A stretch of DNA of 64,000 bases from NCBI GenBank assembly GCA_900467685.1, contig UBQX01000007.1, positions 186,001-250,000 on the forward strand, written 5' to 3'. The first letter of the stretch is position 1. Each line of letters begins with the position of its first letter. Of this stretch, positions 1-64,000 are shown in pieces. Made by a program: the position numbers and the translations under genes. This DNA comes from Hyphomicrobiales bacterium (GTDB taxonomy: Bacteria > Pseudomonadota > Alphaproteobacteria > Rhizobiales > Rhizobiaceae). A model generated the notes under the pieces. The model was not told where the DNA came from, did no database searches, and saw only the letters and a list, made by a program, of their open reading frames with translations.

Positions 1-1613
1 GCGAGAAGACATTCCTCACCCCGGTTCTAAAGCCGCTTGAGATCGGCATCTACAGACTTTCCGGCATCGATCGCGACAGGGAACAGGGCTGGCTCGGCTA
101 TACGCTCGCCATGCTCGCCTTCTCGGTCGCCGGCTTCGTCGTACTCTATGCGATCATGCGCCTGCAGGCCTATCTGCCGGTCAACCCGCAGGGCTTTGCC
201 GCCGTGCCGAGCGACCTTGCCTTCAACACAGCCTCCAGCTTCGTCACCAATACGAACTGGCAGAACTATTCCGGCGAAGCGGTGATGAGCAACTTCACCC
301 AGATGGCCGGTCTTGCCGTGCAGAACTTTCTCTCCGCCGCCACCGGCATGGCGCTCGCCATCGCCGTCACGCGCGCCTTTGTACGCTCCAAGGCAGAGAC
401 GGTCGGAAATTTCTGGGTCGATACGACGCGGGCGACGCTTTACGTCCTGCTGCCGCTGGCCATCATCGTGGCCATCGCTTTCATCTTCCTCGGGCTGCCG
501 CAGACGATGGACGGCTCGGTGACGGCTACGACGCTGGAAGGCGCAAAGCAGGTCATCACGCTGGGTCCGGTTGCCAGCCAGGAAGCCATCAAGCAGCTCG
601 GCACCAATGGCGGCGGCTTCTTCAATGCGAACGCTGCGCATCCGTTTGAAAACCCGAACGCCATCGCCAACTACCTGAACATCTTCGCCATGCTGTCGAT
701 CTCGGCCGCCATGGTCTACATGTTCGGCCAGATGACGGGCAACCGTAAACAGGGCTGGGTTCTCATCAGCGCCATTGCCGTTCTGCTGATTGCCGGCATC
801 GGCATCACCTACTGGGCGGAAACCGCCGGCAACCCGATCCTGACCTCGCTCGGCCTCGACCCCTCCATGGGCAACATGGAAGGCAAGGAAGTCCGCTTCG
901 GTCAGGCCATGTCCACGCTTTATACCGCAGTCACGACGGGTCTTTCGGACGGTGGCGTCAACAGCATGATCGGCTCCTATACCGGTCTTGGCGGTCTCGT
1001 GCCGATGTTCCTCATCCATCTCGGCGAAGTGCTGCCCGGCGGTGTCGGCTCCGGTCTCTATGGTCTGGTCGTCTTTGCCGTTCTCTCCGTCTTCGTCGCT
1101 GGCCTCATGGTCGGCCGCACGCCGGAATTCCTCGGCAAGAAGATCGAAAGCCGCGAGATGAAGTTCGCCATGCTGGCAGTTCTCATCCTGCCGCTGGCCA
1201 TCCTTGACTTCTCAGCCGTCTCGGCAATGCTCCCCACAGCGGTGGCCGCCATCGGCACACCCGGCCCGCATGGCCTGTCGGAAATCCTCTATGCCTATAC
1301 GTCCGCTGCCGGCAACAACGGCTCGGCCATGGCTGGCTTGAGCGGCAACACGGTCTGGTACAACACCACGCTCGGCATCTCCATGCTGATCGGCCGCTTC
1401 GGCTATGTCGTCCCGGTCATGGCCATTGCCGGTTCGCTGGCTGCCAAGCAGAAGATACCCTCATCCAAGGGCACCTTCCCCACCGACACGCCCCTCTTTG
1501 CCGGTCTCCTCATCGGCATCATCCTGATCCTCGGCGGACTGCAATTCTTCCCGTCGCTGGCGCTTGGCCCCATCGTCGAACATTTCGCGATGATGTCCGG
1601 CCAGACTTTCTAA
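1..1613 (+). CDS. kdpA: KdpA, K+-translocating subunit of Kdp ATPase (5' partial)
   Basis: Membrane subunit that forms the K+ selectivity pathway of the KdpFABC high-affinity potassium pump in the inner membrane. The reading frame is open from base 3 at the window edge, so the N-terminus (first TM helices and first selectivity loop) lies outside. Visible family hallmarks are a start-proximal stretch reading [13 protein letters not shown], the pore motif [14 protein letters not shown] (bases about 601-645), a second loop with [10 protein letters not shown], and a third with [11 protein letters not shown], between many hydrophobic helices. It is followed after about 10 bases by kdpB. The small kdpF gene, if present, would be upstream of the window. 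Assignment is secure; only the missing start is uncertain. Confidence 0.97.
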
Positions 1614-1623
1614 GGTGACTTCC

Positions 1624-3657
1624 ATGTCCAACAAGACAACATCCCCGGCCCTACTTGATCCGAGCATCGTGTTCCCGGCCATCAAGGACGCCTTCGTCAA
1701 GCTCGACCCGCGTCAGCTGATCCGCAACCCGGTCATCTTCGTGACCGAAGTGGTCGCCGCCTTCGTGTCGGCCATCTTCATCCGCGACCTGATCGCGGGC
1801 GGTGGCGAGGCCGTCTTCTCCGGACAGATCGCCGCCTGGCTCTGGTTCACCGTGCTCTTCGCCACCTTCGCAGAAGCCGTGGCCGAGGGCCGCGGCCGGG
1901 CGCAGGCCGAAAGCCTCAAGAAGACCAAATCCGAACTCGTCGCCCGTCGTCTGAAAGACGGGCGCGAGGAAAAGATCGCCGCAACGCTCCTGAAACTCGG
2001 CGACATCGTCATCGTCGAAGCCGGCGAACTCATCCCCGGCGACGGCGAAGTCATCGAAGGCATCGCCTCGGTCAATGAGAGCGCCATCACCGGCGAATCC
2101 GCCCCCGTGATCCGCGAATCCGGCGGCGACCGCTCGGCCGTCACCGGCGGCACGCAGGTTCTGTCCGACTGGATCAAGGTCAAGATCACCGTTCAGCCCG
2201 GCTCGAGCTTCGTCGACCGCATGATCGCGCTAATCGAGGGTGCGGAACGCCAGAAGACGCCGAACGAGATCGCGCTGTCGATCCTGCTGTCGGGCCTCAC
2301 CATCGTCTTCCTCATCGTCGTCGTCTCGACCTGGGGTCTCGCCGGCTATTCCGGCACGCTGGTTTCGGCCACGGTGCTTGCCGCCCTGCTTGTCACGCTG
2401 ATCCCGACGACCATCGGCGGCCTGCTTTCCGCCATCGGCATTGCCGGCATGGACCGCCTGCTACGCTTTAACGTGGTCGCCACGTCCGGCCGCGCCGTTG
2501 AAGCCGCCGGCGACGTCGATACGCTGCTGCTCGACAAGACCGGCACGATCACCTTCGGCAACCGCATGGCCTCGGAATTCCTGGCAGTGCCGGGCGTCGA
2601 CGCCCATGAACTGGCCGAAGCCGCCCTTCTCGCCAGCCTTGGCGACGACACGCCGGAAGGCCGCTCCATCGTGGCGCTCGCCAATGGAACCTATGGCGTT
2701 GCAACGCCCGATATCACGCCCGACCTCGTCGTGCCCTTCGCCGCCGAAACCCGCCTTTCGGGCTGCGATATCGCCGGCCGCCGGCTGCGCAAGGGTGCGG
2801 TGGATTCGGTGCGGAACTTCACCGGCCTCACTGAAGCCGAATGCCCGCCGGCTTTCCGCCAAGCGGTGGACAAGGTCGCCCGCTCGGGCGGCACGCCGCT
2901 CGCCGTCGCCTCTGGCAACAAGCTTCTCGGCGTCATCCACCTGAAGGATATCGTCAAGCCCGGCATCAAGGAGCGCTTTGCGGAACTGCGCGCCATGGGC
3001 ATCCGCACGGTCATGGTCACCGGTGACAACCCGGTGACGGCAGCGGCCATCGCCTCCGAAGCCGGCGTCGACGACTTCCTGGCAGAAGCCAAGCCCGAGG
3101 ACAAGCTCGCCTATATCCGCGAGCAGCAGCGCGGTGGCCGTCTGGTTGCCATGTGCGGCGACGGCACGAACGACGCCCCGGCGCTGGCCCAGGCCGATGT
3201 CGGAGTCGCCATGCAGACCGGCACGCAGGCCGCCCGCGAAGCCGCCAACATGGTGGACCTCGATTCGAGCCCGACCAAGCTCATCGAGATTGTCGAGATC
3301 GGCAAGCAGCTTCTGATGACGCGCGGCGCGCTCACCACCTTCTCGATCGCCAACGACGTCGCGAAATATTTCGCGATCATCCCGGCGCTCTTCGTGGTGA
3401 CCTATCCGCAGCTGGCAGCGCTCAACATCATGGCGCTCGGTTCGCCCAAGTCTGCGATCCTGTCGGCCGTGATCTTCAACGCGCTGATCATCATCGCGCT
3501 GATCCCGCTGGCGCTGAAGGGTGTGTCCTATCGTCCGGCAGGCGCTGCCACGCTGCTGCGCCGCAACCTCCTCATCTACGGCCTCGGCGGCCTCGTTCTG
3601 CCGTTTGCCGGCATCAAGATCATCGACCTCGCGGTCGTCTTCCTGCACCTGGTGTAA
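1624..3657 (+). CDS. kdpB: KdpB, P-type ATPase subunit of Kdp potassium pump
   Basis: Catalytic subunit (677 aa) that hydrolyses ATP through a phospho-aspartate intermediate to drive K+ uptake through KdpA. The phosphorylation motif [10 protein letters not shown] is at about residues 304-313, the actuator motif reads TGESAPV, and the hinge reads [19 protein letters not shown]. Length matches the family (about 680 aa). A GTG at 1615 is also in frame, but the ATG at 1624 sits a normal distance after AGGTGA, so 1624 was chosen. It lies between kdpA and kdpC in the standard order and is almost certainly co-transcribed. Confidence 0.97.
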
Positions 3658-3661
3658 TCCC

Positions 3662-4231
3662 ATGCTGAAACATCTTCGCCCCGCATTCTCGCTGGTCATT
3701 CTCATGACCCTCATCACCGGCGTCGCCTATCCTTTCGCCATGACAGGCGTTGCCAAGGTCGCCGCCCCCGCCAAGGCGGACGGCAGCCTGATCGCCAGGG
3801 ACGGCCAGATCGTCGGCTCGGCCCTGATCGGCCAGAACTTCGCCAGCGACCGCTATTTCTGGCCGCGCCCGTCCGCGACCTCACCCAACCCCTACGATCC
3901 GACCGCATCGGGCGGCTCGAACCTCGGTCCCACGGCGGCCAAGCTGAAGGATCGCGTTGCCGGTGACGTCGACAAGCTGAAGAAGACCGGCGTCGCCACG
4001 CCGATCCCGGCAGATGCTGTCACTGCCTCCGGCTCCGGCCTCGACCCGGACATCACGCCTCAGAACGCGCTGATGCAGGTCGGCCGCGTGGCCCAGGCGC
4101 GCGGGCTCGACGTCGGCAAGGTCGCCGATCTCGTCAACGCCCATATCGAAAAGCGGCTCTTAGGCTTCATCGGCGAACCGCATGTTAACGTGCTTTCGCT
4201 CAATATGGCGCTCGACGCCCTCAAGAGCTGA
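3662..4231 (+). CDS. kdpC: KdpC, chaperone-like subunit of Kdp ATPase
   Basis: Single-span periplasmic subunit (189 aa) that stabilises the KdpFABC complex and favours nucleotide binding. There is one N-terminal membrane helix (LVILMTLITGVAYPFAMTG), then the family motifs IGQNF, YFWPRPSA, SGGSNLGPT and DPDITPQNA, with a C-terminal FIGEPHVNVLSLNMALD. The frame is open further upstream, but that part overlaps kdpB; ATG 3662 is 4 bases after the kdpB stop, as expected for translational coupling. Next gene is the sensor kdpD, 8 bases on. Confidence 0.96.
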   Translation: MLKHLRPAFSLVILMTLITGVAYPFAMTGVAKVAAPAKADGSLIARDGQIVGSALIGQNFASDRYFWPRPSATSPNPYDPTASGGSNLGPTAAKLKDRVAGDVDKLKKTGVATPIPADAVTASGSGLDPDITPQNALMQVGRVAQARGLDVGKVADLVNAHIEKRLLGFIGEPHVNVLSLNMALDALKS

Positions 4232-4239
4232 CGAGACGC

Positions 4240-6924
4240 ATGGCAGGCAACGGCCAGGAACAGATCAAACGTCCGGATCCGGACGCGCTGCTTGCCCTTG
4301 CGGAGAAGGACCGCAGGGGCAAGCTGACGATCTTTCTGGGCGCTGCTCCCGGCGTCGGCAAGACCTACGCCATGCTCCAGCGTGCCAAGCGCCTGCGCGA
4401 TGCCGGGACCGACATCATCGTCGGGCTGGTCGAGACGCATGGCCGCAGCGAAACGGCCTCGCTTCTCGAAGGCCTCGACATCCTGCCGCGCCGCGAGATC
4501 GACTATCGCGGCCGCATCCTCGACGAATTCGACCTCGACACGGCGCTTGCCCGCCGCCCTGCCATCGTCATTGTGGACGAGCTTGCCCATTCCAACCCGG
4601 AAGGCAGCCTGCATCCGAAGCGCTATCAGGACATTGACGACCTGCTGGATGCCGGCATCAACGTCTGGACGGCGCTCAATATCCAGCATGTCGAGAGCCT
4701 CTCCGACCTCGTGACCCAGATCACCGGCGTCACGATCCGCGAGCGGGTGCCGGACAGTGTGCTCAGCCGCGCCGACGAAATGCTGCTGGTCGATCTGCCG
4801 CCGGCCGAGCTGATCGAGCGGCTGAAGGAGGGCAAGGTCTATCTACCCGAAAGCGCCAACCGTGCCGTGGACCGCTTCTTCCGCGTCGGCAATCTGACGG
4901 CCTTGCGCGAACTGGCGCTGCGCCGCACCGCCGACCGGGTGGACGACCAGATCGTCGACTATCTGAAGCAGAACGCCATCGAAGGCCCCTGGGCGAGCGG
5001 CGAGCGGCTGATCGTCTGCGTCGGCGCAGACCCACTGTCGGAGATTGTCGTGCGCGCCGCCGGGCGTCTCGCCTCGGGGCTGAATGCCCCTTTCGTCGCC
5101 GTCCATGTCGAGCGCACCGACCGCGAACGCGACGATGCAACCGCGCTGCGGCAACTTGAGAAAGTTCTGCGTCTCGCCGAGGAACTGGGCGGTGAAGTCC
5201 AGCGCATCGCTGGCAACGACTATGTCGCGGAAATCCTGAAATTCGCGGCGGCCGAACATGCAACCCAGATCGTGATCGGCTCCGGCCCTAAACGCGGCTG
5301 GGCCTTCTGGCGGCGGCAGTCGCTTCAGGATGCACTGACGGCGCGCGCGAGCGGGCTGGCGCTGCATGTCGTGACATCGGACAAGGAACCGGAAAGGCGG
5401 AAGAAGCCGCGCCCGCAGCTCGATCTCGCCTCGCTGCGCATGAATGTGGTGATCGGCGTTGGCGCCGTTCTGGCCGCGAGCCTTGTCGGCGAGACCATCG
5501 ACCACTTCATCCGACTGCCGAACCTCTCCATCATCTTCCTGATGGGCGTTCTGGTTGCCGCGATCTATGGCGGGCTGACCTCCGCGCTCCTGGCCTCAGC
5601 TCTCTCCACTTTGGCCTACAACTTTCTTTTCATCGAGCCGCGCTACACGCTGACGGTCGCCGAGCCTTATGAGGTCTTCGCGCTGATCGCCTATCTCGGA
5701 GCAGCTGTACTCACGGGCAGTCTCGCCGCGCGAAGCCGCGAACAGGCCAAGGCGGCGCGCAGCCGCGCGCTTGCCATGCAGGCGCTTTACGATTTTTCCC
5801 GCAAGCTTTCCGGTACTGCCAATGTCGAGGAAGTGCTCTGGGCTGCCGTCACGCAACTGCAATCTGGCCTCAGGAAGAACGTACTTCTGCTGCTCCCCGT
5901 CGAGGGTGACCTCAAGACGCTCGCCGCCTGGCCGCCGGATACGGAACCCGGCGTTGCCGATCTCACCGCCGCGCGCTGGGCGCATGAGAAGCGCGAACAT
6001 GCGGGCAAAGGCACCGGAACGCTGCCCAACAGCCATTTCCATTTCCGCCCGCTGATGAGCCCGCATGGCGTCGTCGGTGTCTGCGGGATCAAGCTTGTCG
6101 AGGATACGCTGAACCCCGCTGACGAGCGAATGCTGACAGCCATCCTCGACCAGACGGCCGTGGCCATCGACCGCGCCCGGCTCTCGCAGGAAAGCGTCGA
6201 TCAAGCCGCTCGCCTCGAAGGTGAGCGCTATCGCGATGCGCTGCTCTCCTCCATCTCGCATGACCTTAGAACGCCGCTCGCCACCATCACAGGCGCGGTG
6301 AGCAGCCTACGCGAATTCGGCGAGAAGATGCAGCCGGAAAGCCGCGACGATCTCCTGCAATCCATCGAACAGGAAAGCGACCGCCTCTCCCGCTTCGTCG
6401 CCAACCTCCTCGACATGAGCCGCATCGAATCCGGTGCGCTGAAATTCACCCGTGACTGGGTCGACGTCGCCGATGTCGTCCGGACCGCTGTCGAGCGCGC
6501 CCGCAAATATTTCCCCGGCCGCAGCATCGAGACGGGCTTGGCCAGCGACCTGCCGCTGATCGAAGCCGATAGCGTTCTATTGGGCCAGGTCCTGTTCAAT
6601 CTCCTCGACAATGCGGTGAAATACGGCGGGACGGAGCCGATCAACGTCTATGCTCGGCGCGACGGCGAGGCGGTGATCATCTCCGTCACCGATCTCGGCA
6701 AGGGCATTCCGCCGGAAGAGCTGGAACGCGTCTTCGAAAAGTTCTATCGACGCGGCAAGTCGGACGGACGCGCGCCTGGAACCGGGCTCGGCCTGTCCAT
6801 CGCCCGCGGCTTCATCGAAGCGATGGGTGGCACGATCAAGGCGGAAAGCCCGGCCTTGAAAAAGCGCGGAACCCGCATCACCATGAGATTTCCGGTCAAA
6901 GCCCCCGGCAGGAGCGACGCATGA
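4240..6924 (+). CDS. kdpD: KdpD, sensor histidine kinase for K+ limitation/turgor
   Basis: Membrane sensor kinase (894 aa) that controls kdp expression with KdpE. Domain order visible: N-terminal KdpD domain (residues 20-230) with Walker-type GAAPGVGKTYAML; a universal-stress-protein-like domain (about 250-375); a four-helix DUF4118 membrane block (about 400-500) starting VVIGVGAVLAASLVGE; a GAF-like region (about 515-650); HisKA with ISHDLRTPLATITGA, phospho-acceptor His near residue 674; and HATPase_c with NLLDNAVKYG and GTGLGLSIARGF. Full family length. The stop overlaps the kdpE start by 4 bases (ATGA), indicating coupled translation. Confidence 0.97.
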   Translation: MAGNGQEQIKRPDPDALLALAEKDRRGKLTIFLGAAPGVGKTYAMLQRAKRLRDAGTDIIVGLVETHGRSETASLLEGLDILPRREIDYRGRILDEFDLDTALARRPAIVIVDELAHSNPEGSLHPKRYQDIDDLLDAGINVWTALNIQHVESLSDLVTQITGVTIRERVPDSVLSRADEMLLVDLPPAELIERLKEGKVYLPESANRAVDRFFRVGNLTALRELALRRTADRVDDQIVDYLKQNAIEGPWASGERLIVCVGADPLSEIVVRAAGRLASGLNAPFVAVHVERTDRERDDATALRQLEKVLRLAEELGGEVQRIAGNDYVAEILKFAAAEHATQIVIGSGPKRGWAFWRRQSLQDALTARASGLALHVVTSDKEPERRKKPRPQLDLASLRMNVVIGVGAVLAASLVGETIDHFIRLPNLSIIFLMGVLVAAIYGGLTSALLASALSTLAYNFLFIEPRYTLTVAEPYEVFALIAYLGAAVLTGSLAARSREQAKAARSRALAMQALYDFSRKLSGTANVEEVLWAAVTQLQSGLRKNVLLLLPVEGDLKTLAAWPPDTEPGVADLTAARWAHEKREHAGKGTGTLPNSHFHFRPLMSPHGVVGVCGIKLVEDTLNPADERMLTAILDQTAVAIDRARLSQESVDQAARLEGERYRDALLSSISHDLRTPLATITGAVSSLREFGEKMQPESRDDLLQSIEQESDRLSRFVANLLDMSRIESGALKFTRDWVDVADVVRTAVERARKYFPGRSIETGLASDLPLIEADSVLLGQVLFNLLDNAVKYGGTEPINVYARRDGEAVIISVTDLGKGIPPEELERVFEKFYRRGKSDGRAPGTGLGLSIARGFIEAMGGTIKAESPALKKRGTRITMRFPVKAPGRSDA

Positions 6925-7613
6925 GCCTGGACCGCATTCTGGTCGTCGATGACGAGCCACAGATCCAGCGCTTCCTCAAGCCCGCGCTGAATGCAGCCGG
7001 CTACGACGTCGTGGAGGCCGCGACCGGCGCGGAAGCGCTGAAGGCGGTCGCCACAGCGGCACCCGATGTGGTGATCCTCGATCTCGGCTTGCCCGACATG
7101 GACGGCAAGGAGGTCGTGGCGCAATTGCGCGGCTGGTCGGACATCCCGATCATCATCCTTTCCGCTCGTGACCGCGAGAGCGAGAAGATCGCCTCGCTCG
7201 ACCTTGGCGCCGACGATTATGTCGAAAAACCATTCGGCATCGGCGAACTGACTGCCCGTATCCGCACGGCGCTGCGCCGCAAGAACAAGGAGTCAGCGGT
7301 CGCCACGCATTTCACCATCGACGGTCTGGAGATCGACACGCAGCGGCGGATCGTCTCGCGCGATGGCGCGCCGATCAAGCTGACACCGAAGGAATACGAT
7401 CTTCTGGTCCTGCTCTCCCGCCACGCGGGCCGCGTCGTCACCCACAAGATGCTGCTGACCTCCGTCTGGGGTCCGGCGCATGGCGAAGACCTGCATTATC
7501 TGCGCGTCTTCATCGGGCAGCTGCGCCAGAAGATCGAGCGGAACCCCACGGAGCCGGTGATCATCCGCACCGAACCGGGCGTGGGCTACCGCTTTGCGGA
7601 GACCACCGGCTGA
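6921..7613 (+). CDS. kdpE: KdpE, OmpR-family response regulator
   Basis: DNA-binding response regulator (230 aa) phosphorylated by KdpD and activating the kdp operon. The N-terminal receiver domain has acidic residues in VVDDEPQ, phospho-acceptor Asp54 in ILDLGLPDMDG, Ser in IILSARD and Lys in VEKPFG. The C-terminal winged helix (about residues 125-228) carries LTPKEYDLLVLL and RVFIGQLRQKIE, typical of OmpR/PhoB. It is the last gene of the kdp operon; the convergent LysR gene ends only 2 bases away, leaving no room for a dedicated terminator. Confidence 0.97.
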   Translation: MSLDRILVVDDEPQIQRFLKPALNAAGYDVVEAATGAEALKAVATAAPDVVILDLGLPDMDGKEVVAQLRGWSDIPIIILSARDRESEKIASLDLGADDYVEKPFGIGELTARIRTALRRKNKESAVATHFTIDGLEIDTQRRIVSRDGAPIKLTPKEYDLLVLLSRHAGRVVTHKMLLTSVWGPAHGEDLHYLRVFIGQLRQKIERNPTEPVIIRTEPGVGYRFAETTG

Positions 7614-7615
7614 CC

Positions 7616-8515
7616 TCAGACTGGCCGCACGCGGGTCACGTAGTTCTCGAAGAAATCCGAGAAGCGGGCGACGCGCATCGGAAGCTTCTCGTATGGCGGA
7701 TAATAGAGCGTGAGCCAGAGTTCCGGCGGCTCCCAATCGGGCAGAACCGGAACCAGATTGCCCGAGGCAAGCGCCTCCTCGACGATGAAGTGGGGGAGCA
7801 GGGCGATCCCCTCGCCGTTTTCCGCAAGTCGCGCCGAAACCTCGCCATTGTTCGTGGCCACCACCTTGCCGGCATGCACCTTCCGTATCCGCCCTGCATT
7901 CGACAGTTCCCACTCCTCCGCCAGGGCCTCTTCGTCAAAGGCTATGCAGTCGGCGTGCTTCAGATCCTCCGGCTCCTTCGGTGTGCCGTTGATCGCGAGA
8001 TAGCCCGGCGAGGCGACCAGCAGGCGCCGGACGGGGCGGATCTTGCGCCAGATTGTCGACTTGTCCTGCGGCGCGCGCGAGATGCGAATGGCGAGATCGA
8101 AGCCACCCGACATGATATCGATGAAATGGTCGGTCAGCGAAAGCGACACGGTGATGTCCGGGTTCTCGACGCGCAGGCCGGAGACGACGTCCGGCAGGAT
8201 GCGCTGCCCGAGAGACAGCGGCGCATTGACGCGAATATGCCCCGAGACCTGATCCGTCTGGGCGCGAACCTCATCGGCGACTGCCTCGAACTGCTCGAGC
8301 AGCGGCGAAATGCGGGCGGCATAGACTGCACCCGCAGAGGTCAGCGAGACCTGACGCGTCGTGCGCAGGAGGAGCTGGACGCCCAACTCCGTTTCCAGCG
8401 CGCTGACCGCACGCGTGACGGAGGGCGCGGTCATCGAAAGCTGGCGCGCAGCAGCCACGAAGCTGCGCTGGTGGGCTACCGTCAGGAAGATGCGGATCGT
8501 GTTCAAATCGCTCAT
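7616..8515 (-). CDS. LysR-family transcriptional regulator, divergent from quinone-detox pair
   Basis: Regulator of 299 aa. N-terminal winged HTH (residues 1-60) reads TIRIFLTVAHQRSFVAAARQ with SMTAPSVTRAVSALE as the recognition part; the rest is the LysR effector-binding domain (GHIRVNAPLSLG onward). The frame is open far upstream, but the HTH begins at the ATG at 8515 and the extension only runs antisense to the dioxygenase gene, so 8515 is the start. It diverges from the dioxygenase/hydrolase pair across a 126-base AT-rich gap, which makes those genes the likely target (inference). The CrgA/DhcR-type sequence suggests an aromatic or quinone ligand, but this cannot be proven here. Confidence 0.9.
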   Translation of the reverse strand: MSDLNTIRIFLTVAHQRSFVAAARQLSMTAPSVTRAVSALETELGVQLLLRTTRQVSLTSAGAVYAARISPLLEQFEAVADEVRAQTDQVSGHIRVNAPLSLGQRILPDVVSGLRVENPDITVSLSLTDHFIDIMSGGFDLAIRISRAPQDKSTIWRKIRPVRRLLVASPGYLAINGTPKEPEDLKHADCIAFDEEALAEEWELSNAGRIRKVHAGKVVATNNGEVSARLAENGEGIALLPHFIVEEALASGNLVPVLPDWEPPELWLTLYYPPYEKLPMRVARFSDFFENYVTRVRPV

Positions 8516-8641
8516 GCTGATAATTTCATATTCTGCAATAATATTGTCAATTTTATTTCTATTCACAAAGGAGCGGGTTGGGGCCATCTTCTGCCCATCG
8601 GAGGACGCGAACAGGGCGTCCCAGCAGAAAGGACCAAGGCA
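8516..8641. promoter_or_regulatory. Divergent promoter region, LysR / dioxygenase
   Basis: A 126-base interval between divergent starts. Bases 8516-8575 are strikingly AT-rich compared with the surrounding GC-rich genes and include overlapping TTCATATT, AATAATATTG and ATTTCTATTC blocks where promoters of both directions probably lie. I could not fix a single LysR T-N11-A box here with confidence. Confidence 0.5.
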
Positions 8642-9574
8642 ATGCTTACTCAGATCAAGGGATTGCACCATGTGACCTCGATGGCCGCAGATGCGCAGGT
8701 CAACAGCGATTTCTTCACCAAGACGCTGGGTCTGCGCCGCGTCAAGAAGACCGTCAACTTCGACGCTCCGGAAGTCTATCACCTCTATTACGGCGACGAA
8801 GTCGGGACCCCCGGCTCGGTCATGACCTATTTCCCCTTCCCCCACATCGCCGCCGGCAAGGCTGGCGTTGGCGAAGTTGGCGAAACCTATTTCGCCGTTC
8901 CCAAGGGTTCGCTCGGTTACTGGCGCGAGCGCCTTGGCAAGCTTGGCGTACAGGGTCTTGCCGAGACGGAAGCCTTTGGCGAAAAGCGCCTGCGCTTCGC
9001 CGGCCCCGACAACGACGGGTTCTCGCTGATCGAAGTCGATGGCGACGAGCGGAACGGCTGGCTGCAGGACGAGATCGGCGCGGCCGAAGCGATCAAGGGC
9101 TTTCACGGTGCCAGCATGCGCCTGAAGGATGCCGGTGCTACCCGCGAACTCCTCGGCTTCATGGGCTACCAGAAGGTCGACGAAAAGAACGAGTGGTCGC
9201 GCTACACCATCCCCGGCGGCAACGGTGCCGATTTCATCGATATCGAAACGCTCCCCGGCGCTGGCTTTGCCCGCCAGGGCGCCGGCTCGGTGCACCACAT
9301 CGCCTTTGCCGTCGAAGACAGGGCAGCCCAGCTGGAGGTCCGCAAGGCACTGCTCGACACCGGCTATCAGGTCACCCCGGTCATCGACCGCGACTACTTC
9401 TGGGCGATCTATTTCCGCACCCCCGGCGGCGTTCTCTTCGAGATCGCCACCAACGAGCCGGGCTTCGATCGCGACGAGGATACGGCCCATCTCGGTCAGG
9501 CGCTCAAGTTGCCGACGCGCTACGAGCCGCATCGCGAGCAGATCGAAGGCCTGCTGAAGCCGATCGTCGATTGA
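8642..9574 (+). CDS. VOC-family ring-cleaving dioxygenase (MhqO/MhqE-like)
   Basis: Protein of 310 aa with two vicinal-oxygen-chelate (glyoxalase-fold) halves. The first opens with GLHHVTSMAAD (metal-ligand His), the second has GSVHHIAFAVED (second His) and ends with VLFEIATNEPGF (carboxylate ligand), the pattern of extradiol dioxygenases of the MhqO/PcpA type that cleave hydroquinones. The longer open frame upstream is antisense to the LysR gene; ATG 8642 after GGACCAAGG was chosen. The hydrolase 61 bases downstream fits a two-step degradation, as with Bacillus mhqO and mhqD. Exact substrate is unknown. Confidence 0.88.
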   Translation: MLTQIKGLHHVTSMAADAQVNSDFFTKTLGLRRVKKTVNFDAPEVYHLYYGDEVGTPGSVMTYFPFPHIAAGKAGVGEVGETYFAVPKGSLGYWRERLGKLGVQGLAETEAFGEKRLRFAGPDNDGFSLIEVDGDERNGWLQDEIGAAEAIKGFHGASMRLKDAGATRELLGFMGYQKVDEKNEWSRYTIPGGNGADFIDIETLPGAGFARQGAGSVHHIAFAVEDRAAQLEVRKALLDTGYQVTPVIDRDYFWAIYFRTPGGVLFEIATNEPGFDRDEDTAHLGQALKLPTRYEPHREQIEGLLKPIVD

Positions 9575-9596
9575 GCCGAGTTCACCAGAAAGACAG

Positions 9597-9617
9597 CGGG
9601 ACCGCCTTGCGGTCCCG
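9597..9617 (+). terminator. Intercistronic hairpin
   Basis: Perfect 9-bp stem CGGGACCGC / GCGGTCCCG with a 3-base loop between the dioxygenase stop and the hydrolase start. It is followed by TCTGTTGG rather than a T-run, so it is more likely an mRNA-stabilising or partial attenuation hairpin than a full terminator. Confidence 0.55.
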
Positions 9618-9635
9618 TCTGTTGGAGATGACGAC

Positions 9636-10238
9636 ATGACCAGCACCTATCATGCATTCACGAAAGCGCCCGCGCCTGGCGCACCGCTGATCTTTGCCTT
9701 TCATGGCACGGGCGGCAACGAGTTCCAGTTCAACGAACTGATCGGTGAGATCAGGCCGGATGCCGGCATCGTCGCGCCGCGCGGCGATGTCAGCGAGTTC
9801 GGCGCGCTCCGCTTCTTCCGCCGCACCGGCGAAGGCGTCTACGACATGGACGACCTGAAACTGCGCACCGAACGGATGGCGGCTTTTGTCGCCGCGCAAA
9901 AGGCGGCACATCCCGGCCATCCGGTCTACGCGCTCGGCTATTCCAACGGCGCCAACATTCTCGCGTCGGTGATGTTCGAACATCCGGACCTGTTCGACAA
10001 GGCAGCGCTACTTCACCCGCTGATCCCGTGGGAACCGGAAGCAACCGAAGGCCTGAAGGACAAGCAGATCCTGATCACCGCCGGCGAACGCGACCCGATC
10101 TGCCCGCTTCCGCTCACGCAGCGACTGATTGCCTATTTCGGCAATCAGGGCAGCCGTGTGGAAACCGCCTTCCATCCCGGCGGACACGAAATCCGGCAGG
10201 GCGAACTGCAGGCAATCGCGCAGTTTTTCGCAGCCTGA
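9636..10238 (+). CDS. Alpha/beta hydrolase, carboxylesterase/phospholipase type (MhqD-like)
   Basis: Cytoplasmic serine hydrolase of 200 aa. Oxyanion-hole region FAFHGTGGNE, nucleophile Ser103 in GYSNGAN, Asp153 in GERDPICPL and His184 in HPGGHEI complete the catalytic triad. Size and motifs fit the PF02230 carboxylesterase/MhqD group. Start ATG 9636 follows TTGGAGATGACGAC. In Bacillus the homologous pair dioxygenase plus hydrolase confers resistance to hydroquinone and catechol; here the same pairing is under a LysR protein instead of MarR-type MhqR. The substrate is inferred from context only. Confidence 0.87.
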   Translation: MTSTYHAFTKAPAPGAPLIFAFHGTGGNEFQFNELIGEIRPDAGIVAPRGDVSEFGALRFFRRTGEGVYDMDDLKLRTERMAAFVAAQKAAHPGHPVYALGYSNGANILASVMFEHPDLFDKAALLHPLIPWEPEATEGLKDKQILITAGERDPICPLPLTQRLIAYFGNQGSRVETAFHPGGHEIRQGELQAIAQFFAA

Positions 10239-10475
10239 AGACGCAAGCGCGCGGCACGATAGGCCGCGTCGGCATCATCGCGAAGACGTCAGCGAAGCAA
10301 CCCCGCAGCGATCCAGACAGGACCGCCGCGGGGTGATCTGTTTAAGCATTAAACCGTTCAGCGATGACACCTCGGCTGGCGGTATCTCATAAGTTGCTCA
10401 CTATCCAACACAAAATTCGCCACCCTTATGAACACGCGTGGACATCGTTCAAAATCGAGTGCTAAAACACGATAA

Positions 10476-10489
10476 CTGACGAACATCAA
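10476..10489 (+). promoter_or_regulatory. Candidate FixK/FNR box upstream of fixL
   Basis: CTGAC-GAAC-ATCAA matches the anaerobox consensus TTGAY-N4-RTCAA at 9 of 10 defined bases and is centred about 54 bases before the fixL ATG. The surrounding 10239-10535 interval carries no gene. If real, it would let FixK feed back on fixLJ. Confidence 0.4.
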
Positions 10490-10535
10490 TTCCAGATGGG
10501 CGCTTCAGGTTCGGGTTGCATCTTGGTGGGGAAAC

Positions 10536-12047
10536 ATGCGCTCAAGGCTCGGCGACAAAGCGGTTGAGCGGTCCGGCTCCCGATGGGCATTCCTGTCGCG
10601 TCGGCAGCGCGCCTATGCCGTCGCCATTCTGGCGGCCTTTTGCGCGATCAGCATCTGTTTGGTTTTCAAGGCGCGCATGAGCGATTCGCTCGCAGCCGTC
10701 ATACTCGCCATGCCTGTCGTCGCCTCGGCCGCCATCGGCGGCTTCGGGCCTGTCCTGATCGCTGGCCTCTTGTCGCTCGCAGCTCTCGTTGCCCTCGATG
10801 ACCGGGCCGCCATGACCTTTTCGCTGGGACCGGCGCTTGCGTTTGCCCTGCTCGTCGTGGCGATCGCCCTGCTCGCTGAGGTGCTGCAGCGCACGCGCGA
10901 CGCTGGGCGGCAATCGCTCGCGGACATGACCGCGCAGGCCGCCCATCTGAAGTCCGTTCTCGACACCGCCCCGGATGCCGCCGTGGTGGCCAACCCGGAT
11001 GGCATCATCGTTTCCTTCAATGCCGCCGCCGTCCGCCAGTTCGGTTATAGCGAACAGGAAGCGATCGGCCAGAACCTGCGCATTCTGATGCCGGAGCCCT
11101 ACCGGGCCGAACATGACGGTTACATCGCCCGCTACCGCAACACCGGAGAGCGTCGCATCATCGGCATCGACCGGGTCGTCGTCGGCAAGCGCAAGGACGG
11201 CTCCACCTTCCCGATGAAACTCGCGGTTGGCGAAACGCATACCGAGGGCAAGCGCTACTTCACAGGCTTTATCCGCGACCTCACCGAGCGCGAGGAATCG
11301 GAGGCCCGCCTTCAGGCGATCCAGGGCGAGCTTGCCCGCCTTGCCCGCCTCAACGAAATGGGCGAGATGGCCTCGACGCTGGCCCACGAACTCAACCAGC
11401 CGCTTTCCGCCATCTCCAACTATGTTCACGGCTGTTCGCGACTGCTGCGCGACATGGACGACGACCTCGCCAGCCGGATGCGCGATGCGCTCGACGAGGC
11501 GGGGCGGCAATCGCTGCGCGCCGGCCAGATCATCCGCCATCTTCGCGAATTCGTCACCAAGGGCGAGACGGAAAAGAACGCCTACAATATCCGCAAGCTG
11601 ATCGAGGAGGCCGGCGCGCTGGCGCTGGTCGGCTCCCGCGAAAAGGGCGTGCGCGCCGTCTTCGACTTCGCCTCCGAAGCCGAACTGGTCATAGTGGATC
11701 ATGTGCAGATCCAGCAGGTGCTGATCAACCTGATGCGCAACGCCATCGAGGCGATGAAAGATTCCCCCACGAAGGAACTGGTCGTGCGGACGACGCGTTC
11801 GGCACCGGGAGAGATCAGCATCACGGTTGCCGATACGGGTCCCGGGATTGCGGAGGAAATTTCCGCCCAGCTCTTCAAGCCCTTCACGACGACCAAGCCT
11901 GGCGGTATGGGGATCGGGCTTTCGATCTCCAAGCGCATCGTCGAGGCCCATGGCGGGCGAATGGCGGTCATCTCCAACGAGCGCGGCGGCGCGACGTTCG
12001 AATTTACATTGCCGGAATACGAGGAAGACGCGAATGTCGAAGACTGA
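10536..12047 (+). CDS. fixL: FixL, oxygen-sensing haem PAS histidine kinase
   Basis: Inner-membrane sensor (503 aa) that is inhibited by O2 bound to haem and phosphorylates FixJ under microaerobiosis. N-terminal membrane helices span residues about 25-115. The haem PAS domain (about 140-255) has the FixL signature [13 protein letters not shown] with proximal haem ligand near His193, and [16 protein letters not shown] with the arginines that sense ligand. HisKA carries [14 protein letters not shown], phospho-acceptor near His284, and HATPase_c has [10 protein letters not shown] and [13 protein letters not shown]. Length equals S. meliloti FixL. The stop overlaps the fixJ start by 14 bases. Confidence 0.96.
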
Positions 12048-12654
12048 CTTCACGGTGCATATCGTCGATGACGAGGAAGCAGTGCGCAAATCATTGGCTT
12101 TCATGCTGACCATGAACGGTTTTGCCGTCCGCATGCACCAGTCGGCCACCGAGTTTCTCGACTTTGCACCGAACGCCCGCGATGCTGTCCTGATCACGGA
12201 CCTGCGCATGCCCGACATGAGTGGCGTTGACCTCATCCGCAAACTTGCAACGGTGAATGGAGCCATCCGCCCCGTTGTCATCACCGGCCATGGCGACGTG
12301 CCCATGGCGGTGGAAGCCATGCGTGCCGGCGCCGTTGATTTCATCGAGAAGCCCTTCGACGACACGCTGATCATCGAGGCGATCCATCGCGCGGCAGAGG
12401 GCCTGAAACCTGCGACGGACGATGGCGAAGACGCGAACACGGTGCGGGCCCGTATCGACAGCCTGAGCGAGCGCGAAAGGCAGGTTCTCTCCGCTGTCGT
12501 GGCGGGGCTGCCCAACAAGGCCATCGCGTATGATCTCGACATCAGCCCGCGCACGGTCGAGGTCCATCGCGCCAACGTCATGGCCAAGATGGCGGCAAAA
12601 AGCCTGCCGGAACTGGTGCGCATGGCGCTCGCCGCCGGCTTTCATGCTGCATGA
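12034..12654 (+). CDS. fixJ: FixJ, NarL/LuxR-type response regulator
   Basis: Response regulator (206 aa) phosphorylated by FixL; activates fixK-type promoters. Receiver domain: [11 protein letters not shown], phospho-acceptor Asp near residue 56 in [25 protein letters not shown] and IEKPFDD, all very close to classic FixJ. The LuxR-type HTH is at about 140-200 with [22 protein letters not shown] and [16 protein letters not shown]. The open frame extends upstream inside fixL; ATG 12034 overlapping the fixL end is chosen because the protein then begins with the receiver beta-1 strand. Confidence 0.96.
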
Positions 12655-12657
12655 TTT

Positions 12658-12671
12658 TTGACATATGACAA
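12658..12671 (+). promoter_or_regulatory. Candidate FixK/FNR box between fixJ and the FixT-like gene
   Basis: TTGAC-ATAT-GACAA matches the anaerobox consensus TTGAY-N4-RTCAA at 9 of 10 positions. It begins 3 bases after the fixJ stop and is centred about 80 bases before the next gene, a usual place for a Crp/Fnr activator. It suggests FixK control of the short receiver-like gene. Confidence 0.5.
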
Positions 12672-12743
12672 AGCGCATACGGAGACGTTTGAGCACAATG
12701 GCGCATTGAAGCCGGATTTTCGGCAAAATCATTGTGCCAACCC

Positions 12744-13103
12744 ATGCCCAAGTCACGCGCCATTGTCGTTATCGTGCCAGATCAGGCACTCAACAGGTCT
12801 CTCGCCTTTGCGCTTGAGGCTGACGGCTATCGCGTGTCGAGCTTTTCATCCGTTGCCTCGGCGACCAAGGCACTGCCGGATGCCCTCTGCATTATCGCCG
12901 ATGACGGCGCGCTGAAGGCGGCCGTGGCACCGAACGATCTCTCCGGCTTTGCGGGACGAACCCTGCTTCTGCGGGAGCATGGGGCCGTGCCGCGTCATGA
13001 CGCGATGACGGTCCTCACAAAGCCGCTCAGCGGCGCGGACGTGCTGGCCGCCGTCGCCCGTTTCATTCCCCCTGCAACCCTCTCCGACCCCAGCTACGTA
13101 TGA
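12744..13103 (+). CDS. Short degenerate receiver-domain protein, FixT-like candidate
   Basis: Protein of 119 aa resembling a single response-regulator receiver domain without output domain. N-terminal beta strand AIVVIVPDQ stands where VDDE would be, acidic pair D53-D54 in CIIADDGAL at the phospho-acceptor position, and Lys93-Pro94 in VLTKPLSG at the conserved K-P. The usual Ser/Thr after beta-4 is replaced (LLLREHG), so phosphotransfer is doubtful. It sits between fixJ and fixK, the place and size expected of FixT, the FixK-dependent inhibitor of FixL. Only one cysteine (C49) is present, so it cannot build the four-cysteine Fe-S site known in Caulobacter FixT. A TTG at 12732 is an alternative start. 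Function is inferred. Confidence 0.65.
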   Translation: MPKSRAIVVIVPDQALNRSLAFALEADGYRVSSFSSVASATKALPDALCIIADDGALKAAVAPNDLSGFAGRTLLLREHGAVPRHDAMTVLTKPLSGADVLAAVARFIPPATLSDPSYV

Positions 13104-13110
13104 CTACGTA
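13094..13110 (+). promoter_or_regulatory. Candidate tandem FixJ-binding site before fixK
   Basis: Two identical CTACGTA heptamers at 13094-13100 and 13104-13110, 10 bases apart (one helical turn), overlapping the end of the upstream gene and lying 84 bases before the fixK ATG. FixJ sites in rhizobial fixK promoters contain GTA(A/C)GTAG-like boxes; the second copy continues as ACGTAGT. This is a visual match only. Confidence 0.45.
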
Positions 13111-13193
13111 GTGGTACAACCGAATTTCGCAACTCGATCCGTTCCCGCATAGTCACCTCACAGTCAAACGCCCAGTCAGACAGAGGTGACACC

Positions 13194-13835
13194 ATGCAGG
13201 CTCTCGCACACACTCAAGCCTTTCAGCCGGTTCCTGCCTCGCATATCCATGCTGCGAGCATCCTGAACGGCCCCGGCGCGCTCACGACCTATTCGGCGGA
13301 CGAGGAAATCTACGGCCAGGGCGAACGCGCTGGTACTCTCTATGAAGTCCGCTACGGCGCGGTTCGCCTCTATCGGCTTCTCTCAGATGGCCGCCGCCAG
13401 GTCGTGGCCTTCCACTTTGCCGGCGAGACCTTCGGTTTCGAGGCGGAAGGCGTGCATAGCTTCTTCGCCGAAGCCATTGTGGAGACGGGCCTGCGCAAGG
13501 TCGTGACCCACGCCAACAGCAACATCAATCCGGAAATGCTGGCACTGGCGCTGCGCGGCATGATCCGCGCCCAGCAGCATCTTCTCGTCGTCGGCCGGCA
13601 ATGCGCCACCGAAAAGCTCGGCGCCTTCCTGCTCGATCTCGCCGAACGCCAGGGCGATCCGGATCGCATCGACCTTCCGATGACGCGCCTCGATATCGGC
13701 GACTATCTCGGCATGACGATCGAAACCGTCTCACGCAGCATTTCCAAGCTGAAGGCAGCCGGCATTCTCAAGCTGCACAGCCTGCGCTCGGTCGAAATCC
13801 TTAAAGTCGAAAAGCTCCGCCAGATCTGCAACTGA
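13194..13835 (+). CDS. fixK: FixK, Crp/Fnr-family microaerobic activator
   Basis: Transcription factor of 213 aa with a Crp-type cyclic-nucleotide fold (about residues 30-140) and HTH (about 160-205) reading DIGDYLGMTIETVSRSISKLK; the E-x-x-S-R pattern is that of FNR/FixK proteins reading TTGAT-N4-ATCAA. It has no N-terminal cysteine cluster, only an isolated internal Cys, so it is the oxygen-insensitive FixK type, with oxygen sensed upstream by FixL. Start ATG follows AGAGGTGACACC. Candidate FixJ sites lie just upstream. Its classic targets (cytochrome cbb3, denitrification) are not in the window. Confidence 0.9.
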   Translation: MQALAHTQAFQPVPASHIHAASILNGPGALTTYSADEEIYGQGERAGTLYEVRYGAVRLYRLLSDGRRQVVAFHFAGETFGFEAEGVHSFFAEAIVETGLRKVVTHANSNINPEMLALALRGMIRAQQHLLVVGRQCATEKLGAFLLDLAERQGDPDRIDLPMTRLDIGDYLGMTIETVSRSISKLKAAGILKLHSLRSVEILKVEKLRQICN

Positions 13836-13839
13836 CAAG

Positions 13840-13877
13840 GATCCGGCGCAGCTGTTTACAAACTGCGCCTTGGGATC
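13840..13877. terminator. Hairpin between convergent fixK and L,D-transpeptidase genes
   Basis: GATCC-GGCGCAG pairs with CTGCGCC-TTG-GGATC (7-bp inner and 5-bp outer stem, 3-base bulge, 11-base loop). It lies between the two convergent stops and could serve both strands, although no T-run follows. Confidence 0.5.
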
Positions 13878-13895
13878 ACCATGTTAATGCGCGTT

Positions 13896-14885
13896 TCAGC
13901 GCTGCGCCGTCCGCTTCTGCAGCGGAGTAGCATCCGCTCCCGTGCAGAGCGGGACCGGCTTCGGCGGCGGACCGGGATGATCGTGGCGATACTGCACGAT
14001 CAGCGGCTCCAGCACATCCTTCGACCAGTAATGCGGCGCGCCGATCGCCTTGATGCAGGACGAGTTCCAGTAAATCCCGGCCTGCGCCGGGCTCTTGCCG
14101 GCCTTTTCCGCCTGCTCGACCGCCTTCACCACGGAAGCATTCGGATAAATGTAAACCGTCGTCGGCGAATCCTTGATCATGTTCATGATCGTCGACGCAT
14201 CCGATTGGCTCCAGCTCGTGCAGCCATTGCTGCGCCCGCCCGCATAATCGACCAGATTACCGAACGGCACGTAGCCGTCCTTGTTGGCATGGCTGTCGCC
14301 TGGCGCCTTGCGCATGCAGACGCCCTTGATCGTCACCGCCGCATGGCCGCCGATGGCGCGCTTGCGCGCATTCGCCGTCTCGCCCTCGCCATCAAACTGA
14401 ACGAAGGTGCGGGTCAGCATGCCAACCTGGTTGGCTGAAGCGCGGTAATAGCCCTTGAACGAGGTCTTCAGCTCGCTGGTGATGTAGGAGCCCCCCATTG
14501 TGAGGTCGGAATCGGCGGCATTGCCGAAATTCTTGACGCATTCGCGGCCATTCTGGAAATTGGCGACGCCCGGCAGGTTGCGCCCGCTTCCGTGGCCAGA
14601 GGCCATGACCCGAAACAGTTGCTGGCTTTCGCAGATGACGTAGAAGCGCCCCGCGGGCGTGTTCGGGCGGGTCGCGTCCATGGCGAAATAGCAGCCGTTG
14701 TGAACCTTGCCTTCCTTCACCTTCTCATAATAGAGCGCCCGCGCCTTCGAGAGCACCGGCGCCGCGATCTGCCCGTCGCCCTCGCCCACATGGGCCATGA
14801 GCCAGGCAGGCGTTTCGGCGGAAAAGGCTGGAGATGCGGCAAGGCCGAGAGCCAGCAGGAGCGAATGAGAGAGAAAACGTGACAT
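13896..14885 (-). CDS. Secreted murein L,D-transpeptidase catalytic domain family protein
   Basis: Exported protein of 329 aa with a signal peptide (SLLLALGLAASPAFSAE, cleavage near residue 23). The YkuD_2-type catalytic core ends in SNGCTSW, nucleophile Cys222, with a conserved His in GGHAAV near residue 181; this is the pattern of the murein L,D-transpeptidase catalytic domain family, expected to act on periplasmic peptidoglycan. The open frame begins 25 codons earlier, but ATG 14885 starts directly at the signal peptide. It stands alone: convergent with fixK, divergent from a LysR gene. Enzymatic role in 3-3 crosslinking is inferred from the fold motif. Confidence 0.85.
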   Translation of the reverse strand: MSRFLSHSLLLALGLAASPAFSAETPAWLMAHVGEGDGQIAAPVLSKARALYYEKVKEGKVHNGCYFAMDATRPNTPAGRFYVICESQQLFRVMASGHGSGRNLPGVANFQNGRECVKNFGNAADSDLTMGGSYITSELKTSFKGYYRASANQVGMLTRTFVQFDGEGETANARKRAIGGHAAVTIKGVCMRKAPGDSHANKDGYVPFGNLVDYAGGRSNGCTSWSQSDASTIMNMIKDSPTTVYIYPNASVVKAVEQAEKAGKSPAQAGIYWNSSCIKAIGAPHYWSKDVLEPLIVQYRHDHPGPPPKPVPLCTGADATPLQKRTAQR

Positions 14886-15035
14886 GCGCACCGTGTGCCT
14901 CCGCGAATCGATCCTGTTCCGATATCGGTCGATTATGGCACGGCATGGGCAACAAAACATTGCCGGACATGAATGCTTGTCACCGCCGGGGCCGGCGCGT
15001 TAAGACGGCAGGCGGAAGCTTGCCGGAGATCGCAT

Positions 15036-15944
15036 TTGGCCTTCACTTTGAGACAGTTGCAATATTTCGTTGCAGTGGCGGAACAAGGCACCGTCTCGGG
15101 TGCTGCGCATGTGATGTCGATCTCGCAATCCTCGATTACCGAAGCGGTGAAGGAGCTGGAGCAGGATCTCGGCGTCCTTCTGTTCGACCGCCACCCACGC
15201 GGGCTTGCCATCACCCAGCAGGGCCACCAGTTTCTCCGCCATGCGACCAAGATCCTCGCCAGCGTTTCGGAAGCGCGGCAGGTCTTCGACACCGATCCGG
15301 AAATGCTGAAAGGTTCGCTGCAGCTCGGCGTCACCTCGCTGGTCGCCGGCTATGTACTTTCCGACCTTCTCGCCCGCTATCGCCGCGCCTTTCCGGGCGT
15401 CGAGGTGAGCACCATCGAGGATGACGGCAATTACCTCGAACATCTGCTGATCGGCGGAGAAATCGACGTGGCCGTCGTGCTGCTCAACAATCTGCGCGAC
15501 CGTCAGGCGCTGCAGGTCGAGACGCTGGAAATGTCGCCCTTCAGCCTCTGGCTTCCGGCCGGCCACGATCTCGCCTCGCGTGAATCCATTACGGTGGAAG
15601 ACATTGCCGAACAGCCCTTGATCATGCTGACCACGGACGAAATCGAGGAGGCGACGCGCAAACTGCTAGGCGTCTTCGGCGCCCGGCCGCGCGTCGCCTT
15701 CCGGACGCGTTCGGTCGAGGCCGTGCGTTCGCTGGTGGCGACAGGCGCGGGAGTCGCGATCCTGCCCGACATGATCTACCGCCCGTGGTCGCTGGAAGGC
15801 GACCGGATCGAGGCGCGCGATGTTTCTGCATCGTTGCCGGCCATCCATGTCGGCCTCGTCTGGCGACGGGGTCTCAGTCTATCCCCACCTCTCAAGAATT
15901 TCATAGCCTTGGCGCAGGCGCAGCGTACGCCCAGGTTGAGATAA
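15036..15944 (+). CDS. LysR-family regulator, probable controller of the polyamine operon
   Basis: Regulator of 302 aa with N-terminal HTH (LRQLQYFVAVAEQGTVSGAAHV, then SISQSSITEAVKELEQDLG) and a LysR co-inducer domain. The longest frame starts at ATG 14973, but the TTG at 15036, 7 bases after GGAG, gives a protein beginning right at the HTH and was preferred. It precedes and is co-directional with the ABC transporter/aldehyde dehydrogenase cluster, 127 bases upstream of the binding-protein gene, which suggests it regulates that cluster. Confidence 0.87.
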   Translation: MAFTLRQLQYFVAVAEQGTVSGAAHVMSISQSSITEAVKELEQDLGVLLFDRHPRGLAITQQGHQFLRHATKILASVSEARQVFDTDPEMLKGSLQLGVTSLVAGYVLSDLLARYRRAFPGVEVSTIEDDGNYLEHLLIGGEIDVAVVLLNNLRDRQALQVETLEMSPFSLWLPAGHDLASRESITVEDIAEQPLIMLTTDEIEEATRKLLGVFGARPRVAFRTRSVEAVRSLVATGAGVAILPDMIYRPWSLEGDRIEARDVSASLPAIHVGLVWRRGLSLSPPLKNFIALAQAQRTPRLR

Positions 15945-15955
15945 CTTGTCCGGTA

Positions 15956-15968
15956 TCGGAAATTCCGA
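15956..15968. promoter_or_regulatory. Candidate LysR T-N11-A operator
   Basis: TCGGAAATTCCGA is a perfect 13-base odd palindrome of the T-N11-A form used by LysR proteins. It starts 12 bases after the LysR stop and ends 103 bases before the binding-protein ATG. Confidence 0.45.
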
Positions 15969-16071
15969 AACCGAGTTTCTGATAAAAGAAATTGCGAAAG
16001 GTATTGCTGCGCATATCATCCCCTCATCGCATAACGGAAATATCCGGGCACTCACCGCTAAGGGGAACATC

Positions 16072-17226
16072 ATGAAGTCCATTCTGAACATCACGACTGC
16101 GCTTACCCTCGTTCTCGGCTCCACCCTGCCGGCCTTTTCGGCAGACATGAAGGAAATCGGCAAGGGCGAAGGCGAAGTGAACATCGTCGCTTGGGCCGGC
16201 TATATCGAACGCGGCGAAAGCGACAAGGCTTACGACTGGGTCACCGGCTTCGAGAAGGAAACCGGCTGCAAGGTCAATGTGAAGACGGCCGCCACGTCCG
16301 ACGAAATGGTAACGCTGATGAACCAGGGCGGCTTCGACCTCGTCACCGCCTCGGGCGACGCATCGCTTCGCCTCGTGGCCGGCAAGAAGGTGCAGCCGAT
16401 CAATACCAGCCTGATCAAGAACTGGCCGGAAGTCGACAAGCGCCTGCAGGATGCGCCTTGGCACACGGTCGACGGCAAGCATTACGGCACGCCCTATCAG
16501 TGGGGCCCGAATGTGCTGATGTACAATACCAAGGCTTTCGCCGATAAGGCGCCGGAAAGCTGGGAGGTTGTCTTCAAGGAAATGACGCTGCCTGACGGCA
16601 AGTCCAACAAGGGCCGCGTGCAGGCCTATGACGGTCCCATCTACATCGCCGATGCCGCCCTTTTCCTCAAGTCCGCCAAGCCGGAACTTGGCATCAAGGA
16701 TCCCTACCAGCTCAATGAAAAGCAATATGCTGCTGCCCTCGAGCTTCTGAAGGGCCAGCGCTCGCTCGTCGGCCGCTACTGGCATGACGCGACGGTGCAG
16801 ACGGACGACTTCAAGAACGAAGGCGTGGTCGCCTCCGGTTCCTGGCCCTATCAGGTCAACCTGCTGCAGGCCGCCAAGCAGCCGATTGCCTCCACAATTC
16901 CGAAGGAAGGCGCCACCGGCTGGGCCGACACGACGATGATGCATGTCGACGCCAAGCATCCGAACTGCGCCTACATGTGGCTCAACCATTCGCTCGACGC
17001 CAAGGTGCAGGGCGATGTTGCCGCCTGGTTCGGCTCGGTCCCGGCGGTTCCCGCAGCCTGCAAGGGCAATGAGCTGCTCGGAGAAGGCGGCTGCGCCACC
17101 AACGGCTTCGACAATTTCGAGAAGATCTCCTTCTGGAAAACGCCGACCGCCAAGTGCGAACAGGGCACCTGCGTTCCCTATTCCAAGTGGGTCAGCGACT
17201 ACATCGCCGTCATGGGCGGACAGTAA
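16072..17226 (+). CDS. ABC transporter substrate-binding protein, spermidine/putrescine type (YdcS-like)
   Basis: Periplasmic binding protein of 384 aa with a signal peptide (MKSILNITTALTLVLGS, AFSADM cleavage). The mature part begins EVNIVAWAGYIERG, the polyamine-binding (PotD/PotF/YdcS) opening, and has GGFDLVTASGDASLRL and WGPNVLMYN. Several cysteines in the last quarter could form disulphides. Start ATG 16072 follows AAGGGGAAC; the upstream in-frame extension lacks secretion features. It is the first gene of an ATPase, two-permease, dehydrogenase series. Ligand class is inferred from sequence and the neighbouring aldehyde dehydrogenase. Confidence 0.88.
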   Translation: MKSILNITTALTLVLGSTLPAFSADMKEIGKGEGEVNIVAWAGYIERGESDKAYDWVTGFEKETGCKVNVKTAATSDEMVTLMNQGGFDLVTASGDASLRLVAGKKVQPINTSLIKNWPEVDKRLQDAPWHTVDGKHYGTPYQWGPNVLMYNTKAFADKAPESWEVVFKEMTLPDGKSNKGRVQAYDGPIYIADAALFLKSAKPELGIKDPYQLNEKQYAAALELLKGQRSLVGRYWHDATVQTDDFKNEGVVASGSWPYQVNLLQAAKQPIASTIPKEGATGWADTTMMHVDAKHPNCAYMWLNHSLDAKVQGDVAAWFGSVPAVPAACKGNELLGEGGCATNGFDNFEKISFWKTPTAKCEQGTCVPYSKWVSDYIAVMGGQ

Positions 17227-17237
17227 GCCACGCATTC

Positions 17238-17259
17238 GGGGCAGGTTTTCGCCTGCCCC
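17238..17259 (+). terminator. Intercistronic hairpin after the binding-protein gene
   Basis: Stem GGGGCAGG / CCTGCCCC with a 6-base loop, followed by ATTTCC, 12 bases after the stop. Such hairpins commonly keep binding-protein mRNA abundant relative to the rest of an ABC operon by partial termination or 3' protection. Confidence 0.65.
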
Positions 17260-17350
17260 ATTTCCTCCCCCTGAAAGAGTTGAAACGGCCGCTCGTTCGG
17301 CCGCATGATGTCGCTGTGCCTAAAGGCTGGCGCATACCGGAGACTACCCC

Positions 17351-18349
17351 ATGACCGCAGCCGTAACCTTCCGCTCCGTGTCGCGCCATTTCGGCGCGGT
17401 GAAGGCCGTGGATAGCGTCGATCTCGAGATCGCCGAGGGCGAGTTCTTCGCCATGCTGGGCCCCTCGGGCTCCGGCAAGACGACCTGCCTCAGGTTGATC
17501 GCTGGCTTCGAACAGCCGGACGGCGGCGAGATTTCCATTCTGGGGCAGAGTGCCAACGGCGTTCCGCCATGGAAGCGTCATGTCAACACGGTGTTTCAGG
17601 ACTACGCCCTCTTCCCGCATATGACGATCCTCGACAATGTCGCCTATGGCCTCATGGTGCGCGGCATCGACAAGGTGACGCGCCACAAGGCAGCCGAAGA
17701 GGCGCTGGAACTCGTCAAGCTCGGCGGCTATGGCGGGCGCAAGACCGGTCAGCTGTCAGGCGGCCAGCGGCAGCGCGTGGCGCTCGCCCGCGCGCTCGTC
17801 AACAAGCCGAGCGTGCTGCTGCTCGACGAACCGCTCGGCGCGCTCGATCTTAAACTGCGCGAAGCGATGCAGGAGGAACTGAAAGGTCTCCAGAAGCGCC
17901 TCGGCATTACCTTCATTCTCGTCACGCACGACCAGGGCGAAGCGCTCTCCATGGCCGACCGCGTGGCTGTCTTCAACCAGGGCCGCATCGTTCAATCCGG
18001 CGCGCCGGAGGACATCTACAATCGCCCGAAGACCCGCTTCTTTGCCGATTTCGTCGGCTCGTCCAACATCCTGCCGCCAGCTTTGAGTGAAAGCCTGACA
18101 GGCACGAAACGCTGGACCAGCCTGCGCCCCGAAGCTTTCACGCTGGAGACCGGCAACGACCGCCTTTCGTTGGCAGGACAGGTTGAGGCGTCCAGCTTCA
18201 TGGGTGCCGTCCGCCGCATCGCCCTGAAGGTGGGAGAAAGCACGATCCACGCGAACCTGCCTGCCGGAGTAACGATTCCGACAGAGGGCGAGACCATCAC
18301 ACTCCACTTCACGCCCGAAGCCCTGAACTGGCTGGAGGATGCCGTATGA
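17351..18349 (+). CDS. ABC transporter ATP-binding protein, polyamine type (PotA/YdcT-like)
   Basis: Cytoplasmic ATPase of 332 aa. Walker A GPSGSGKTT, Q-loop VFQDYALFPHMT, signature LSGGQRQRVALARAL, Walker B VLLLDEPLGALD and switch His in LVTHDQGEAL; a C-terminal TOBE-like regulatory region (about residues 240-330) is present, as in PotA/CysA-type importers. Start ATG follows GGAGACTACCCC. The end overlaps the permease start by 4 bases. Confidence 0.93.
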   Translation: MTAAVTFRSVSRHFGAVKAVDSVDLEIAEGEFFAMLGPSGSGKTTCLRLIAGFEQPDGGEISILGQSANGVPPWKRHVNTVFQDYALFPHMTILDNVAYGLMVRGIDKVTRHKAAEEALELVKLGGYGGRKTGQLSGGQRQRVALARALVNKPSVLLLDEPLGALDLKLREAMQEELKGLQKRLGITFILVTHDQGEALSMADRVAVFNQGRIVQSGAPEDIYNRPKTRFFADFVGSSNILPPALSESLTGTKRWTSLRPEAFTLETGNDRLSLAGQVEASSFMGAVRRIALKVGESTIHANLPAGVTIPTEGETITLHFTPEALNWLEDAV

Positions 18350-19293
18350 CGCTCAGCGCTTCACCTGCAGACGCGGCTCCTGACAGCCTCGCATCGCGCG
18401 TCTCAGGCGCCCTCTGGCGCTCGCCGAAGCTGCTGCTCGCGCTCCTGCTTGCACCGCCGCTCCTGTGGCTGGGTGTCGTCTATGTCGGCTCGCTGGCCGC
18501 GCTTCTGGCGCAGAGCTTCTTCTCCTTCGACGACTTCACCGCGCAGGTGACCTACGAACTCACGCTCTCCACCTATGCGGAACTGCTGAGCCCCGCCAAT
18601 TTCGACATCATCAAGCGCACGGTCACCATGGCGGCGCTGGTAACGATCGCCTCCGCCATCCTCGCCTTCCCTATCGCCTATTATGCCGCGCGCTACGCCA
18701 AGGGCCGCTGGAAGGCTTTCTTCTATCTCGGCGTCATGCTGCCGCTCTGGTCGAGCTATCTCGTGAAGATCTATGCCTGGAAGATGATCCTCTCCAAGGA
18801 AGGGATCGTCAGCTGGACGGCGGACAAGGTGCATCTTGGCTGGCTGCTGGACGCCTGGCTTTCGCTGCCCATCGTCGGCGGCAACTCGCTCTCGGTTAGC
18901 GCGACAGGCACCTTCCTCGTCTTCGTCTATATCTGGCTGCCCTACATGATCTTGCCGATCCAGGCGTCGCTGGAGCGTGTGCCGTCGAACCTGATCGAGG
19001 CCTCCTACGATCTCGGCGGCGGACCGGGGAAGACCTTCCGCCATGTGCTGCTGCCGCTCGCCATGCCAGGCGTCGCCGCCGGCTCCATCTTCACCTTCTC
19101 GCTGACGCTGGGCGACTACATCATTCCCGGCATCATCGGCACGTCGCGCCTCTTCATCGGCCAGGCGGTCTATACGCAGCAGGGCACGGCCGGCAATATT
19201 CCGCTTGCCGCCGCCTTCTCCGTCGTCCCCGTCATCATCATGGCCTTCTATCTCTGGGGCGCCAAGAAACAGGGAGCCTTCGATGCGCTCTGA
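18346..19293 (+). CDS. ABC transporter permease, polyamine type (PotB/YdcU-like)
   Basis: Inner-membrane permease of 315 aa with about six helices and the coupling-loop (EAA) motif [25 protein letters not shown] near residues 217-241. It overlaps both neighbours (4 bases with the ATPase, 11 bases with the next permease), showing tight translational coupling. Confidence 0.93.
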
Positions 19294-20098
19294 CAAGCAC
19301 AACCACGCGCCTTTTCCCCTGACGCTCGCGGCCACAGGCGGCCTGCTCTTCCTGCATCTGCCGCTGCTGCTAATCTTCGCCTATGCGTTCACAACAGAGG
19401 ACAAGAGCTTCCAGTGGCCACCGCCGGGCTTCACCACGCGCTGGCTCGCCGTCACCTGGGCGCGGCCGGATGTCTGGCAGGCGCTGTCGCTCTCACTGCA
19501 GGTCGCATCGATTGCCACGGCCTTTGCCCTCGTCCTCGGCACGCTCTGCGCTGCAGCGCTCTCCCGCGCCCGCTTCTTCGGGCAGGAGGCGATCACGCTG
19601 CTGGTCATCCTGCCGATTGCGCTGCCGGGCATCGTCACCGGCATTGCGCTGCGCTCGGCCTTCGGGATGATGGGGATCCCCTTCTCCTTCTGGACCATCG
19701 TGCTCGGTCACGCGACGTTCTGCATCGTTGTCGTCTACAACAACGCGGTTGCCCGCTTCCGCCGCATGTCGCCCTCGCTGGTCGAGGCGTCCTACGATCT
19801 CGGTGCCAACGGTTTCCAGACCTTCCGGCACGTCATCCTGCCGAATATCGGCACGGCCCTGATGGCCGGCGGCATGCTGGCCTTCGCGCTCTCCTTCGAT
19901 GAGGTGATCGTGACGACGTTCACGGCCGGTCAGCAGCAGACGCTGCCGATCTGGATGCTGGAAGAACTCATTCGCCCGCATGAGCGGCCGGTGACCAATG
20001 TGGTCGCGATGGCGGTCGTGCTGGTCACGTTCATCCCCATTCTTGGGGCCTATTATCTCACCCGCGACGGCGCAGAGACCGCCGGCAGCGGCAAATGA
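19283..20098 (+). CDS. ABC transporter permease, polyamine type (PotC/YdcV-like)
   Basis: Second permease (271 aa), six predicted helices, EAA loop reading [20 protein letters not shown]. The reading frame is open upstream inside the previous gene; ATG 19283 (MRSDKHNH) overlapping the upstream stop is the natural start. It pairs with the preceding permease to form the transmembrane channel. Confidence 0.93.
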
Positions 20099-20118
20099 CA
20101 GACGGAAAGGGAACGATC

Positions 20119-21546
20119 ATGGAAACGCAAATGCTCATCGGCGCCTCCTTCATCAAGGGTGAGGAGCAGGAGGAAACGATCCTCAACCCGCGCAGCGCCG
20201 AAACCATCCTGAACCTGCCCGAAGCCTCGCCGGCACAGATCGAAGCCGCCGTTTCTGCCGCGCGCGGAGCCTTCTCCACCTGGTCGCGCACCACTCCGGC
20301 CGAGCGTTCCGCACTCCTGCTCAAGATCGCCGATGCCATCGAAGCAGACGGCGATGCCTTCGCAGCGCTGGAATCGCTCAATTGCGGCAAGCCGATCAAC
20401 GCGGTGCGCAATGACGAAATCCCCGCCATTGTCGATTGTTTCCGATTCTTCGCCGGCGCGATCCGCAACCAGCATGGCACGATTGCCGGCGAATACCTGC
20501 CGGGCTTCACCTCGATGATCCGCCGCGACGCTGTCGGCGTCATCGGCTCGATTGCGCCGTGGAACTACCCGCTGATGATGATGGCCTGGAAGCTCGCGCC
20601 TGCCATCGCCGGCGGCAACACGGTCGTCTTCAAGCCGTCCGAACAGACGCCGCTGACCGCGCTGAAGATGGCGAAGCTGCTGGCCGGTATCCTGCCGGAA
20701 GGCGTCGTCAACGTCATCCTCGGCCGGGGCGAGAGCGTCGGCAACACGCTGATCAACCATCCCGGCATCGACATGGTATCGATCACCGGCGATATCGCGA
20801 CCGGCAAGAAGGTGCTGCAGGCAGCCTCCAAGTCGGTCAAGCGCACGCATCTGGAACTCGGCGGCAAGGCCCCGGTCATCGTCTATGGCGATGCCGATAT
20901 CGATGCAGCGGTCGCCGGCATCCGCGCCTTCGGCTTCTACAATGCCGGGCAGGACTGCACCGCCGCCTGCCGCATCTATGCGCATAAATCAGTCTATGAC
21001 CGCTTCGTTGCGGATCTCAGCAGCGCCGTCTCCTCGATCCGCTACAATCTGGCCGACGACAGCGAAAACGAGATTGGCCCGCTGATCTCGCGCCGCCAGC
21101 GCGACCGCGTGGCAAGCTTCGTCCAGCGCGCCGCCGAAACCGGCCATGTCGAAGTCACCGCCGGCGGCGCGATCCCCGATGCTTCCGGCTTCTACTACCA
21201 GCCGACCGTGGTCGCGGGTGCCTTGCAGTCGGACGAAATCGTCCGCCGCGAGGTCTTCGGCCCCGTCGTCTCCGTCACGCCTTTCGGCGACGACGATGAC
21301 GTCATCGGCTGGGCGAACGATTCCGACTACGGCCTCGCCTCCTCCGTCTGGACCAAGGATATCTCCAAGGCCATGGCCGCCACCGCCGGCCTCCGCTACG
21401 GCTGCACCTGGGTCAACACGCATTTCATGCTCTGCAACGAAATGCCCCATGGCGGTTTGAAGCAATCCGGCTATGGCAAGGATATGTCGATCTATGCGCT
21501 GGAAGACTATACTGTGGTGCGCCATGTGATGATCGCGCACGGATAA
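20119..21546 (+). CDS. Aldehyde dehydrogenase, gamma-aminobutyraldehyde type (PatD/YdcW-like)
   Basis: NAD(P)-dependent aldehyde dehydrogenase, 475 aa from ATG 20119, which follows AAAGGGAACGATC; ATG 20095 overlapping the permease stop is an alternative. Catalytic residues: Asn149 in PWNYP, Glu247 in LELGGKAP, Cys280 in GQDCTA. The sequence and length fit YdcW/PatD, which oxidises 4-aminobutyraldehyde from putrescine to GABA. Linkage to a polyamine ABC importer matches the E. coli ydcSTUVW arrangement. No putrescine aminotransferase or oxidase is present in this cluster. Confidence 0.88.
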
Positions 21547-21575
21547 GCAAACCCATGAAATGCGGGTAAACAAGA

Positions 21576-21604
21576 ATGCCGCCTCTTCTGGAGGCGGCAT
21601 TTTT
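21576..21604 (+). terminator. Rho-independent terminator of the polyamine operon
   Basis: Perfect 10-bp stem ATGCCGCCTC / GAGGCGGCAT with a 5-base loop followed directly by TTTT, 29 bases after the dehydrogenase stop. Confidence 0.92.
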
Positions 21605-21778
21605 CTGACCAGAAAGCAACGAAATCACTACGACGAAGGCCCCGTTCATAAATGAAAATCTTCTTATATTAGAGGATATTTGAATTTAGATTTATTCTTG
21701 ATCCGCTTGCATTTCCTTGATTCGCTCGTTATCCAAACGGTAAGCATGAACTAATTTTAATTATTGGTTTTTATAACG
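21605..21778 (+). other. AT-rich intergenic region before the autotransporter gene
   Basis: No gene is seen. From about 21640 to 21778 the base composition drops sharply in GC against all surrounding genes (runs such as TTCTTATATTAGAGG and TTTAGATTTATTC), so the autotransporter promoter is expected here. No good ribosome binding site precedes the ATG. Confidence 0.5.
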
Positions 21779-24607
21779 ATGACCTTTGCACGATATCTTC
21801 GCGCGACTTTTGTCGCCTGTCTTTCTGTCTCTATTGCTCATGCGGCTCAGGCGCAGCAGGCTCCGACGCCGGAATTTTCCGCGTCCAAGAACCTCGACCA
21901 GATCAATGCGGCAGACGCTTACACGCGGGGATTTACGGGCCAGGGCGTGACGATCGGCGTGATCGATACGGGCATTGACCTGCGCCACCCCGATCTCTCG
22001 ACAAACGGCAAATTTGTCGGCGGCATCAGATTCACGACTGCCTTCGACCAGAACGCAACCGACCCGGCAGCGTTCACGACCATGACAGTCGGAACCAACA
22101 ACGACGCCGATCCGAACTCGAGCCATGGCACGTTCGTGTCGAGCATCGCGGCAGGCGCGCTGAACGGGTCGGGCATACAGGGCGTCGCCTACAATGCCGG
22201 CCTCTATGTTGCGGCGATCAACACCGCGCCGGGCTTGCCGAATGAGTTCGACATCCAGTTGAGCACGGCCGTGACGAACCTGTCCAATGCCGGCGTGAAG
22301 ATCATCAACTTCAGCCTCGGGACCGACAACTGCGCCATCGGCACGACATCCGCTCAGAATGGCGGCAATCCCTGCAACATGGGCGACTATACACAGCAGA
22401 CGGCGGACGCAAAGTACGGCCAGTTCAAGGACGCAGCCCAGCAGGCGATCAACAACGGCTCGCTGCTTGTCTTCGCAACCGGCAACGAAGGCCAGACCAA
22501 CGCCGACGTCCTGGGCGGCCTCGCGAAATTCCACCCCGGGCTTCAGGAGGGCGTTCTCGCCGTTGGCGCCGTGGACAACCAGAATGCGATCACCAACTAC
22601 AGCAACCGCTGCGGACAGGCCGCCCAGTGGTGCCTTGTCGCGCCCGGCGATCTGCGCGGTGCCGTCACTGTCGGAACGGGCAATGTTGACGCCCAGGGCA
22701 ACGCTCAAGCGAACAGCAATTTCAAGAACGAAAGCGGCACCTCGTTTGCGACGCCGACCGTCAGCGGCACCGCGGCGCTCGTGCGTCAGGCATTCTCCTG
22801 GTACACCCCGAAGGATCTCCAGCAGACTCTGCTGACCACGGCAACCGACCTCGGCGCTCAGGGCGTCGACGCGGAATATGGCTGGGGCCTGGTGAACGCG
22901 AGCAAGGCCGTTCGCGGCTACGGTCAGTTCGCCGCAAACACGACGCTCAACACGCAGGGCGCGACGTCCACCTTCTCGAACGACATTACCGGCACGGGCG
23001 GCCTGACCAAGACGGGCACCGGCACGCTGATCCTGACGGGCACGAACACCTATCAGGGCGCGACCAGCGTCAACGGCGGCACGCTGCAGATCGATGGCGT
23101 CGTCCAGACCAGCGCAATCACCGTCAATTCCGGCGGCATTCTTTCGGGCATCGGCAAGATCGGCGATCCGATCATCAATTCCGGCGGTACGCTGTCGCCG
23201 GGCAACAGCACCAATCCGACCGGCACGATGACGATCGCCGAGCCTCTGACTTTCAATGCAGGTTCCTTCTTCGCCGTCACGGTTGCGCCGAATGCCAACA
23301 GCAAGGTCGCGCTGACCAACAATGCCACGGCAACCATCAATGGCGGCACGGTTCAGGCGACGTATCAGGCCGGCAGCTACATCACCAAGCAGTACACGCT
23401 GATCAGCGGCGGCACGGTCACCGGCAAGTTCACCAGCCTGACGAACACGAATATTCCGGTTGGCTTCTCCACGAGCCTTTCGTACACGCCCACCTCGGTT
23501 CTGCTGGACCTCAAGGCAGGTCTCGCGGCCGGTCTCAATCCGAACCAGCAGTCCGTTTCCGGTGCCTTGAACACGTTCTTCAACAACGGCGGGGCGCTGC
23601 CGGGCGACCTGGCCACGATCTACAATCTCACCGGGACGCCGCTTGCCAACGGTTTGAACCAGCTCACGCCGCAGACACAGATGGCGCAGCAGGCTGCAGG
23701 TGTTCAGTCCAGCCAGCAGTTCACCGGCAACATGCTCAGCTGCCGCATGCCGGGCTCCGGCGCCGCCGCGATTGCGCGCGAAGGCCAGTGCATCTGGCTG
23801 AAGGGACAGCAGCGCTTCCTGAACGTGGCAAGCAACGGCAACGACCAGGGCTTCACCGACCAGACAACCTCCATCTCGTCCGGCGCGCAGTTTGCTCTCA
23901 ACGACAACTGGACCGCCGGCGGCGCCATCGATTACGACTGGAGCACGACAACCTCCGGCAACGGCAAGGCCGTGGGCGGACGCTTTAATGCCGGCGCGGT
24001 GCTCAAATACACCGACGGGCCGTTGCAGTTCGCCGGTGCCTTGGCCGGTGGCTGGGGCAATGCCGACACAACGCGTGTCGTCAATGCAGCCGGGCTGAAT
24101 TCGATCCTGACCGGCAAGAGCAACATGGACGTTTACACCGCCCTGCTGCGCGCCTCCTATGTCTTCGACTTCGACAGCGTTTACCTGAAGCCGATGGCCG
24201 ATTTCACCGTGACGCGCGTCAACTTCGGTCGCTACACCGAAGCCGGCGGCAATGCGGCGCTCACTCTGGGTGGCGGCGGCCAGACCCTCTTCACCATCAG
24301 CCCGGCGCTCGAAATCGGCACCAACGGCCAGTCCGACTGGCTGATGGCAGGCTCGTGGCTTCGTCCTTATCTTCGCGCCGGATTCTCCTGGCATGACAAG
24401 GACAGCTTCAGCAGCACAGCAAGCTTCGTTGCGGCACCGCAGTCCTTCACCACGACGATGCGCTTCCCGCGCGCCACCGCGGATGTCGCTGCAGGCTTCG
24501 ATCTGCTGACAGCGAATGGCGCAGGCATCCGCTTCGAGTACGAAGGTCACTATGCTGCCGGCTATGCCGACACGCGTCTCGGGCTGAAAGCCAAGGTATC
24601 CTTCTGA
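21779..24607 (+). CDS. Autotransporter subtilisin-like serine protease
   Basis: Surface or secreted protease (942 aa). Signal peptide residues 1-27 (FVACLSVSIAHAAQAQ). An S8 peptidase domain (about 30-385) has Asp63 in IGVIDTGID, His116 in SSHGTFVSS, oxyanion Asn in FATGNEG and Ser322 in NESGTSFATP. Then a passenger-associated repeat (GTGGLTKTGTGTLILTG, NGGTLQIDG), a beta-helix-like linker, and a C-terminal autotransporter beta-barrel (about 680-942) ending in an aromatic residue (AKVSF). ATG 21779 is chosen over an in-frame TTG at 21764; neither has a clear ribosome site. Substrate unknown. Confidence 0.93.
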   Translation: MTFARYLRATFVACLSVSIAHAAQAQQAPTPEFSASKNLDQINAADAYTRGFTGQGVTIGVIDTGIDLRHPDLSTNGKFVGGIRFTTAFDQNATDPAAFTTMTVGTNNDADPNSSHGTFVSSIAAGALNGSGIQGVAYNAGLYVAAINTAPGLPNEFDIQLSTAVTNLSNAGVKIINFSLGTDNCAIGTTSAQNGGNPCNMGDYTQQTADAKYGQFKDAAQQAINNGSLLVFATGNEGQTNADVLGGLAKFHPGLQEGVLAVGAVDNQNAITNYSNRCGQAAQWCLVAPGDLRGAVTVGTGNVDAQGNAQANSNFKNESGTSFATPTVSGTAALVRQAFSWYTPKDLQQTLLTTATDLGAQGVDAEYGWGLVNASKAVRGYGQFAANTTLNTQGATSTFSNDITGTGGLTKTGTGTLILTGTNTYQGATSVNGGTLQIDGVVQTSAITVNSGGILSGIGKIGDPIINSGGTLSPGNSTNPTGTMTIAEPLTFNAGSFFAVTVAPNANSKVALTNNATATINGGTVQATYQAGSYITKQYTLISGGTVTGKFTSLTNTNIPVGFSTSLSYTPTSVLLDLKAGLAAGLNPNQQSVSGALNTFFNNGGALPGDLATIYNLTGTPLANGLNQLTPQTQMAQQAAGVQSSQQFTGNMLSCRMPGSGAAAIAREGQCIWLKGQQRFLNVASNGNDQGFTDQTTSISSGAQFALNDNWTAGGAIDYDWSTTTSGNGKAVGGRFNAGAVLKYTDGPLQFAGALAGGWGNADTTRVVNAAGLNSILTGKSNMDVYTALLRASYVFDFDSVYLKPMADFTVTRVNFGRYTEAGGNAALTLGGGGQTLFTISPALEIGTNGQSDWLMAGSWLRPYLRAGFSWHDKDSFSSTASFVAAPQSFTTTMRFPRATADVAAGFDLLTANGAGIRFEYEGHYAAGYADTRLGLKAKVSF

Positions 24608-24618
24608 TCCGCTGAGGC

Positions 24619-24640
24619 GGCGGGTTCTTCAGAACCCGCC
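24619..24640. terminator. Bidirectional hairpin between autotransporter and AraC genes
   Basis: Stem GGCGGGTTC / GAACCCGCC with a 4-base loop, overlapping the stop codon of the convergent AraC gene. No T-run follows in the + direction. Confidence 0.55.
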
Positions 24641-25621
24641 CTCTCCCCGCCGGAACGCCAAAGGCGTCATTCCCGTCCATTTGAAGAACGCGCGATGGAA
24701 GGCGCTCGGCTCCGTATAGCCGAGCGCCGTTGCGATCTGGGTCACACTGTCAGCGCTGTCGCGCAGCAGGTGTTGTGCCTCGACCTGACGGATCTCGTCG
24801 CGGATCGCCGCGAAGCTCTGTCCCTCCGCCTTCAACCGCCGCCTGAGTGTCGCGGGCGACAGCTTCATCGCAGCCGCCAGCGTCTCGAAATCCGGCCAGT
24901 TGTCAGGGCTGACCGCCCGCAGGCGATGGCGAACACCGGCGGTGAAGCCCTGATCGTGGCGGTAGCGCAGGAGAATATTGGCGGGGGCAGCACGAAGGAA
25001 CCCCTTCAGCGCCTTCTCGTCGCGGATGATCGGCAGCTTGAGATAATCGGCGCGGAAAGCCATGCGGCTCTGCTTCTGACCAAAATGCACCGGCGCGCCG
25101 AAGAACTGGTGATATTCCTGCCGGTTGACGGGCTCGGTGCAGGAGAAATCCACCCGGCTCAAGGGAATACGCCGGCCGATGAGCCAGCAGGCGATGCCGA
25201 GCAGGATCAGCCAATAGGTACGGTAGGTGAAGGCCGACCGCGGGCCTGACTGGTCCGTCAGCACGATTTCGGCGAGCCCGCCTTCCTGCCGCAGCTCCCC
25301 GTTCGGATCGTCCAGCACGATGTTCAGAAAGGTCAATGCCCGCTTCAGCGCACGCTCCAGCGTGCCCGCATGGATCACCGTGTAACAAAGCAGCCGGAAC
25401 GCCCCCGGCCGCATGGGATGCGCAGCAAGACCAAAAAACTCGTCACCCGACAGCGTTGCGATCGCCAGCCACAGCACGCCATATTGCTCGTTCGACACCG
25501 GACCGAAGGATTCCGGGTCTATCCCGACGCTCCTCAGGACCGGAGCGGGGTCGATACCTTTGAGACGCAGGCTGTCCAGCGCGTCCTCTACAAAGCCCGG
25601 CGCGATCATGCGGCTCTTCAC
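24629..25621 (-). CDS. AraC-family regulator with arabinose-binding-like N-terminal domain
   Basis: Regulator of 330 aa. The N-terminal two thirds match the 'arabinose-binding domain of AraC, N-term' type found in OruR/ArgR-like and lipid regulators (MRPGAFRLLCYTVIHAGTLERAL, FSCTEPVNRQEYHQFFGAPVHF). The C-terminal double HTH reads MKLSPATLRRRLKAEGQSF and IATALGYTEPSAFHRAFFKWTG. GTG 25621 is preferred because GGGAG stands 6 bases upstream; GTG 25651 and ATG 25609 are alternatives. It is divergent from the acyl-CoA operon 136 bases away and probably activates it in response to a fatty or branched acid. Confidence 0.9.
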   Translation of the reverse strand: MKSRMIAPGFVEDALDSLRLKGIDPAPVLRSVGIDPESFGPVSNEQYGVLWLAIATLSGDEFFGLAAHPMRPGAFRLLCYTVIHAGTLERALKRALTFLNIVLDDPNGELRQEGGLAEIVLTDQSGPRSAFTYRTYWLILLGIACWLIGRRIPLSRVDFSCTEPVNRQEYHQFFGAPVHFGQKQSRMAFRADYLKLPIIRDEKALKGFLRAAPANILLRYRHDQGFTAGVRHRLRAVSPDNWPDFETLAAAMKLSPATLRRRLKAEGQSFAAIRDEIRQVEAQHLLRDSADSVTQIATALGYTEPSAFHRAFFKWTGMTPLAFRRGEGGF

Positions 25622-25757
25622 GGCTCGCTCCCAATTAACATTTCCGATCACGAATACTGCTTGCCGATGTCATTGTTTGCAAGTCCTCATCCGCTATCAT
25701 GCTCGCGTACTCCGAGGAGACGCCTTTGGCGTGGAGTTGATGTGAGGAGCAAGCCAG

Positions 25758-27425
25758 ATGTCAGATACGAATGTCCGAGCGACACGTCCGCGCTATGACG
25801 AAGCCGTTGCCAATTTCCGGATCGAGGACGCGATCGCCCGCCTCGAAGGCGACCTTATGGGCAAGGTCAATGCCTGTGTGGAATGCTGCGACCGCCATTG
25901 CGGAGAAAATCGCCTGGCCTTGCGCTACATCAGCACAGCCGGTGAACTTCAGACCTTCACCTTTGAAGACCTGCGCACCATGTCCGCTCGTGTGGCGAAT
26001 ATGCTCAGGGCCGAAGGCGTGGTAGCAGGCGATGTTGTGGCGGGGCTGCTGCCGCGCGTACCGGAGCTGATCGGCTTCATTCTGGGCGCCTGGCGCATCG
26101 GTGCAGTCTATCAGCCGCTCTTCACCGCCTTCGGCCCCAAGGCCATCGAGCATCGCTTCCAGACCGGCTCCACGAAGCTTGTCGTCACCAACAGCGCCAA
26201 CCGGTCCAAGCTGAACGATATTGACCACTGCCCGAAGGTCGCGACCATTGTCGCAGCCGGCGAGAACCTGCCGGCGGGCGACATCGACTTCGCGAAAGCT
26301 CTTGCGGGCGCATCGGACCAGTTCGAGCCGGTCATGCGTCATGGCGACGATCTCATGATGATGATGTCGACCTCCGGCACCACCGGCCTGCCAAAGGGCG
26401 TGCCCGTGCCGATCCGCGCTCTGCTGTCCTTCGCCGCCTATATGAGCGATGCCGTCGACCTGAAGGAAACGGATGTCTTCTGGAACATTGCCGATCCGGG
26501 CTGGGCCTACGGGCTCTACTATGCCGTGACCGGCCCACTTCTGCTCGGTCAGGCCACGACCTTCTACGAGGGCGGCTTCACGGCCGAGAGCACCTACAAG
26601 ATCATCGAGCGTCTTGGCGTCACCAGCCTTGCCGGCTCGCCCACCGCGTACCGCCTGCTGATCGCCGCCGGCGAAGAGGCCGCAACGCCTCTGAAAGGCA
26701 AGCTGCGCGTCGTCAGCAGCGCCGGCGAACCGCTCAACCCGGAGATCATCCGCTGGTTCGACGCGCATCTCGCCGCCCCCATCCATGACCATTACGGCCA
26801 GACGGAAACGGGCATGGTGGTCAACAACCACCACGGCCTGGAACATACCGTCCGCCACGGCTCCGCAGGCTTCGCCATGCCCGGCTATCGCGTCGTCGTG
26901 CTGGATGATGCCGGCAAGGAACTGGGACCGAACCAGCCCGGCATGCTGGCGGTCGATATCAAACACTCGCCGCTGATGTGGTTCACGGGTTACTACAAGA
27001 AGGACACGCCCTCGATCGCCAATGGCTATTACAGCACCGGCGACAGCGTCGAATTCGAGCCGGACGGCTCGATCAGCTTCATTGGCCGGTCGGACGATGT
27101 CATCACGTCTTCCGGATATCGCATCGGGCCCTTCGACGTGGAGAGCGCGCTGATCGAGCATCCGGCCGTCATCGAAGCCGCCGTGGTCGGGGTTCCTGAC
27201 CCAGAGCGCACCGAGCTCGTGAAAGCCTTTGTGATCCTCGCAGCAGGCCATGAAGGGACACCGCAATTGGCCGAGGAACTGCAGCAGCATGTGCGTAAGC
27301 AGCTTTCTGCCCATGCCTACCCGCGCCTCGTGGAATTCGTGAAGGAACTGCCGAAGACGCCGAGCGGCAAGATCCAGCGCTTCATCCTGCGCAAGGCGGA
27401 AGTCGAAAAACAGGCCAAAAACTGA
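25758..27425 (+). CDS. Acyl-CoA synthetase (AMP-forming)
   Basis: Adenylate-forming ligase of 555 aa that activates a carboxylic acid to acyl-CoA with ATP. AMP-binding motifs: MSTSGTTGLPKGVP (P-loop), DHYGQTETGM, YYSTGDSV, IGRSDDVITSSGYRIGPFDVE and catalytic Lys in TPSGKIQRF. It resembles medium-chain/benzoate-type (MACS) synthetases. Start ATG follows GAGGAGCAAGCCAG. First gene of a four-gene catabolic operon with a dehydrogenase, thiolase and acyl-CoA dehydrogenase. Substrate cannot be read from sequence. Confidence 0.93.
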   Translation: MSDTNVRATRPRYDEAVANFRIEDAIARLEGDLMGKVNACVECCDRHCGENRLALRYISTAGELQTFTFEDLRTMSARVANMLRAEGVVAGDVVAGLLPRVPELIGFILGAWRIGAVYQPLFTAFGPKAIEHRFQTGSTKLVVTNSANRSKLNDIDHCPKVATIVAAGENLPAGDIDFAKALAGASDQFEPVMRHGDDLMMMMSTSGTTGLPKGVPVPIRALLSFAAYMSDAVDLKETDVFWNIADPGWAYGLYYAVTGPLLLGQATTFYEGGFTAESTYKIIERLGVTSLAGSPTAYRLLIAAGEEAATPLKGKLRVVSSAGEPLNPEIIRWFDAHLAAPIHDHYGQTETGMVVNNHHGLEHTVRHGSAGFAMPGYRVVVLDDAGKELGPNQPGMLAVDIKHSPLMWFTGYYKKDTPSIANGYYSTGDSVEFEPDGSISFIGRSDDVITSSGYRIGPFDVESALIEHPAVIEAAVVGVPDPERTELVKAFVILAAGHEGTPQLAEELQQHVRKQLSAHAYPRLVEFVKELPKTPSGKIQRFILRKAEVEKQAKN

Positions 27426-27435
27426 GGACTGACCA

Positions 27436-28203
27436 ATGCAAATCAAGGACCGCGTATTTCTGATCACGGGCGCCGCCTCCGGGCTTGGCGCGGGCGTCGC
27501 AAAGATGATCGTCGAGGGCGGCGGCAAAGCCATGCTGCTCGACGTCAACGCCGATGCGCTGAAGACGCTCGCCACCGAACTCGGCGACGCGGCGCGCTAT
27601 CTGCGCACCGACGTCACCAGCGAGGAAGACGGCAAGGCCGCTGTCGCCACGGCAAAAGCCGCCTTCGGGCGTGTCGACGGTCTCGTCAATTGCGCGGGCG
27701 TCGCGCCGGGCGAACGCATTGTCGGCCGCGATGGCCCGCACAAGCTTGAAAGCTTTGCGCGAACTGTCTCGATCAACCTCATCGGAACGTTCAACATGCT
27801 GCGTCTGGCGGCCGAAGCCATGGCGACGAATGAGCCGGGCGAAAGCGGCGAGCGCGGCGTGATCATCAACACGGCCTCCGTCGCTGCATTCGACGGGCAG
27901 ATCGGCCAGGCCGCCTATTCTGCCTCCAAGGGTGGCGTGGCCGCCATGACGCTGCCGGCCGCGCGCGAACTCGCCCGCACCGGCATCCGCGTTCTCGCCA
28001 TTGCGCCCGGCATTTTCGGCACGCCGATGCTGTTTGCCATGCCGCAGGAAGTGCAGGATTCGCTCGGCGCCTCCGTGCCCTTCCCCTCGCGCCTCGGCCG
28101 GGCCGACGAATTCGCCTCGCTGGTGCGCCACATCATCGAAAACCAGATGCTGAACGGCGAAGTCATCCGCCTCGACGGCGCCATCCGCATGGCCCCGCGC
28201 TGA
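27436..28203 (+). CDS. SDR-family 3-hydroxyacyl-CoA dehydrogenase (HSD17B10-like)
   Basis: NAD(H)-dependent short-chain dehydrogenase of 255 aa. Cofactor motif [10 protein letters not shown] (residues 11-20), Asp36 after beta-2 indicating NAD preference, NCAG at 85-88, catalytic Ser148, Tyr161 and Lys165 (YSASK). The strand [15 protein letters not shown] and the C-terminal [16 protein letters not shown] are typical of type-2 3-hydroxyacyl-CoA dehydrogenases that oxidise (2-methyl-)3-hydroxyacyl-CoA. It lies 10 bases after the acyl-CoA synthetase. Confidence 0.92.
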
Positions 28204-28225
28204 GCGAAGACAAAGGAGCAACCCC

Positions 28226-29416
28226 ATGACGCAGTCCGATCCCATCGTCATCGCCGGAATGGCCCGCACGCCCATGGGCGGTTTCCAGGGCGACCTCTCC
28301 GGCGCCACCGCCAGCGAACTTGGCGCAGCGGCGATTTCCGCCGCCACGTCCCGCGCGGGCTTGTCCGCCGATCAGATCGAAGAAGTGATCTTCGGCTGCG
28401 TTCTGCCCGCCGGCCAGGGCCAGGCGCCGGCCCGTCAGGCGGCACTCGGTGCCGGCCTTCCGCTGTCCACCGTTGCCACCACCGTCAACAAGATGTGCGG
28501 CTCCGGCATGAAGGCCGCCATGATGGCGCATGATGCGATCCTCGCGGGCAGCGCAAATATCGTGGTCGCCGGCGGCATGGAAAGCATGACAAACGCGCCC
28601 TATCTGCTGCCCAAGGCGCGCGGCGGCTATCGCATGGGCCACGGCCAGATCATCGACCACATGTTCATGGATGGTCTCGAAGACGCCTATGACAAGGGGC
28701 GCCTGATGGGCACGTTCGCCGAGGATTGCGCCGAAGCCTTCCAGTTCACGCGCGCCGAACAGGACGCCTATGCCATCGCCTCGCTGGAGCGGGCGCAGAA
28801 GGCCATCGCCAACGGCCATTTCGCCGGCGAGATCGCAGCCGTGACCGTGAAGGGTCGCAAGGGCGACGTTCAGGTCGCCATCGACGAGCAGCCCGGCAAG
28901 GCACAGATCGACAAGATCCCGACGCTGAAGCCCGCCTTCCGCAAGGATGGCGCGGTGACGGCCGCCAATTCCTCCTCCATCTCCGATGGCGCGGCAGCCC
29001 TCGTCCTGATGCGGCGCTCGGAGGCGGAGAAGCGTGGCCTGACGCCACTCGCCGCCATCATTGGCCATGCCAGCCACGCCCACGAGCCAAACCTCTTCCC
29101 GACCGCGCCGATCCACGCGATGCGCAAACTCTCCGACAAGACCGGCTGGGCGCTTTCCGACGTCGATCTCTTCGAGATCAACGAGGCCTTTGCGGTCGTT
29201 GCAATGGCCTCAATGCGTGAACTTGGCCTGCCACATGACAAGGTCAACATCCATGGCGGCGCCTGTGCGCTCGGCCACCCGATCGGCGCCTCCGGGGCGC
29301 GCATCATGGTGACGCTGCTGGCGGCACTCCAGACCCACGGCCTGAAACGCGGCATCGCCTCCATCTGCATCGGCGGCGGCGAGGCGACAGCGGTGGCGAT
29401 TGAAAGGATGTCCTGA
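28226..29416 (+). CDS. Acetyl-CoA C-acyltransferase (thiolase)
   Basis: Thiolase of 396 aa that cleaves 3-ketoacyl-CoA with CoA. Acyl-enzyme Cys91 in KMCGSGMKA, motif [26 protein letters not shown] with catalytic His, and the second Cys in SICIGGGEA near the C-terminus. Ribosome site AAAGGAGC precedes the ATG. The stop overlaps the next start by one base (TGATG). Confidence 0.95.
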
Positions 29417-30543
29417 TGATCCTCGACGAAACGACCGAACAGATCCGCGACGCGGTGCGCGATTTTGCGCAGGAGCGCCTTGCTCCGGGCGCTGCCGAAC
29501 GCGACCTGACCTCCCGCTTCCCGCGCGAAGAACTGACGGAGATGGGCGCGCTCGGCTTTCTTGGCATGCTGGTGCCGGAAGCCTATGGCGGCTCGGATCT
29601 CGGCACGCTCGCCTATGCGCTAGCACTCGAAGAAATCGCGGCGGCCGATGGCGCCTGCTCCACCATCATGTCGGTGCATTCCTCGGTCGGCTGCGTTCCG
29701 ATCCTGCGCTTCGGCACGGAGGAGCAGAAGGCGCGCTTCCTGCCCAAGCTCGCGAGCGGCGAGTGGATCGGCGGCTTTGCGCTGACCGAGCCGCAGGCGG
29801 GCTCGGACGCCTCGGCCATCCGCACCAAGGCGCGGCGCGAGGGCGATCACTACATCATCGACGGGGCGAAGCAGTTCATCACGTCGGGCAAGAACGGCAA
29901 CATGATCATCGTCTTCGCCGTTACTGATCCGTCTGCCGGCAAGAAGGGCATTTCGGCCTTCATCGTGCCCACCGACACGCCCGGCTACAAGGTGGTGACG
30001 GTCGAGAAGAAGCTGGGGCTGCATTCCTCCGATACCTGCGCGCTGGCCTTCGACAGCATGCGCGTTCCGGTCGAAAACCGGCTCGGCGAGGAGGGCGAAG
30101 GCTACAAGATTGCGCTCGCCAATCTGGAAGGCGGCCGCATCGGCATCGCCTCGCAATCCGTCGGCATGGCCCGAGCCGCCTTCGAGGCCGCTCGCGCTTA
30201 TGCCCATGAGCGCAAGGCCTTCGGCAAGCCGATCATTGAGCAGCAGGCCATCGCCTTCAAGCTCGCCGACATGGCCACGCAGATCGAAGCAGCCCGCCAT
30301 ATGGTCGTTCATGCTGCCACGCTGAAGGATGCGGGCAAGCCCTGCCTGACGGAAGCCTCAATGGCCAAGCTCTTCGCCTCGGAAATGGCTGAACGCGTAT
30401 GCTCCGACGCCATCCAGATCCATGGCGGTTATGGTTATCTGTCGGATTATCCGGTCGAACGCATCTATCGGGACGTCCGCATCTGCCAGATCTATGAGGG
30501 CACGAGTGAGGTGCAGCGCCTCGTGATCGCGCGAGGGCTTTAA
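29416..30543 (+). CDS. Acyl-CoA dehydrogenase, short/branched-chain type
   Basis: FAD enzyme of 375 aa that introduces the alpha-beta double bond into acyl-CoA. Motifs: [12 protein letters not shown] (FAD/substrate), [36 protein letters not shown] and C-terminal [21 protein letters not shown], with the catalytic Glu in YEGT as in short- and branched-chain enzymes. Last gene of the operon. The set lacks an enoyl-CoA hydratase, so that step must be supplied elsewhere. Confidence 0.94.
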
Positions 30544-30554
30544 GGGGACCCCGG

Positions 30555-30712
30555 CATTCCCGGCTCGCCCTCACCCCGCCTCCGCCTTGCTCGGGGAACC
30601 CCTCCCCGGTCGGGCGAGGATGTCCGAGAGGCTGCGGCGCTTACTCTTCTCCCCATCGGGGAGAAGATGCCGGCAGGCAGATGAGGGGGCTGCGGAGCTG
30701 AAAACGTCGCGC
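30555..30712. repeat. Rhizobial intergenic palindromic repeat (RIME/RPE-like)
   Basis: Gene-free interval with GC-rich imperfect inverted repeats: CTCGGGGAACCCCTCCCCGG, and a perfect 9-bp hairpin CTTCTCCCC-ATC-GGGGAGAAG at 30646-30666 followed by ATGCCGGCAGGCAGATGAGGG. This combination is a widespread intergenic palindrome in Rhizobium and Agrobacterium genomes. It lies between two convergent operons and may also help to end transcription. Confidence 0.7.
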
Positions 30713-30727
30713 TAGCCTTGCGACCGC

Positions 30728-31945
30728 TCAACTCTTGGCGATCTTAACCTGCATGACATCGATGCAGCCGACGCTGAAGCCGGCGGCGCAATAGTGCAGG
30801 TAATAGCGCCACATGCGCTTGAAGCGCTCATCGAAGCCCATGTCGCGAATGCGGTCCCAATTGGCCGAGAAATCATTGTCCCAGATTCTCAGCGTCTTGG
30901 CGTAATGGGTGCCGAAGGCAGCCCAGTCCTTGACCGCGAGGCCGGCATTATGCGCCGCTTCGCGGAAGGTCGAGAAGGACGGCAGCATGCCACCGGGGAA
31001 GATGTAGGTCTGGATATAGTCGGCGTTGCGGCTGTAGCCCTCGAAGCGGTGATCCTCGATGGTGATCGTCTGGATCATGGCGCGGCCGCCGGACTTCAGC
31101 CGGTCGCGGACAGTTTCGAAGTAGCGCGGCCAGTTTTCCTGCCCGACGGCTTCGAACATCTCGATCGAGACGATGCGGTCGTAGCTGCCCTTGGTGTCGC
31201 GGTAATCCTCGATGCGGATTTCCGTGCGATCCGCAAGGCCGGCCTTGGCGAGCCTTTCGGTCGCAAATTTCGCCTGCTCGGCGGAGAGCGTAATGCCGGT
31301 CACATGGCAGCCGGTGGTCGAGGCCGCATATTCGGCGAACCCGCCCCAGCCGCAGCCGATTTCCAGCACGCGGTCGTTCGGACCGATCTCCAGCTCCTTG
31401 ATGATGCGATCATATTTCGCGTTCTGCGCTTCCGCCAGCGAGGCATCCGGATGCTGGTAGAACGCGGACGAATAGGTCATCGTCTCGTCCAGCCACAGGC
31501 TGTAGAACTCGTTGCCGAGATCATAGTGATAGGCGATGTTCTTGCGGCTGCCCCGCTTGGTGTTCGCCCGGAAACGGTGCCGCAGATAGGCGAGTTTACC
31601 CCATATGGCCGATGTCCGCGTGACCGGCGATAGCGCATGCTCGTTTTCCAGCGCCAGCGTCATCAGCGCGCCGATATCGGGGCTGTCCCAGTCGCCATCG
31701 ATATAGGAGCGGGCAAAGCCGAGATCGCCAGATGTCGCAAGCCGCCAGATGGGGCGCGGGTTCTTCAGGAATAGCTGCGCCTGCGTCCCGCCATTCTGGC
31801 GGTCGACGCGATAGAAGCCACCCTTCGGAAAGGTCAGCGTGAGGCTGCCGGTCTCGATGCGATCGGCCATGCGGCACACCGCCCGTTCCCAGACCTTCAG
31901 GCGGCGAGACTTTGCTTGGGTTGAGGACGATACGAATTCAGCCAT
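30728..31945 (-). CDS. Cyclopropane-fatty-acyl-phospholipid synthase family methyltransferase
   Basis: SAM-dependent lipid methyltransferase of 405 aa. SAM-binding motif VLEIGCGWGGFAEYA at about residues 193-207, preceded by IAYHYDLGNEFYSLWLDETM (substrate and bicarbonate region), and followed by EMFEAVGQENWPRYF and YIFPGGMLPS. Typical Cfa length. It is the last gene of the FAD oxidoreductase-DUF1365-Cfa operon, 3 bases after DUF1365. In other proteobacteria this set is part of the RpoE-ChrR regulon, so the product may be a modified (cyclopropane or methylated/furan-type) fatty acid rather than the standard Cfa product. Confidence 0.92.
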   Translation of the reverse strand: MAEFVSSSTQAKSRRLKVWERAVCRMADRIETGSLTLTFPKGGFYRVDRQNGGTQAQLFLKNPRPIWRLATSGDLGFARSYIDGDWDSPDIGALMTLALENEHALSPVTRTSAIWGKLAYLRHRFRANTKRGSRKNIAYHYDLGNEFYSLWLDETMTYSSAFYQHPDASLAEAQNAKYDRIIKELEIGPNDRVLEIGCGWGGFAEYAASTTGCHVTGITLSAEQAKFATERLAKAGLADRTEIRIEDYRDTKGSYDRIVSIEMFEAVGQENWPRYFETVRDRLKSGGRAMIQTITIEDHRFEGYSRNADYIQTYIFPGGMLPSFSTFREAAHNAGLAVKDWAAFGTHYAKTLRIWDNDFSANWDRIRDMGFDERFKRMWRYYLHYCAAGFSVGCIDVMQVKIAKS

Positions 31946-31948
31946 GCT

Positions 31949-32740
31949 CTACTCCCCCGGCTTTACGGCGCCTACGAGAGAGCTGTCGACCACCTTCTCC
32001 GCAGGACTGTGCCGATAGATTTTCAGGCCCTTGATCCAGAGGCGAACGGCTTCGATGTGAATGGCAGCCGTGACCTTCATGGTCATGAGCGGATATTTCA
32101 GGAATGCGCGAAACAGAGTGCGGTCGCTCATCGGCCGTCTCTCCCCCGCGAAAGACGCGAACAGCATCTTTCCGTCAGGTCCCGTTTCCGTGATCCTGAT
32201 TGCCGTCCTCTCTTCCGGTTTGAGTATATCGAAATGATATTCGCAGTCCATCGGCATGAAGGGCGAAACATAGAAAGTCTTCGCGCAGCTATGCTTGACC
32301 GACCCCTCCTTGCCGGAAGTCGGGATGATGTAGGTATGGCGCTCGTGGAAGGTGTTGCAGACTTCGTAAAGCACCGTCTTCAGCGCACCGTCCGGCGCAT
32401 AGCAGTAATAGACCGTCAGCGGATTGAATGTGTAGCCGAAGATGCGCGGATAGCAGAGCATCTCCACCCGCATGCCCGTCGTATCAAACCCCGTCTCGGC
32501 GACATGCGCCAGCGCCCAGTCCTTGAGGCTCTCGCCTGGTTTCAGGTTCCCATGATCGCGATTGAAGAAGCTGAACAGGGCAAATCGATCGACGCCGAAA
32601 AGGCGCAGCTTCGTATTCAGCGCGTCAAGTTCATCGAGATCGACGAGCAGAGAGAAGACGCGATAGTTCAGCGTGTGCGTCTTCGGCGCGAAGCGCCGGT
32701 GCACGACATGACCTTCATAAATGGCGGATCGAAAGCTCAT
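31949..32740 (-). CDS. DUF1365 family protein
   Basis: Protein of 263 aa with the DUF1365 hallmarks: N-terminal YEGHVVHRRFAPKTHTLNYRVF, then YPRIFGYTFNPLTVYYCYA and VCNTFHERHTYIIP, FYVSPFMPMDCEYHF, and YPLMTMKVTAAIHIEAVRLWIKG. The family is widespread beside FAD amine-oxidase-like proteins and Cfa-like methyltransferases and is linked to stress-induced lipid modification; its own activity is not established. The start overlaps the oxidoreductase stop by 4 bases. Confidence 0.9.
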   Translation of the reverse strand: MSFRSAIYEGHVVHRRFAPKTHTLNYRVFSLLVDLDELDALNTKLRLFGVDRFALFSFFNRDHGNLKPGESLKDWALAHVAETGFDTTGMRVEMLCYPRIFGYTFNPLTVYYCYAPDGALKTVLYEVCNTFHERHTYIIPTSGKEGSVKHSCAKTFYVSPFMPMDCEYHFDILKPEERTAIRITETGPDGKMLFASFAGERRPMSDRTLFRAFLKYPLMTMKVTAAIHIEAVRLWIKGLKIYRHSPAEKVVDSSLVGAVKPGE

Positions 32741-34092
32741 TCTGCTGCCGCCAGGGTCTCCGGAAGGTGGATACGCGCGGACTCACCCGCGACCTGCCAG
32801 GGCCGCTTGCCACCCGTCAGGCTCTCGGCGACGGCCAGACCGGACTGCAGGCCATCCTCATGGAAGCCGCTGCCGAAATGTGCGCCGCAATACCAGATGC
32901 CGCCCTGCCCCTGGATCGACCAGAGGCGCTTCTGCGCGTCCAGCGCCGCCGTATCGAACAGCGGGTGCGTATAGTCGAACGTGGCATGGACCTTCTCGGC
33001 CTTCACCGGGCGGCACGGGTTGAGGGTGACGAACACCGGCTCCTTCGTCGGCAGGTTCTGCAGCATGTTCATCCAGTAGGTGACGCAGAGCTGCTCGTCG
33101 CCGGTGCCGTTACGCTCGCCGATATAGTTCCAGCTCGACCAGACGCGCTTGCGCTTCGGCATCAGACCCGGATCGCTGTGCAGCACGGCGGTGTTGTGCG
33201 TGTATTTGAAGGCACTCAGAAGCGCACGCTCCCGCTCGCTGGCATCGACGCGCATGGCGAGCGCCTGATCGCCATGGGTTGCTATCACGACGTCGTCAAA
33301 CAGTTCATCGCCCTGCCCGCAATCGACCAGCACGCCGTCTGCCGAGCGGCGAACCGAGAGAACCGGCGAATTCAACCGAACCTCGCCATCGAAATCGGCA
33401 AGAATGCTCTGCACATACTGCCGGCTGCCGCCGCTGACCGTGCGCCAGACCGGGCGGTTGAGAATGGAGAGAAGGCCGTGGCTTTCGAAGAAGCGAATGA
33501 AGGCGACCAGTGGATAGGACCGCATCTCCTTCGCCGTGGTCGACCAGATTGCGGCGCCCATCGGCAGGATGTGATTATCGACGAAGCTCTTGGAATAGCC
33601 TTCGCGGTCGAGAAACTCGCCGAGCGTCATCTCGCGCGCTTCGTCCCGCTTTGCGGCAACCGGCGCTTCGCGATAGAAACGCAGAATATCGCCGACCATC
33701 TGCCAGAACCGCAGACGCACGAGATTTGTCTTCTGGCCGATCATCGACAGCAGGCTCGTACCCGAATATTCGAAAGAGCCGTTGTTGATCGATGCTGAAA
33801 AGGACATGTCTGACGCTTCGGTCTTCACACCGATAGTCTGGAAGAGACGAACGAGGTTCGGATAATTCCACTCATTATAGACAATGAAACCCGTATCGAC
33901 CGGGACCGGGCCGTTTGCGGTCATCACGTCCACGGTATTGGAATGCCCGCCCGGCCGGCTGTCGGCTTCAATCAGCGTCACCCGGCAGTGCTTGCTCATC
34001 AGCCATGCGGCGCTGAGGCCGGAAATACCGCTACCGATGACGGCAACGTGACGATTTCCCTGCGGCTTTTGAGGTTTCATGGTGTTGAGCAT
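32737..34092 (-). CDS. FAD-dependent amine-oxidase-like oxidoreductase
   Basis: NAD(P)/FAD-binding protein of 451 aa with Rossmann motif HVAVIGSGISGLSAAWLMS near the N-terminus, ESDSRPGGH-like second motif (IEADSRPGGHSNT) and C-terminal FAD-contact GIWYCGAHFGSGFHEDGLQSGL. The frame extends to 34251, but ATG 34092 with AAAGGGACAATTG before it gives the proper start. It heads an operon with DUF1365 and cfa, divergent from rpoE-chrR. Homologues in Rhodobacter belong to the RpoE-dependent singlet-oxygen response; a role in unsaturated-lipid oxidation is inferred. Confidence 0.88.
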   Translation of the reverse strand: MLNTMKPQKPQGNRHVAVIGSGISGLSAAWLMSKHCRVTLIEADSRPGGHSNTVDVMTANGPVPVDTGFIVYNEWNYPNLVRLFQTIGVKTEASDMSFSASINNGSFEYSGTSLLSMIGQKTNLVRLRFWQMVGDILRFYREAPVAAKRDEAREMTLGEFLDREGYSKSFVDNHILPMGAAIWSTTAKEMRSYPLVAFIRFFESHGLLSILNRPVWRTVSGGSRQYVQSILADFDGEVRLNSPVLSVRRSADGVLVDCGQGDELFDDVVIATHGDQALAMRVDASERERALLSAFKYTHNTAVLHSDPGLMPKRKRVWSSWNYIGERNGTGDEQLCVTYWMNMLQNLPTKEPVFVTLNPCRPVKAEKVHATFDYTHPLFDTAALDAQKRLWSIQGQGGIWYCGAHFGSGFHEDGLQSGLAVAESLTGGKRPWQVAGESARIHLPETLAAAE

Positions 34093-34171
34093 CAATTGTC
34101 CCTTTCGTTTGTAATGACTACGCTCGATAGTCAAAACCGGATTGAAATGAACCGAAAATTCTTCGATGGTG

Positions 34172-34200
34172 TGATCCGCTAGCGATGCATCCGCGTAAAC
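34172..34200 (+). promoter_or_regulatory. Candidate RpoE (ECF11)-dependent promoter of rpoE-chrR
   Basis: TGATCC at 34172-34177 and TAAAC at 34196-34200, separated by 18 bases, closely match the Rhodobacter RpoE pattern TGATCC-N18-TAAGA. Predicted transcription start is near 34207, which favours autoregulation of the sigma gene and a downstream translation start. Confidence 0.55.
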
Positions 34201-34323
34201 TGCTGCATGGACACAGTTGCTACGACTATTGCTCAAAAAAAGTTTCGCCATCAGCTATCTTTGCCGGCGGATGAGACTGGCGTGATTTCCGCAAGGGGTC
34301 GCGTCCGCAAGTTGGAAAAGACT

Positions 34324-34881
34324 GTGAAAGAACCAGACAAGGACGAACTTTCAGCATGCCTGCTCGCCGTCGGCGCCGGAAAAGATATCCAGGCGTTTGA
34401 GGTGCTCTTCCGGCATTTTGGGCCCAAGATCAGGGCGTTCATGCTGAAGCGTGGTGGCAATCGCCAGCAGGCCGAGGAATTGATGCAAGAAACCATGATG
34501 ATGATTTGGAACAAGGCTGCTTTGTTCGATCCTGCGCGTGGATCGGTCTCCAGCTGGATATTTACAGTGGCGCGCAACGTGCGCATCGACGCGTTCCGCA
34601 AGACGAATCGTCCCGAATTCGATCCCAACGATCCCGCCTTCGTGCCCGATCCGGAACCCGCTGCTGACGACGTGTATGAAGCCGGACAGGAAGCCGAGCG
34701 CCTTCGCGGTGCACTGGTCAAGCTGCCGCCCGAGCAGGCAGACCTTCTGCGTCTGTCCTTCTACGAAGAGATTTCTCATAGTGCGATCGCAGAGCGCATG
34801 AATTTGCCGCTCGGTACAGTGAAATCGCGCATCCGCCTGGCCTTCTCCCGCCTCCGCGACATTCTGGGAGATGCAGCATGA
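34324..34881 (+). CDS. rpoE: RpoE-type ECF sigma factor (ECF11, partner of ChrR)
   Basis: ECF sigma factor, 185 aa from GTG 34324. Region 2 reads AFEVLFRHFGPKIRAFMLKRGG, AEELMQETMMMIWNKA and SWIFTVARNVRIDAFRK; region 4 reads LPPEQADLLRLSFYEEISHSAIAERMNLPLGTVKSRIRLAFSRLR. ATG 34207 would add 39 residues, but that stretch has unusual codon use, no ribosome site and coincides with the predicted transcription start; GTG 34324 has GGAAAAG before it and gives the length of Rhodobacter RpoE. It overlaps chrR by 4 bases. Expected role: response to singlet oxygen or lipid peroxidation. Confidence 0.9.
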   Translation: MKEPDKDELSACLLAVGAGKDIQAFEVLFRHFGPKIRAFMLKRGGNRQQAEELMQETMMMIWNKAALFDPARGSVSSWIFTVARNVRIDAFRKTNRPEFDPNDPAFVPDPEPAADDVYEAGQEAERLRGALVKLPPEQADLLRLSFYEEISHSAIAERMNLPLGTVKSRIRLAFSRLRDILGDAA

Positions 34882-35552
34882 AGATCACCCATCACATCAG
34901 CGACGAACTTCTGTTCGACTACGCAAACGGCGCACTCGAGGAAGGTTGGAGCATAGCCGTCGCGACGCACCTTGCCCTCTGCCCGTCCTGCCGCAAGCGG
35001 CTCGCGACCATGGAAGCTGCCGGCGGAATGGCGCTGGAAGCCATCGAGATCGAACCTGCCAATACTTCCACGGAAGAGTTCTCCTGGGAAGCCATGCGCG
35101 CCCGTATCGACAATGCGGCACCTGCCGTTCCGGTTCCCGCACGGCCGAAACATACGGCCGGCAGGGCTGCATCGCTGCCCGAGCCGCTCAGGTCCTATAT
35201 TGGCGGCGACGTCGATGCGGTGAAGTGGAAGCCGCTGGGGCTTGGCGCCTATCACTATCCGATCAAGACGTCGGATGAGGATATTTCCGTGCGCCTGCTG
35301 CGTATTCCCGCCGGCAAACCGGTTCCTGAACACACCCATGGCGGCCGCGAGCTGACGCTGGTGCTGAAGGGTAGTTTCAGCGATATCAGCGGTCGTTTCG
35401 GTCCGGGTGATTTCGAGGAGACAGACGAGTCGGTGGACCATCAGCCGATCGCCGATCCGGGCGAGGACTGCATCTGTCTGGCCGTCACCGACGCCCCGCT
35501 GAAGTTCAAGAGCCGCATCGTGAGAATGATCCAGCCATTGCTGGGCATCTGA
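34878..35552 (+). CDS. chrR: ChrR-type zinc/cupin anti-sigma factor
   Basis: Cytoplasmic anti-sigma factor of 224 aa. The N-terminal zinc anti-sigma domain has His6, His31, Cys35 and Cys38 (HLALCPSC), the same positions as the zinc ligands of Rhodobacter ChrR. The C-terminal cupin-like domain has His152, His154 and Glu158 (EHTHGGRE) and His188, also matching ChrR, where they bind metal and are needed for the singlet-oxygen response. Tight 4-base overlap with the sigma gene supports a cognate pair that holds RpoE inactive until stress. Confidence 0.94.
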   Translation: MKITHHISDELLFDYANGALEEGWSIAVATHLALCPSCRKRLATMEAAGGMALEAIEIEPANTSTEEFSWEAMRARIDNAAPAVPVPARPKHTAGRAASLPEPLRSYIGGDVDAVKWKPLGLGAYHYPIKTSDEDISVRLLRIPAGKPVPEHTHGGRELTLVLKGSFSDISGRFGPGDFEETDESVDHQPIADPGEDCICLAVTDAPLKFKSRIVRMIQPLLGI

Positions 35553-35581
35553 CCGAACTCTGAATCAAAAGGTTCAAAACC

Positions 35582-35983
35582 ATGCGCAAGGCATTGATTG
35601 CGTTCGCCGTGCTGGCGATCGCCTTCCTCGTGATTGACTCCGTCTGGCTGGGGATCATCGCCGTTGATTTCTACAAGGCGACGATCGGCCATCTCCTGGC
35701 TCCGCAGCCCGATTTCGTCGCGGCGGCCTTCTTCTATGTCATCTATCTGGGCGGCGTAGTGCACTTCGTGGTGCTTCCGGCCGTGGCGGATGGAAATGTG
35801 ATGAAGGCAACGCGGCAAGGCGCGCTTTTCGGTCTCGTTGCCTATGCCACCTATGACCTGACAAACATGGCAACCATGCGCGACTGGCCGCTGTCCGTCA
35901 CGCTGGCCGATCTTGCCTGGGGCGCTTTCATCACGGCGGCGTCCAGCACGATCAGCGCCTGGGCGACGAAGCGTTTCGGATAA
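35582..35983 (+). CDS. DUF2177 family membrane protein
   Basis: Small integral membrane protein of 133 aa with four hydrophobic helices. N-terminus LIAFAVLAIAFLVIDSVWLG and the conserved GLVAYATYDLTNMATMRDWPL identify the DUF2177 family, which recurs beside RpoE-ChrR and Cfa/DUF1365 genes. It starts 29 bases after chrR and is probably the third gene of that operon. Biochemical function is unknown; association with lipid remodelling is inferred from context. Confidence 0.87.
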   Translation: MRKALIAFAVLAIAFLVIDSVWLGIIAVDFYKATIGHLLAPQPDFVAAAFFYVIYLGGVVHFVVLPAVADGNVMKATRQGALFGLVAYATYDLTNMATMRDWPLSVTLADLAWGAFITAASSTISAWATKRFG

Positions 35984-36011
35984 GCCGCGAGCCCCCCCTG
36001 GAAAAACAAGA

Positions 36012-36045
36012 AGCCCGCCGGCGAAGGCCTCGCCGGCGGGCTTTT
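36012..36045. terminator. Strong terminator between DUF2177 and the efflux lipoprotein gene
   Basis: Perfect 13-bp stem AGCCCGCCGGCGA / TCGCCGGCGGGCT, 5-base loop, followed by TTTTG on the + strand and preceded by AAACAAGA (T-rich on the other strand). It can end transcription from both convergent operons. Confidence 0.92.
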
Positions 36046-36068
36046 GTTGTTGTCGCGGGCCTCGACGA

Positions 36069-37475
36069 TTACTCGCCTGCCCTGTCCTGACCCGACGCAT
36101 AGCCGCCGCCGACGGCGACGTTGAGCGCGATGTAGTCCAGCGCCGACTGGCGGATTGCCGCCGCAAGACTCTGCTGGGCGGTAGCAACCGAACGCTGGGC
36201 ATCCAGAACGTCGAGCAGCGAGGAGGCGCCGTTCTTGTAGTTGGTCATCGAAAGGCTGAGAGCCTCCTGATAATTCTTGACCGACGCGCGCAGCGCGGAA
36301 ACCGTCGCACGGTCGCGGTTATAGGCGACCATCGCGTTTTCGGTTTCTTCGATGCCCTGCAGAACCGAAGCCTTCCAGGCAAGGTATGCAGAGCGTGCGG
36401 CAGCCTCAGAGCTCTTCACATTGGCGCGCAGCGCGCCGCCGTCAAAGATCGGCAGCGTCAGCGACGGACCAAACGACCAGGATGCTCCGCTTCCCGTCAG
36501 CACGGACGAAGCCACATACAGCGGCGATATCGATCCGTTCAACTGGATGCTCGGATAGAGCTTGGCTTCGGCGACGCCGATATTGGCCACGGCCGCTGCA
36601 AGCTGCCGTTCGGACCGGCGGATATCCGGACGGTTGCGGATAAGATCGGCCGGGATACCGGACTTGATCCTGTCCCGCGCCACCGGCTGGGGACCGCTGC
36701 GCTGCATGTCGGCCAGCAATGTCGGGGCAGGCACGCCCAGAAGCGTCGAGAGATGGTTGACCTGCTGGCGGAAGCTGGTCTCCAGCCCCGGAATATCGGA
36801 AAGCGTCGAATTGACGAGCCCTTCGGCCTGAACCACGTTGAGGCGCGACGCCGCACCCGCATCAAGCTGCGCCTTGGTCAGTTCAAGCGTATCGCGGCGC
36901 GACTTCAGGTTTTCCCGCGCAATTGCCAGAAGCTGCTGATAGTAGCGCGCGTTGACGTAATAGGTCGCGACATTGGAAATCACCGTCAGCCGCGCGACAT
37001 CGGCGCCGGCGTAGGAGGCGTCCAGCGTGGCGTTCGCGCTTTCCTTGGCGCGGCGATACTGACCGAAGAGATCGAGAAGCCACGAGGCGGAGAGCGCACC
37101 AGACGTCGTCGAGCGCTGGGCGGTCGCATTCACGCCATTGCTCTTGCTCAGCGTTTCAGATGCGCTTCCGGTGATGCTCGGCAGCGCGCCGGCACCTGCA
37201 ATATCGACACCTTGACGCGCCTGCTCGATGGCTTCGAGCGCCTGCAGCACCGTCAGGTTCTTCGACATGCCTTCTGTGACAAGATGATTGAGGCGCGGAT
37301 CGGAGAAGGCCGTCCACCACGTCGCCGTGGTCACGTCGCCGTTGCTGGTCTTGCCGCCCTCGGAGAACTTGGAAGGCAGCGGCGTTTCCGGCGCCTGCAT
37401 GTCCGGGCCGACCATGCAGCCCGAGAGGAACAACATCATTGCCAGCGGCGCTGCAGTGTGGAGAGTTGGTTTCAT
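36069..37475 (-). CDS. Outer-membrane efflux lipoprotein, NodT/OprM family
   Basis: TolC-fold outer-membrane channel (468 aa from ATG 37475). Lipoprotein signal with lipobox LFLSGC, then the NodT-type mature start MVGPDMQAPETPLP; two OEP repeats with long helices (VDIAGAGALPSITGSASETLSKS; RAKESANATLDASYAGADVARL; DLIRNRPDIRRSERQLAAAVANIG; LDVLDAQRSVATAQQSL). An in-frame TTG at 37508 is less likely. No pump genes are adjacent; the TriABC-like RND operon about 19 kb away lacks its own channel and could use it (inference). Confidence 0.9.
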   Translation of the reverse strand: MKPTLHTAAPLAMMLFLSGCMVGPDMQAPETPLPSKFSEGGKTSNGDVTTATWWTAFSDPRLNHLVTEGMSKNLTVLQALEAIEQARQGVDIAGAGALPSITGSASETLSKSNGVNATAQRSTTSGALSASWLLDLFGQYRRAKESANATLDASYAGADVARLTVISNVATYYVNARYYQQLLAIARENLKSRRDTLELTKAQLDAGAASRLNVVQAEGLVNSTLSDIPGLETSFRQQVNHLSTLLGVPAPTLLADMQRSGPQPVARDRIKSGIPADLIRNRPDIRRSERQLAAAVANIGVAEAKLYPSIQLNGSISPLYVASSVLTGSGASWSFGPSLTLPIFDGGALRANVKSSEAAARSAYLAWKASVLQGIEETENAMVAYNRDRATVSALRASVKNYQEALSLSMTNYKNGASSLLDVLDAQRSVATAQQSLAAAIRQSALDYIALNVAVGGGYASGQDRAGE

Positions 37476-37714
37476 AAGACGGGGCACTCGGGTTATGGTT
37501 ACCGACAAATTACTTTTGGCTACTTACTATATGGTACACGACACAGAAAAGCCCCAAAATCAGCAGGCTCGCCTTACGCCACAGGAAACTGCGTAAACCG
37601 AGATTAGCCGCCCTTCGGCGACCGCGCCTGCCCCTTTCTGAACCGAGACAGGGCGCAGTTAAGCACGCCCTGACGCGGTGAAAAGTTAAAACGCATTAAC
37701 AAATGGGTTTTCAA

Positions 37715-37728
37715 CGAACGATCGTTCG
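37715..37728. promoter_or_regulatory. Perfect palindrome CGAACGATCGTTCG, possible repressor operator
   Basis: A 14-base perfect palindrome in gene-free DNA, 240 bases upstream of the efflux lipoprotein start and beyond the end of the convergently placed dehydrogenase operon. The form suits a TetR- or MarR-type dimer, but no such regulator gene is adjacent. Confidence 0.3.
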
Positions 37729-37746
37729 GAATGCTGACAAATTTGC

Positions 37747-37773
37747 CACGCCCCCTTTGTGGCCGGGGGCGTG
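37747..37773 (-). terminator. Terminator hairpin of the dehydrogenase operon
   Basis: Stem CACGCCCCC / GGGGGCGTG (9 bp, 9-base loop), 8 bases beyond the dehydrogenase stop on the minus strand; followed there by GCAAATTTG, only weakly T-rich. Confidence 0.65.
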
Positions 37774-37781
37774 CCCGGACG

Positions 37782-40223
37782 TCAGGCCTTGATGCGCTGC
37801 ATTGCAGGATCGTAAAGCGGGCCGAGATGCAACTCGGCACTCACCGTTTCCATGGCGACGACCAGCTCGTATCGTCCCGCCTTCAGCCAGGCTTCGTCGA
37901 GGCCGGCAGCGTTGCGGACATAGCCGAAGCCGACGTTCTTGCCCACCGTGTAGCCATAGCCGCCGCTGGTCAGGTATCCGATGGGCTCGCCGTTGCGAAG
38001 AATCGTTTCGCGACCGAGGAGCACGACCGAAGGATCGTCCACGGTGAAGCAGGCAAGCGACTTCACGAGCGGCTGGCCCTGCTTTGCCAGAAGCGCATTC
38101 CGCCCCACGAAATCGACATCCTTCTTCAGCTTCACCGCCCAGCCGAGGCCGGCCTCGAAGGGCGTGTCGTTGGGCGTGATGTCGGAGCCCCAGGCGCGAT
38201 AGCCCTTTTCGAGCCGGAGGGATTCGATGGCGCGGTAGCCGGTCGGGCGGATGCCGTAGGGCTTGCCCGCAACCATCAGCGCGTCGAAGACATCGCCGGT
38301 CGCCGCGATCGGCACATGAAGCTCCCAGCCGAGTTCGCCGACATAGGTCACCCGCAGCGCCCGCACGACATGCCCGGCGATGACGATCTCCCTCACATGG
38401 CCGAAGGGGAAGGAGGCGTTGGACACATCCGCATCCGTGACCTTCTCGAGCACATCGCGCGCCTTCGGCCCCATCAGCGACAGCGTACCGAAATCTTCTG
38501 TCACATCCGCGAATGTCACGCGGCTCCCCTTGGGCAGATGATCCTCGATCCAGCCGAAGTCATGCGTCCGGAAACCCGTCCCGGTGACGATGTAGAACCT
38601 ATCGTCCGCCAGCCGCGCCACCGTTAGATCGGCTTCAATACCGCCGCGGGTGTTGAGCAACTGCGTATAGGTCAGCCTCCCGGCGGGCTTCGAAACGTCG
38701 TTGGCGCAGATCCAGTCGAGCGCGCGGGCCGCATCCGGCCCCGAAAGCTCGAACTTGGCGAAGGAGGACTGGTCGAAGACGCCGACCGCTTCCCGAACAT
38801 GCTTGTGCTCCTCGCCCACCGCGTCAAACCAGTTCTGCCGGCCCATGGAATAGACGTCGTGGCCAACCTGCCCCTCGCCCGCAAACCAGTTCGGCCGCTC
38901 CCAGCCAAGCTTGGAGCCGAAGACTGCGCCATGGGTCTTCAGCCGCTCGAAAAGCGGCGAGACGAGACGCGGGCGGCCGCTTTCATATTCCTCATGCGGG
39001 AAGGCCACCGTGTAATGCTTGCCATAGGCTTCCAGCGTCCTGTCGCAGACCCATTGGCGGTCGCGATGAAGGCCAGAGAAGCGGCGGATGTCGACCACCC
39101 AGAGATCGAGCGGCGCTTCGCCGTCAACCACCCATTGCGCCAGAACCCAGCCGGCCCCGCCGCCCGAGGCGATCCCGAAGGCGTTGAAGCCGGCACCGAC
39201 GAACATGTTCTTGCATTCGGGTGCTGCGCCCAGAATGAAATTGCCATCCGGCGTGAAGCTCTCGGGCCCGTTGATCATCTGCTTGACGCCGACATTTTCC
39301 AGCGCCGGCACGCGCTCGATCGCCTGCACCATGTGCTGTTCGAAATGGTCGAAATCGTCGTCGAACAGGCGAAAGCCCCAGTCGTTCGGCACGTCGCCCG
39401 TCGTCCAGGCCTGCGGGTTGGGCTCGTAGCCACCCATGACGAGGCCGCCGACCTCTTCCTTGAAATAGGTGCGGCGATCCGGATCGCGGATGGTGGGCGC
39501 ATCCAGCGCCAGACCCGGCACCTTCTCGGTGATGATATACTGGTGTTTCACCGGCTGGAGCGGCACGTTGATCCCCGCCATGGCCCCCACCTGCCGCGCC
39601 CATTGGCCGGCGCAGTTGACGACCTTCTCGCAAGCGATATCGCCCTGATCGGTCTTCACGGCGGTAATCACGCCATCCTTGATGTCGAAGCCGGTCACGC
39701 GGACATTTTCGAAGAGCTTGGCGCCATGCATGCGCGCGCCGCGTGCGAGCGACTGCGTGATATCGGACGGGCTTGCCTGCCCGTCCGTCGGCAGCCAACT
39801 CGCGCCGATGAGATCGCTCGTCTCCATCAGCGGCCACATCTTCTTCACCTCTTCGGCCGAGATCAGATGCATGTCCATGCCGAAGCTTTTCGCCGTCGTC
39901 GCGGTCCGCTTGAACTCGGTCCAGCGGTCCTCGTTGGTCGCAAGGCGCAGGCAGCCGGTCATCTTCCAGCCCGTCGCCAGCCCCGTCTCGGCCTCCAGCC
40001 CCTTATAAAGTTCGACCGAATATTTGAGCACGCGGGTGATCGAGGCCGACGAGCGCAGCTGGCCGACGAGGCCGGCGGCGTGCCAGGTCGAGCCGGAGGT
40101 CAGCTGGCCCATTTCCAGCAGCACGACATCGGCCTTGTGGTCTTTCGCCAGATGGTAGGCCGTCGAGCAGCCGATGATACCGCCGCCGATGATGACGATC
40201 TGGGCGTGGGAAGGAAGCGTCAT
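37782..40223 (-). CDS. Dimethylglycine/sarcosine dehydrogenase-like FAD protein with GcvT domain
   Basis: Two-domain enzyme of 813 aa. The N-terminal DAO-type FAD domain (1-about 390) begins IVIIGGGIIGCSTAYHLA and contains the covalent-flavin-type motif SGSTWHAAGLVGQL; the C-terminal half has the aminomethyltransferase (GcvT) fold with GWERPNWFA, LTYTQLLNTRGGIEADLTV and GLGWAVKL. Such proteins oxidatively demethylate N-methylated glycines (dimethylglycine, sarcosine) and pass the one-carbon unit to tetrahydrofolate. ATG 40223 with GGAAAG upstream was chosen. It follows a choline-kinase-like gene by 2 bases; together they suggest catabolism of a methylated amine. Confidence 0.88.
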   Translation of the reverse strand: MTLPSHAQIVIIGGGIIGCSTAYHLAKDHKADVVLLEMGQLTSGSTWHAAGLVGQLRSSASITRVLKYSVELYKGLEAETGLATGWKMTGCLRLATNEDRWTEFKRTATTAKSFGMDMHLISAEEVKKMWPLMETSDLIGASWLPTDGQASPSDITQSLARGARMHGAKLFENVRVTGFDIKDGVITAVKTDQGDIACEKVVNCAGQWARQVGAMAGINVPLQPVKHQYIITEKVPGLALDAPTIRDPDRRTYFKEEVGGLVMGGYEPNPQAWTTGDVPNDWGFRLFDDDFDHFEQHMVQAIERVPALENVGVKQMINGPESFTPDGNFILGAAPECKNMFVGAGFNAFGIASGGGAGWVLAQWVVDGEAPLDLWVVDIRRFSGLHRDRQWVCDRTLEAYGKHYTVAFPHEEYESGRPRLVSPLFERLKTHGAVFGSKLGWERPNWFAGEGQVGHDVYSMGRQNWFDAVGEEHKHVREAVGVFDQSSFAKFELSGPDAARALDWICANDVSKPAGRLTYTQLLNTRGGIEADLTVARLADDRFYIVTGTGFRTHDFGWIEDHLPKGSRVTFADVTEDFGTLSLMGPKARDVLEKVTDADVSNASFPFGHVREIVIAGHVVRALRVTYVGELGWELHVPIAATGDVFDALMVAGKPYGIRPTGYRAIESLRLEKGYRAWGSDITPNDTPFEAGLGWAVKLKKDVDFVGRNALLAKQGQPLVKSLACFTVDDPSVVLLGRETILRNGEPIGYLTSGGYGYTVGKNVGFGYVRNAAGLDEAWLKAGRYELVVAMETVSAELHLGPLYDPAMQRIKA

Positions 40224-40225
40224 GG

Positions 40226-41113
40226 TCAAAGCTTTCCGTAGGTTGACTGATGGTGTTGAAGCGCGGTCTCAAGCCGCGCCAGATTGTCGTCCGTGTAGCT
40301 CTCGTAATCCGCACCGGGTGCCGAGAGATGGATTTCCGAAACCATGCTCCACATCGCTTCGCGCAAGAGTGAGGCGCATTGCATGGCCGAATGGGAACGC
40401 CTGATTTCGATGGGCACCGCGCCGCCGAAATAGGCGGCCAGAAACGCGTCCGCCGCTTCCGCAGAGAAGCCCGCATTGGACGTTGCGCCTGCCAGGTCGA
40501 ACATCGCGGTGGAAAAGCCCGCATATTCGAAGTCGATCAGCCAGAGCCTATCGCCGTCATCCAGAATATTGGCCGGCAGAAGGTCATTGTGGCCGAAGAC
40601 GATCGGCAGCGGCGTCTGGATCGCTTCCAGCGCGCGGCAGAGTTCCAGATAGTGCGGCAGCTCGCCGGTCATCCGGCTTTTGCCGGCTTCCAGCGTGCGC
40701 GCATAATCCCGGATGACGTGGAACGGCCAGAACATGAAGCCCGGACCCGCAATATGGGCGGGCATGGCCTCATGGAAGCGGCGCAGCAGCGCCGCAACCC
40801 GCGCGGCATTGGCCTGCACGTCATCCGCCGCGAACGTCCGCGCCAGAAGAAAGGCCGAAACCATGACGCCGGGCCCGGAATGCTCCACCCTCGGCCCAAA
40901 ACCGGCGGCGTGCGCCGCCCGCGCCGTCATCACCTCGCGATCACGCAACACATGATGGAACGGATAATCCTTGCCGAAACGCACGACATGCCGACCCGCC
41001 GCGTCGCGGACCAGATAGCTCTCATTGGAAATCCCGCCCTTCAGCGGCTCGATCTCGATCCGGCCGGCCCAACAGCCGAGCCCCGCGATCTTCTCTTCAA
41101 CGCCTGCCTGCAC
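40226..41113 (-). CDS. Choline/aminoglycoside kinase-like phosphotransferase
   Basis: Kinase-fold protein of 295 aa: GGISNESYLVRD (nucleotide loop), VVRFG with Lys/Arg region, catalytic FGHNDLLPANIL and metal-binding LIDFEYAG (Brenner and DFE motifs) typical of the choline/ethanolamine kinase family. GTG 41113 is preferred since GGAGG stands 5 bases upstream; a TTG at 41182 is also possible but would run into a repeated upstream motif. Co-transcribed with the dehydrogenase; divergent from a DeoR regulator. Substrate unknown, probably a small amino-alcohol. Confidence 0.85.
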   Translation of the reverse strand: MQAGVEEKIAGLGCWAGRIEIEPLKGGISNESYLVRDAAGRHVVRFGKDYPFHHVLRDREVMTARAAHAAGFGPRVEHSGPGVMVSAFLLARTFAADDVQANAARVAALLRRFHEAMPAHIAGPGFMFWPFHVIRDYARTLEAGKSRMTGELPHYLELCRALEAIQTPLPIVFGHNDLLPANILDDGDRLWLIDFEYAGFSTAMFDLAGATSNAGFSAEAADAFLAAYFGGAVPIEIRRSHSAMQCASLLREAMWSMVSEIHLSAPGADYESYTDDNLARLETALQHHQSTYGKL

Positions 41114-41147
41114 CAGCGCCTCCAGTTCTTGCGAGACCGGTTCCCTT

Positions 41148-41236
41148 GTGTTTTTCCGTGCCTCGTCTCTCAACAAATTCAACCACGATCTCGGCCCGAG
41201 TCAATCCGATTTTGTGGCTTTTCGTGTTTTTGTGCC
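41148..41236. promoter_or_regulatory. Repeated motif in the kinase/DeoR divergent promoter region
   Basis: GTGTTTTTCCGTGCC at 41148-41162 and GTGTTTTTGTGCC at 41224-41236 are near-identical direct repeats, 76 bases apart, in the AT-richer gap between divergent genes. They could be operators for the adjacent DeoR protein. This is a visual match only. Confidence 0.3.
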
Positions 41237-41325
41237 CGCTTGTGACTGATTTTGCCGGCATGGATTGCGAATATGCCCGATTTCCTCTAGTTTTGTGGGT
41301 AGGGACAATTGAGCGGACACACCCC

Positions 41326-42084
41326 ATGCTGGCTTCGAAACGCCATGGCGACATCCTGAAACTGCTGGAAATCGACGGCTCCATGGCCGTTTCGGATCTT
41401 GCGGAGCGCCTCGGCGTGTCGCTGGAAACGATCCGCCGCGACATCAAGCCCTTGGCGGAAAGCGGTGCGGTTCTGCGCATGCATGGCGGCGTGGCGCTGC
41501 CCTCGGCACTTGGCGAAGCCCCGTTCGAGAAGCGCATGCGCGAGATGAGCGCGGCGAAGAAGAAGATCGCCGAATGCGTCGCCCGCACGATCACGGATGG
41601 CGAGAGCCTGATGCTGGACACGGGAACGACAACCAGCTTCCTCGCCCGCGAACTGCTGGGCCACCGGCGGCTGACCGTGATCACCAATTCCTCCGACATC
41701 GCCCGCGTTCTGGCGAGCGTCAACGGCAATCGCGTCTACATGGCCGGCGGGGAAATCCGGCCGGATAGCGGCGCCGTCTTCGGCCTGTCCGCCATCGAGT
41801 TCATCGCTCGTTTCTCGGTCGACCATGCCATCATTTCGGCAGGGGCCGTCGATCCGTCCGGCATTCTCGATTATGCGCTCGACGAAGCGGAATTTGCCCG
41901 CACCGTGCTGTCACGCGGGCGGCGCAAGCTGGTCGTGACGGATAGTTCCAAATTCGCCCGCGCAGGCCTCATCCATGTCTGTGGCTTCGGTGAAGTGTCC
42001 GAACTCGTGACGGAGGCCGCGCCGCCGGCCGAAATTGCAGAGGCGATCGGTTCGGCGGACATCAGGTTGACGATTGCGGGCTAG
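41326..42084 (+). CDS. DeoR/GlpR-family transcriptional regulator
   Basis: Regulator of 252 aa with N-terminal DeoR HTH (DILKLLEIDGSMAVSDLAER, GVSLETIRRDIKPLAESG, then RMHGG) and a C-terminal DeoR sensor domain of the sugar-phosphate isomerase type (MLDTGTTTSFLARELLG, VITNSSDIARVL, MAGGEIRPDSGAVFG, DSSKFARAGLIHVC). The upstream open extension lacks coding character; ATG 41326 begins directly before the HTH. It is divergent from the kinase/dehydrogenase operon, its likely target, with a phosphorylated intermediate as probable ligand. Confidence 0.9.
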   Translation: MLASKRHGDILKLLEIDGSMAVSDLAERLGVSLETIRRDIKPLAESGAVLRMHGGVALPSALGEAPFEKRMREMSAAKKKIAECVARTITDGESLMLDTGTTTSFLARELLGHRRLTVITNSSDIARVLASVNGNRVYMAGGEIRPDSGAVFGLSAIEFIARFSVDHAIISAGAVDPSGILDYALDEAEFARTVLSRGRRKLVVTDSSKFARAGLIHVCGFGEVSELVTEAAPPAEIAEAIGSADIRLTIAG

Positions 42085-42090
42085 GCTCTT

Positions 42091-42747
42091 TCAGACCGGC
42101 TCGAACGCCAGCACGACGATGCGAGGCGTCAGAGAATAGACCAGCCTCACGCGTCTACCGGCCCTGGTCCTCCCTTCGCTGCGCGTGAAATCGATAGCCA
42201 CATCCTCGAAGCCGAGGATGACCTGGTCACGCGGAAACACCGCCTTGTAGACCGCTTCCTTGGCGACAAAGAGAAGACGGCTGGCGAGCCTTTCTTCAAC
42301 GCCATCAACGACATCGGCCGGCATCTTCACGATCGCCGCCACGTCTTGGGCCAAAGGTTCGGAAGGTTCGATGTCAATACCCAGGGATTTGAAGGACGCT
42401 GCGGACGCCATGGCAGCAATGGCAAACGCATCGTCATGCGCCATCGATCCCACCACGCCGAACGGCCAGACCGGCGCACCGCTCGCCGCCTTGAGAAGTG
42501 GCGCATCAGCAAGCCCCGCCTGCCTGAGCAATCCGCGCGCCACATGCCGCGCAGCGCCGCTGGCATCGCGCATGCGATCCACTTTGGAGGTCACGGAGGC
42601 CGCCTCTTCCGGCAGCAACAGCGCCTGATCCCCATCACGGATGGCGCGGCAGGCGACATGGATGCCAGAGGGCCTCATTACACCCAGAACATCGTCGAGG
42701 GCGCGCTCATCCGCCGTACTGTGCTGCGGCTTATTAAGCCCTGTCAT
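42091..42747 (-). CDS. 4'-phosphopantetheinyl transferase (EntD/Sfp type)
   Basis: Enzyme of 218 aa that moves 4'-phosphopantetheine from CoA to a carrier-protein serine. Motifs: WPFGVVGSMAHDD (substrate CoA region), SLGIDIEP with Mg-binding Asp and Glu, and LLFVAKEAVYKAVFP. It resembles the EntD subgroup. It is the last gene of the operon with the Pls-like synthetase, whose carrier domain is its obvious client, and overlaps the GNAT gene by 4 bases. Confidence 0.92.
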   Translation of the reverse strand: MTGLNKPQHSTADERALDDVLGVMRPSGIHVACRAIRDGDQALLLPEEAASVTSKVDRMRDASGAARHVARGLLRQAGLADAPLLKAASGAPVWPFGVVGSMAHDDAFAIAAMASAASFKSLGIDIEPSEPLAQDVAAIVKMPADVVDGVEERLASRLLFVAKEAVYKAVFPRDQVILGFEDVAIDFTRSEGRTRAGRRVRLVYSLTPRIVVLAFEPV

Positions 42748-43217
42748 GGACGGGCTGCACGTGGATCAAGCGCGGCGATCATCTCGCCGTCTTCGTCCAG
42801 CCCTTCTTCGAAAAATCCCGCCTTGGCATAGAGGCTTCGCGCGGCTTCGTTTTCCGGCTCGTAGCAGATGGAAATGCGGCTCACATCGCCGAGCCCCGCG
42901 ATCTCGGCCATGAAGGCCCGTAAGCCCGCCCGGCCATAGCCCCGCCCCTGCTGCGCGGCATCGATCATGAAACGATAGAGCCGGACATCGCCCCGGTCGG
43001 AAGCGTCATACATGAGGAAGCCGACGGGCGTGTCATCGGCCATGATGGCGCGGGGCGACGCGCCGGGATCATGATCCGCCTCGGCGAGCGAGGCGGCATT
43101 GTCGGCGACGAAATGCGCCTGCGCCGCCTCAACCTTCAGCGCCGTGATCGCGGCGCGGGTTTGCGCCGTGACCGGTTCCAGATGCACGGTCGGCCGGTAA
43201 TCATCCGCGCCCGCCAT
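42744..43217 (-). CDS. GNAT-family N-acetyltransferase
   Basis: Protein of 157 aa with GNAT fold motifs: PVGFLMYD (beta-4), LYRFMIDAAQQGRGYGRAGLRAFM (acetyl-CoA pyrophosphate loop) and CYEPENEAARSLYAKAGFFEEG. It resembles diamine/spermine acetyltransferases, which fits a partner of a basic-amino-acid synthetase, for example by acetylating an amine substrate or product (inference). Stands between the Pls-like gene (5 bases) and the phosphopantetheinyl transferase (4-base overlap). Confidence 0.88.
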   Translation of the reverse strand: MAGADDYRPTVHLEPVTAQTRAAITALKVEAAQAHFVADNAASLAEADHDPGASPRAIMADDTPVGFLMYDASDRGDVRLYRFMIDAAQQGRGYGRAGLRAFMAEIAGLGDVSRISICYEPENEAARSLYAKAGFFEEGLDEDGEMIAALDPRAARP

Positions 43218-43222
43218 GACGA

Positions 43223-46200
43223 TCAGCCCTTGGTGCGCGCAGCACCCTCCCGGATCGGCGTGATCACGCTATGAAGCTTGGCCGGATTGCCGCGCCAGAT
43301 CGTGTTCGGCTCCAGCGCCTCGCCCTTCATGACGAAGCTGTCCGTGTCGGCAATCGAGCCTTCTCCCATGACGACGCCATAATGCACGAAGGCAGCCGGG
43401 CCGAGCGTGCAGCCCTTGCCGATGCGGATGTAATCCGACTTGAAAGCACCTTCTTCAAGCGAGTGCGCCTGGATGACGCAGCCCTCGTTCAGCGTCGCAT
43501 CGTCACCGATCTCGACCAGCGAGCGTTCGGTCAGGTTGCTGCCGCCGTCATAGACGCGCTTGCCGATCTTGACACCCAGCGCCCGCAGGATCAGCGGACG
43601 GAACGGGGTTCCGGCGAAGAGATACATGATCGGCGAGTCCGAAAGCTTCCAGTGGCGCTCATGCCGCCAGAACCGCTCCTCGTAGATCGTCGTCGTCATC
43701 GGTTTCAGCTTGCCGAAGCCGAGGCTGGCGCGCTCGATCAGGATATACATGATGATCTCGAACGTCGTCACGATCACGGTGGCGATGAAGAGACCCGTGC
43801 CACCCCATTCGGTATAGTAGTTCAACGCGCGGTCCCAGACCGCAAGCGCGATGAACAGGGCGAGGAATTGGGCACCCAGGAAGAGAATGCCCGTCCAGAG
43901 ATTGTACCGGTTCTTGCGCGGCAGGCGGGCACGGCGATCCTCTTCGGTCACCCCCTGGATAAGGTCGAGGTCGCGCTTGACCATGCGCGGGATTTCGAAC
44001 GGCGGCGAGCCGAGGAGACCGATGTTCTCGCGAACCGGTCCCTCGATCGGCACCATCACCTTCGTGCCGAGGAGAACGTTGTTCCCGGTCTTGCCATCCG
44101 GCGGATAGTAGATGTTGTTGCCGAAGTAGTTGTCATCGCCGATCCGCGTCGGCGAGAGACTGAAGGACGAGGCCGACTTGTGCACATTGATCATGTAGAG
44201 GCCATCCGACACCATGGTCCGGCTGCCGAGATCGCACATGAAGGGGTTGTCGTGCTGGGTGTTGGTTCCGAAATTGGAACCGGTCTGGACAACGGTGTTA
44301 AGGTTCCAGCCGATCGCGCGAATGTAATGCACGATGGCCGAACTGTCGCCGAACAGCAGGTTCATGAGCCGCGAGTTGCTGACCGTTTCAGTGACCGACT
44401 GCATGAAATAATGCACGCCGTATAGCGAATAGGTCTTGCCCGGCTCAAGGAAGTGGCGGAAGAGGCGCGGCACGCCGATGGCCAGCAGAAGCGCGAAAGC
44501 GAAGCCGCCAAGTTCGACGACCAAGGCGCCGATGGCCACAAGGCCGATCGTTTCCTGATAGCCGTCGCCGACATTTTCCCAGTAGGTCTGGATGATCAGA
44601 GGCAGCGGCGTGAGAACAGTGAACAGGAAGATCAGCTGCACGGCTTCGTAGATGATGCGGCGGGCACGGGACAGCGTCACGCCCCGAACCTTCGAATAGT
44701 CCGCATTGGACTTCACCGCAGGCGAACCATGCCAGTGCTCGCCATCCGGAATGACCTGGCCGCGCTGCAGCGATGAGCCATGGCCAAGCTGCGAACCGTC
44801 GCCCATCCTGGTGTCGATATCGAGAGCGCTGCCGACGCCGACGAAGGCGTCGCGACCGATGGTGATGCGGCCCGTATGGATATAACCCGCCTCGGCCCGG
44901 AAGCCGGGGATCAGCGTCTCCTTGCGCAGGATCGTGTTCTCGCCGATCGAGATAAGGTCGGTGCAGACGGGAACCGATTTGCTTTCGATGGCCGTGCTCG
45001 AGCCGAGCTTTGCGCCGAGAAGCTTCAGATAGAGGCTGTAGAGGGGGCTGCCGCGGAAGAGCACGACGGGCGCCGTCCGGATCAGCGTCTTGACGACCCA
45101 GAAGCGATAATAGCGCCAGCTCCAGATCGGGAAGATTTCTTCCTTCCAACGCCCGACAAGGATCCACTTGGCCGCGACCGAGAAGCCGGTCATGGCAAAG
45201 AAGACCGCGCCTGAGAGGATAACGCAGCGGATATAGAGTGCCAGCGGCTCGTCGAGCTTTTCATAGAGCCACATGAGGCCGTAGTTGAACAGCCAGAGGC
45301 CGACATAGGTGTAGACGCCGTAGAAAGCGAGCTGCGCCGCGCCCGTGGCCCAATAGGCGAAGTTCGACGCACGGTGGGTCAGCACGATTTCATCGGCCAG
45401 CGGCTCGGGGGCATCTTCGCTGCCCAGATGCTTGATGAGCTGGCCAATGCTGGGATTGGCGTAGATGTCGCGCATCGACGTCGCAGCCCATTCCTTGCGG
45501 GTGCGGACACGGGAGCAGAAATGCGCCAGAAGCAGCGAGTTGGCGCCCAGATCGTCGAAGAAATTGTCCTCGACATAGACCTCGTCAGCCTTCAAGACGT
45601 CGGCCAGCGCGGCAGCGAGAAACCGCTCATCTTCGGTGCTAGGCAGGAACTTCGAGCGGTTGTCCGAAACCCGCGACAGGCTTGGCTTCGGCAGACGGCG
45701 CGTGTCGATCTTGTCGGACACCGTCATCGGCATCGCGTCGAGCTGTTCCAGGAACTTCGGAACCATGTAGTCGGGCAGCCGGCGCTTCAGCTCGCGCGTC
45801 AGCGTTAGGCGGTCAAGCTCGCCCACGCCGGATTTCAAGGCGTAGTAGCCGACGAGTTCGACGCGGCCCGGCTGGACCTCGAATGTCGTGACGGCAGCCT
45901 GCGCGATCTGAGGCTGGTCGAGAAGGATCGCCTCGATTTCGCCGGTCTCGATGCGGTAGCCGCGGATCTTGACCTGCGTGTCGATGCGGCCGTGATACTC
46001 CACATCGCCATCCGCATTGATCACACAGAGGTCGCCGGTGCGATAAATGCGGTGCGAGGGATTGTTCGGCAGGTCGAGGAAGTCGTTGATGAACTTCTCT
46101 TCGTTCAACTCCGGCCGGTTGAGATAACCGACCGCAACGCCGATCCCGGCCAGCCCGAGTTCCCCCATTTCGCCGACGGGCATCAATTCCGGCTTTTCCG

Positions 46201-47275
46201 GATTGAGGATGACGGCCGAATAGGTCGGTAGCGGCTTGCCGATCGTGACCGGCTTGTCGGGCGTCAGCACGGCCATGGTCGCGGTGACGGTCGCTTCCGT
46301 CGGGCCATAGGTGTTGAGGATCTTGCGCTTCTCGGTCGCCCAGCGTGCAACGAGGTTCTGCGGACAGGCTTCGCCACCGACGAGGATGAGGCGCAGGCTC
46401 GGCACGTCGCTTTCCATGGATGACAGCAGCGTCGGGCTGCAGGCCATGCAGGTGATCTCGTGCTCGCGCAGGAATTCGGCGAGTTCTTCGCCAACCAGCG
46501 TCATCTGCCCGGCCGCCGGAACGATGGTCGCGCCGGCTGCGAAAGGAACCCAGATTTCCTCCGAGGAGAAGTCAAAGGCGATCGTCATGCCCTGATAGAC
46601 GCGGTCGGACGGCTTATAGCCATAGGAATGGGCGGCAACGCGCACGAAGTTGCAGATGCTCTGGTGGCGGATCACCACGCCCTTGGGCTTGCCGGTCGTG
46701 CCGGAGGTGTAGAGGATGTAGCAGGTGTCATCCGTCGAGGTCGCGACCTCGGAGGCCGAAAGCGGCGATGCGTCCTTGGCATCGACCTCTTCACCGGCGC
46801 GGTCGATCAGCAGGGTGTCGATCGAGAGCTGGCTGGCCTTTTCGAGATAGCCTTCGATGGTCAGAACCAGGCGGATGCCGGCATCCTCGACGATCAGCGC
46901 CATGCGCTCCGGCGGGAAGGCGGTCGCCAGCGGCACGAAGGCGGCACCCGCCTTCATGACGGCGAGAACGGCGATGTAGGTTTCGGCCGAGCGATCGAGC
47001 AACAGCGCCACACGGTCGCCGGCGCGCACGCCCTTTTCGATCAGCACGCGGGCCAACTGGTTGGCGCGGCGGTCCATTTCGGCATAGGTCCAGGTGCGCC
47101 CTGCGGAAATGACGGCAGGATGAGAAGCCGCACTTTCAGCCTTCTGCGAGAAGACGCGGTCCAGACGCTCGCCGGGGCGACCCTCGTCCGCGAAATTGTC
47201 ACCGAGAAGAACCTGGCGGTCTCCCAGCCACCCACGCTCGTTTTTTTCAGCGTTTGATCGGGTTGCCGACGTCAT
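43223..47275 (-). CDS. Pls/PosA-family single-module NRPS with membrane and beta-helix tail
   Basis: Giant membrane enzyme of 1350 aa from ATG 47275 (GGAG 8 bases upstream; ATG 47281 possible). Adenylation domain (about 35-535): YILYTSGTTGKPKGVV, FDFSSEEIW, NTYGPTEATV, YRTGDL, catalytic Lys522. Carrier domain (about 545-615) with phosphopantetheine Ser580 in DDLGANSLLL. The rest alternates hydrophobic helices with three left-handed beta-helix (hexapeptide) acyltransferase-like domains (around 760-850, 1040-1120 and 1240-1350). This is the architecture of epsilon-polylysine synthetase Pls and PosA. It may condense a basic amino acid onto an amine or polymerise it; the product is unknown. No thioesterase is present. 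Confidence 0.9.
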   Translation of the reverse strand: MTSATRSNAEKNERGWLGDRQVLLGDNFADEGRPGERLDRVFSQKAESAASHPAVISAGRTWTYAEMDRRANQLARVLIEKGVRAGDRVALLLDRSAETYIAVLAVMKAGAAFVPLATAFPPERMALIVEDAGIRLVLTIEGYLEKASQLSIDTLLIDRAGEEVDAKDASPLSASEVATSTDDTCYILYTSGTTGKPKGVVIRHQSICNFVRVAAHSYGYKPSDRVYQGMTIAFDFSSEEIWVPFAAGATIVPAAGQMTLVGEELAEFLREHEITCMACSPTLLSSMESDVPSLRLILVGGEACPQNLVARWATEKRKILNTYGPTEATVTATMAVLTPDKPVTIGKPLPTYSAVILNPEKPELMPVGEMGELGLAGIGVAVGYLNRPELNEEKFINDFLDLPNNPSHRIYRTGDLCVINADGDVEYHGRIDTQVKIRGYRIETGEIEAILLDQPQIAQAAVTTFEVQPGRVELVGYYALKSGVGELDRLTLTRELKRRLPDYMVPKFLEQLDAMPMTVSDKIDTRRLPKPSLSRVSDNRSKFLPSTEDERFLAAALADVLKADEVYVEDNFFDDLGANSLLLAHFCSRVRTRKEWAATSMRDIYANPSIGQLIKHLGSEDAPEPLADEIVLTHRASNFAYWATGAAQLAFYGVYTYVGLWLFNYGLMWLYEKLDEPLALYIRCVILSGAVFFAMTGFSVAAKWILVGRWKEEIFPIWSWRYYRFWVVKTLIRTAPVVLFRGSPLYSLYLKLLGAKLGSSTAIESKSVPVCTDLISIGENTILRKETLIPGFRAEAGYIHTGRITIGRDAFVGVGSALDIDTRMGDGSQLGHGSSLQRGQVIPDGEHWHGSPAVKSNADYSKVRGVTLSRARRIIYEAVQLIFLFTVLTPLPLIIQTYWENVGDGYQETIGLVAIGALVVELGGFAFALLLAIGVPRLFRHFLEPGKTYSLYGVHYFMQSVTETVSNSRLMNLLFGDSSAIVHYIRAIGWNLNTVVQTGSNFGTNTQHDNPFMCDLGSRTMVSDGLYMINVHKSASSFSLSPTRIGDDNYFGNNIYYPPDGKTGNNVLLGTKVMVPIEGPVRENIGLLGSPPFEIPRMVKRDLDLIQGVTEEDRRARLPRKNRYNLWTGILFLGAQFLALFIALAVWDRALNYYTEWGGTGLFIATVIVTTFEIIMYILIERASLGFGKLKPMTTTIYEERFWRHERHWKLSDSPIMYLFAGTPFRPLILRALGVKIGKRVYDGGSNLTERSLVEIGDDATLNEGCVIQAHSLEEGAFKSDYIRIGKGCTLGPAAFVHYGVVMGEGSIADTDSFVMKGEALEPNTIWRGNPAKLHSVITPIREGAARTKG

Positions 47276-47663
47276 GCGCATAACTCCAAAGGCATGTTCA
47301 AGCCAAAAGACCCTCTGCGCACACGGGCTGAGGCCCCGGCACATGGCGGTTGTCAATATTGTGATAATCGGCGTTGCATTACTCCGATTTCGAAGGCATG
47401 CAAGCGAAATCGGCACCCGGAAGGCCTGTGTGACAAAACCTTCACGTTCCCGAGTCGCCCGCTCCATCTCCTCCGTCAGACAATGACAATGGGGCGATAG
47501 TCCGGCGACCTCCCGCTCCGACGTGAAACTTTTTCGTGACGATCGGCCAAGAAGCGGCCGCGCGGACAAACGGAAGGCCGGGATGCATTTCCGCATCCCG
47601 GCCTCAGGTCCGCCGCAGTGCCACCCCGGCGAGCCGGAGCGGCCTCCATGCAAGCCTATTGGC
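47276..47663. other. 388-base intergenic region between Pls-like gene and glp operon
   Basis: No gene is seen. It contains the promoter side of the Pls-like gene (AT-richer TTGTCAATATTGTGATAATC near 47350) and, near 47576-47603, the terminator of the glp operon. A continuous open frame reading from the Pls-like gene through this DNA has no start signal or domain. Confidence 0.6.
47576..47603 (-). terminator. Terminator of the glp operon
   Basis: Perfect 11-bp stem GGCCGGGATGC / GCATCCCGGCC with a 6-base loop, 60 bases beyond the glpV stop; on the minus strand it is followed by TTCCGTTTGTCC. Confidence 0.75.
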
Positions 47664-49388
<1,725 letters not shown>

Positions 49389-49496
49389 AATTACCCTCCC
49401 ATTGGTCAGCGATTGCATCTTGTCTCGCGATGAAGGCCCCTCCAGGCCGTCCCGCAATTTCAGGTATTCGGCGTATTCACGCCGCAGCGCATGACC

Positions 49497-49784
49497 TCAC
49501 ACGAACAGGAAGACGCAAATTGCGTAACCCGCCGAGAGGAGTAGCGCCCACCACAGGCTTGCGTCCATCAGACCAAGCCATGCGATATGGATGAAGGCTG
49601 CACCGAGCAGCGAAATAAAGAGACGGTCGCCGCGCGTCGTTTCGAAGCGCAGGATGCCAGTGCGCGGATTGCCGCCGGGCGAGACATATTCCCAGATGCC
49701 CATGCAGACGATGAGGAAGAGGATCGCGAGGAAGAACCCTGCCGTCGGCCATGTCCAGGCCATCCATGTGAAGTTGAGGTTCAT
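49497..49784 (-). CDS. glpU: GlpU, small DUF2160 membrane protein of the glycerol transporter
   Basis: Membrane protein of 95 aa with three hydrophobic helices (TAGFFLAILFLIVCMGIWEY, LFISLLGAAFIHIAWLGLMD, LLLSAGYAICVFLFV) and the DUF2160 segment SPGGNPRTGILRFETTRGDRLF. It is a conserved part of the rhizobial glycerol ABC operon; its role in transport is not defined. Starts 3 bases after glpQ. Confidence 0.9.
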   Translation of the reverse strand: MNLNFTWMAWTWPTAGFFLAILFLIVCMGIWEYVSPGGNPRTGILRFETTRGDRLFISLLGAAFIHIAWLGLMDASLWWALLLSAGYAICVFLFV

Positions 49785-49787
49785 GAC

Positions 49788-50612
49788 TTACACCCTCCCC
49801 AGTGCGAAGCCCTTGGCGATGTAGTTGCGCACGAAATAGATGACGAGCGCCCCGGGAACGAGCGTCAGCACGCCGGCCGCTGCCAGCAATCCCCAGTCCA
49901 TCCCCGCCGCCGACACCGTGCGCGTCATGGTCGCCGCAATCGGCTTGGCGTCCGTCGTCGTCAGCGTACGGGCAATCAGCAATTCCACCCACGAGAACAT
50001 GAAGCAGAAGAAGGCGGCCACGCCGACGCCCGAGGCAATCAGCGGCATGAAGATCTTGAAGAAGAAGCGCGGGAACGAGTAGCCGTCGATATAGGCCGTC
50101 TCGTCGATCTCCTTCGGCACGCCCGACATGAAGCCTTCGAGGATCCACACCGCCAGCGGCACGTTGAACAGGCAGTGCGCCAGCGCAACGGCGATATGCG
50201 TGTCGATGAGGCCGAAGGCTGAATAGAGCTGGAAGAAGGGCAGTGCGAAGACCGCCGGCGGTGCCATGCGGTTGGTCAAGAGCCAGAAGAACAGGTGCTT
50301 GTCGCCGAGGAACCGGTAGCGCGAGAAGGCATAGGCCGCGGGCAGAGCCACCGCGACGGAAATGATCGTATTCTGAACCACATAGATGATCGAGTTGATG
50401 TAGCCGGAATACCAGGAACTGTCGGTGAAGATCGTCTTGTAATTCGCAAGCGTCGGCGCATGCGGATAGATCGTCATCGTCGAGATGATTTCCTCGTTCG
50501 TCTTGAAGCTCATGTTGACCAGCCAGTAGATCGGCAGGAGCAGGAAGACGATGTAAAGCGTCGGCACGAGCCAGGAGAGGCGTGCAGCGGTGGATGTGTT
50601 GGACGTACTCAT
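49788..50612 (-). CDS. glpQ: GlpQ, glycerol ABC transporter permease
   Basis: Inner-membrane permease of 274 aa, MalG-like, six helices (LVPTLYIVFLLLPIYWLVN at the start). The coupling loop reads EIDETAYIDGYSFPRFFFKIFMPLIASG. It lies 15 bases after glpP. In this operon glpQ denotes a permease, not the glycerophosphodiesterase of enteric bacteria. Confidence 0.93.
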   Translation of the reverse strand: MSTSNTSTAARLSWLVPTLYIVFLLLPIYWLVNMSFKTNEEIISTMTIYPHAPTLANYKTIFTDSSWYSGYINSIIYVVQNTIISVAVALPAAYAFSRYRFLGDKHLFFWLLTNRMAPPAVFALPFFQLYSAFGLIDTHIAVALAHCLFNVPLAVWILEGFMSGVPKEIDETAYIDGYSFPRFFFKIFMPLIASGVGVAAFFCFMFSWVELLIARTLTTTDAKPIAATMTRTVSAAGMDWGLLAAAGVLTLVPGALVIYFVRNYIAKGFALGRV

Positions 50613-50627
50613 CTGTTGCCCTCCCCC

Positions 50628-51494
<867 letters not shown>

Positions 51495-51496
51495 GA

Positions 51497-52567
51497 TCAA
51501 GCCTCCATGCCCACGCGCCAGGAATTGGCATAGATGCCGATGGCACCCGGCTCGAACCGTGCGCCGGCATCCGCCGGGATCTCCTGATCCTCATCGAGAA
51601 CGATGGAGAGCGGGTGCCCTGCAAAGCGGGCGCGAACGATCTTCTGCCGCCCGATATCCTCCACCTTGTCGATGGCAATCGGCATGCCGCCGCGCTCCAG
51701 ACGGACGAATTCGGGGCGGATGCCCAGTTCGATACGCCCCTCGCCCGCGACCTTAGGCGCTCCGGCCAGCGCGATCTCCTGCCCGCCGATGACCGCCATG
51801 CGACCCTGAACCTGAGCCGGCATGACATTCATGCCAGGCGAGCCGATGAAATAGCCGACGAATGTGTGGCTCGGCCGCTCGAAGAGTTCGGTCGGCGTGC
51901 CGATTTGGACGATCTCGCCCTCGTACATGACGACGACCTTGTCGGCGAAGGTCAGCGCTTCCGTCTGGTCATGGGTCACATAGACCATGGTGAAGCCGGA
52001 GCTGCGATGCAGTTGCTTCAGCTGCGAACGCAGCATCCACTTCAGATGCGGATCGATGACCGTCAGCGGCTCGTCGAAGAGGATGGCGTTGACGTCGGCG
52101 CGGACAAGGCCGCGCGCCAGCGAGATCTTCTGCTTCTGGTCGGCCGTCAGGCCGCGCGCCCGTTGCTTCGCCATGCTTTCAAGATCGGTCATGGCGAGGA
52201 TTTCGCGCACGCGCTTGTCGACCTGAACTTCCGGCACATGCCGGTTGCGAAGCGGAAAGGCGAGATTGTCGTAGACCGTCATCGTGTCGTAGACGACCGG
52301 GAACTGGAAAACCTGGGCGATATTGCGCGCTTCGGTCGGCAGGTCGGTGACGTCGACGCCGTTGAAGGCGATGCGGCCGCCCGACGGGCGGATGAGGCCC
52401 GAAATGATGTTCAACAGCGTGGTCTTGCCGCAGCCGGATGGGCCGAGCAGCGCATAGGCGCCGCCGTCTTCCCATTCGTGATGCACTTCCTTCAGCGCAT
52501 AGTCACCGCGGGCTTCTGCTTCGGGGCTATAGGCGTGGCGGATATGGTCGAGCGTGATGCGTGCCAT
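51497..52567 (-). CDS. glpT: GlpT, glycerol ABC transporter ATP-binding protein
   Basis: MalK/UgpC-type ATPase of 356 aa: Walker A GPSGCGKTTL, Q-loop region VFQFPVVYDTMTVYDNL, signature variant GLTADQKQKISLARGL, Walker B AILFDEPLTVIDPHLK, switch VTHDQTEAL, and a C-terminal TOBE domain with GSPGMNVMP. The signature loop lacks the usual LSGGQ (reads LTADQ), a deviation shared by this rhizobial subgroup as far as I know. Forms a heterodimer with GlpS. Not the glycerol-3-phosphate antiporter of the same name. Confidence 0.92.
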   Translation of the reverse strand: MARITLDHIRHAYSPEAEARGDYALKEVHHEWEDGGAYALLGPSGCGKTTLLNIISGLIRPSGGRIAFNGVDVTDLPTEARNIAQVFQFPVVYDTMTVYDNLAFPLRNRHVPEVQVDKRVREILAMTDLESMAKQRARGLTADQKQKISLARGLVRADVNAILFDEPLTVIDPHLKWMLRSQLKQLHRSSGFTMVYVTHDQTEALTFADKVVVMYEGEIVQIGTPTELFERPSHTFVGYFIGSPGMNVMPAQVQGRMAVIGGQEIALAGAPKVAGEGRIELGIRPEFVRLERGGMPIAIDKVEDIGRQKIVRARFAGHPLSIVLDEDQEIPADAGARFEPGAIGIYANSWRVGMEA

Positions 52568-52580
52568 GTCGTCTCTCCCC

Positions 52581-53663
52581 TCACCCTTCCGCCGGCGCCG
52601 GCGCGCCGATCGCCCGGCCTGCCGCGTCGAACGCCATCAGATGGCGCGTGTCGAGATAGACCTGCATGTCCAGATCGGGCTCGAATTCATACACCCCGCG
52701 CGCCAGCATGACCCAGCGCTCTGAGCCGAAATCGATGTGAATGAAGCTCTCAGAACCCGCGATTTCCGAGATCGCCGTATGCACGGCGATCGGCTGGCGC
52801 GCATGCGCCGTTGCAGCCGGAAAGAGATGATGCGGCTGGAAGCCGATGGTGACAGGCCCCTCCGGGATGCCGGTGAGATGGGCCGGCACATCAACGAACA
52901 CGCGGTCGCCGACAAGGAACTGCCCGCCCCGGCGAACCACCTGGGCGATGTTGAGCGGCGGGTCGGCGAAGGTGCGCGCCGTCAGCAAGTCTGCCGGACG
53001 GCGATAGACGTCGATCGTCCTGCCGAATTGCGTGATGCGGCCTTCGCTCATGGTCGCCGTGTTGCCGCCGAGAAGCAGCGCCTCGGAAGGCTCCGTCGTT
53101 GCATAGACGAAGATCGCGCCGGATTCGGCAAAGATTTTCGGAAGCTCGTCGCGCAGTTCCTCGCGCAGCTTGTAGTCGAGATTGGCCAGCGGCTCGTCGA
53201 GCAGGACCAGGCTCGCCTTCTTGACGATGGCGCGGGCAAGCGCCGTGCGCTGCTGCTGGCCCCCAGACAGGTTGAGCGGCGTGCGCTCCAGATAGGGCGT
53301 GAGTTTGAGGATTTCCGCGGCCTTGCGGACTTCGCGGTCGATGGTGGATGCATCCGCGCCGGAGATGCGCATCGGCGAAGCGATGTTCTCATAGACCGTC
53401 AGGAGCGGATAATTGATGAACTGCTGGTAGACCATCGCGACATTGCGCTTCTGCACGGGCGCACCCGTCACATCGACGCCGTCGAACAGGATCGCGCCTT
53501 CGGTCGGGCGATCAAGCCCCGCCATCAGTCGCATCAGCGATGTCTTGCCCGAAAGCGTCGGGCCAAGCAGCACGTTCAGCGTCCCGCGCTCAAGCGTCAG
53601 GCTTGTCGGATGGATATGCATATCCTTCCCGACGCGCTTCGATACGTTGCGTAATTCCAGCAT
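52581..53663 (-). CDS. glpS: GlpS, glycerol ABC transporter ATP-binding protein
   Basis: Second ATPase subunit, 360 aa. Walker A appears as GPTLSGKTSL, Q-loop VYQQFINYPLLTVYEN, standard signature LNLSGGQQQRTALARAI, Walker B LVLLDEPLANLDYKLREEL; the switch region reads YATTEPSEALLLG, so the usual switch His is replaced by Thr. TOBE-type C-terminus follows. Together with GlpT (which has the His but a degenerate signature) it looks like an asymmetric ATPase pair. Confidence 0.92.
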   Translation of the reverse strand: MLELRNVSKRVGKDMHIHPTSLTLERGTLNVLLGPTLSGKTSLMRLMAGLDRPTEGAILFDGVDVTGAPVQKRNVAMVYQQFINYPLLTVYENIASPMRISGADASTIDREVRKAAEILKLTPYLERTPLNLSGGQQQRTALARAIVKKASLVLLDEPLANLDYKLREELRDELPKIFAESGAIFVYATTEPSEALLLGGNTATMSEGRITQFGRTIDVYRRPADLLTARTFADPPLNIAQVVRRGGQFLVGDRVFVDVPAHLTGIPEGPVTIGFQPHHLFPAATAHARQPIAVHTAISEIAGSESFIHIDFGSERWVMLARGVYEFEPDLDMQVYLDTRHLMAFDAAGRAIGAPAPAEG

Positions 53664-53690
53664 TGAATCCAGCCCCCTCCCTGGGCGGGA

Positions 53691-55220
53691 TCAGCTGGCA
53701 GCCTTGACGCGGCTGCCCGCAATTCCCTCCAGATAGTGTTCAAGCGCTGCGACCGCCTCCGGCCCCAGATGCAAGCCCTGCTTGGTGCGCCGCCACAGGA
53801 TGTCCTGCGCCGTATGCGCCCACTCGTTGTCGATCAGGAACCGCACTTCCGCTTCGTAAAGCGTTCCTCCGAAGTGCTGGCCGAGATCGGCAATGCTACC
53901 GGCCTTGCCAAGAATATCCGCGGCGCGAGTGCCGTAGCAGCGCACGAGGCGCTCGGCATGGCCGCGGGAAATGAATGAGTAGGTCTTCTGAAGGGCATCC
54001 GCCTGAGCCGCAGCACCCCGTGCCGAAAAGTTGCCGCCCGGCAGGTGCGAACCGGCCGTCCAGGGCTTTCCCTTCGCGCCGATGGAATCGCTGATCTTCT
54101 CGAGCGCATGCTCGGCAAGACGCCGATAGGTCGTCAGCTTGCCGCCAAAGACGTTGAGAAGCGGCGCTGTCCCTTCGCCGCCATCAACCTTCAAGACGTA
54201 GTCTCGCGTGGCTTCCTGCGCCTTCGAGGCACCATCGTCGAAGAGCGGGCGCACGCCGGAATAGGTCCAGACGATATCCTCGCGGCGCACCGGCTCGGCA
54301 AAATATTCGCTGGCTGCGTTGCAGAGATAATCCGTCTCCTCACCGCTGATCGCGACATCGCGCGGATCGCCGGTGAAATCGCGGTCCGTGGTCCCGATGA
54401 GCGTGAAGTCCTGCTCGTAAGGGATTGCAAAGATGATGCGATTGTCCGGATTCTGGAAGAAATAGGCGCGCGGATCGTTGAACTTCTTGCGCACGACGAT
54501 ATGGCTGCCCTGCACGAGGCGCACATTCTTCGCATCGTTGCGACCGACGACACCGGCCAGCACCTTGTCGACCCAGGGGCCGGCGGCGTTGACGAGCATG
54601 CGGGCCTGCCAGGTCTGCTGCTCGCCCGTATCGACATTGCGGGTCTCCACGACCCAGAGGCCAGCCTCGCGGCGGGCGCTGACGACTTCCGTCCGGTTGA
54701 AGATCTGCGCGCCGCGGTCGGCGGCATCGCGGGCGTTGAGCACGACCATGCGCGCATCGTCCACCCAGCCGTCGGAATATTCGAAGGCCTTGGCGAAGAG
54801 CGGCTTCAGCGGCTTGCCGGCCGGGTCGCGGCACAGGTCCAGCGTCTTGGTCGCCGGCAGCAGCTTGCGGCCGCCGAGATGGTCATAGATGAAGAGGCCG
54901 AGGCGGATGAGCCATGCCGGTCGGATGCCGCCCTTCTGGAACGGCAGAACGAAGCGCATCGGCCAGATGACATGCGGCGCCATCGCCCAGAGGATTTCGC
55001 GCTCCATCAGCGCTTCGCGAACCAGCCGGAATTCGTAATATTCAAGATAGCGCAGGCCGCCATGGATGAGCTTGGTCGAACCGGAAGACGTGCCGGAGGC
55101 GAAGTCGCCCTTCTCGGCCAGCACGACAGAGTAGCCGCGGCCGACAGCGTCGCGCGCGATCCCGCAGCCGTTGATGCCGCCGCCGATAACAAAGATGTCG
55201 TGAACCTGACCGCCTGCCAT
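53691..55220 (-). CDS. glpD: GlpD, aerobic glycerol-3-phosphate dehydrogenase
   Basis: FAD enzyme of 509 aa bound to the inner membrane, oxidising glycerol-3-phosphate to dihydroxyacetone phosphate and feeding electrons to quinone. FAD motif IFVIGGGINGCGIARDAVGRG, then SGTSSGSTKLIHGGLRYLEYYEF, VNAAGPWVDKVL and VFGGKLTTYRRLAEHAL. ATG 55220 follows GAGGTTGAG; an upstream in-frame ATG at 55271 would add 17 residues without similarity. Second gene of the glp operon. A glycerol kinase is not seen in the window. Confidence 0.95.
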   Translation of the reverse strand: MAGGQVHDIFVIGGGINGCGIARDAVGRGYSVVLAEKGDFASGTSSGSTKLIHGGLRYLEYYEFRLVREALMEREILWAMAPHVIWPMRFVLPFQKGGIRPAWLIRLGLFIYDHLGGRKLLPATKTLDLCRDPAGKPLKPLFAKAFEYSDGWVDDARMVVLNARDAADRGAQIFNRTEVVSARREAGLWVVETRNVDTGEQQTWQARMLVNAAGPWVDKVLAGVVGRNDAKNVRLVQGSHIVVRKKFNDPRAYFFQNPDNRIIFAIPYEQDFTLIGTTDRDFTGDPRDVAISGEETDYLCNAASEYFAEPVRREDIVWTYSGVRPLFDDGASKAQEATRDYVLKVDGGEGTAPLLNVFGGKLTTYRRLAEHALEKISDSIGAKGKPWTAGSHLPGGNFSARGAAAQADALQKTYSFISRGHAERLVRCYGTRAADILGKAGSIADLGQHFGGTLYEAEVRFLIDNEWAHTAQDILWRRTKQGLHLGPEAVAALEHYLEGIAGSRVKAAS

Positions 55221-55279
55221 CTCAACCTCGTCTTTCGCACCGCAACAATTTATTGCATTCGCGAAATCCATTATATAGG

Positions 55280-55308
55280 AAACGAAATTGAAACGAATGT
55301 CAAACGAA
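55280..55308. promoter_or_regulatory. Three helically phased AAACGAA repeats, candidate GlpR operator
   Basis: AAACGAA occurs at 55280-55286, 55291-55297 and 55302-55308, exactly 11 bases apart, in the glpR-glpD gap 60-88 bases upstream of the glpD start. On the minus (coding) strand the unit reads TTCGTTT, sharing the TTCG core of E. coli GlpR half-sites. Confidence 0.6.
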
Positions 55309-55311
55309 AGT

Positions 55312-56094
55312 TTATCGACCTTCGTTGTCCACAGCGCGCGTTTCGATCAGCCGGACATCGTTCTCCGCGCAAATTTCGCGGACGCGGGCTATCGGACAGT
55401 GGTCGGTGATGAACGTGTTGATCTGCGAGATATGCCCGATCCGCACCGGCGCGGTGCGTTCGAACTTGGCGGAATCGGTGACCAGAATCACATGTCGGGC
55501 GTTGGCGATGATGGCCTGCGCGACCTTCACTTCGCGATAGTCGAAGTCGAGAAGCGCGCCGTCCTCGTCGATGGCGGACACGCCGATGACGGCGAAATCC
55601 ACCTTGAACTGCCGGATGAAATCGACCGCCGCCTCGCCGACGATCCCGCCGTCCGAGCCGCGCACGACACCGCCCGCAATCACCACCTCGATTGCAGGAT
55701 AGACTCGCAAGCGGTTGGCGACATTGATATTATTGGTAATCACCATCAGTTCGTGGTGGTCGCTCAGCGCCTCGCCCACGGCCTCGGTCGTCGTGCCGAT
55801 ATTGATGAAAAGCGAGGCATTGTCGGGAATGAGCGCCGCCGCCGCCCGCCCGATATCCTGCTTCTCGGCTGCTGCCATCGCGCGGCGCTGCTCGTATTTC
55901 AGGTTCTCGGTGCCGCTCGGGAAGAGCGCGCCGCCGTGGATGCGCGATAGCACCCTGGCATCGCACAGATCGTTCAGGTCCTTGCGGATGGTCTGGGGGG
56001 TGACGGAGAAGAGTGTGGCCAGTTCCTCGACATAGACCCGGCCCTTCGACTTGGCCAGCGCCACGATCTCATCCTGCCGTGCCGAGAAAATCAT
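55312..56094 (-). CDS. glpR: GlpR, DeoR-family repressor of the glycerol operon
   Basis: Regulator of 260 aa; N-terminal DeoR HTH (RQDEIVALAKSKGRVYVEELA, FSVTPQTIRKDLNDLCDARVLSRIHGGA) and C-terminal sensor domain (LFINIGTTTEAVGEAL, VITNNINVANRL, VIAGGVVRGSDGGIVGE, DSAKFERTAPVRIG). ATG 56094 follows a strong GGGGAGGG site; the longer open frame upstream is not supported. Expected to release DNA on binding glycerol-3-phosphate. First gene of the glp cluster, 91 bases before glpD with phased repeats between. Confidence 0.93.
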   Translation of the reverse strand: MIFSARQDEIVALAKSKGRVYVEELATLFSVTPQTIRKDLNDLCDARVLSRIHGGALFPSGTENLKYEQRRAMAAAEKQDIGRAAAALIPDNASLFINIGTTTEAVGEALSDHHELMVITNNINVANRLRVYPAIEVVIAGGVVRGSDGGIVGEAAVDFIRQFKVDFAVIGVSAIDEDGALLDFDYREVKVAQAIIANARHVILVTDSAKFERTAPVRIGHISQINTFITDHCPIARVREICAENDVRLIETRAVDNEGR

Positions 56095-56109
56095 CGAAGT
56101 CCCTCCCCT

Positions 56110-56116
56110 TTCGTTT
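56110..56116. promoter_or_regulatory. Additional AAACGAA/TTCGTTT unit before glpR
   Basis: One copy of the same heptamer found upstream of glpD, here in opposite orientation and just before the glpR ribosome binding site, suggesting autoregulation of glpR. Confidence 0.35.
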
Positions 56117-56173
56117 TGCTTCAGATTACAGATTTCCGAACACAGTTCAAAGCATTCTGAATTGCGTATGATA

Positions 56174-56205
56174 AAGCCGCAGCGCTCTTTCGAACGCCGC
56201 GGCTT
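56174..56205 (-). terminator. Terminator of the RND efflux operon
   Basis: AAGCCGC / GCGGCTT stem (7 bp) extended after one mismatch by GCG/CGC; on the minus strand it is followed by TAT and lies 23 bases beyond the RND stop. Confidence 0.65.
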
Positions 56206-56227
56206 GCAGCGGGTTGGCCCTGAAGCC

Positions 56228-59200
56228 TCAAGCCTGTTCCAGCTTCGGCTCGCGGATGCGGAAAGCGGCGACATAGAGCGCCGGCAGGAAGAGCAGCGTG
56301 AGCGCCGTTCCGATGACGATACCGACGATCATGGCATAGGCCATCGGCCCCCAGAACACCTCCTCGGCGATCGGGATGAGGCCCAGGCTGGCCGCAAGCG
56401 CGGTCAGCATGATCGGCCGCAGACGATGGATCGAGGCATCGAGCACCGCATCCCATGCATTCATCCCCTCCTTCCGCAAATCCTCAATCTGCACGATCAG
56501 GATGACCGAGTTGCGGATCAGGATGCCGATCAGCGCCAGGACGCCGAGGATCGCCACGAAGCCGAGCGGGGCGCCGCTTGGCAGGAGTGCTGCGACCACA
56601 CCGATGAGGCCGAGCGGGGCCACCGCGATCACGAGGAAGAGCCGGCTGAAGCTCTGCAGCTGCAGCATGAGCACGGTGAACATGACGAGCAGCATCACCG
56701 GAATGACCGCGATGATCGGAGCCTGCGACTCCTCGCTGTTTTCCACCACGCCGCCGGTCTTGATCTCGTAGCCGGGTGCCAGGGAAGCGGCAAACTTCGC
56801 AACCGTCGGTTCCAGATCCTTGACGATGTTCAGCGCTTCGCGGTCGCCCTGTATGGCGGCCGAGACGGTGATCGTCGGCAGGCGGTCACGCCGCCAGATC
56901 ACCGGCTGCTCTTCGGTATATTCGAAGCGGGCGATCGACGAGAGCGGGATCGAATTGCCGCTCGCGTTCGGAAGCTGCAGATTTTCCAGCGCGTCGATGG
57001 ACGAGCGCTCCGTCTTGTCGGCGCGCACCATGACGTTGATCAGGTAGATCGAGTCGCGCAGCTGCGTGACCGTCATGCCGCCGACAATGCCATTCAGCGA
57101 GGTTGCGATATCCTTGGAGCTGACGCCGAGCTGGCGCGCGCGGTCCTGCAGGACATCCACCTTCACCACGCGGGTCGGTTCCATCCAGTCATAGACGATC
57201 TTGGCGAGATATGGATCCTTGCTCAGCTCCGTCTTCAGCTTCATGGCATAGTCGCGCACCTGGTCCACGTTCGGACCGCTGATGCGATACTGCACCGGCC
57301 GGCCGACCGGCGGGCCAAGTTCCAGCAGCTTCACGAGGCTGTCAGTCCCGGGGAAGGTCTTGTCCAGATAATCCTGGAACTGCTTCTGCAGCTTCTCGCG
57401 CGTCGCCACGTCCTTGGTGATGACGACGATCTGGCCGAAATAGGAGGACGGCTGCTTCACGTCGAAGGCAAGCACGAAGCGCGGTGCGCCGGCGCCGATA
57501 TAGGTCGACCAGTGCTCGACACCCTCATTGCCCTTGAGCATCTCGTTTTCGAACTTCGTGATCTGCGTCGTCGTCTCCGCCATCGAGGAGCTCTTGGGAA
57601 GAGACATGTCGATCACGAGTTCCGTGCGGTCCGAAGACGGGAAGAACTGCTGTTGGACGAAGGTCATGCCGTAGACCGAGACGCCGAAGGCAGCGAAGGT
57701 GACGATGATCGTCAGCCAGCGATTGCGCATGCAACTCTGCAGGACACGGCGGAAGAGGCGCATGGAACGGCTCTCATGCCCCTCCTCGTGATGCTTCTTC
57801 CACTTCTCCGGCAGGATCGTCACGCCGATCAGCGGCGTGAAGAGCACGGCCACGATCCAGGACACCAGCAGCGACACCGCGATCACGACGAACATCGTGA
57901 ACGTATATTCGCCGGCCGCACTGCTGTTGAGGCCGATCGGGATGAAGCCGGAGACCGTGACCAGCGTGCCGGTGAGCATCGGGAACGCGGTCGAGGTGTA
58001 GACGGCTGTGGCCGCCTTGTTGAGCGGATCGCCCGCCTCAAGCCGCGCGATCATCATCTCGACCGCGATCATGGCGTCATCGACCAGCAGGCCGAGCGCG
58101 ATGATGAGCGCGCCGAGCGAAATGCGCTGCAGCGTGATGCCGGAATATTCCATGACCATGAAGGTGATCGCCAGCACCAGCGGAATGGCGATCGCCACGA
58201 CCACGCCGGCCCGCACGCCGAGGCTGACGAAGCTTACGGCAAGAACGATGATGATGGCCTCGAACAGCGCCTTGGTGAAGCCGCCCACGGCCTCCTTCAC
58301 GATCTTCGGCTGGTCGGCCACCAGATGGATGTCGACGCCGACGGGAAGGGTCTTCTGGATTTGCGCCAGCCGGTCGTCCAGCGCCTTGCCGAAATTCAGG
58401 AGGTTCGCGCCCGGCTTCATGCCGACAGCCAGCGCAATCGCATTCTTGCCGTTGAAGCGGAAGACGGAGGACGGAGGATCGATATAGGTCCGCGTGACAT
58501 TCGCCACGTCGCTGAGGCGGAAGAAGCGGTCGTTGATGTGGAAATTGATGTTGCGGAGGCTGTCCTCAGAGGTGAACTGACCCGTGACGCGCAGGGCGAT
58601 GCGCTCCGGCCCGCTGTTGATGACGCCAGAGGGTGCAATCGCATTCTGTTCCTGCAGCGCATTCAGCATCGCCTGCTGGTCGATGCCGAAGGCAGCAAGC
58701 TTGCGCGGCGAGAACTCCAGATAGACCACTTCGTCCTGAGCACCGATAATGTCGACCTTGCCGATGTCAGGCACCGACAGGATGTTCGAGCGCGCGTTCT
58801 CGACATAGTCCCGGAGCTGGCGATAGCTCAGCCCGTCGCCGGTAAAGGCATAGATATTGCCGAATACATCGCCGAACGTATCCTGGTAGAACGGCCCCTG
58901 GACGCCCTGCGGGAACGTATAGGCGATGTCGTTGATCATGTTGCGCACGCGGAACCAGACGCTCTGCACGTCACGCGCCTTGGTGGTCGCCAGAAGGTCC
59001 ACGAAGATCGTCGCCTTGCCAGGCTCGGTCATCGATTTCGTGAAATGCAGTTCGGGCAGCTCCTGCAGCTTCTTCTCGATGCGGTCAGTGACCTGGTCAG
59101 CCGTCTCGGCCGCCGTGGCGCCCGGCCACTGCGCCTGAATCACCATCGTCTTGATCGTGAAGGACGGATCCTCCTCGCGGCCGAGATTGATGAAGGAGAA

Positions 59201-59287
59201 CGCACCCGCGACCAGCGAGACGATCATGAAATACCAGACGAGAGAACGGTGCTCGAGCGCCCAGTCGGACAGATTGAACTTTTTCAT
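56228..59287 (-). CDS. RND efflux pump inner-membrane transporter (TriC/AcrB-like)
   Basis: Proton-driven export pump of 1019 aa with the RND architecture: TM1 (SLVWYFMIVSLVAGAFSFINLG), a large periplasmic loop, TM2-TM6 including GLLVDDAMIAVEMM with the proton-relay Asp pair, second loop and TM7-TM12 ending GPMAYAMIVGIVIGTALTLLFLPALYV. Sequence PSFTIKTMVIQAQWPGATA resembles the TriC/heavy-drug RND subgroup. Overlaps the adaptor gene by 4 bases. Together with two adaptors upstream it forms a TriABC-like operon without its own outer-membrane channel. Substrates unknown. Confidence 0.94.
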   Translation of the reverse strand: MKKFNLSDWALEHRSLVWYFMIVSLVAGAFSFINLGREEDPSFTIKTMVIQAQWPGATAAETADQVTDRIEKKLQELPELHFTKSMTEPGKATIFVDLLATTKARDVQSVWFRVRNMINDIAYTFPQGVQGPFYQDTFGDVFGNIYAFTGDGLSYRQLRDYVENARSNILSVPDIGKVDIIGAQDEVVYLEFSPRKLAAFGIDQQAMLNALQEQNAIAPSGVINSGPERIALRVTGQFTSEDSLRNINFHINDRFFRLSDVANVTRTYIDPPSSVFRFNGKNAIALAVGMKPGANLLNFGKALDDRLAQIQKTLPVGVDIHLVADQPKIVKEAVGGFTKALFEAIIIVLAVSFVSLGVRAGVVVAIAIPLVLAITFMVMEYSGITLQRISLGALIIALGLLVDDAMIAVEMMIARLEAGDPLNKAATAVYTSTAFPMLTGTLVTVSGFIPIGLNSSAAGEYTFTMFVVIAVSLLVSWIVAVLFTPLIGVTILPEKWKKHHEEGHESRSMRLFRRVLQSCMRNRWLTIIVTFAAFGVSVYGMTFVQQQFFPSSDRTELVIDMSLPKSSSMAETTTQITKFENEMLKGNEGVEHWSTYIGAGAPRFVLAFDVKQPSSYFGQIVVITKDVATREKLQKQFQDYLDKTFPGTDSLVKLLELGPPVGRPVQYRISGPNVDQVRDYAMKLKTELSKDPYLAKIVYDWMEPTRVVKVDVLQDRARQLGVSSKDIATSLNGIVGGMTVTQLRDSIYLINVMVRADKTERSSIDALENLQLPNASGNSIPLSSIARFEYTEEQPVIWRRDRLPTITVSAAIQGDREALNIVKDLEPTVAKFAASLAPGYEIKTGGVVENSEESQAPIIAVIPVMLLVMFTVLMLQLQSFSRLFLVIAVAPLGLIGVVAALLPSGAPLGFVAILGVLALIGILIRNSVILIVQIEDLRKEGMNAWDAVLDASIHRLRPIMLTALAASLGLIPIAEEVFWGPMAYAMIVGIVIGTALTLLFLPALYVAAFRIREPKLEQA

Positions 59288-60372
59288 CGGGCGGCTTCCT
59301 CGACGAGCTTGACCTGCTGGCCATCCTTGAGAGCATGAATTCCGGCAACGGCGACCAGATCGCCGCTCTTGAGGCCGGATTTGACGACGTAACTCGCGCC
59401 CGGCCCCTCCCCGGCCTCGATCGTGGTCCTGACGACCTTCGAGCTTGCCGGATCGAATTTCCAGACAGTCAGCTTGCCGTCATCGGACATGACGGCATCG
59501 GACGGAACCAGGATGGTGACCCCGCCGGTCTTGCGGGCGGAGGCCTCGATGGTGGTGCCGATCCGGAATATTTCCGCGGCATTTCCGATCGAGATGCGGA
59601 CGCGAACCGTATGCGTGAGCTTGTCGGCGCTGGGGGCGATCTCGCGAACCTTGCCCTCGATCTTCCGGTCGGGCTGCAGCAGCGTCGAAATGTCGAAGAC
59701 ATCACCGGCAGCGATGCGACCGACAACGTCGTCGGGCACATCGATCACGGCGTCCCGCAGATCGGGACGGGCTATGGTGATGGCCGGGGCGCCGGCAGCC
59801 ACCGTCTCGCCCACTTCGATATTGGACGCGGTGACGATGCCGTCATAGTCGGCGATCAACTGGGCATAGCCGAGCTGCTCGCGGGCCTTGGAAAGCTGCG
59901 CCTGCGCGCTTTCGAGATTAGCATTGGCCGCGGTCAGGCTCTGGCTGGCGCTGTCGAGCTGTGCGGGAGAGGCAAATCCCTCCTTGGCCAGCGCATTGGC
60001 GCGGTCATCGACGGACTGCGCATTGGCAAGCTGCGACTGTGCCCCGGTGACACTGGCTTCGGCAGAGCGGACGCCCTCCTTGAGCTGCGCGGTATCGAGA
60101 ACGGCCAGAACGTCGCCCTTGCGAACCGTATCTCCGACATTGACGTTCCGAGCGACCACCTGTCCCGGCACGCGGAAGGCCTTTTGCGTCGAAACCTGCG
60201 GCTCGACCGTTCCGGGGAAGTTGAGAACGACTTCGGGACGGGACTGGACCATGGCCGTGAGGATCGGCCGCTCCTCGGCAGGCGCCTCGGCCTTCTTCTC
60301 CTCGCAAGCGGAGAGCATGATTGCTGCAGCCAGGGCTGCAAGCGCGGTCGTGCAAAGCTTCAAGGCTTTCAT
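59284..60372 (-). CDS. RND periplasmic adaptor (membrane fusion protein), lipoprotein
   Basis: Adaptor of 362 aa. Lipoprotein signal with lipobox LSAC near residue 22 (AALAAAIMLSACEEKK). Lipoyl/biotinyl halves PGQVVARNVNVGDTVRKGDVLAVLD and ASNIEVGETVAAGAPAITIA flank a coiled-coil hairpin (about 85-150), then beta-barrel and membrane-proximal domains. It links the RND pump to an outer-membrane channel. 4-base overlaps on both sides. Confidence 0.92.
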   Translation of the reverse strand: MKALKLCTTALAALAAAIMLSACEEKKAEAPAEERPILTAMVQSRPEVVLNFPGTVEPQVSTQKAFRVPGQVVARNVNVGDTVRKGDVLAVLDTAQLKEGVRSAEASVTGAQSQLANAQSVDDRANALAKEGFASPAQLDSASQSLTAANANLESAQAQLSKAREQLGYAQLIADYDGIVTASNIEVGETVAAGAPAITIARPDLRDAVIDVPDDVVGRIAAGDVFDISTLLQPDRKIEGKVREIAPSADKLTHTVRVRISIGNAAEIFRIGTTIEASARKTGGVTILVPSDAVMSDDGKLTVWKFDPASSKVVRTTIEAGEGPGASYVVKSGLKSGDLVAVAGIHALKDGQQVKLVEEAAR

Positions 60373-61463
60373 TGTGCGGCCTCCGTATATTTGACCGACA
60401 GACCGGGGCTCAGGAAAATGCTGCCACGGGTAACAACGAGATCGCCTTCCTTGAGGTCGCCGGAGACAACCATGGTCTGCCCGACATACTGGAGAAGGTT
60501 GACCTTTCGCGGCACGGCCTTGCTGGTCGCCGGATCGACCACCCAGACGATCGGTGCACCGTCCGCACGCGAAAGCGCTGCTGAAGGCAGCGGGAAGCCG
60601 GACGTCGGCAGACTGCTGCCGGTGCCCGCGACGGCGGCGCCCAGCGTCATGCGCGCCGGCGGATCAACAATGTCCGCCTTGATGCGAACCGTTCCCGTCC
60701 GCACGTTCACCGTCGGCGAGACTTCCGTCAGCTGCACCCGCGCCTTCACGGACGGGTCGGCCACGAGAAAGATCTCGGCCTTCTTGATCTCGCCCGTCGC
60801 AATCAGCGCGTCGGAAATATCGAACACGGCCTGCTTGGCATTTCCGTTGGCGATCGTCACGACAGCCTGTCCGGCCTGCACCACCTGTCCGATTTCCACG
60901 TTGACGGCAGTGACCACACCGTCGGAACCGGCCTTGAGCTCGGCATAGGAGAGATTGTCTTCCGCGATCTGCAACTGGCTCTGGGCAATATCGAGCTGCG
61001 CCTTGGCGACGTCTACGGACTTTGTCGACTGCTCATAGGCCGAGCGTGTCGCAAAGCCCTTGTCGAGCAGCGATTTCTGCCGGGCTAGATCGGACGTGGC
61101 GAGATCGAAGGTGGCCTTAGCCGAGGCCACGCCCGCCTGTGCGGCGGTGATATTGGCCTGCAGCTCGGCGGTCCCAAGTCGCGCCAGCATCTGCCCCGCC
61201 TTGACCACATCGCCCGTCTGCACGAGCCGCTCAACCACCGTTCCGCCCACGCGGAAGGCAAGGTCGCTGCTCTTGGCAGCGGCGATGGTGCCTGTGACGT
61301 TCAGGGGCTTGGACACTTCGGCGTGATGCGCCTTCTGGACCACCACCTGCAGCGTATATTCCGGCTTGTCGGCCGACAGTGCCGACACAAGCCCGAGACA
61401 GGGGACAAGCATCAATGCCGCGACAAGCGCTCGGCCTGATCGGTTTCGGAACGTCGTATCCAT
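60369..61463 (-). CDS. RND periplasmic adaptor (membrane fusion protein), second copy
   Basis: Adaptor of 364 aa with a hydrophobic N-terminal segment (ALVAALMLVPCLGLVSALSA) acting as signal or anchor; it has a Cys but no convincing lipobox. Lipoyl halves LAFRVGGTVVERLVQTGDVVKAGQMLARL and VTAVNVEIGQVVQAGQAVVTIAN surround a coiled coil (about 90-160). It differs clearly from the downstream adaptor, so it is not a recent duplicate. First gene of the operon. Confidence 0.92.
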   Translation of the reverse strand: MDTTFRNRSGRALVAALMLVPCLGLVSALSADKPEYTLQVVVQKAHHAEVSKPLNVTGTIAAAKSSDLAFRVGGTVVERLVQTGDVVKAGQMLARLGTAELQANITAAQAGVASAKATFDLATSDLARQKSLLDKGFATRSAYEQSTKSVDVAKAQLDIAQSQLQIAEDNLSYAELKAGSDGVVTAVNVEIGQVVQAGQAVVTIANGNAKQAVFDISDALIATGEIKKAEIFLVADPSVKARVQLTEVSPTVNVRTGTVRIKADIVDPPARMTLGAAVAGTGSSLPTSGFPLPSAALSRADGAPIVWVVDPATSKAVPRKVNLLQYVGQTMVVSGDLKEGDLVVTRGSIFLSPGLSVKYTEAAQ

Positions 61464-61496
61464 TGAGGCATCTCCGGCGCGTGGGATCGAATCGCG

Positions 61497-61551
61497 TTTC
61501 GGGTATCTAAATTCACTTATATGTCGAAGCCGTTACGAGAAGTACCCGAAA
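61497..61551. promoter_or_regulatory. Inverted repeat flanking the efflux operon promoter region
   Basis: TTTCGGGTA at 61497-61505 and its exact complement TACCCGAAA at 61543-61551, 37 bases apart, in AT-rich DNA directly upstream of the first adaptor. The spacing suits two operator half-sites around a promoter; the cognate regulator is not in the window. Confidence 0.4.
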
Positions 61552-62305
61552 TTGCAACAGAAGCGTACAGGCTTTGATGCGCAGGGCGAATATAGTAAAA
61601 ACTACAGATGCGCAAGTTCGACGGTCGGCGTGCATTGTGGCGCGTCGGAGCGAGACGGCAGGCCAAAACCCTCGGAAAAAACCTCTCCCGAGTTTGCCTC
61701 CGGTTCTGTCGCTCTTGCCCTTGTATCCGGGCGCAAACTTCCGGAGAGCCACGCTGACGCGCCGCCCTGATTGAGTATTAAAAATACGGCGGAGCGCCAG
61801 CGCGACCCGTCGAGATTACCGAGGGGAGCCACATCCGACTCCATTCCTCAAGCGCGGGCCGCCTCGCTAAACCGCCTGCGGAGGCAGACGGGTTCTCTGG
61901 CGTAGCCAGGCCGCCGAGCTATTCGCAGCCCATCGGGGGAAACGTTTCATTGAGGTTTTTGTCTCAATGCCGCCCGCGCCCCCTGATGACATCCTCCACA
62001 CGTTACGAGGGACATCACCAAGCTCTCCTCCCGCCTGGGCCCGTCGTCGCGGGCCCATCCGGTAGCGGAAGGGATATAGGATAAGCTAAAGTTTCGATAG
62101 CGGGGAAAACGGCGCGGCTGGGTTAGCCTCGCCCCTTGTGGGAGAGGAAGGAAAATCAGCATCTTAGCTGAAAGCTAATTGCTAGATTTTCCAGGTGAGG
62201 GGGAAGTTTTGTCCCCGCAAACGGCCCCCTCTCCGGAGCCTGAGAGGGCGTCATGACGGCAACCCCGCTTGACGCCTCCCGCCAAATCCCCCTAACATTG
62301 GCGCA
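61552..62305. other. Large gene-poor interval before the thiC riboswitch
   Basis: About 750 bases in which I find no credible gene: open frames are short, lack ribosome sites and show no domain. It contains a perfect inverted repeat TGGGCCCG / CGGGCCCA at 62036-62057, and a GC-rich palindromic stretch near 62196-62250 (GGTGAGGGGGAAG, GGCCCCCTCTCC) reminiscent of rhizobial intergenic repeats. Possibly repeat-derived DNA. Confidence 0.5.

Positions 62306-64000
<1,695 letters not shown>

Follow-up and report, generated by a model that had tools for sequence, protein, structure and literature searches.

The window analysed here (a 64,000-nucleotide stretch of contig UBQX01000007.1, from a relative of Rhizobium) carries, on the minus strand at positions 42091-47275, a three-gene operon encoding a Pls/PosA-family synthetase, followed by a GNAT N-acetyltransferase and an Sfp-type 4'-phosphopantetheinyl transferase (PPTase). 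The operon is probably a self-contained cationic poly(amino acid) synthetase system of the short-side-chain branch, with diaminobutyrate (DAB) as the favoured monomer and a chain linked through the side chains. Its genes, domains, active-site residues, conservation and clade were established directly; the features are as follows:

43223..47275, minus strand: Pls/PosA-family synthetase with A domain, carrier domain and membrane-bound terminal domain, 1350 aa, ATG at 47275 (TIGR02353)
45686..47164, minus strand: adenylation (A) domain, synthetase residues 38-530 (PF00501 and PF13193)
Synthetase residues 43-385, minus strand: AMP-binding (PF00501, Pfam)
Synthetase residues 446-522, minus strand: AMP-binding_C (PF13193, Pfam)
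45425..45622, minus strand: carrier domain, synthetase residues 552-617 (PF00550, PP-binding)
43280..45346, minus strand: terminal polymerisation domain, synthetase residues 644-1332, predicted to repeat a helix pair and a beta-helix three times (TIGR02353 and structural model)
42744..43217, minus strand: GNAT N-acetyltransferase, 157 aa (PF00583)
42091..42747, minus strand: Sfp-type PPTase, 218 aa (PF17837 and PF01648)

The synthetase scores 805.5 bits against TIGR02353 (curated cut-off 423.1), matching profile positions 2-695 of 695, and 428 bits against the AA-adenyl profile TIGR01733 (cut-off 317.4). Its four Pfam matches include one A domain and one carrier (PCP) domain, as in the Pls/PosA family, and no condensation (C) or thioesterase (TE) family. 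Judged by its sequence, the protein is a member of this family, as the preliminary description had proposed, and the domain inventory given there (one A, one carrier, neither C nor TE) was also confirmed. The phosphopantetheine serine is S580 in the motif LGANSLLL, conserved in 87/87 rows, and the synthetase is the sole long NRPS-like protein detected in the genome. The GNAT gene lies 5 bases beyond the synthetase stop and overlaps the PPTase gene by 4 bases, a layout described previously and in agreement with both coordinates and Pfam matches. As the GC content of the operon (62.5%) is native to the window (62.4%), recent import was rejected. Three genes flanking the PPTase side are syntenic in three related loci (L009-L011), while a transporter gene on the other side is syntenic in L009 and L011 only. 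Among the three operon genes there is no peptidase gene comparable to the pldII-type partner of Pls.

The pocket code of the A domain is DFEALGTVTK (D235, F236, E239, A278, L298, G300, T322, V330, T331 and K522); as a control on the extraction, the PosA row yielded exactly the published DMEHNGTVSK. Positions 1-3 read DFE in 87/87 rows, giving the Asp at position 1 and Glu at position 3 expected of the family. In PosA, Asp217 and Glu221 bind the two amines of the substrate (PMC10522769). The residue at position 2 is proposed to set side-chain length, being Ala in Pls and Met in PosA, and Phe is reported at this position in the synthetases of poly-diaminopropionate (PDAP) and poly-diaminobutyrate (PDAB) (PMC10522769). 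The window code, with Phe at position 2, fits a diamino acid shorter than lysine or ornithine. L-2,4-diaminobutyrate is the most likely candidate, falling just short of an even chance; 2,3-diaminopropionate (DAP) is a less likely one, and otherwise the substrate would be another short diamino acid. The code is not decisive by itself because synthetases of the DFEY type share most of its letters (9/10 letters in L230 and 8/10 in L229), yet SbnA is absent from both confirmed DFEY genomes (G428 and G502). The DFEY loci were rejected as a key to the code: SbnA is lacking, and matches among the scanned neighbours were confined to a TetR regulator and a GH35 galactosidase, with the remaining neighbours being ORFs chosen by length and without a match.

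In a tree of C-terminal domains, a clade of 35 rows (SH-aLRT 100) unites the window type with synthetases linked to dat or to SbnA, and the DAES, DMEH/PosA, DLED, DGES and DFEY rows lie outside it. In an A-domain tree built without the code columns, DFEA joins DFEC/P with a support of 99. The dat-linked rows are not monophyletic in the C-terminal tree, which was flagged for long branches and skewed composition: L076, L083 and L114 join the split SbnA type (98), and the others join DFEA with a support of just 82-90. The window synthetase shows two features expected of gamma-poly-diaminobutyrate synthetases, namely Phe at position 2 and membership in the deep clade of dat-linked enzymes, but lacks a third, a dat gene over cut-off at the locus or elsewhere in the genome.

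Five AlphaFold2 models were made of the terminal domain, the best with a mean pLDDT of 79.9 and a pTM of 0.84 (the others had pLDDT values of 72.3 to 52.5). The best model contains three rounds of long helices, each followed by a strand-rich coil. Foldseek matched it to acetyltransferases such as maltose O-acetyltransferase (best E-value: 2.1e-05), but over approximately 110-290 columns, so that the matches back the fold of about one unit and not of all three; to this extent the acyltransferase-like beta-helix units of the preliminary description, three of which appear in the model, were recovered. A Kyte-Doolittle scan (19-residue window, threshold 1.3) found hydrophobic stretches at 674-709, 873-899, 907-943, 1124-1151 and 1157-1186, accounting for five of the six helices expected in the membrane; the remaining one, which opens the first pair, scores under the threshold. 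Residues H1271, D1024 and E1206 are conserved in 26/26 rows of the other clade and, within the window's own clade (35 rows), in >95% of rows that are ungapped at those positions.

The PPTase matches both 4PPT_N (PF17837) and ACPS (PF01648) over cut-off, as expected for an Sfp-type enzyme, and its nearest solved relatives are PptT. The genome has two PF01648 matches, the operon PPTase and a 143-aa frame that, judged by its length, is taken as AcpS. For the GNAT (model pLDDT 90.4), the nearest solved chains by both sequence and fold are the spermine/spermidine acetyltransferases 9dsb and 2fl4. With 33% identity and an RMSD of 10.6 in Foldseek, this is a resemblance only; by analogy, it suggests N-acetylation of a cationic product. 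A GNAT of the window type is missing beside 15/77 synthetases with the same code, although at four of these 15 loci a lower-scoring GNAT match (42-54 bits) lies downstream of the PPTase gene, and both of the two that were scanned were confirmed as GNATs.

Conservation of the operon, a check put forward in the preliminary description, was examined in 77 close relatives with the DFEA pocket type: the complete set of three genes is present in 62, and another 12 carry the synthetase and PPTase genes. Because gene order and strand are kept in 62/77 relatives (protein identity 65-96%), the arrangement is not due to chance. The branch occurs in Mesorhizobium, Rhizobium, Shinella and Brucella/Ochrobactrum records. 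When 1262 ORFs from 80 loci were clustered, the only clusters crossing genera were those of the operon's three genes, a set of ORFs antisense to the PPTase gene and one cluster of six Mesorhizobium and two Shinella loci with scattered positions; further clusters were restricted to Brucella/Ochrobactrum records. This clustering is weak, as length-based ORF choice displaced the true genes in many loci. In a first survey of the order, selection by length made 8/29 rows antisense ORFs and another two lacked a usable code; a sample was redone by similarity. TIGR02353 is over cut-off in 48/297 sampled genomes of the window's order and in 73/296 of an actinomycete class, and the family is reported across many phyla, rhizobia included (PMC10522769), which overturns the earlier view that such enzymes are known mainly from Streptomyces. 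No study of the window operon was found among the matches listed in the open-licence literature (supplementary tables excluded).

Searches of the window genome for dat, SbnA and EutE recognized no known DAB or DAP supply gene. The best TIGR00709 (dat) score was 258 bits against a cut-off of 401.6, from a protein that is a GABA transaminase over that family's own cut-off; the best SbnA score was 217 against 349.95, the top two SbnA-like matches being cysteine synthases; and EutE was not found. Among 37 other genomes of the window type, dat was over cut-off in 11, EutE in 25 and SbnA in none (G323 was short by 0.25 bits, at 349.7), and we rejected SbnA as a route of DAP supply. Neither dat nor EutE was found in 8/38 genomes (the window's own included), where approximately nine would be expected under independence. 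Ectoine breakdown was likewise rejected as a source of DAB, since EutE is present in 25/38 operon-type genomes but not in the window genome and the tie to dat is no more than chance. No dat-strength match occurs within up to 8 kb on either side of the synthetase at the 77 DFEA loci. A class-III aminotransferase gene upstream of the R. lusitanum operon (L037) was considered as a linked DAB supply and rejected, scoring 229.7 of the 401.6 bits required for dat. Similar genes occur in L036 and L056, with one in L060; the dat score is that of L037 only. A figure legend in PMC8117764 lists dat beside pldA as part of the gene context of known synthetases, and a dat-like gene lies directly upstream on the same strand in 8/9 DFEC/P loci examined (the exception is L077). 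Three of these genes (L076, L083 and L114) are over the TIGR00709 cut-off; the other five, at 366-535 bits, match only the Skermanella gene.

We infer the substrate, linkage, chain length, export and role of the GNAT as follows. The PPTase would attach the phosphopantetheine arm to S580, and the A domain would activate a short basic alpha-amino acid and load it onto the carrier. The membrane beta-helix domain would then link units iteratively via the side-chain amine, with neither a C nor a TE domain, and the resulting short isopeptide chain would be released at or across the membrane. Finally, the GNAT may acetylate amines left free in the product or monomer, which would serve for capping, charge modification or self-protection. 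A basic polymer, also proposed in the preliminary description, thus stands as the best guess at the product. We would only tentatively, and with some doubt, go further and predict that a distinct alphaproteobacterial branch of the family makes an undescribed cationic isopeptide (such as N-acetylated oligo-diaminobutyrate) whose monomer comes from an unknown route or from plant or soil uptake, and whose dedicated PPTase and polymer-specific acetyltransferase form a three-gene unit with the synthetase.

It is improbable that the enzyme instead makes epsilon-polylysine or delta-polyornithine in the ordinary way, from a diamino acid that is universally present and for which a supply gene would be unnecessary. 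Lysine and ornithine are always available in cells, the genome yielded no known DAB or DAP supply gene, and the window pocket has D, E, G, T, V and K in common with PosA. However, position 2 is not the Ala of Pls or the Met of PosA (PMC10522769), the C-terminal domain falls in the other deep clade, and DAES and DMEH codes are absent among the 77 DFEA relatives. The pocket code and C-terminal tree together make either product less likely.

Beta-helix acyltransferases usually move a single acyl group, and the Foldseek matches are O- and N-acetyltransferases. Together with a partner GNAT that resembles polyamine acetyltransferases and an operon devoid of a peptidase, this would suit a pathway in which no polymer is made and one amino acid, to be acetylated later by the GNAT, is moved at the membrane to an acceptor (an amine, a polyamine or a lipid). 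Such a pathway is nonetheless unlikely: characterised enzymes of the same architecture produce homopolymers (PMC10522769; PMC4668381), and D1024, E1206 and H1271 are common to the window type and the rows with PosA and DAES codes. We also think there is little chance that the GNAT makes the monomer or a precursor (for example, acting on diaminobutyrate like EctA) and does not modify the product. Although it adjoins the synthetase in 62/77 loci, where no recurrent diamino-acid biosynthesis gene was seen, its closest solved relatives act on polyamines, and its type is missing at 15/77 same-code loci, four of which have the weaker downstream match.

Antifungal or cell-penetrating activity is known for cationic isopeptides (PMC10522769, PMC9606270), whose role in nature is described as unclear (PMC9606270). 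With a PPTase of its own, the present branch could be produced intact in E. coli and assayed with no helper genes added, and its code, acetyltransferase and missing monomer pathway offer a route to studying how such enzymes select the length of the side chain and how a producing cell copes with a polycation.

PosA of Acinetobacter baumannii shares with the window synthetase the A-PCP-terminal architecture and the D and E pocket residues for two amines. It differs in pocket code (DMEHNGTVSK versus DFEALGTVTK), in its terminal domain (approximately 24% identical, with 22-25% across three DMEH-code rows, and in the other clade) and in being a single-gene operon (PMC10522769); the comparison with TIGR02353 and PosA suggested earlier thus upheld family membership but not a PosA-type code or clade. 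Pls of Streptomyces albulus is alike in layout and size, and it has the membrane helices and three acyltransferase-like units in tandem (PMC8117764, PMC10522769) that the model predicts for the window protein. The parallel drawn previously with epsilon-polylysine synthetase holds for this layout but not beyond it: the lysine-type rows (assigned from Ala at position 2, in a set without a named Pls) have the code DAESIGTVVK or DAESIGTVIK, and the window terminal domain is 20-23% identical to theirs and belongs to a different deep clade, with a pocket fitting a shorter diamino acid. The DLED-code synthetases (such as that of Rhizobium sp. CCGE531) are also rhizobial, and theirs is the rhizobial code printed in PMC10522769, but their pocket and clade are unlike those of the window type; an annotated PPTase gene adjoins the synthetase in L115, with weak PPTase matches in L247 and L251. 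The beta-poly-diaminopropionate synthetase of S. albulus PD-1 has Phe at position 2 (PMC10522769), as does the window protein, and the SbnA-linked split synthetases share its C-terminal clade (43-45% identity); in contrast to that type, the window genome and 37 others of its type have no SbnA over cut-off. The DFEC/P rows, which represent the gamma-poly-diaminobutyrate group in a set without pldA/pddA themselves, have Phe at position 2, the same deep clade in both trees and A domains 48-54% identical to that of the window. A dat-like gene adjoins nearly all of them, whereas the window synthetase has no linked dat and is instead accompanied by GNAT and PPTase genes. The window operon belongs to an already known enzyme type, in a branch that has its own partner genes.

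The three genes of the operon are arranged as follows:

43223-47275, minus strand: synthetase, 1350 aa, with its ATG start at 47275
42744-43217, minus strand: GNAT acetyltransferase, 157 aa, beginning five bases past the synthetase stop
42091-42747, minus strand: Sfp-type phosphopantetheinyl transferase (PPTase), 218 aa, with a four-base overlap with the GNAT end

The ends of these open reading frames bear out the three-gene layout, with 5-base spacing and 4-base overlap, given in the preliminary description. No sigma-70-like promoter was found for the operon using a simple scan of low informativeness. Following Pfam and NCBIfam analysis, the synthetase was found to consist of single A and carrier domains followed by a TIGR02353 terminal domain; comparison with the last of these, which had been suggested as a check, gave a full-length match of 805.5 bits (cut-off 423.1). 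The carrier serine (S580) is kept in all 87 aligned rows. Based on its sequence features and, in part, on its membrane topology, the synthetase is a member of the Pls/PosA family with a predicted product. The earlier assignment to a Pls/PosA type thus stands at the level of the family, while the tested features of a polylysine or polyornithine synthetase were not found in this protein. The control genome named as Corynebacterium glutamicum also has a TIGR02353 match above the cut-off.

The terminal domain was modelled with AlphaFold2 (17 sequences, five models). The best model (mean pLDDT 79.9, pTM 0.84; remaining models lower, down to pLDDT 52.5) has three repeats, in each of which long helices lead into a strand-rich coil, and this three-fold arrangement is also modelled for PosA in PMC10522769. 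Its Foldseek matches are acetyltransferases resembling maltose O-acetyltransferase (best E-value: 2.1e-05); with query TM-scores of at most 0.18, each match covers roughly one unit. Of the six membrane helices, all but the first, which remains below threshold, are supported by hydropathy.

A species-genome collection was searched with the window synthetase, giving 90 relatives, by design close ones only; 80 loci were retained, many of them from Mesorhizobium, and the counts are therefore not independent. Their pocket codes are DFEALGTVTK (69), DFEAMGTVTK (8) and DFECLSVVTK (3). Conservation of the three-gene operon, also proposed for checking, was confirmed in 62 of the 77 DFEA loci, which have the whole set if one PPTase truncated where the contig stops (L035), one PPTase fragment of 119 aa some 270 bases on (L058) and one GNAT frame of 100 aa (L065) are included. 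A further 12 loci have synthetase and PPTase, and neither partner is present in three (L030, L057 and L068). Based on longest-ORF ends, the GNAT/PPTase 4-base overlap recurs in 30 of the 62 three-gene loci. Four of the 12 two-gene loci (L032, L037, L056 and L060; Pfam-checked in two) have a GNAT-like gene of another type on the downstream side of the PPTase, and Phyllobacterium sp. 628 has the GNAT with no PPTase annotated beside it. Mesorhizobium comanense carries two paralogous synthetases (L026 and L030), with neither GNAT nor PPTase found beside the second. With every pocket type pooled, TIGR02353 is above cut-off in 48 of 297 sampled genomes of the order; in the genus, five of six genomes, including that of the window, pass the family cut-off.

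Pocket codes were taken from alignments, using code positions that follow GrsA numbering. The code of the window synthetase is DFEALGTVTK. As controls for code extraction, an Acinetobacter row gave DMEHNGTVSK, exactly the code that PMC10522769 prints for PosA, and DLEDIGTVVK, obtained from a Rhizobium row, agrees with the rhizobial code of the same paper. DFEALGTVTK is absent from the codes in the consulted sections of that paper, which ties position 2 to side-chain length: Phe in synthetases of 2,3-diaminopropionate (DAP) and 2,4-diaminobutyrate (DAB) polymers, Met in PosA and Ala in Pls. One Acinetobacter record with a PosA gene (L116, NZ_CP104448.1, 4.09 Mb) is labelled as a plasmid, but its size suggests that it is probably a chromosome or has been fused to one.

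Codes were compared with neighbouring genes in 40 further regions and four plasmid-collection loci. In eight of nine DFEC/DFEP loci, a gene similar to dat (DAB transaminase) is immediately upstream on the same strand; those of L076, L083 and L114 pass the TIGR00709 cut-off, and those of L237, L239, L240, L241 and L249 were matched to a Skermanella gene only (366-535 bits). The ninth, Pseudonocardia MAG locus L077, has tandem family synthetases (2321-7117 and 8947-13764), both DFECLSVVTK, and a dat-like gene was not found there. In a split version of the family (eight loci, of which seven belong to the actinomycete class sample and L238 to the same order as the window), the carrier and terminal domain are fused and the A protein is separate, adjacent and of code DIWQSTADDK in seven; none was found for L215. 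SbnA, a DAP supply enzyme, is above cut-off within four of these loci or at their margin (L213, L218, L221 and L224); L222, L223 and L238 have weaker cysteine-synthase-like matches, and L215 has no such match. No dat-like or cysteine-synthase-like gene was seen beside the synthetase at the four DFEA loci of this set; their partners are GNAT and PPTase (L235, L236), PPTase (L248) or GNAT (L113).

A tree of 61 C-terminal domains, flagged by the program for long branches and compositional skew, places the window protein together with the dat-linked and split types in a clade of 35 rows (SH-aLRT 100); opposite it are the DAES, DMEH/PosA, DLED, DGES and DFEY rows. The dat-linked rows are scattered inside the clade: three join the split type (98) and the remainder are near DFEA (82-90) or unresolved (L241). 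In a tree of 53 A domains with the ten code columns removed, DFEA is a single clade (99) and shares a larger group of 27 rows with DFEC/P (99), DFEY being next (97). Both halves of the protein thus point to a short-diamino-acid branch, with no decision between DAB and DAP. The DFEY synthetases (L229:6844-10971 and L230:6982-11127) look mosaic, as their A domains (47% identity to the window protein) group with the window type and their terminal domains (22-23% identity) are on the opposite side of the C-terminal tree. H1271, D1024 and E1206 are present in 26/26 rows of the other C-terminal clade and in over 95% of rows with a letter there in the window protein's own clade, which makes them candidates for a catalytic or binding role.

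No supply gene for such a monomer was found in this genome by the routes searched. No DAB transaminase is above cut-off (best 258 vs 401.6 bits, a GABA transaminase above its own cut-off), SbnA was not found (the two best matches are cysteine synthases) and neither was EutE, of the ectoine-breakdown route to DAB. Among 37 other DFEA-type genomes, dat is above cut-off in 11, EutE in 25 and SbnA in none (0.25 bits short in G323). Neither dat nor EutE is found in eight of 38 genomes, this one included; approximately nine would be expected if the two were independent. The monomer could come from promiscuous transamination, from an as yet unrecognised enzyme or by uptake, or the substrate could be another short diamino acid.

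PF01648 occurs at two places in the genome, the operon PPTase and a 143-aa frame taken from its length as AcpS, and PF00550 occurs at five, the synthetase and open frames of 83, 104, 144 and 409 aa. The PPTase is thus probably a dedicated one. DLED synthetases of rhizobia and the same order can also adjoin a PPTase-like gene (annotated in L115, synthetase 7917-12586; weak matches in L247 and L251), and so this pairing may have arisen more than once. The first sequence matches of the GNAT are the spermine/spermidine acetyltransferases 9dsb and 2fl4 (E-value: 2.5e-16), as are its first fold matches, although the RMSD there is 10.6 and AAC(6')-Ib, among further GNATs, ranks close behind. E46, D50, D141, D143 and E145 are invariant across 10 aligned GNATs.

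No description of a DFEA branch with GNAT and PPTase partners was found among the open-licence papers listed by the literature searches. The architecture and product class are already known from PMC10522769, PMC4668381 and PMC8117764, and the synthetase is likely a relative of the polydiaminobutyrate synthetases.
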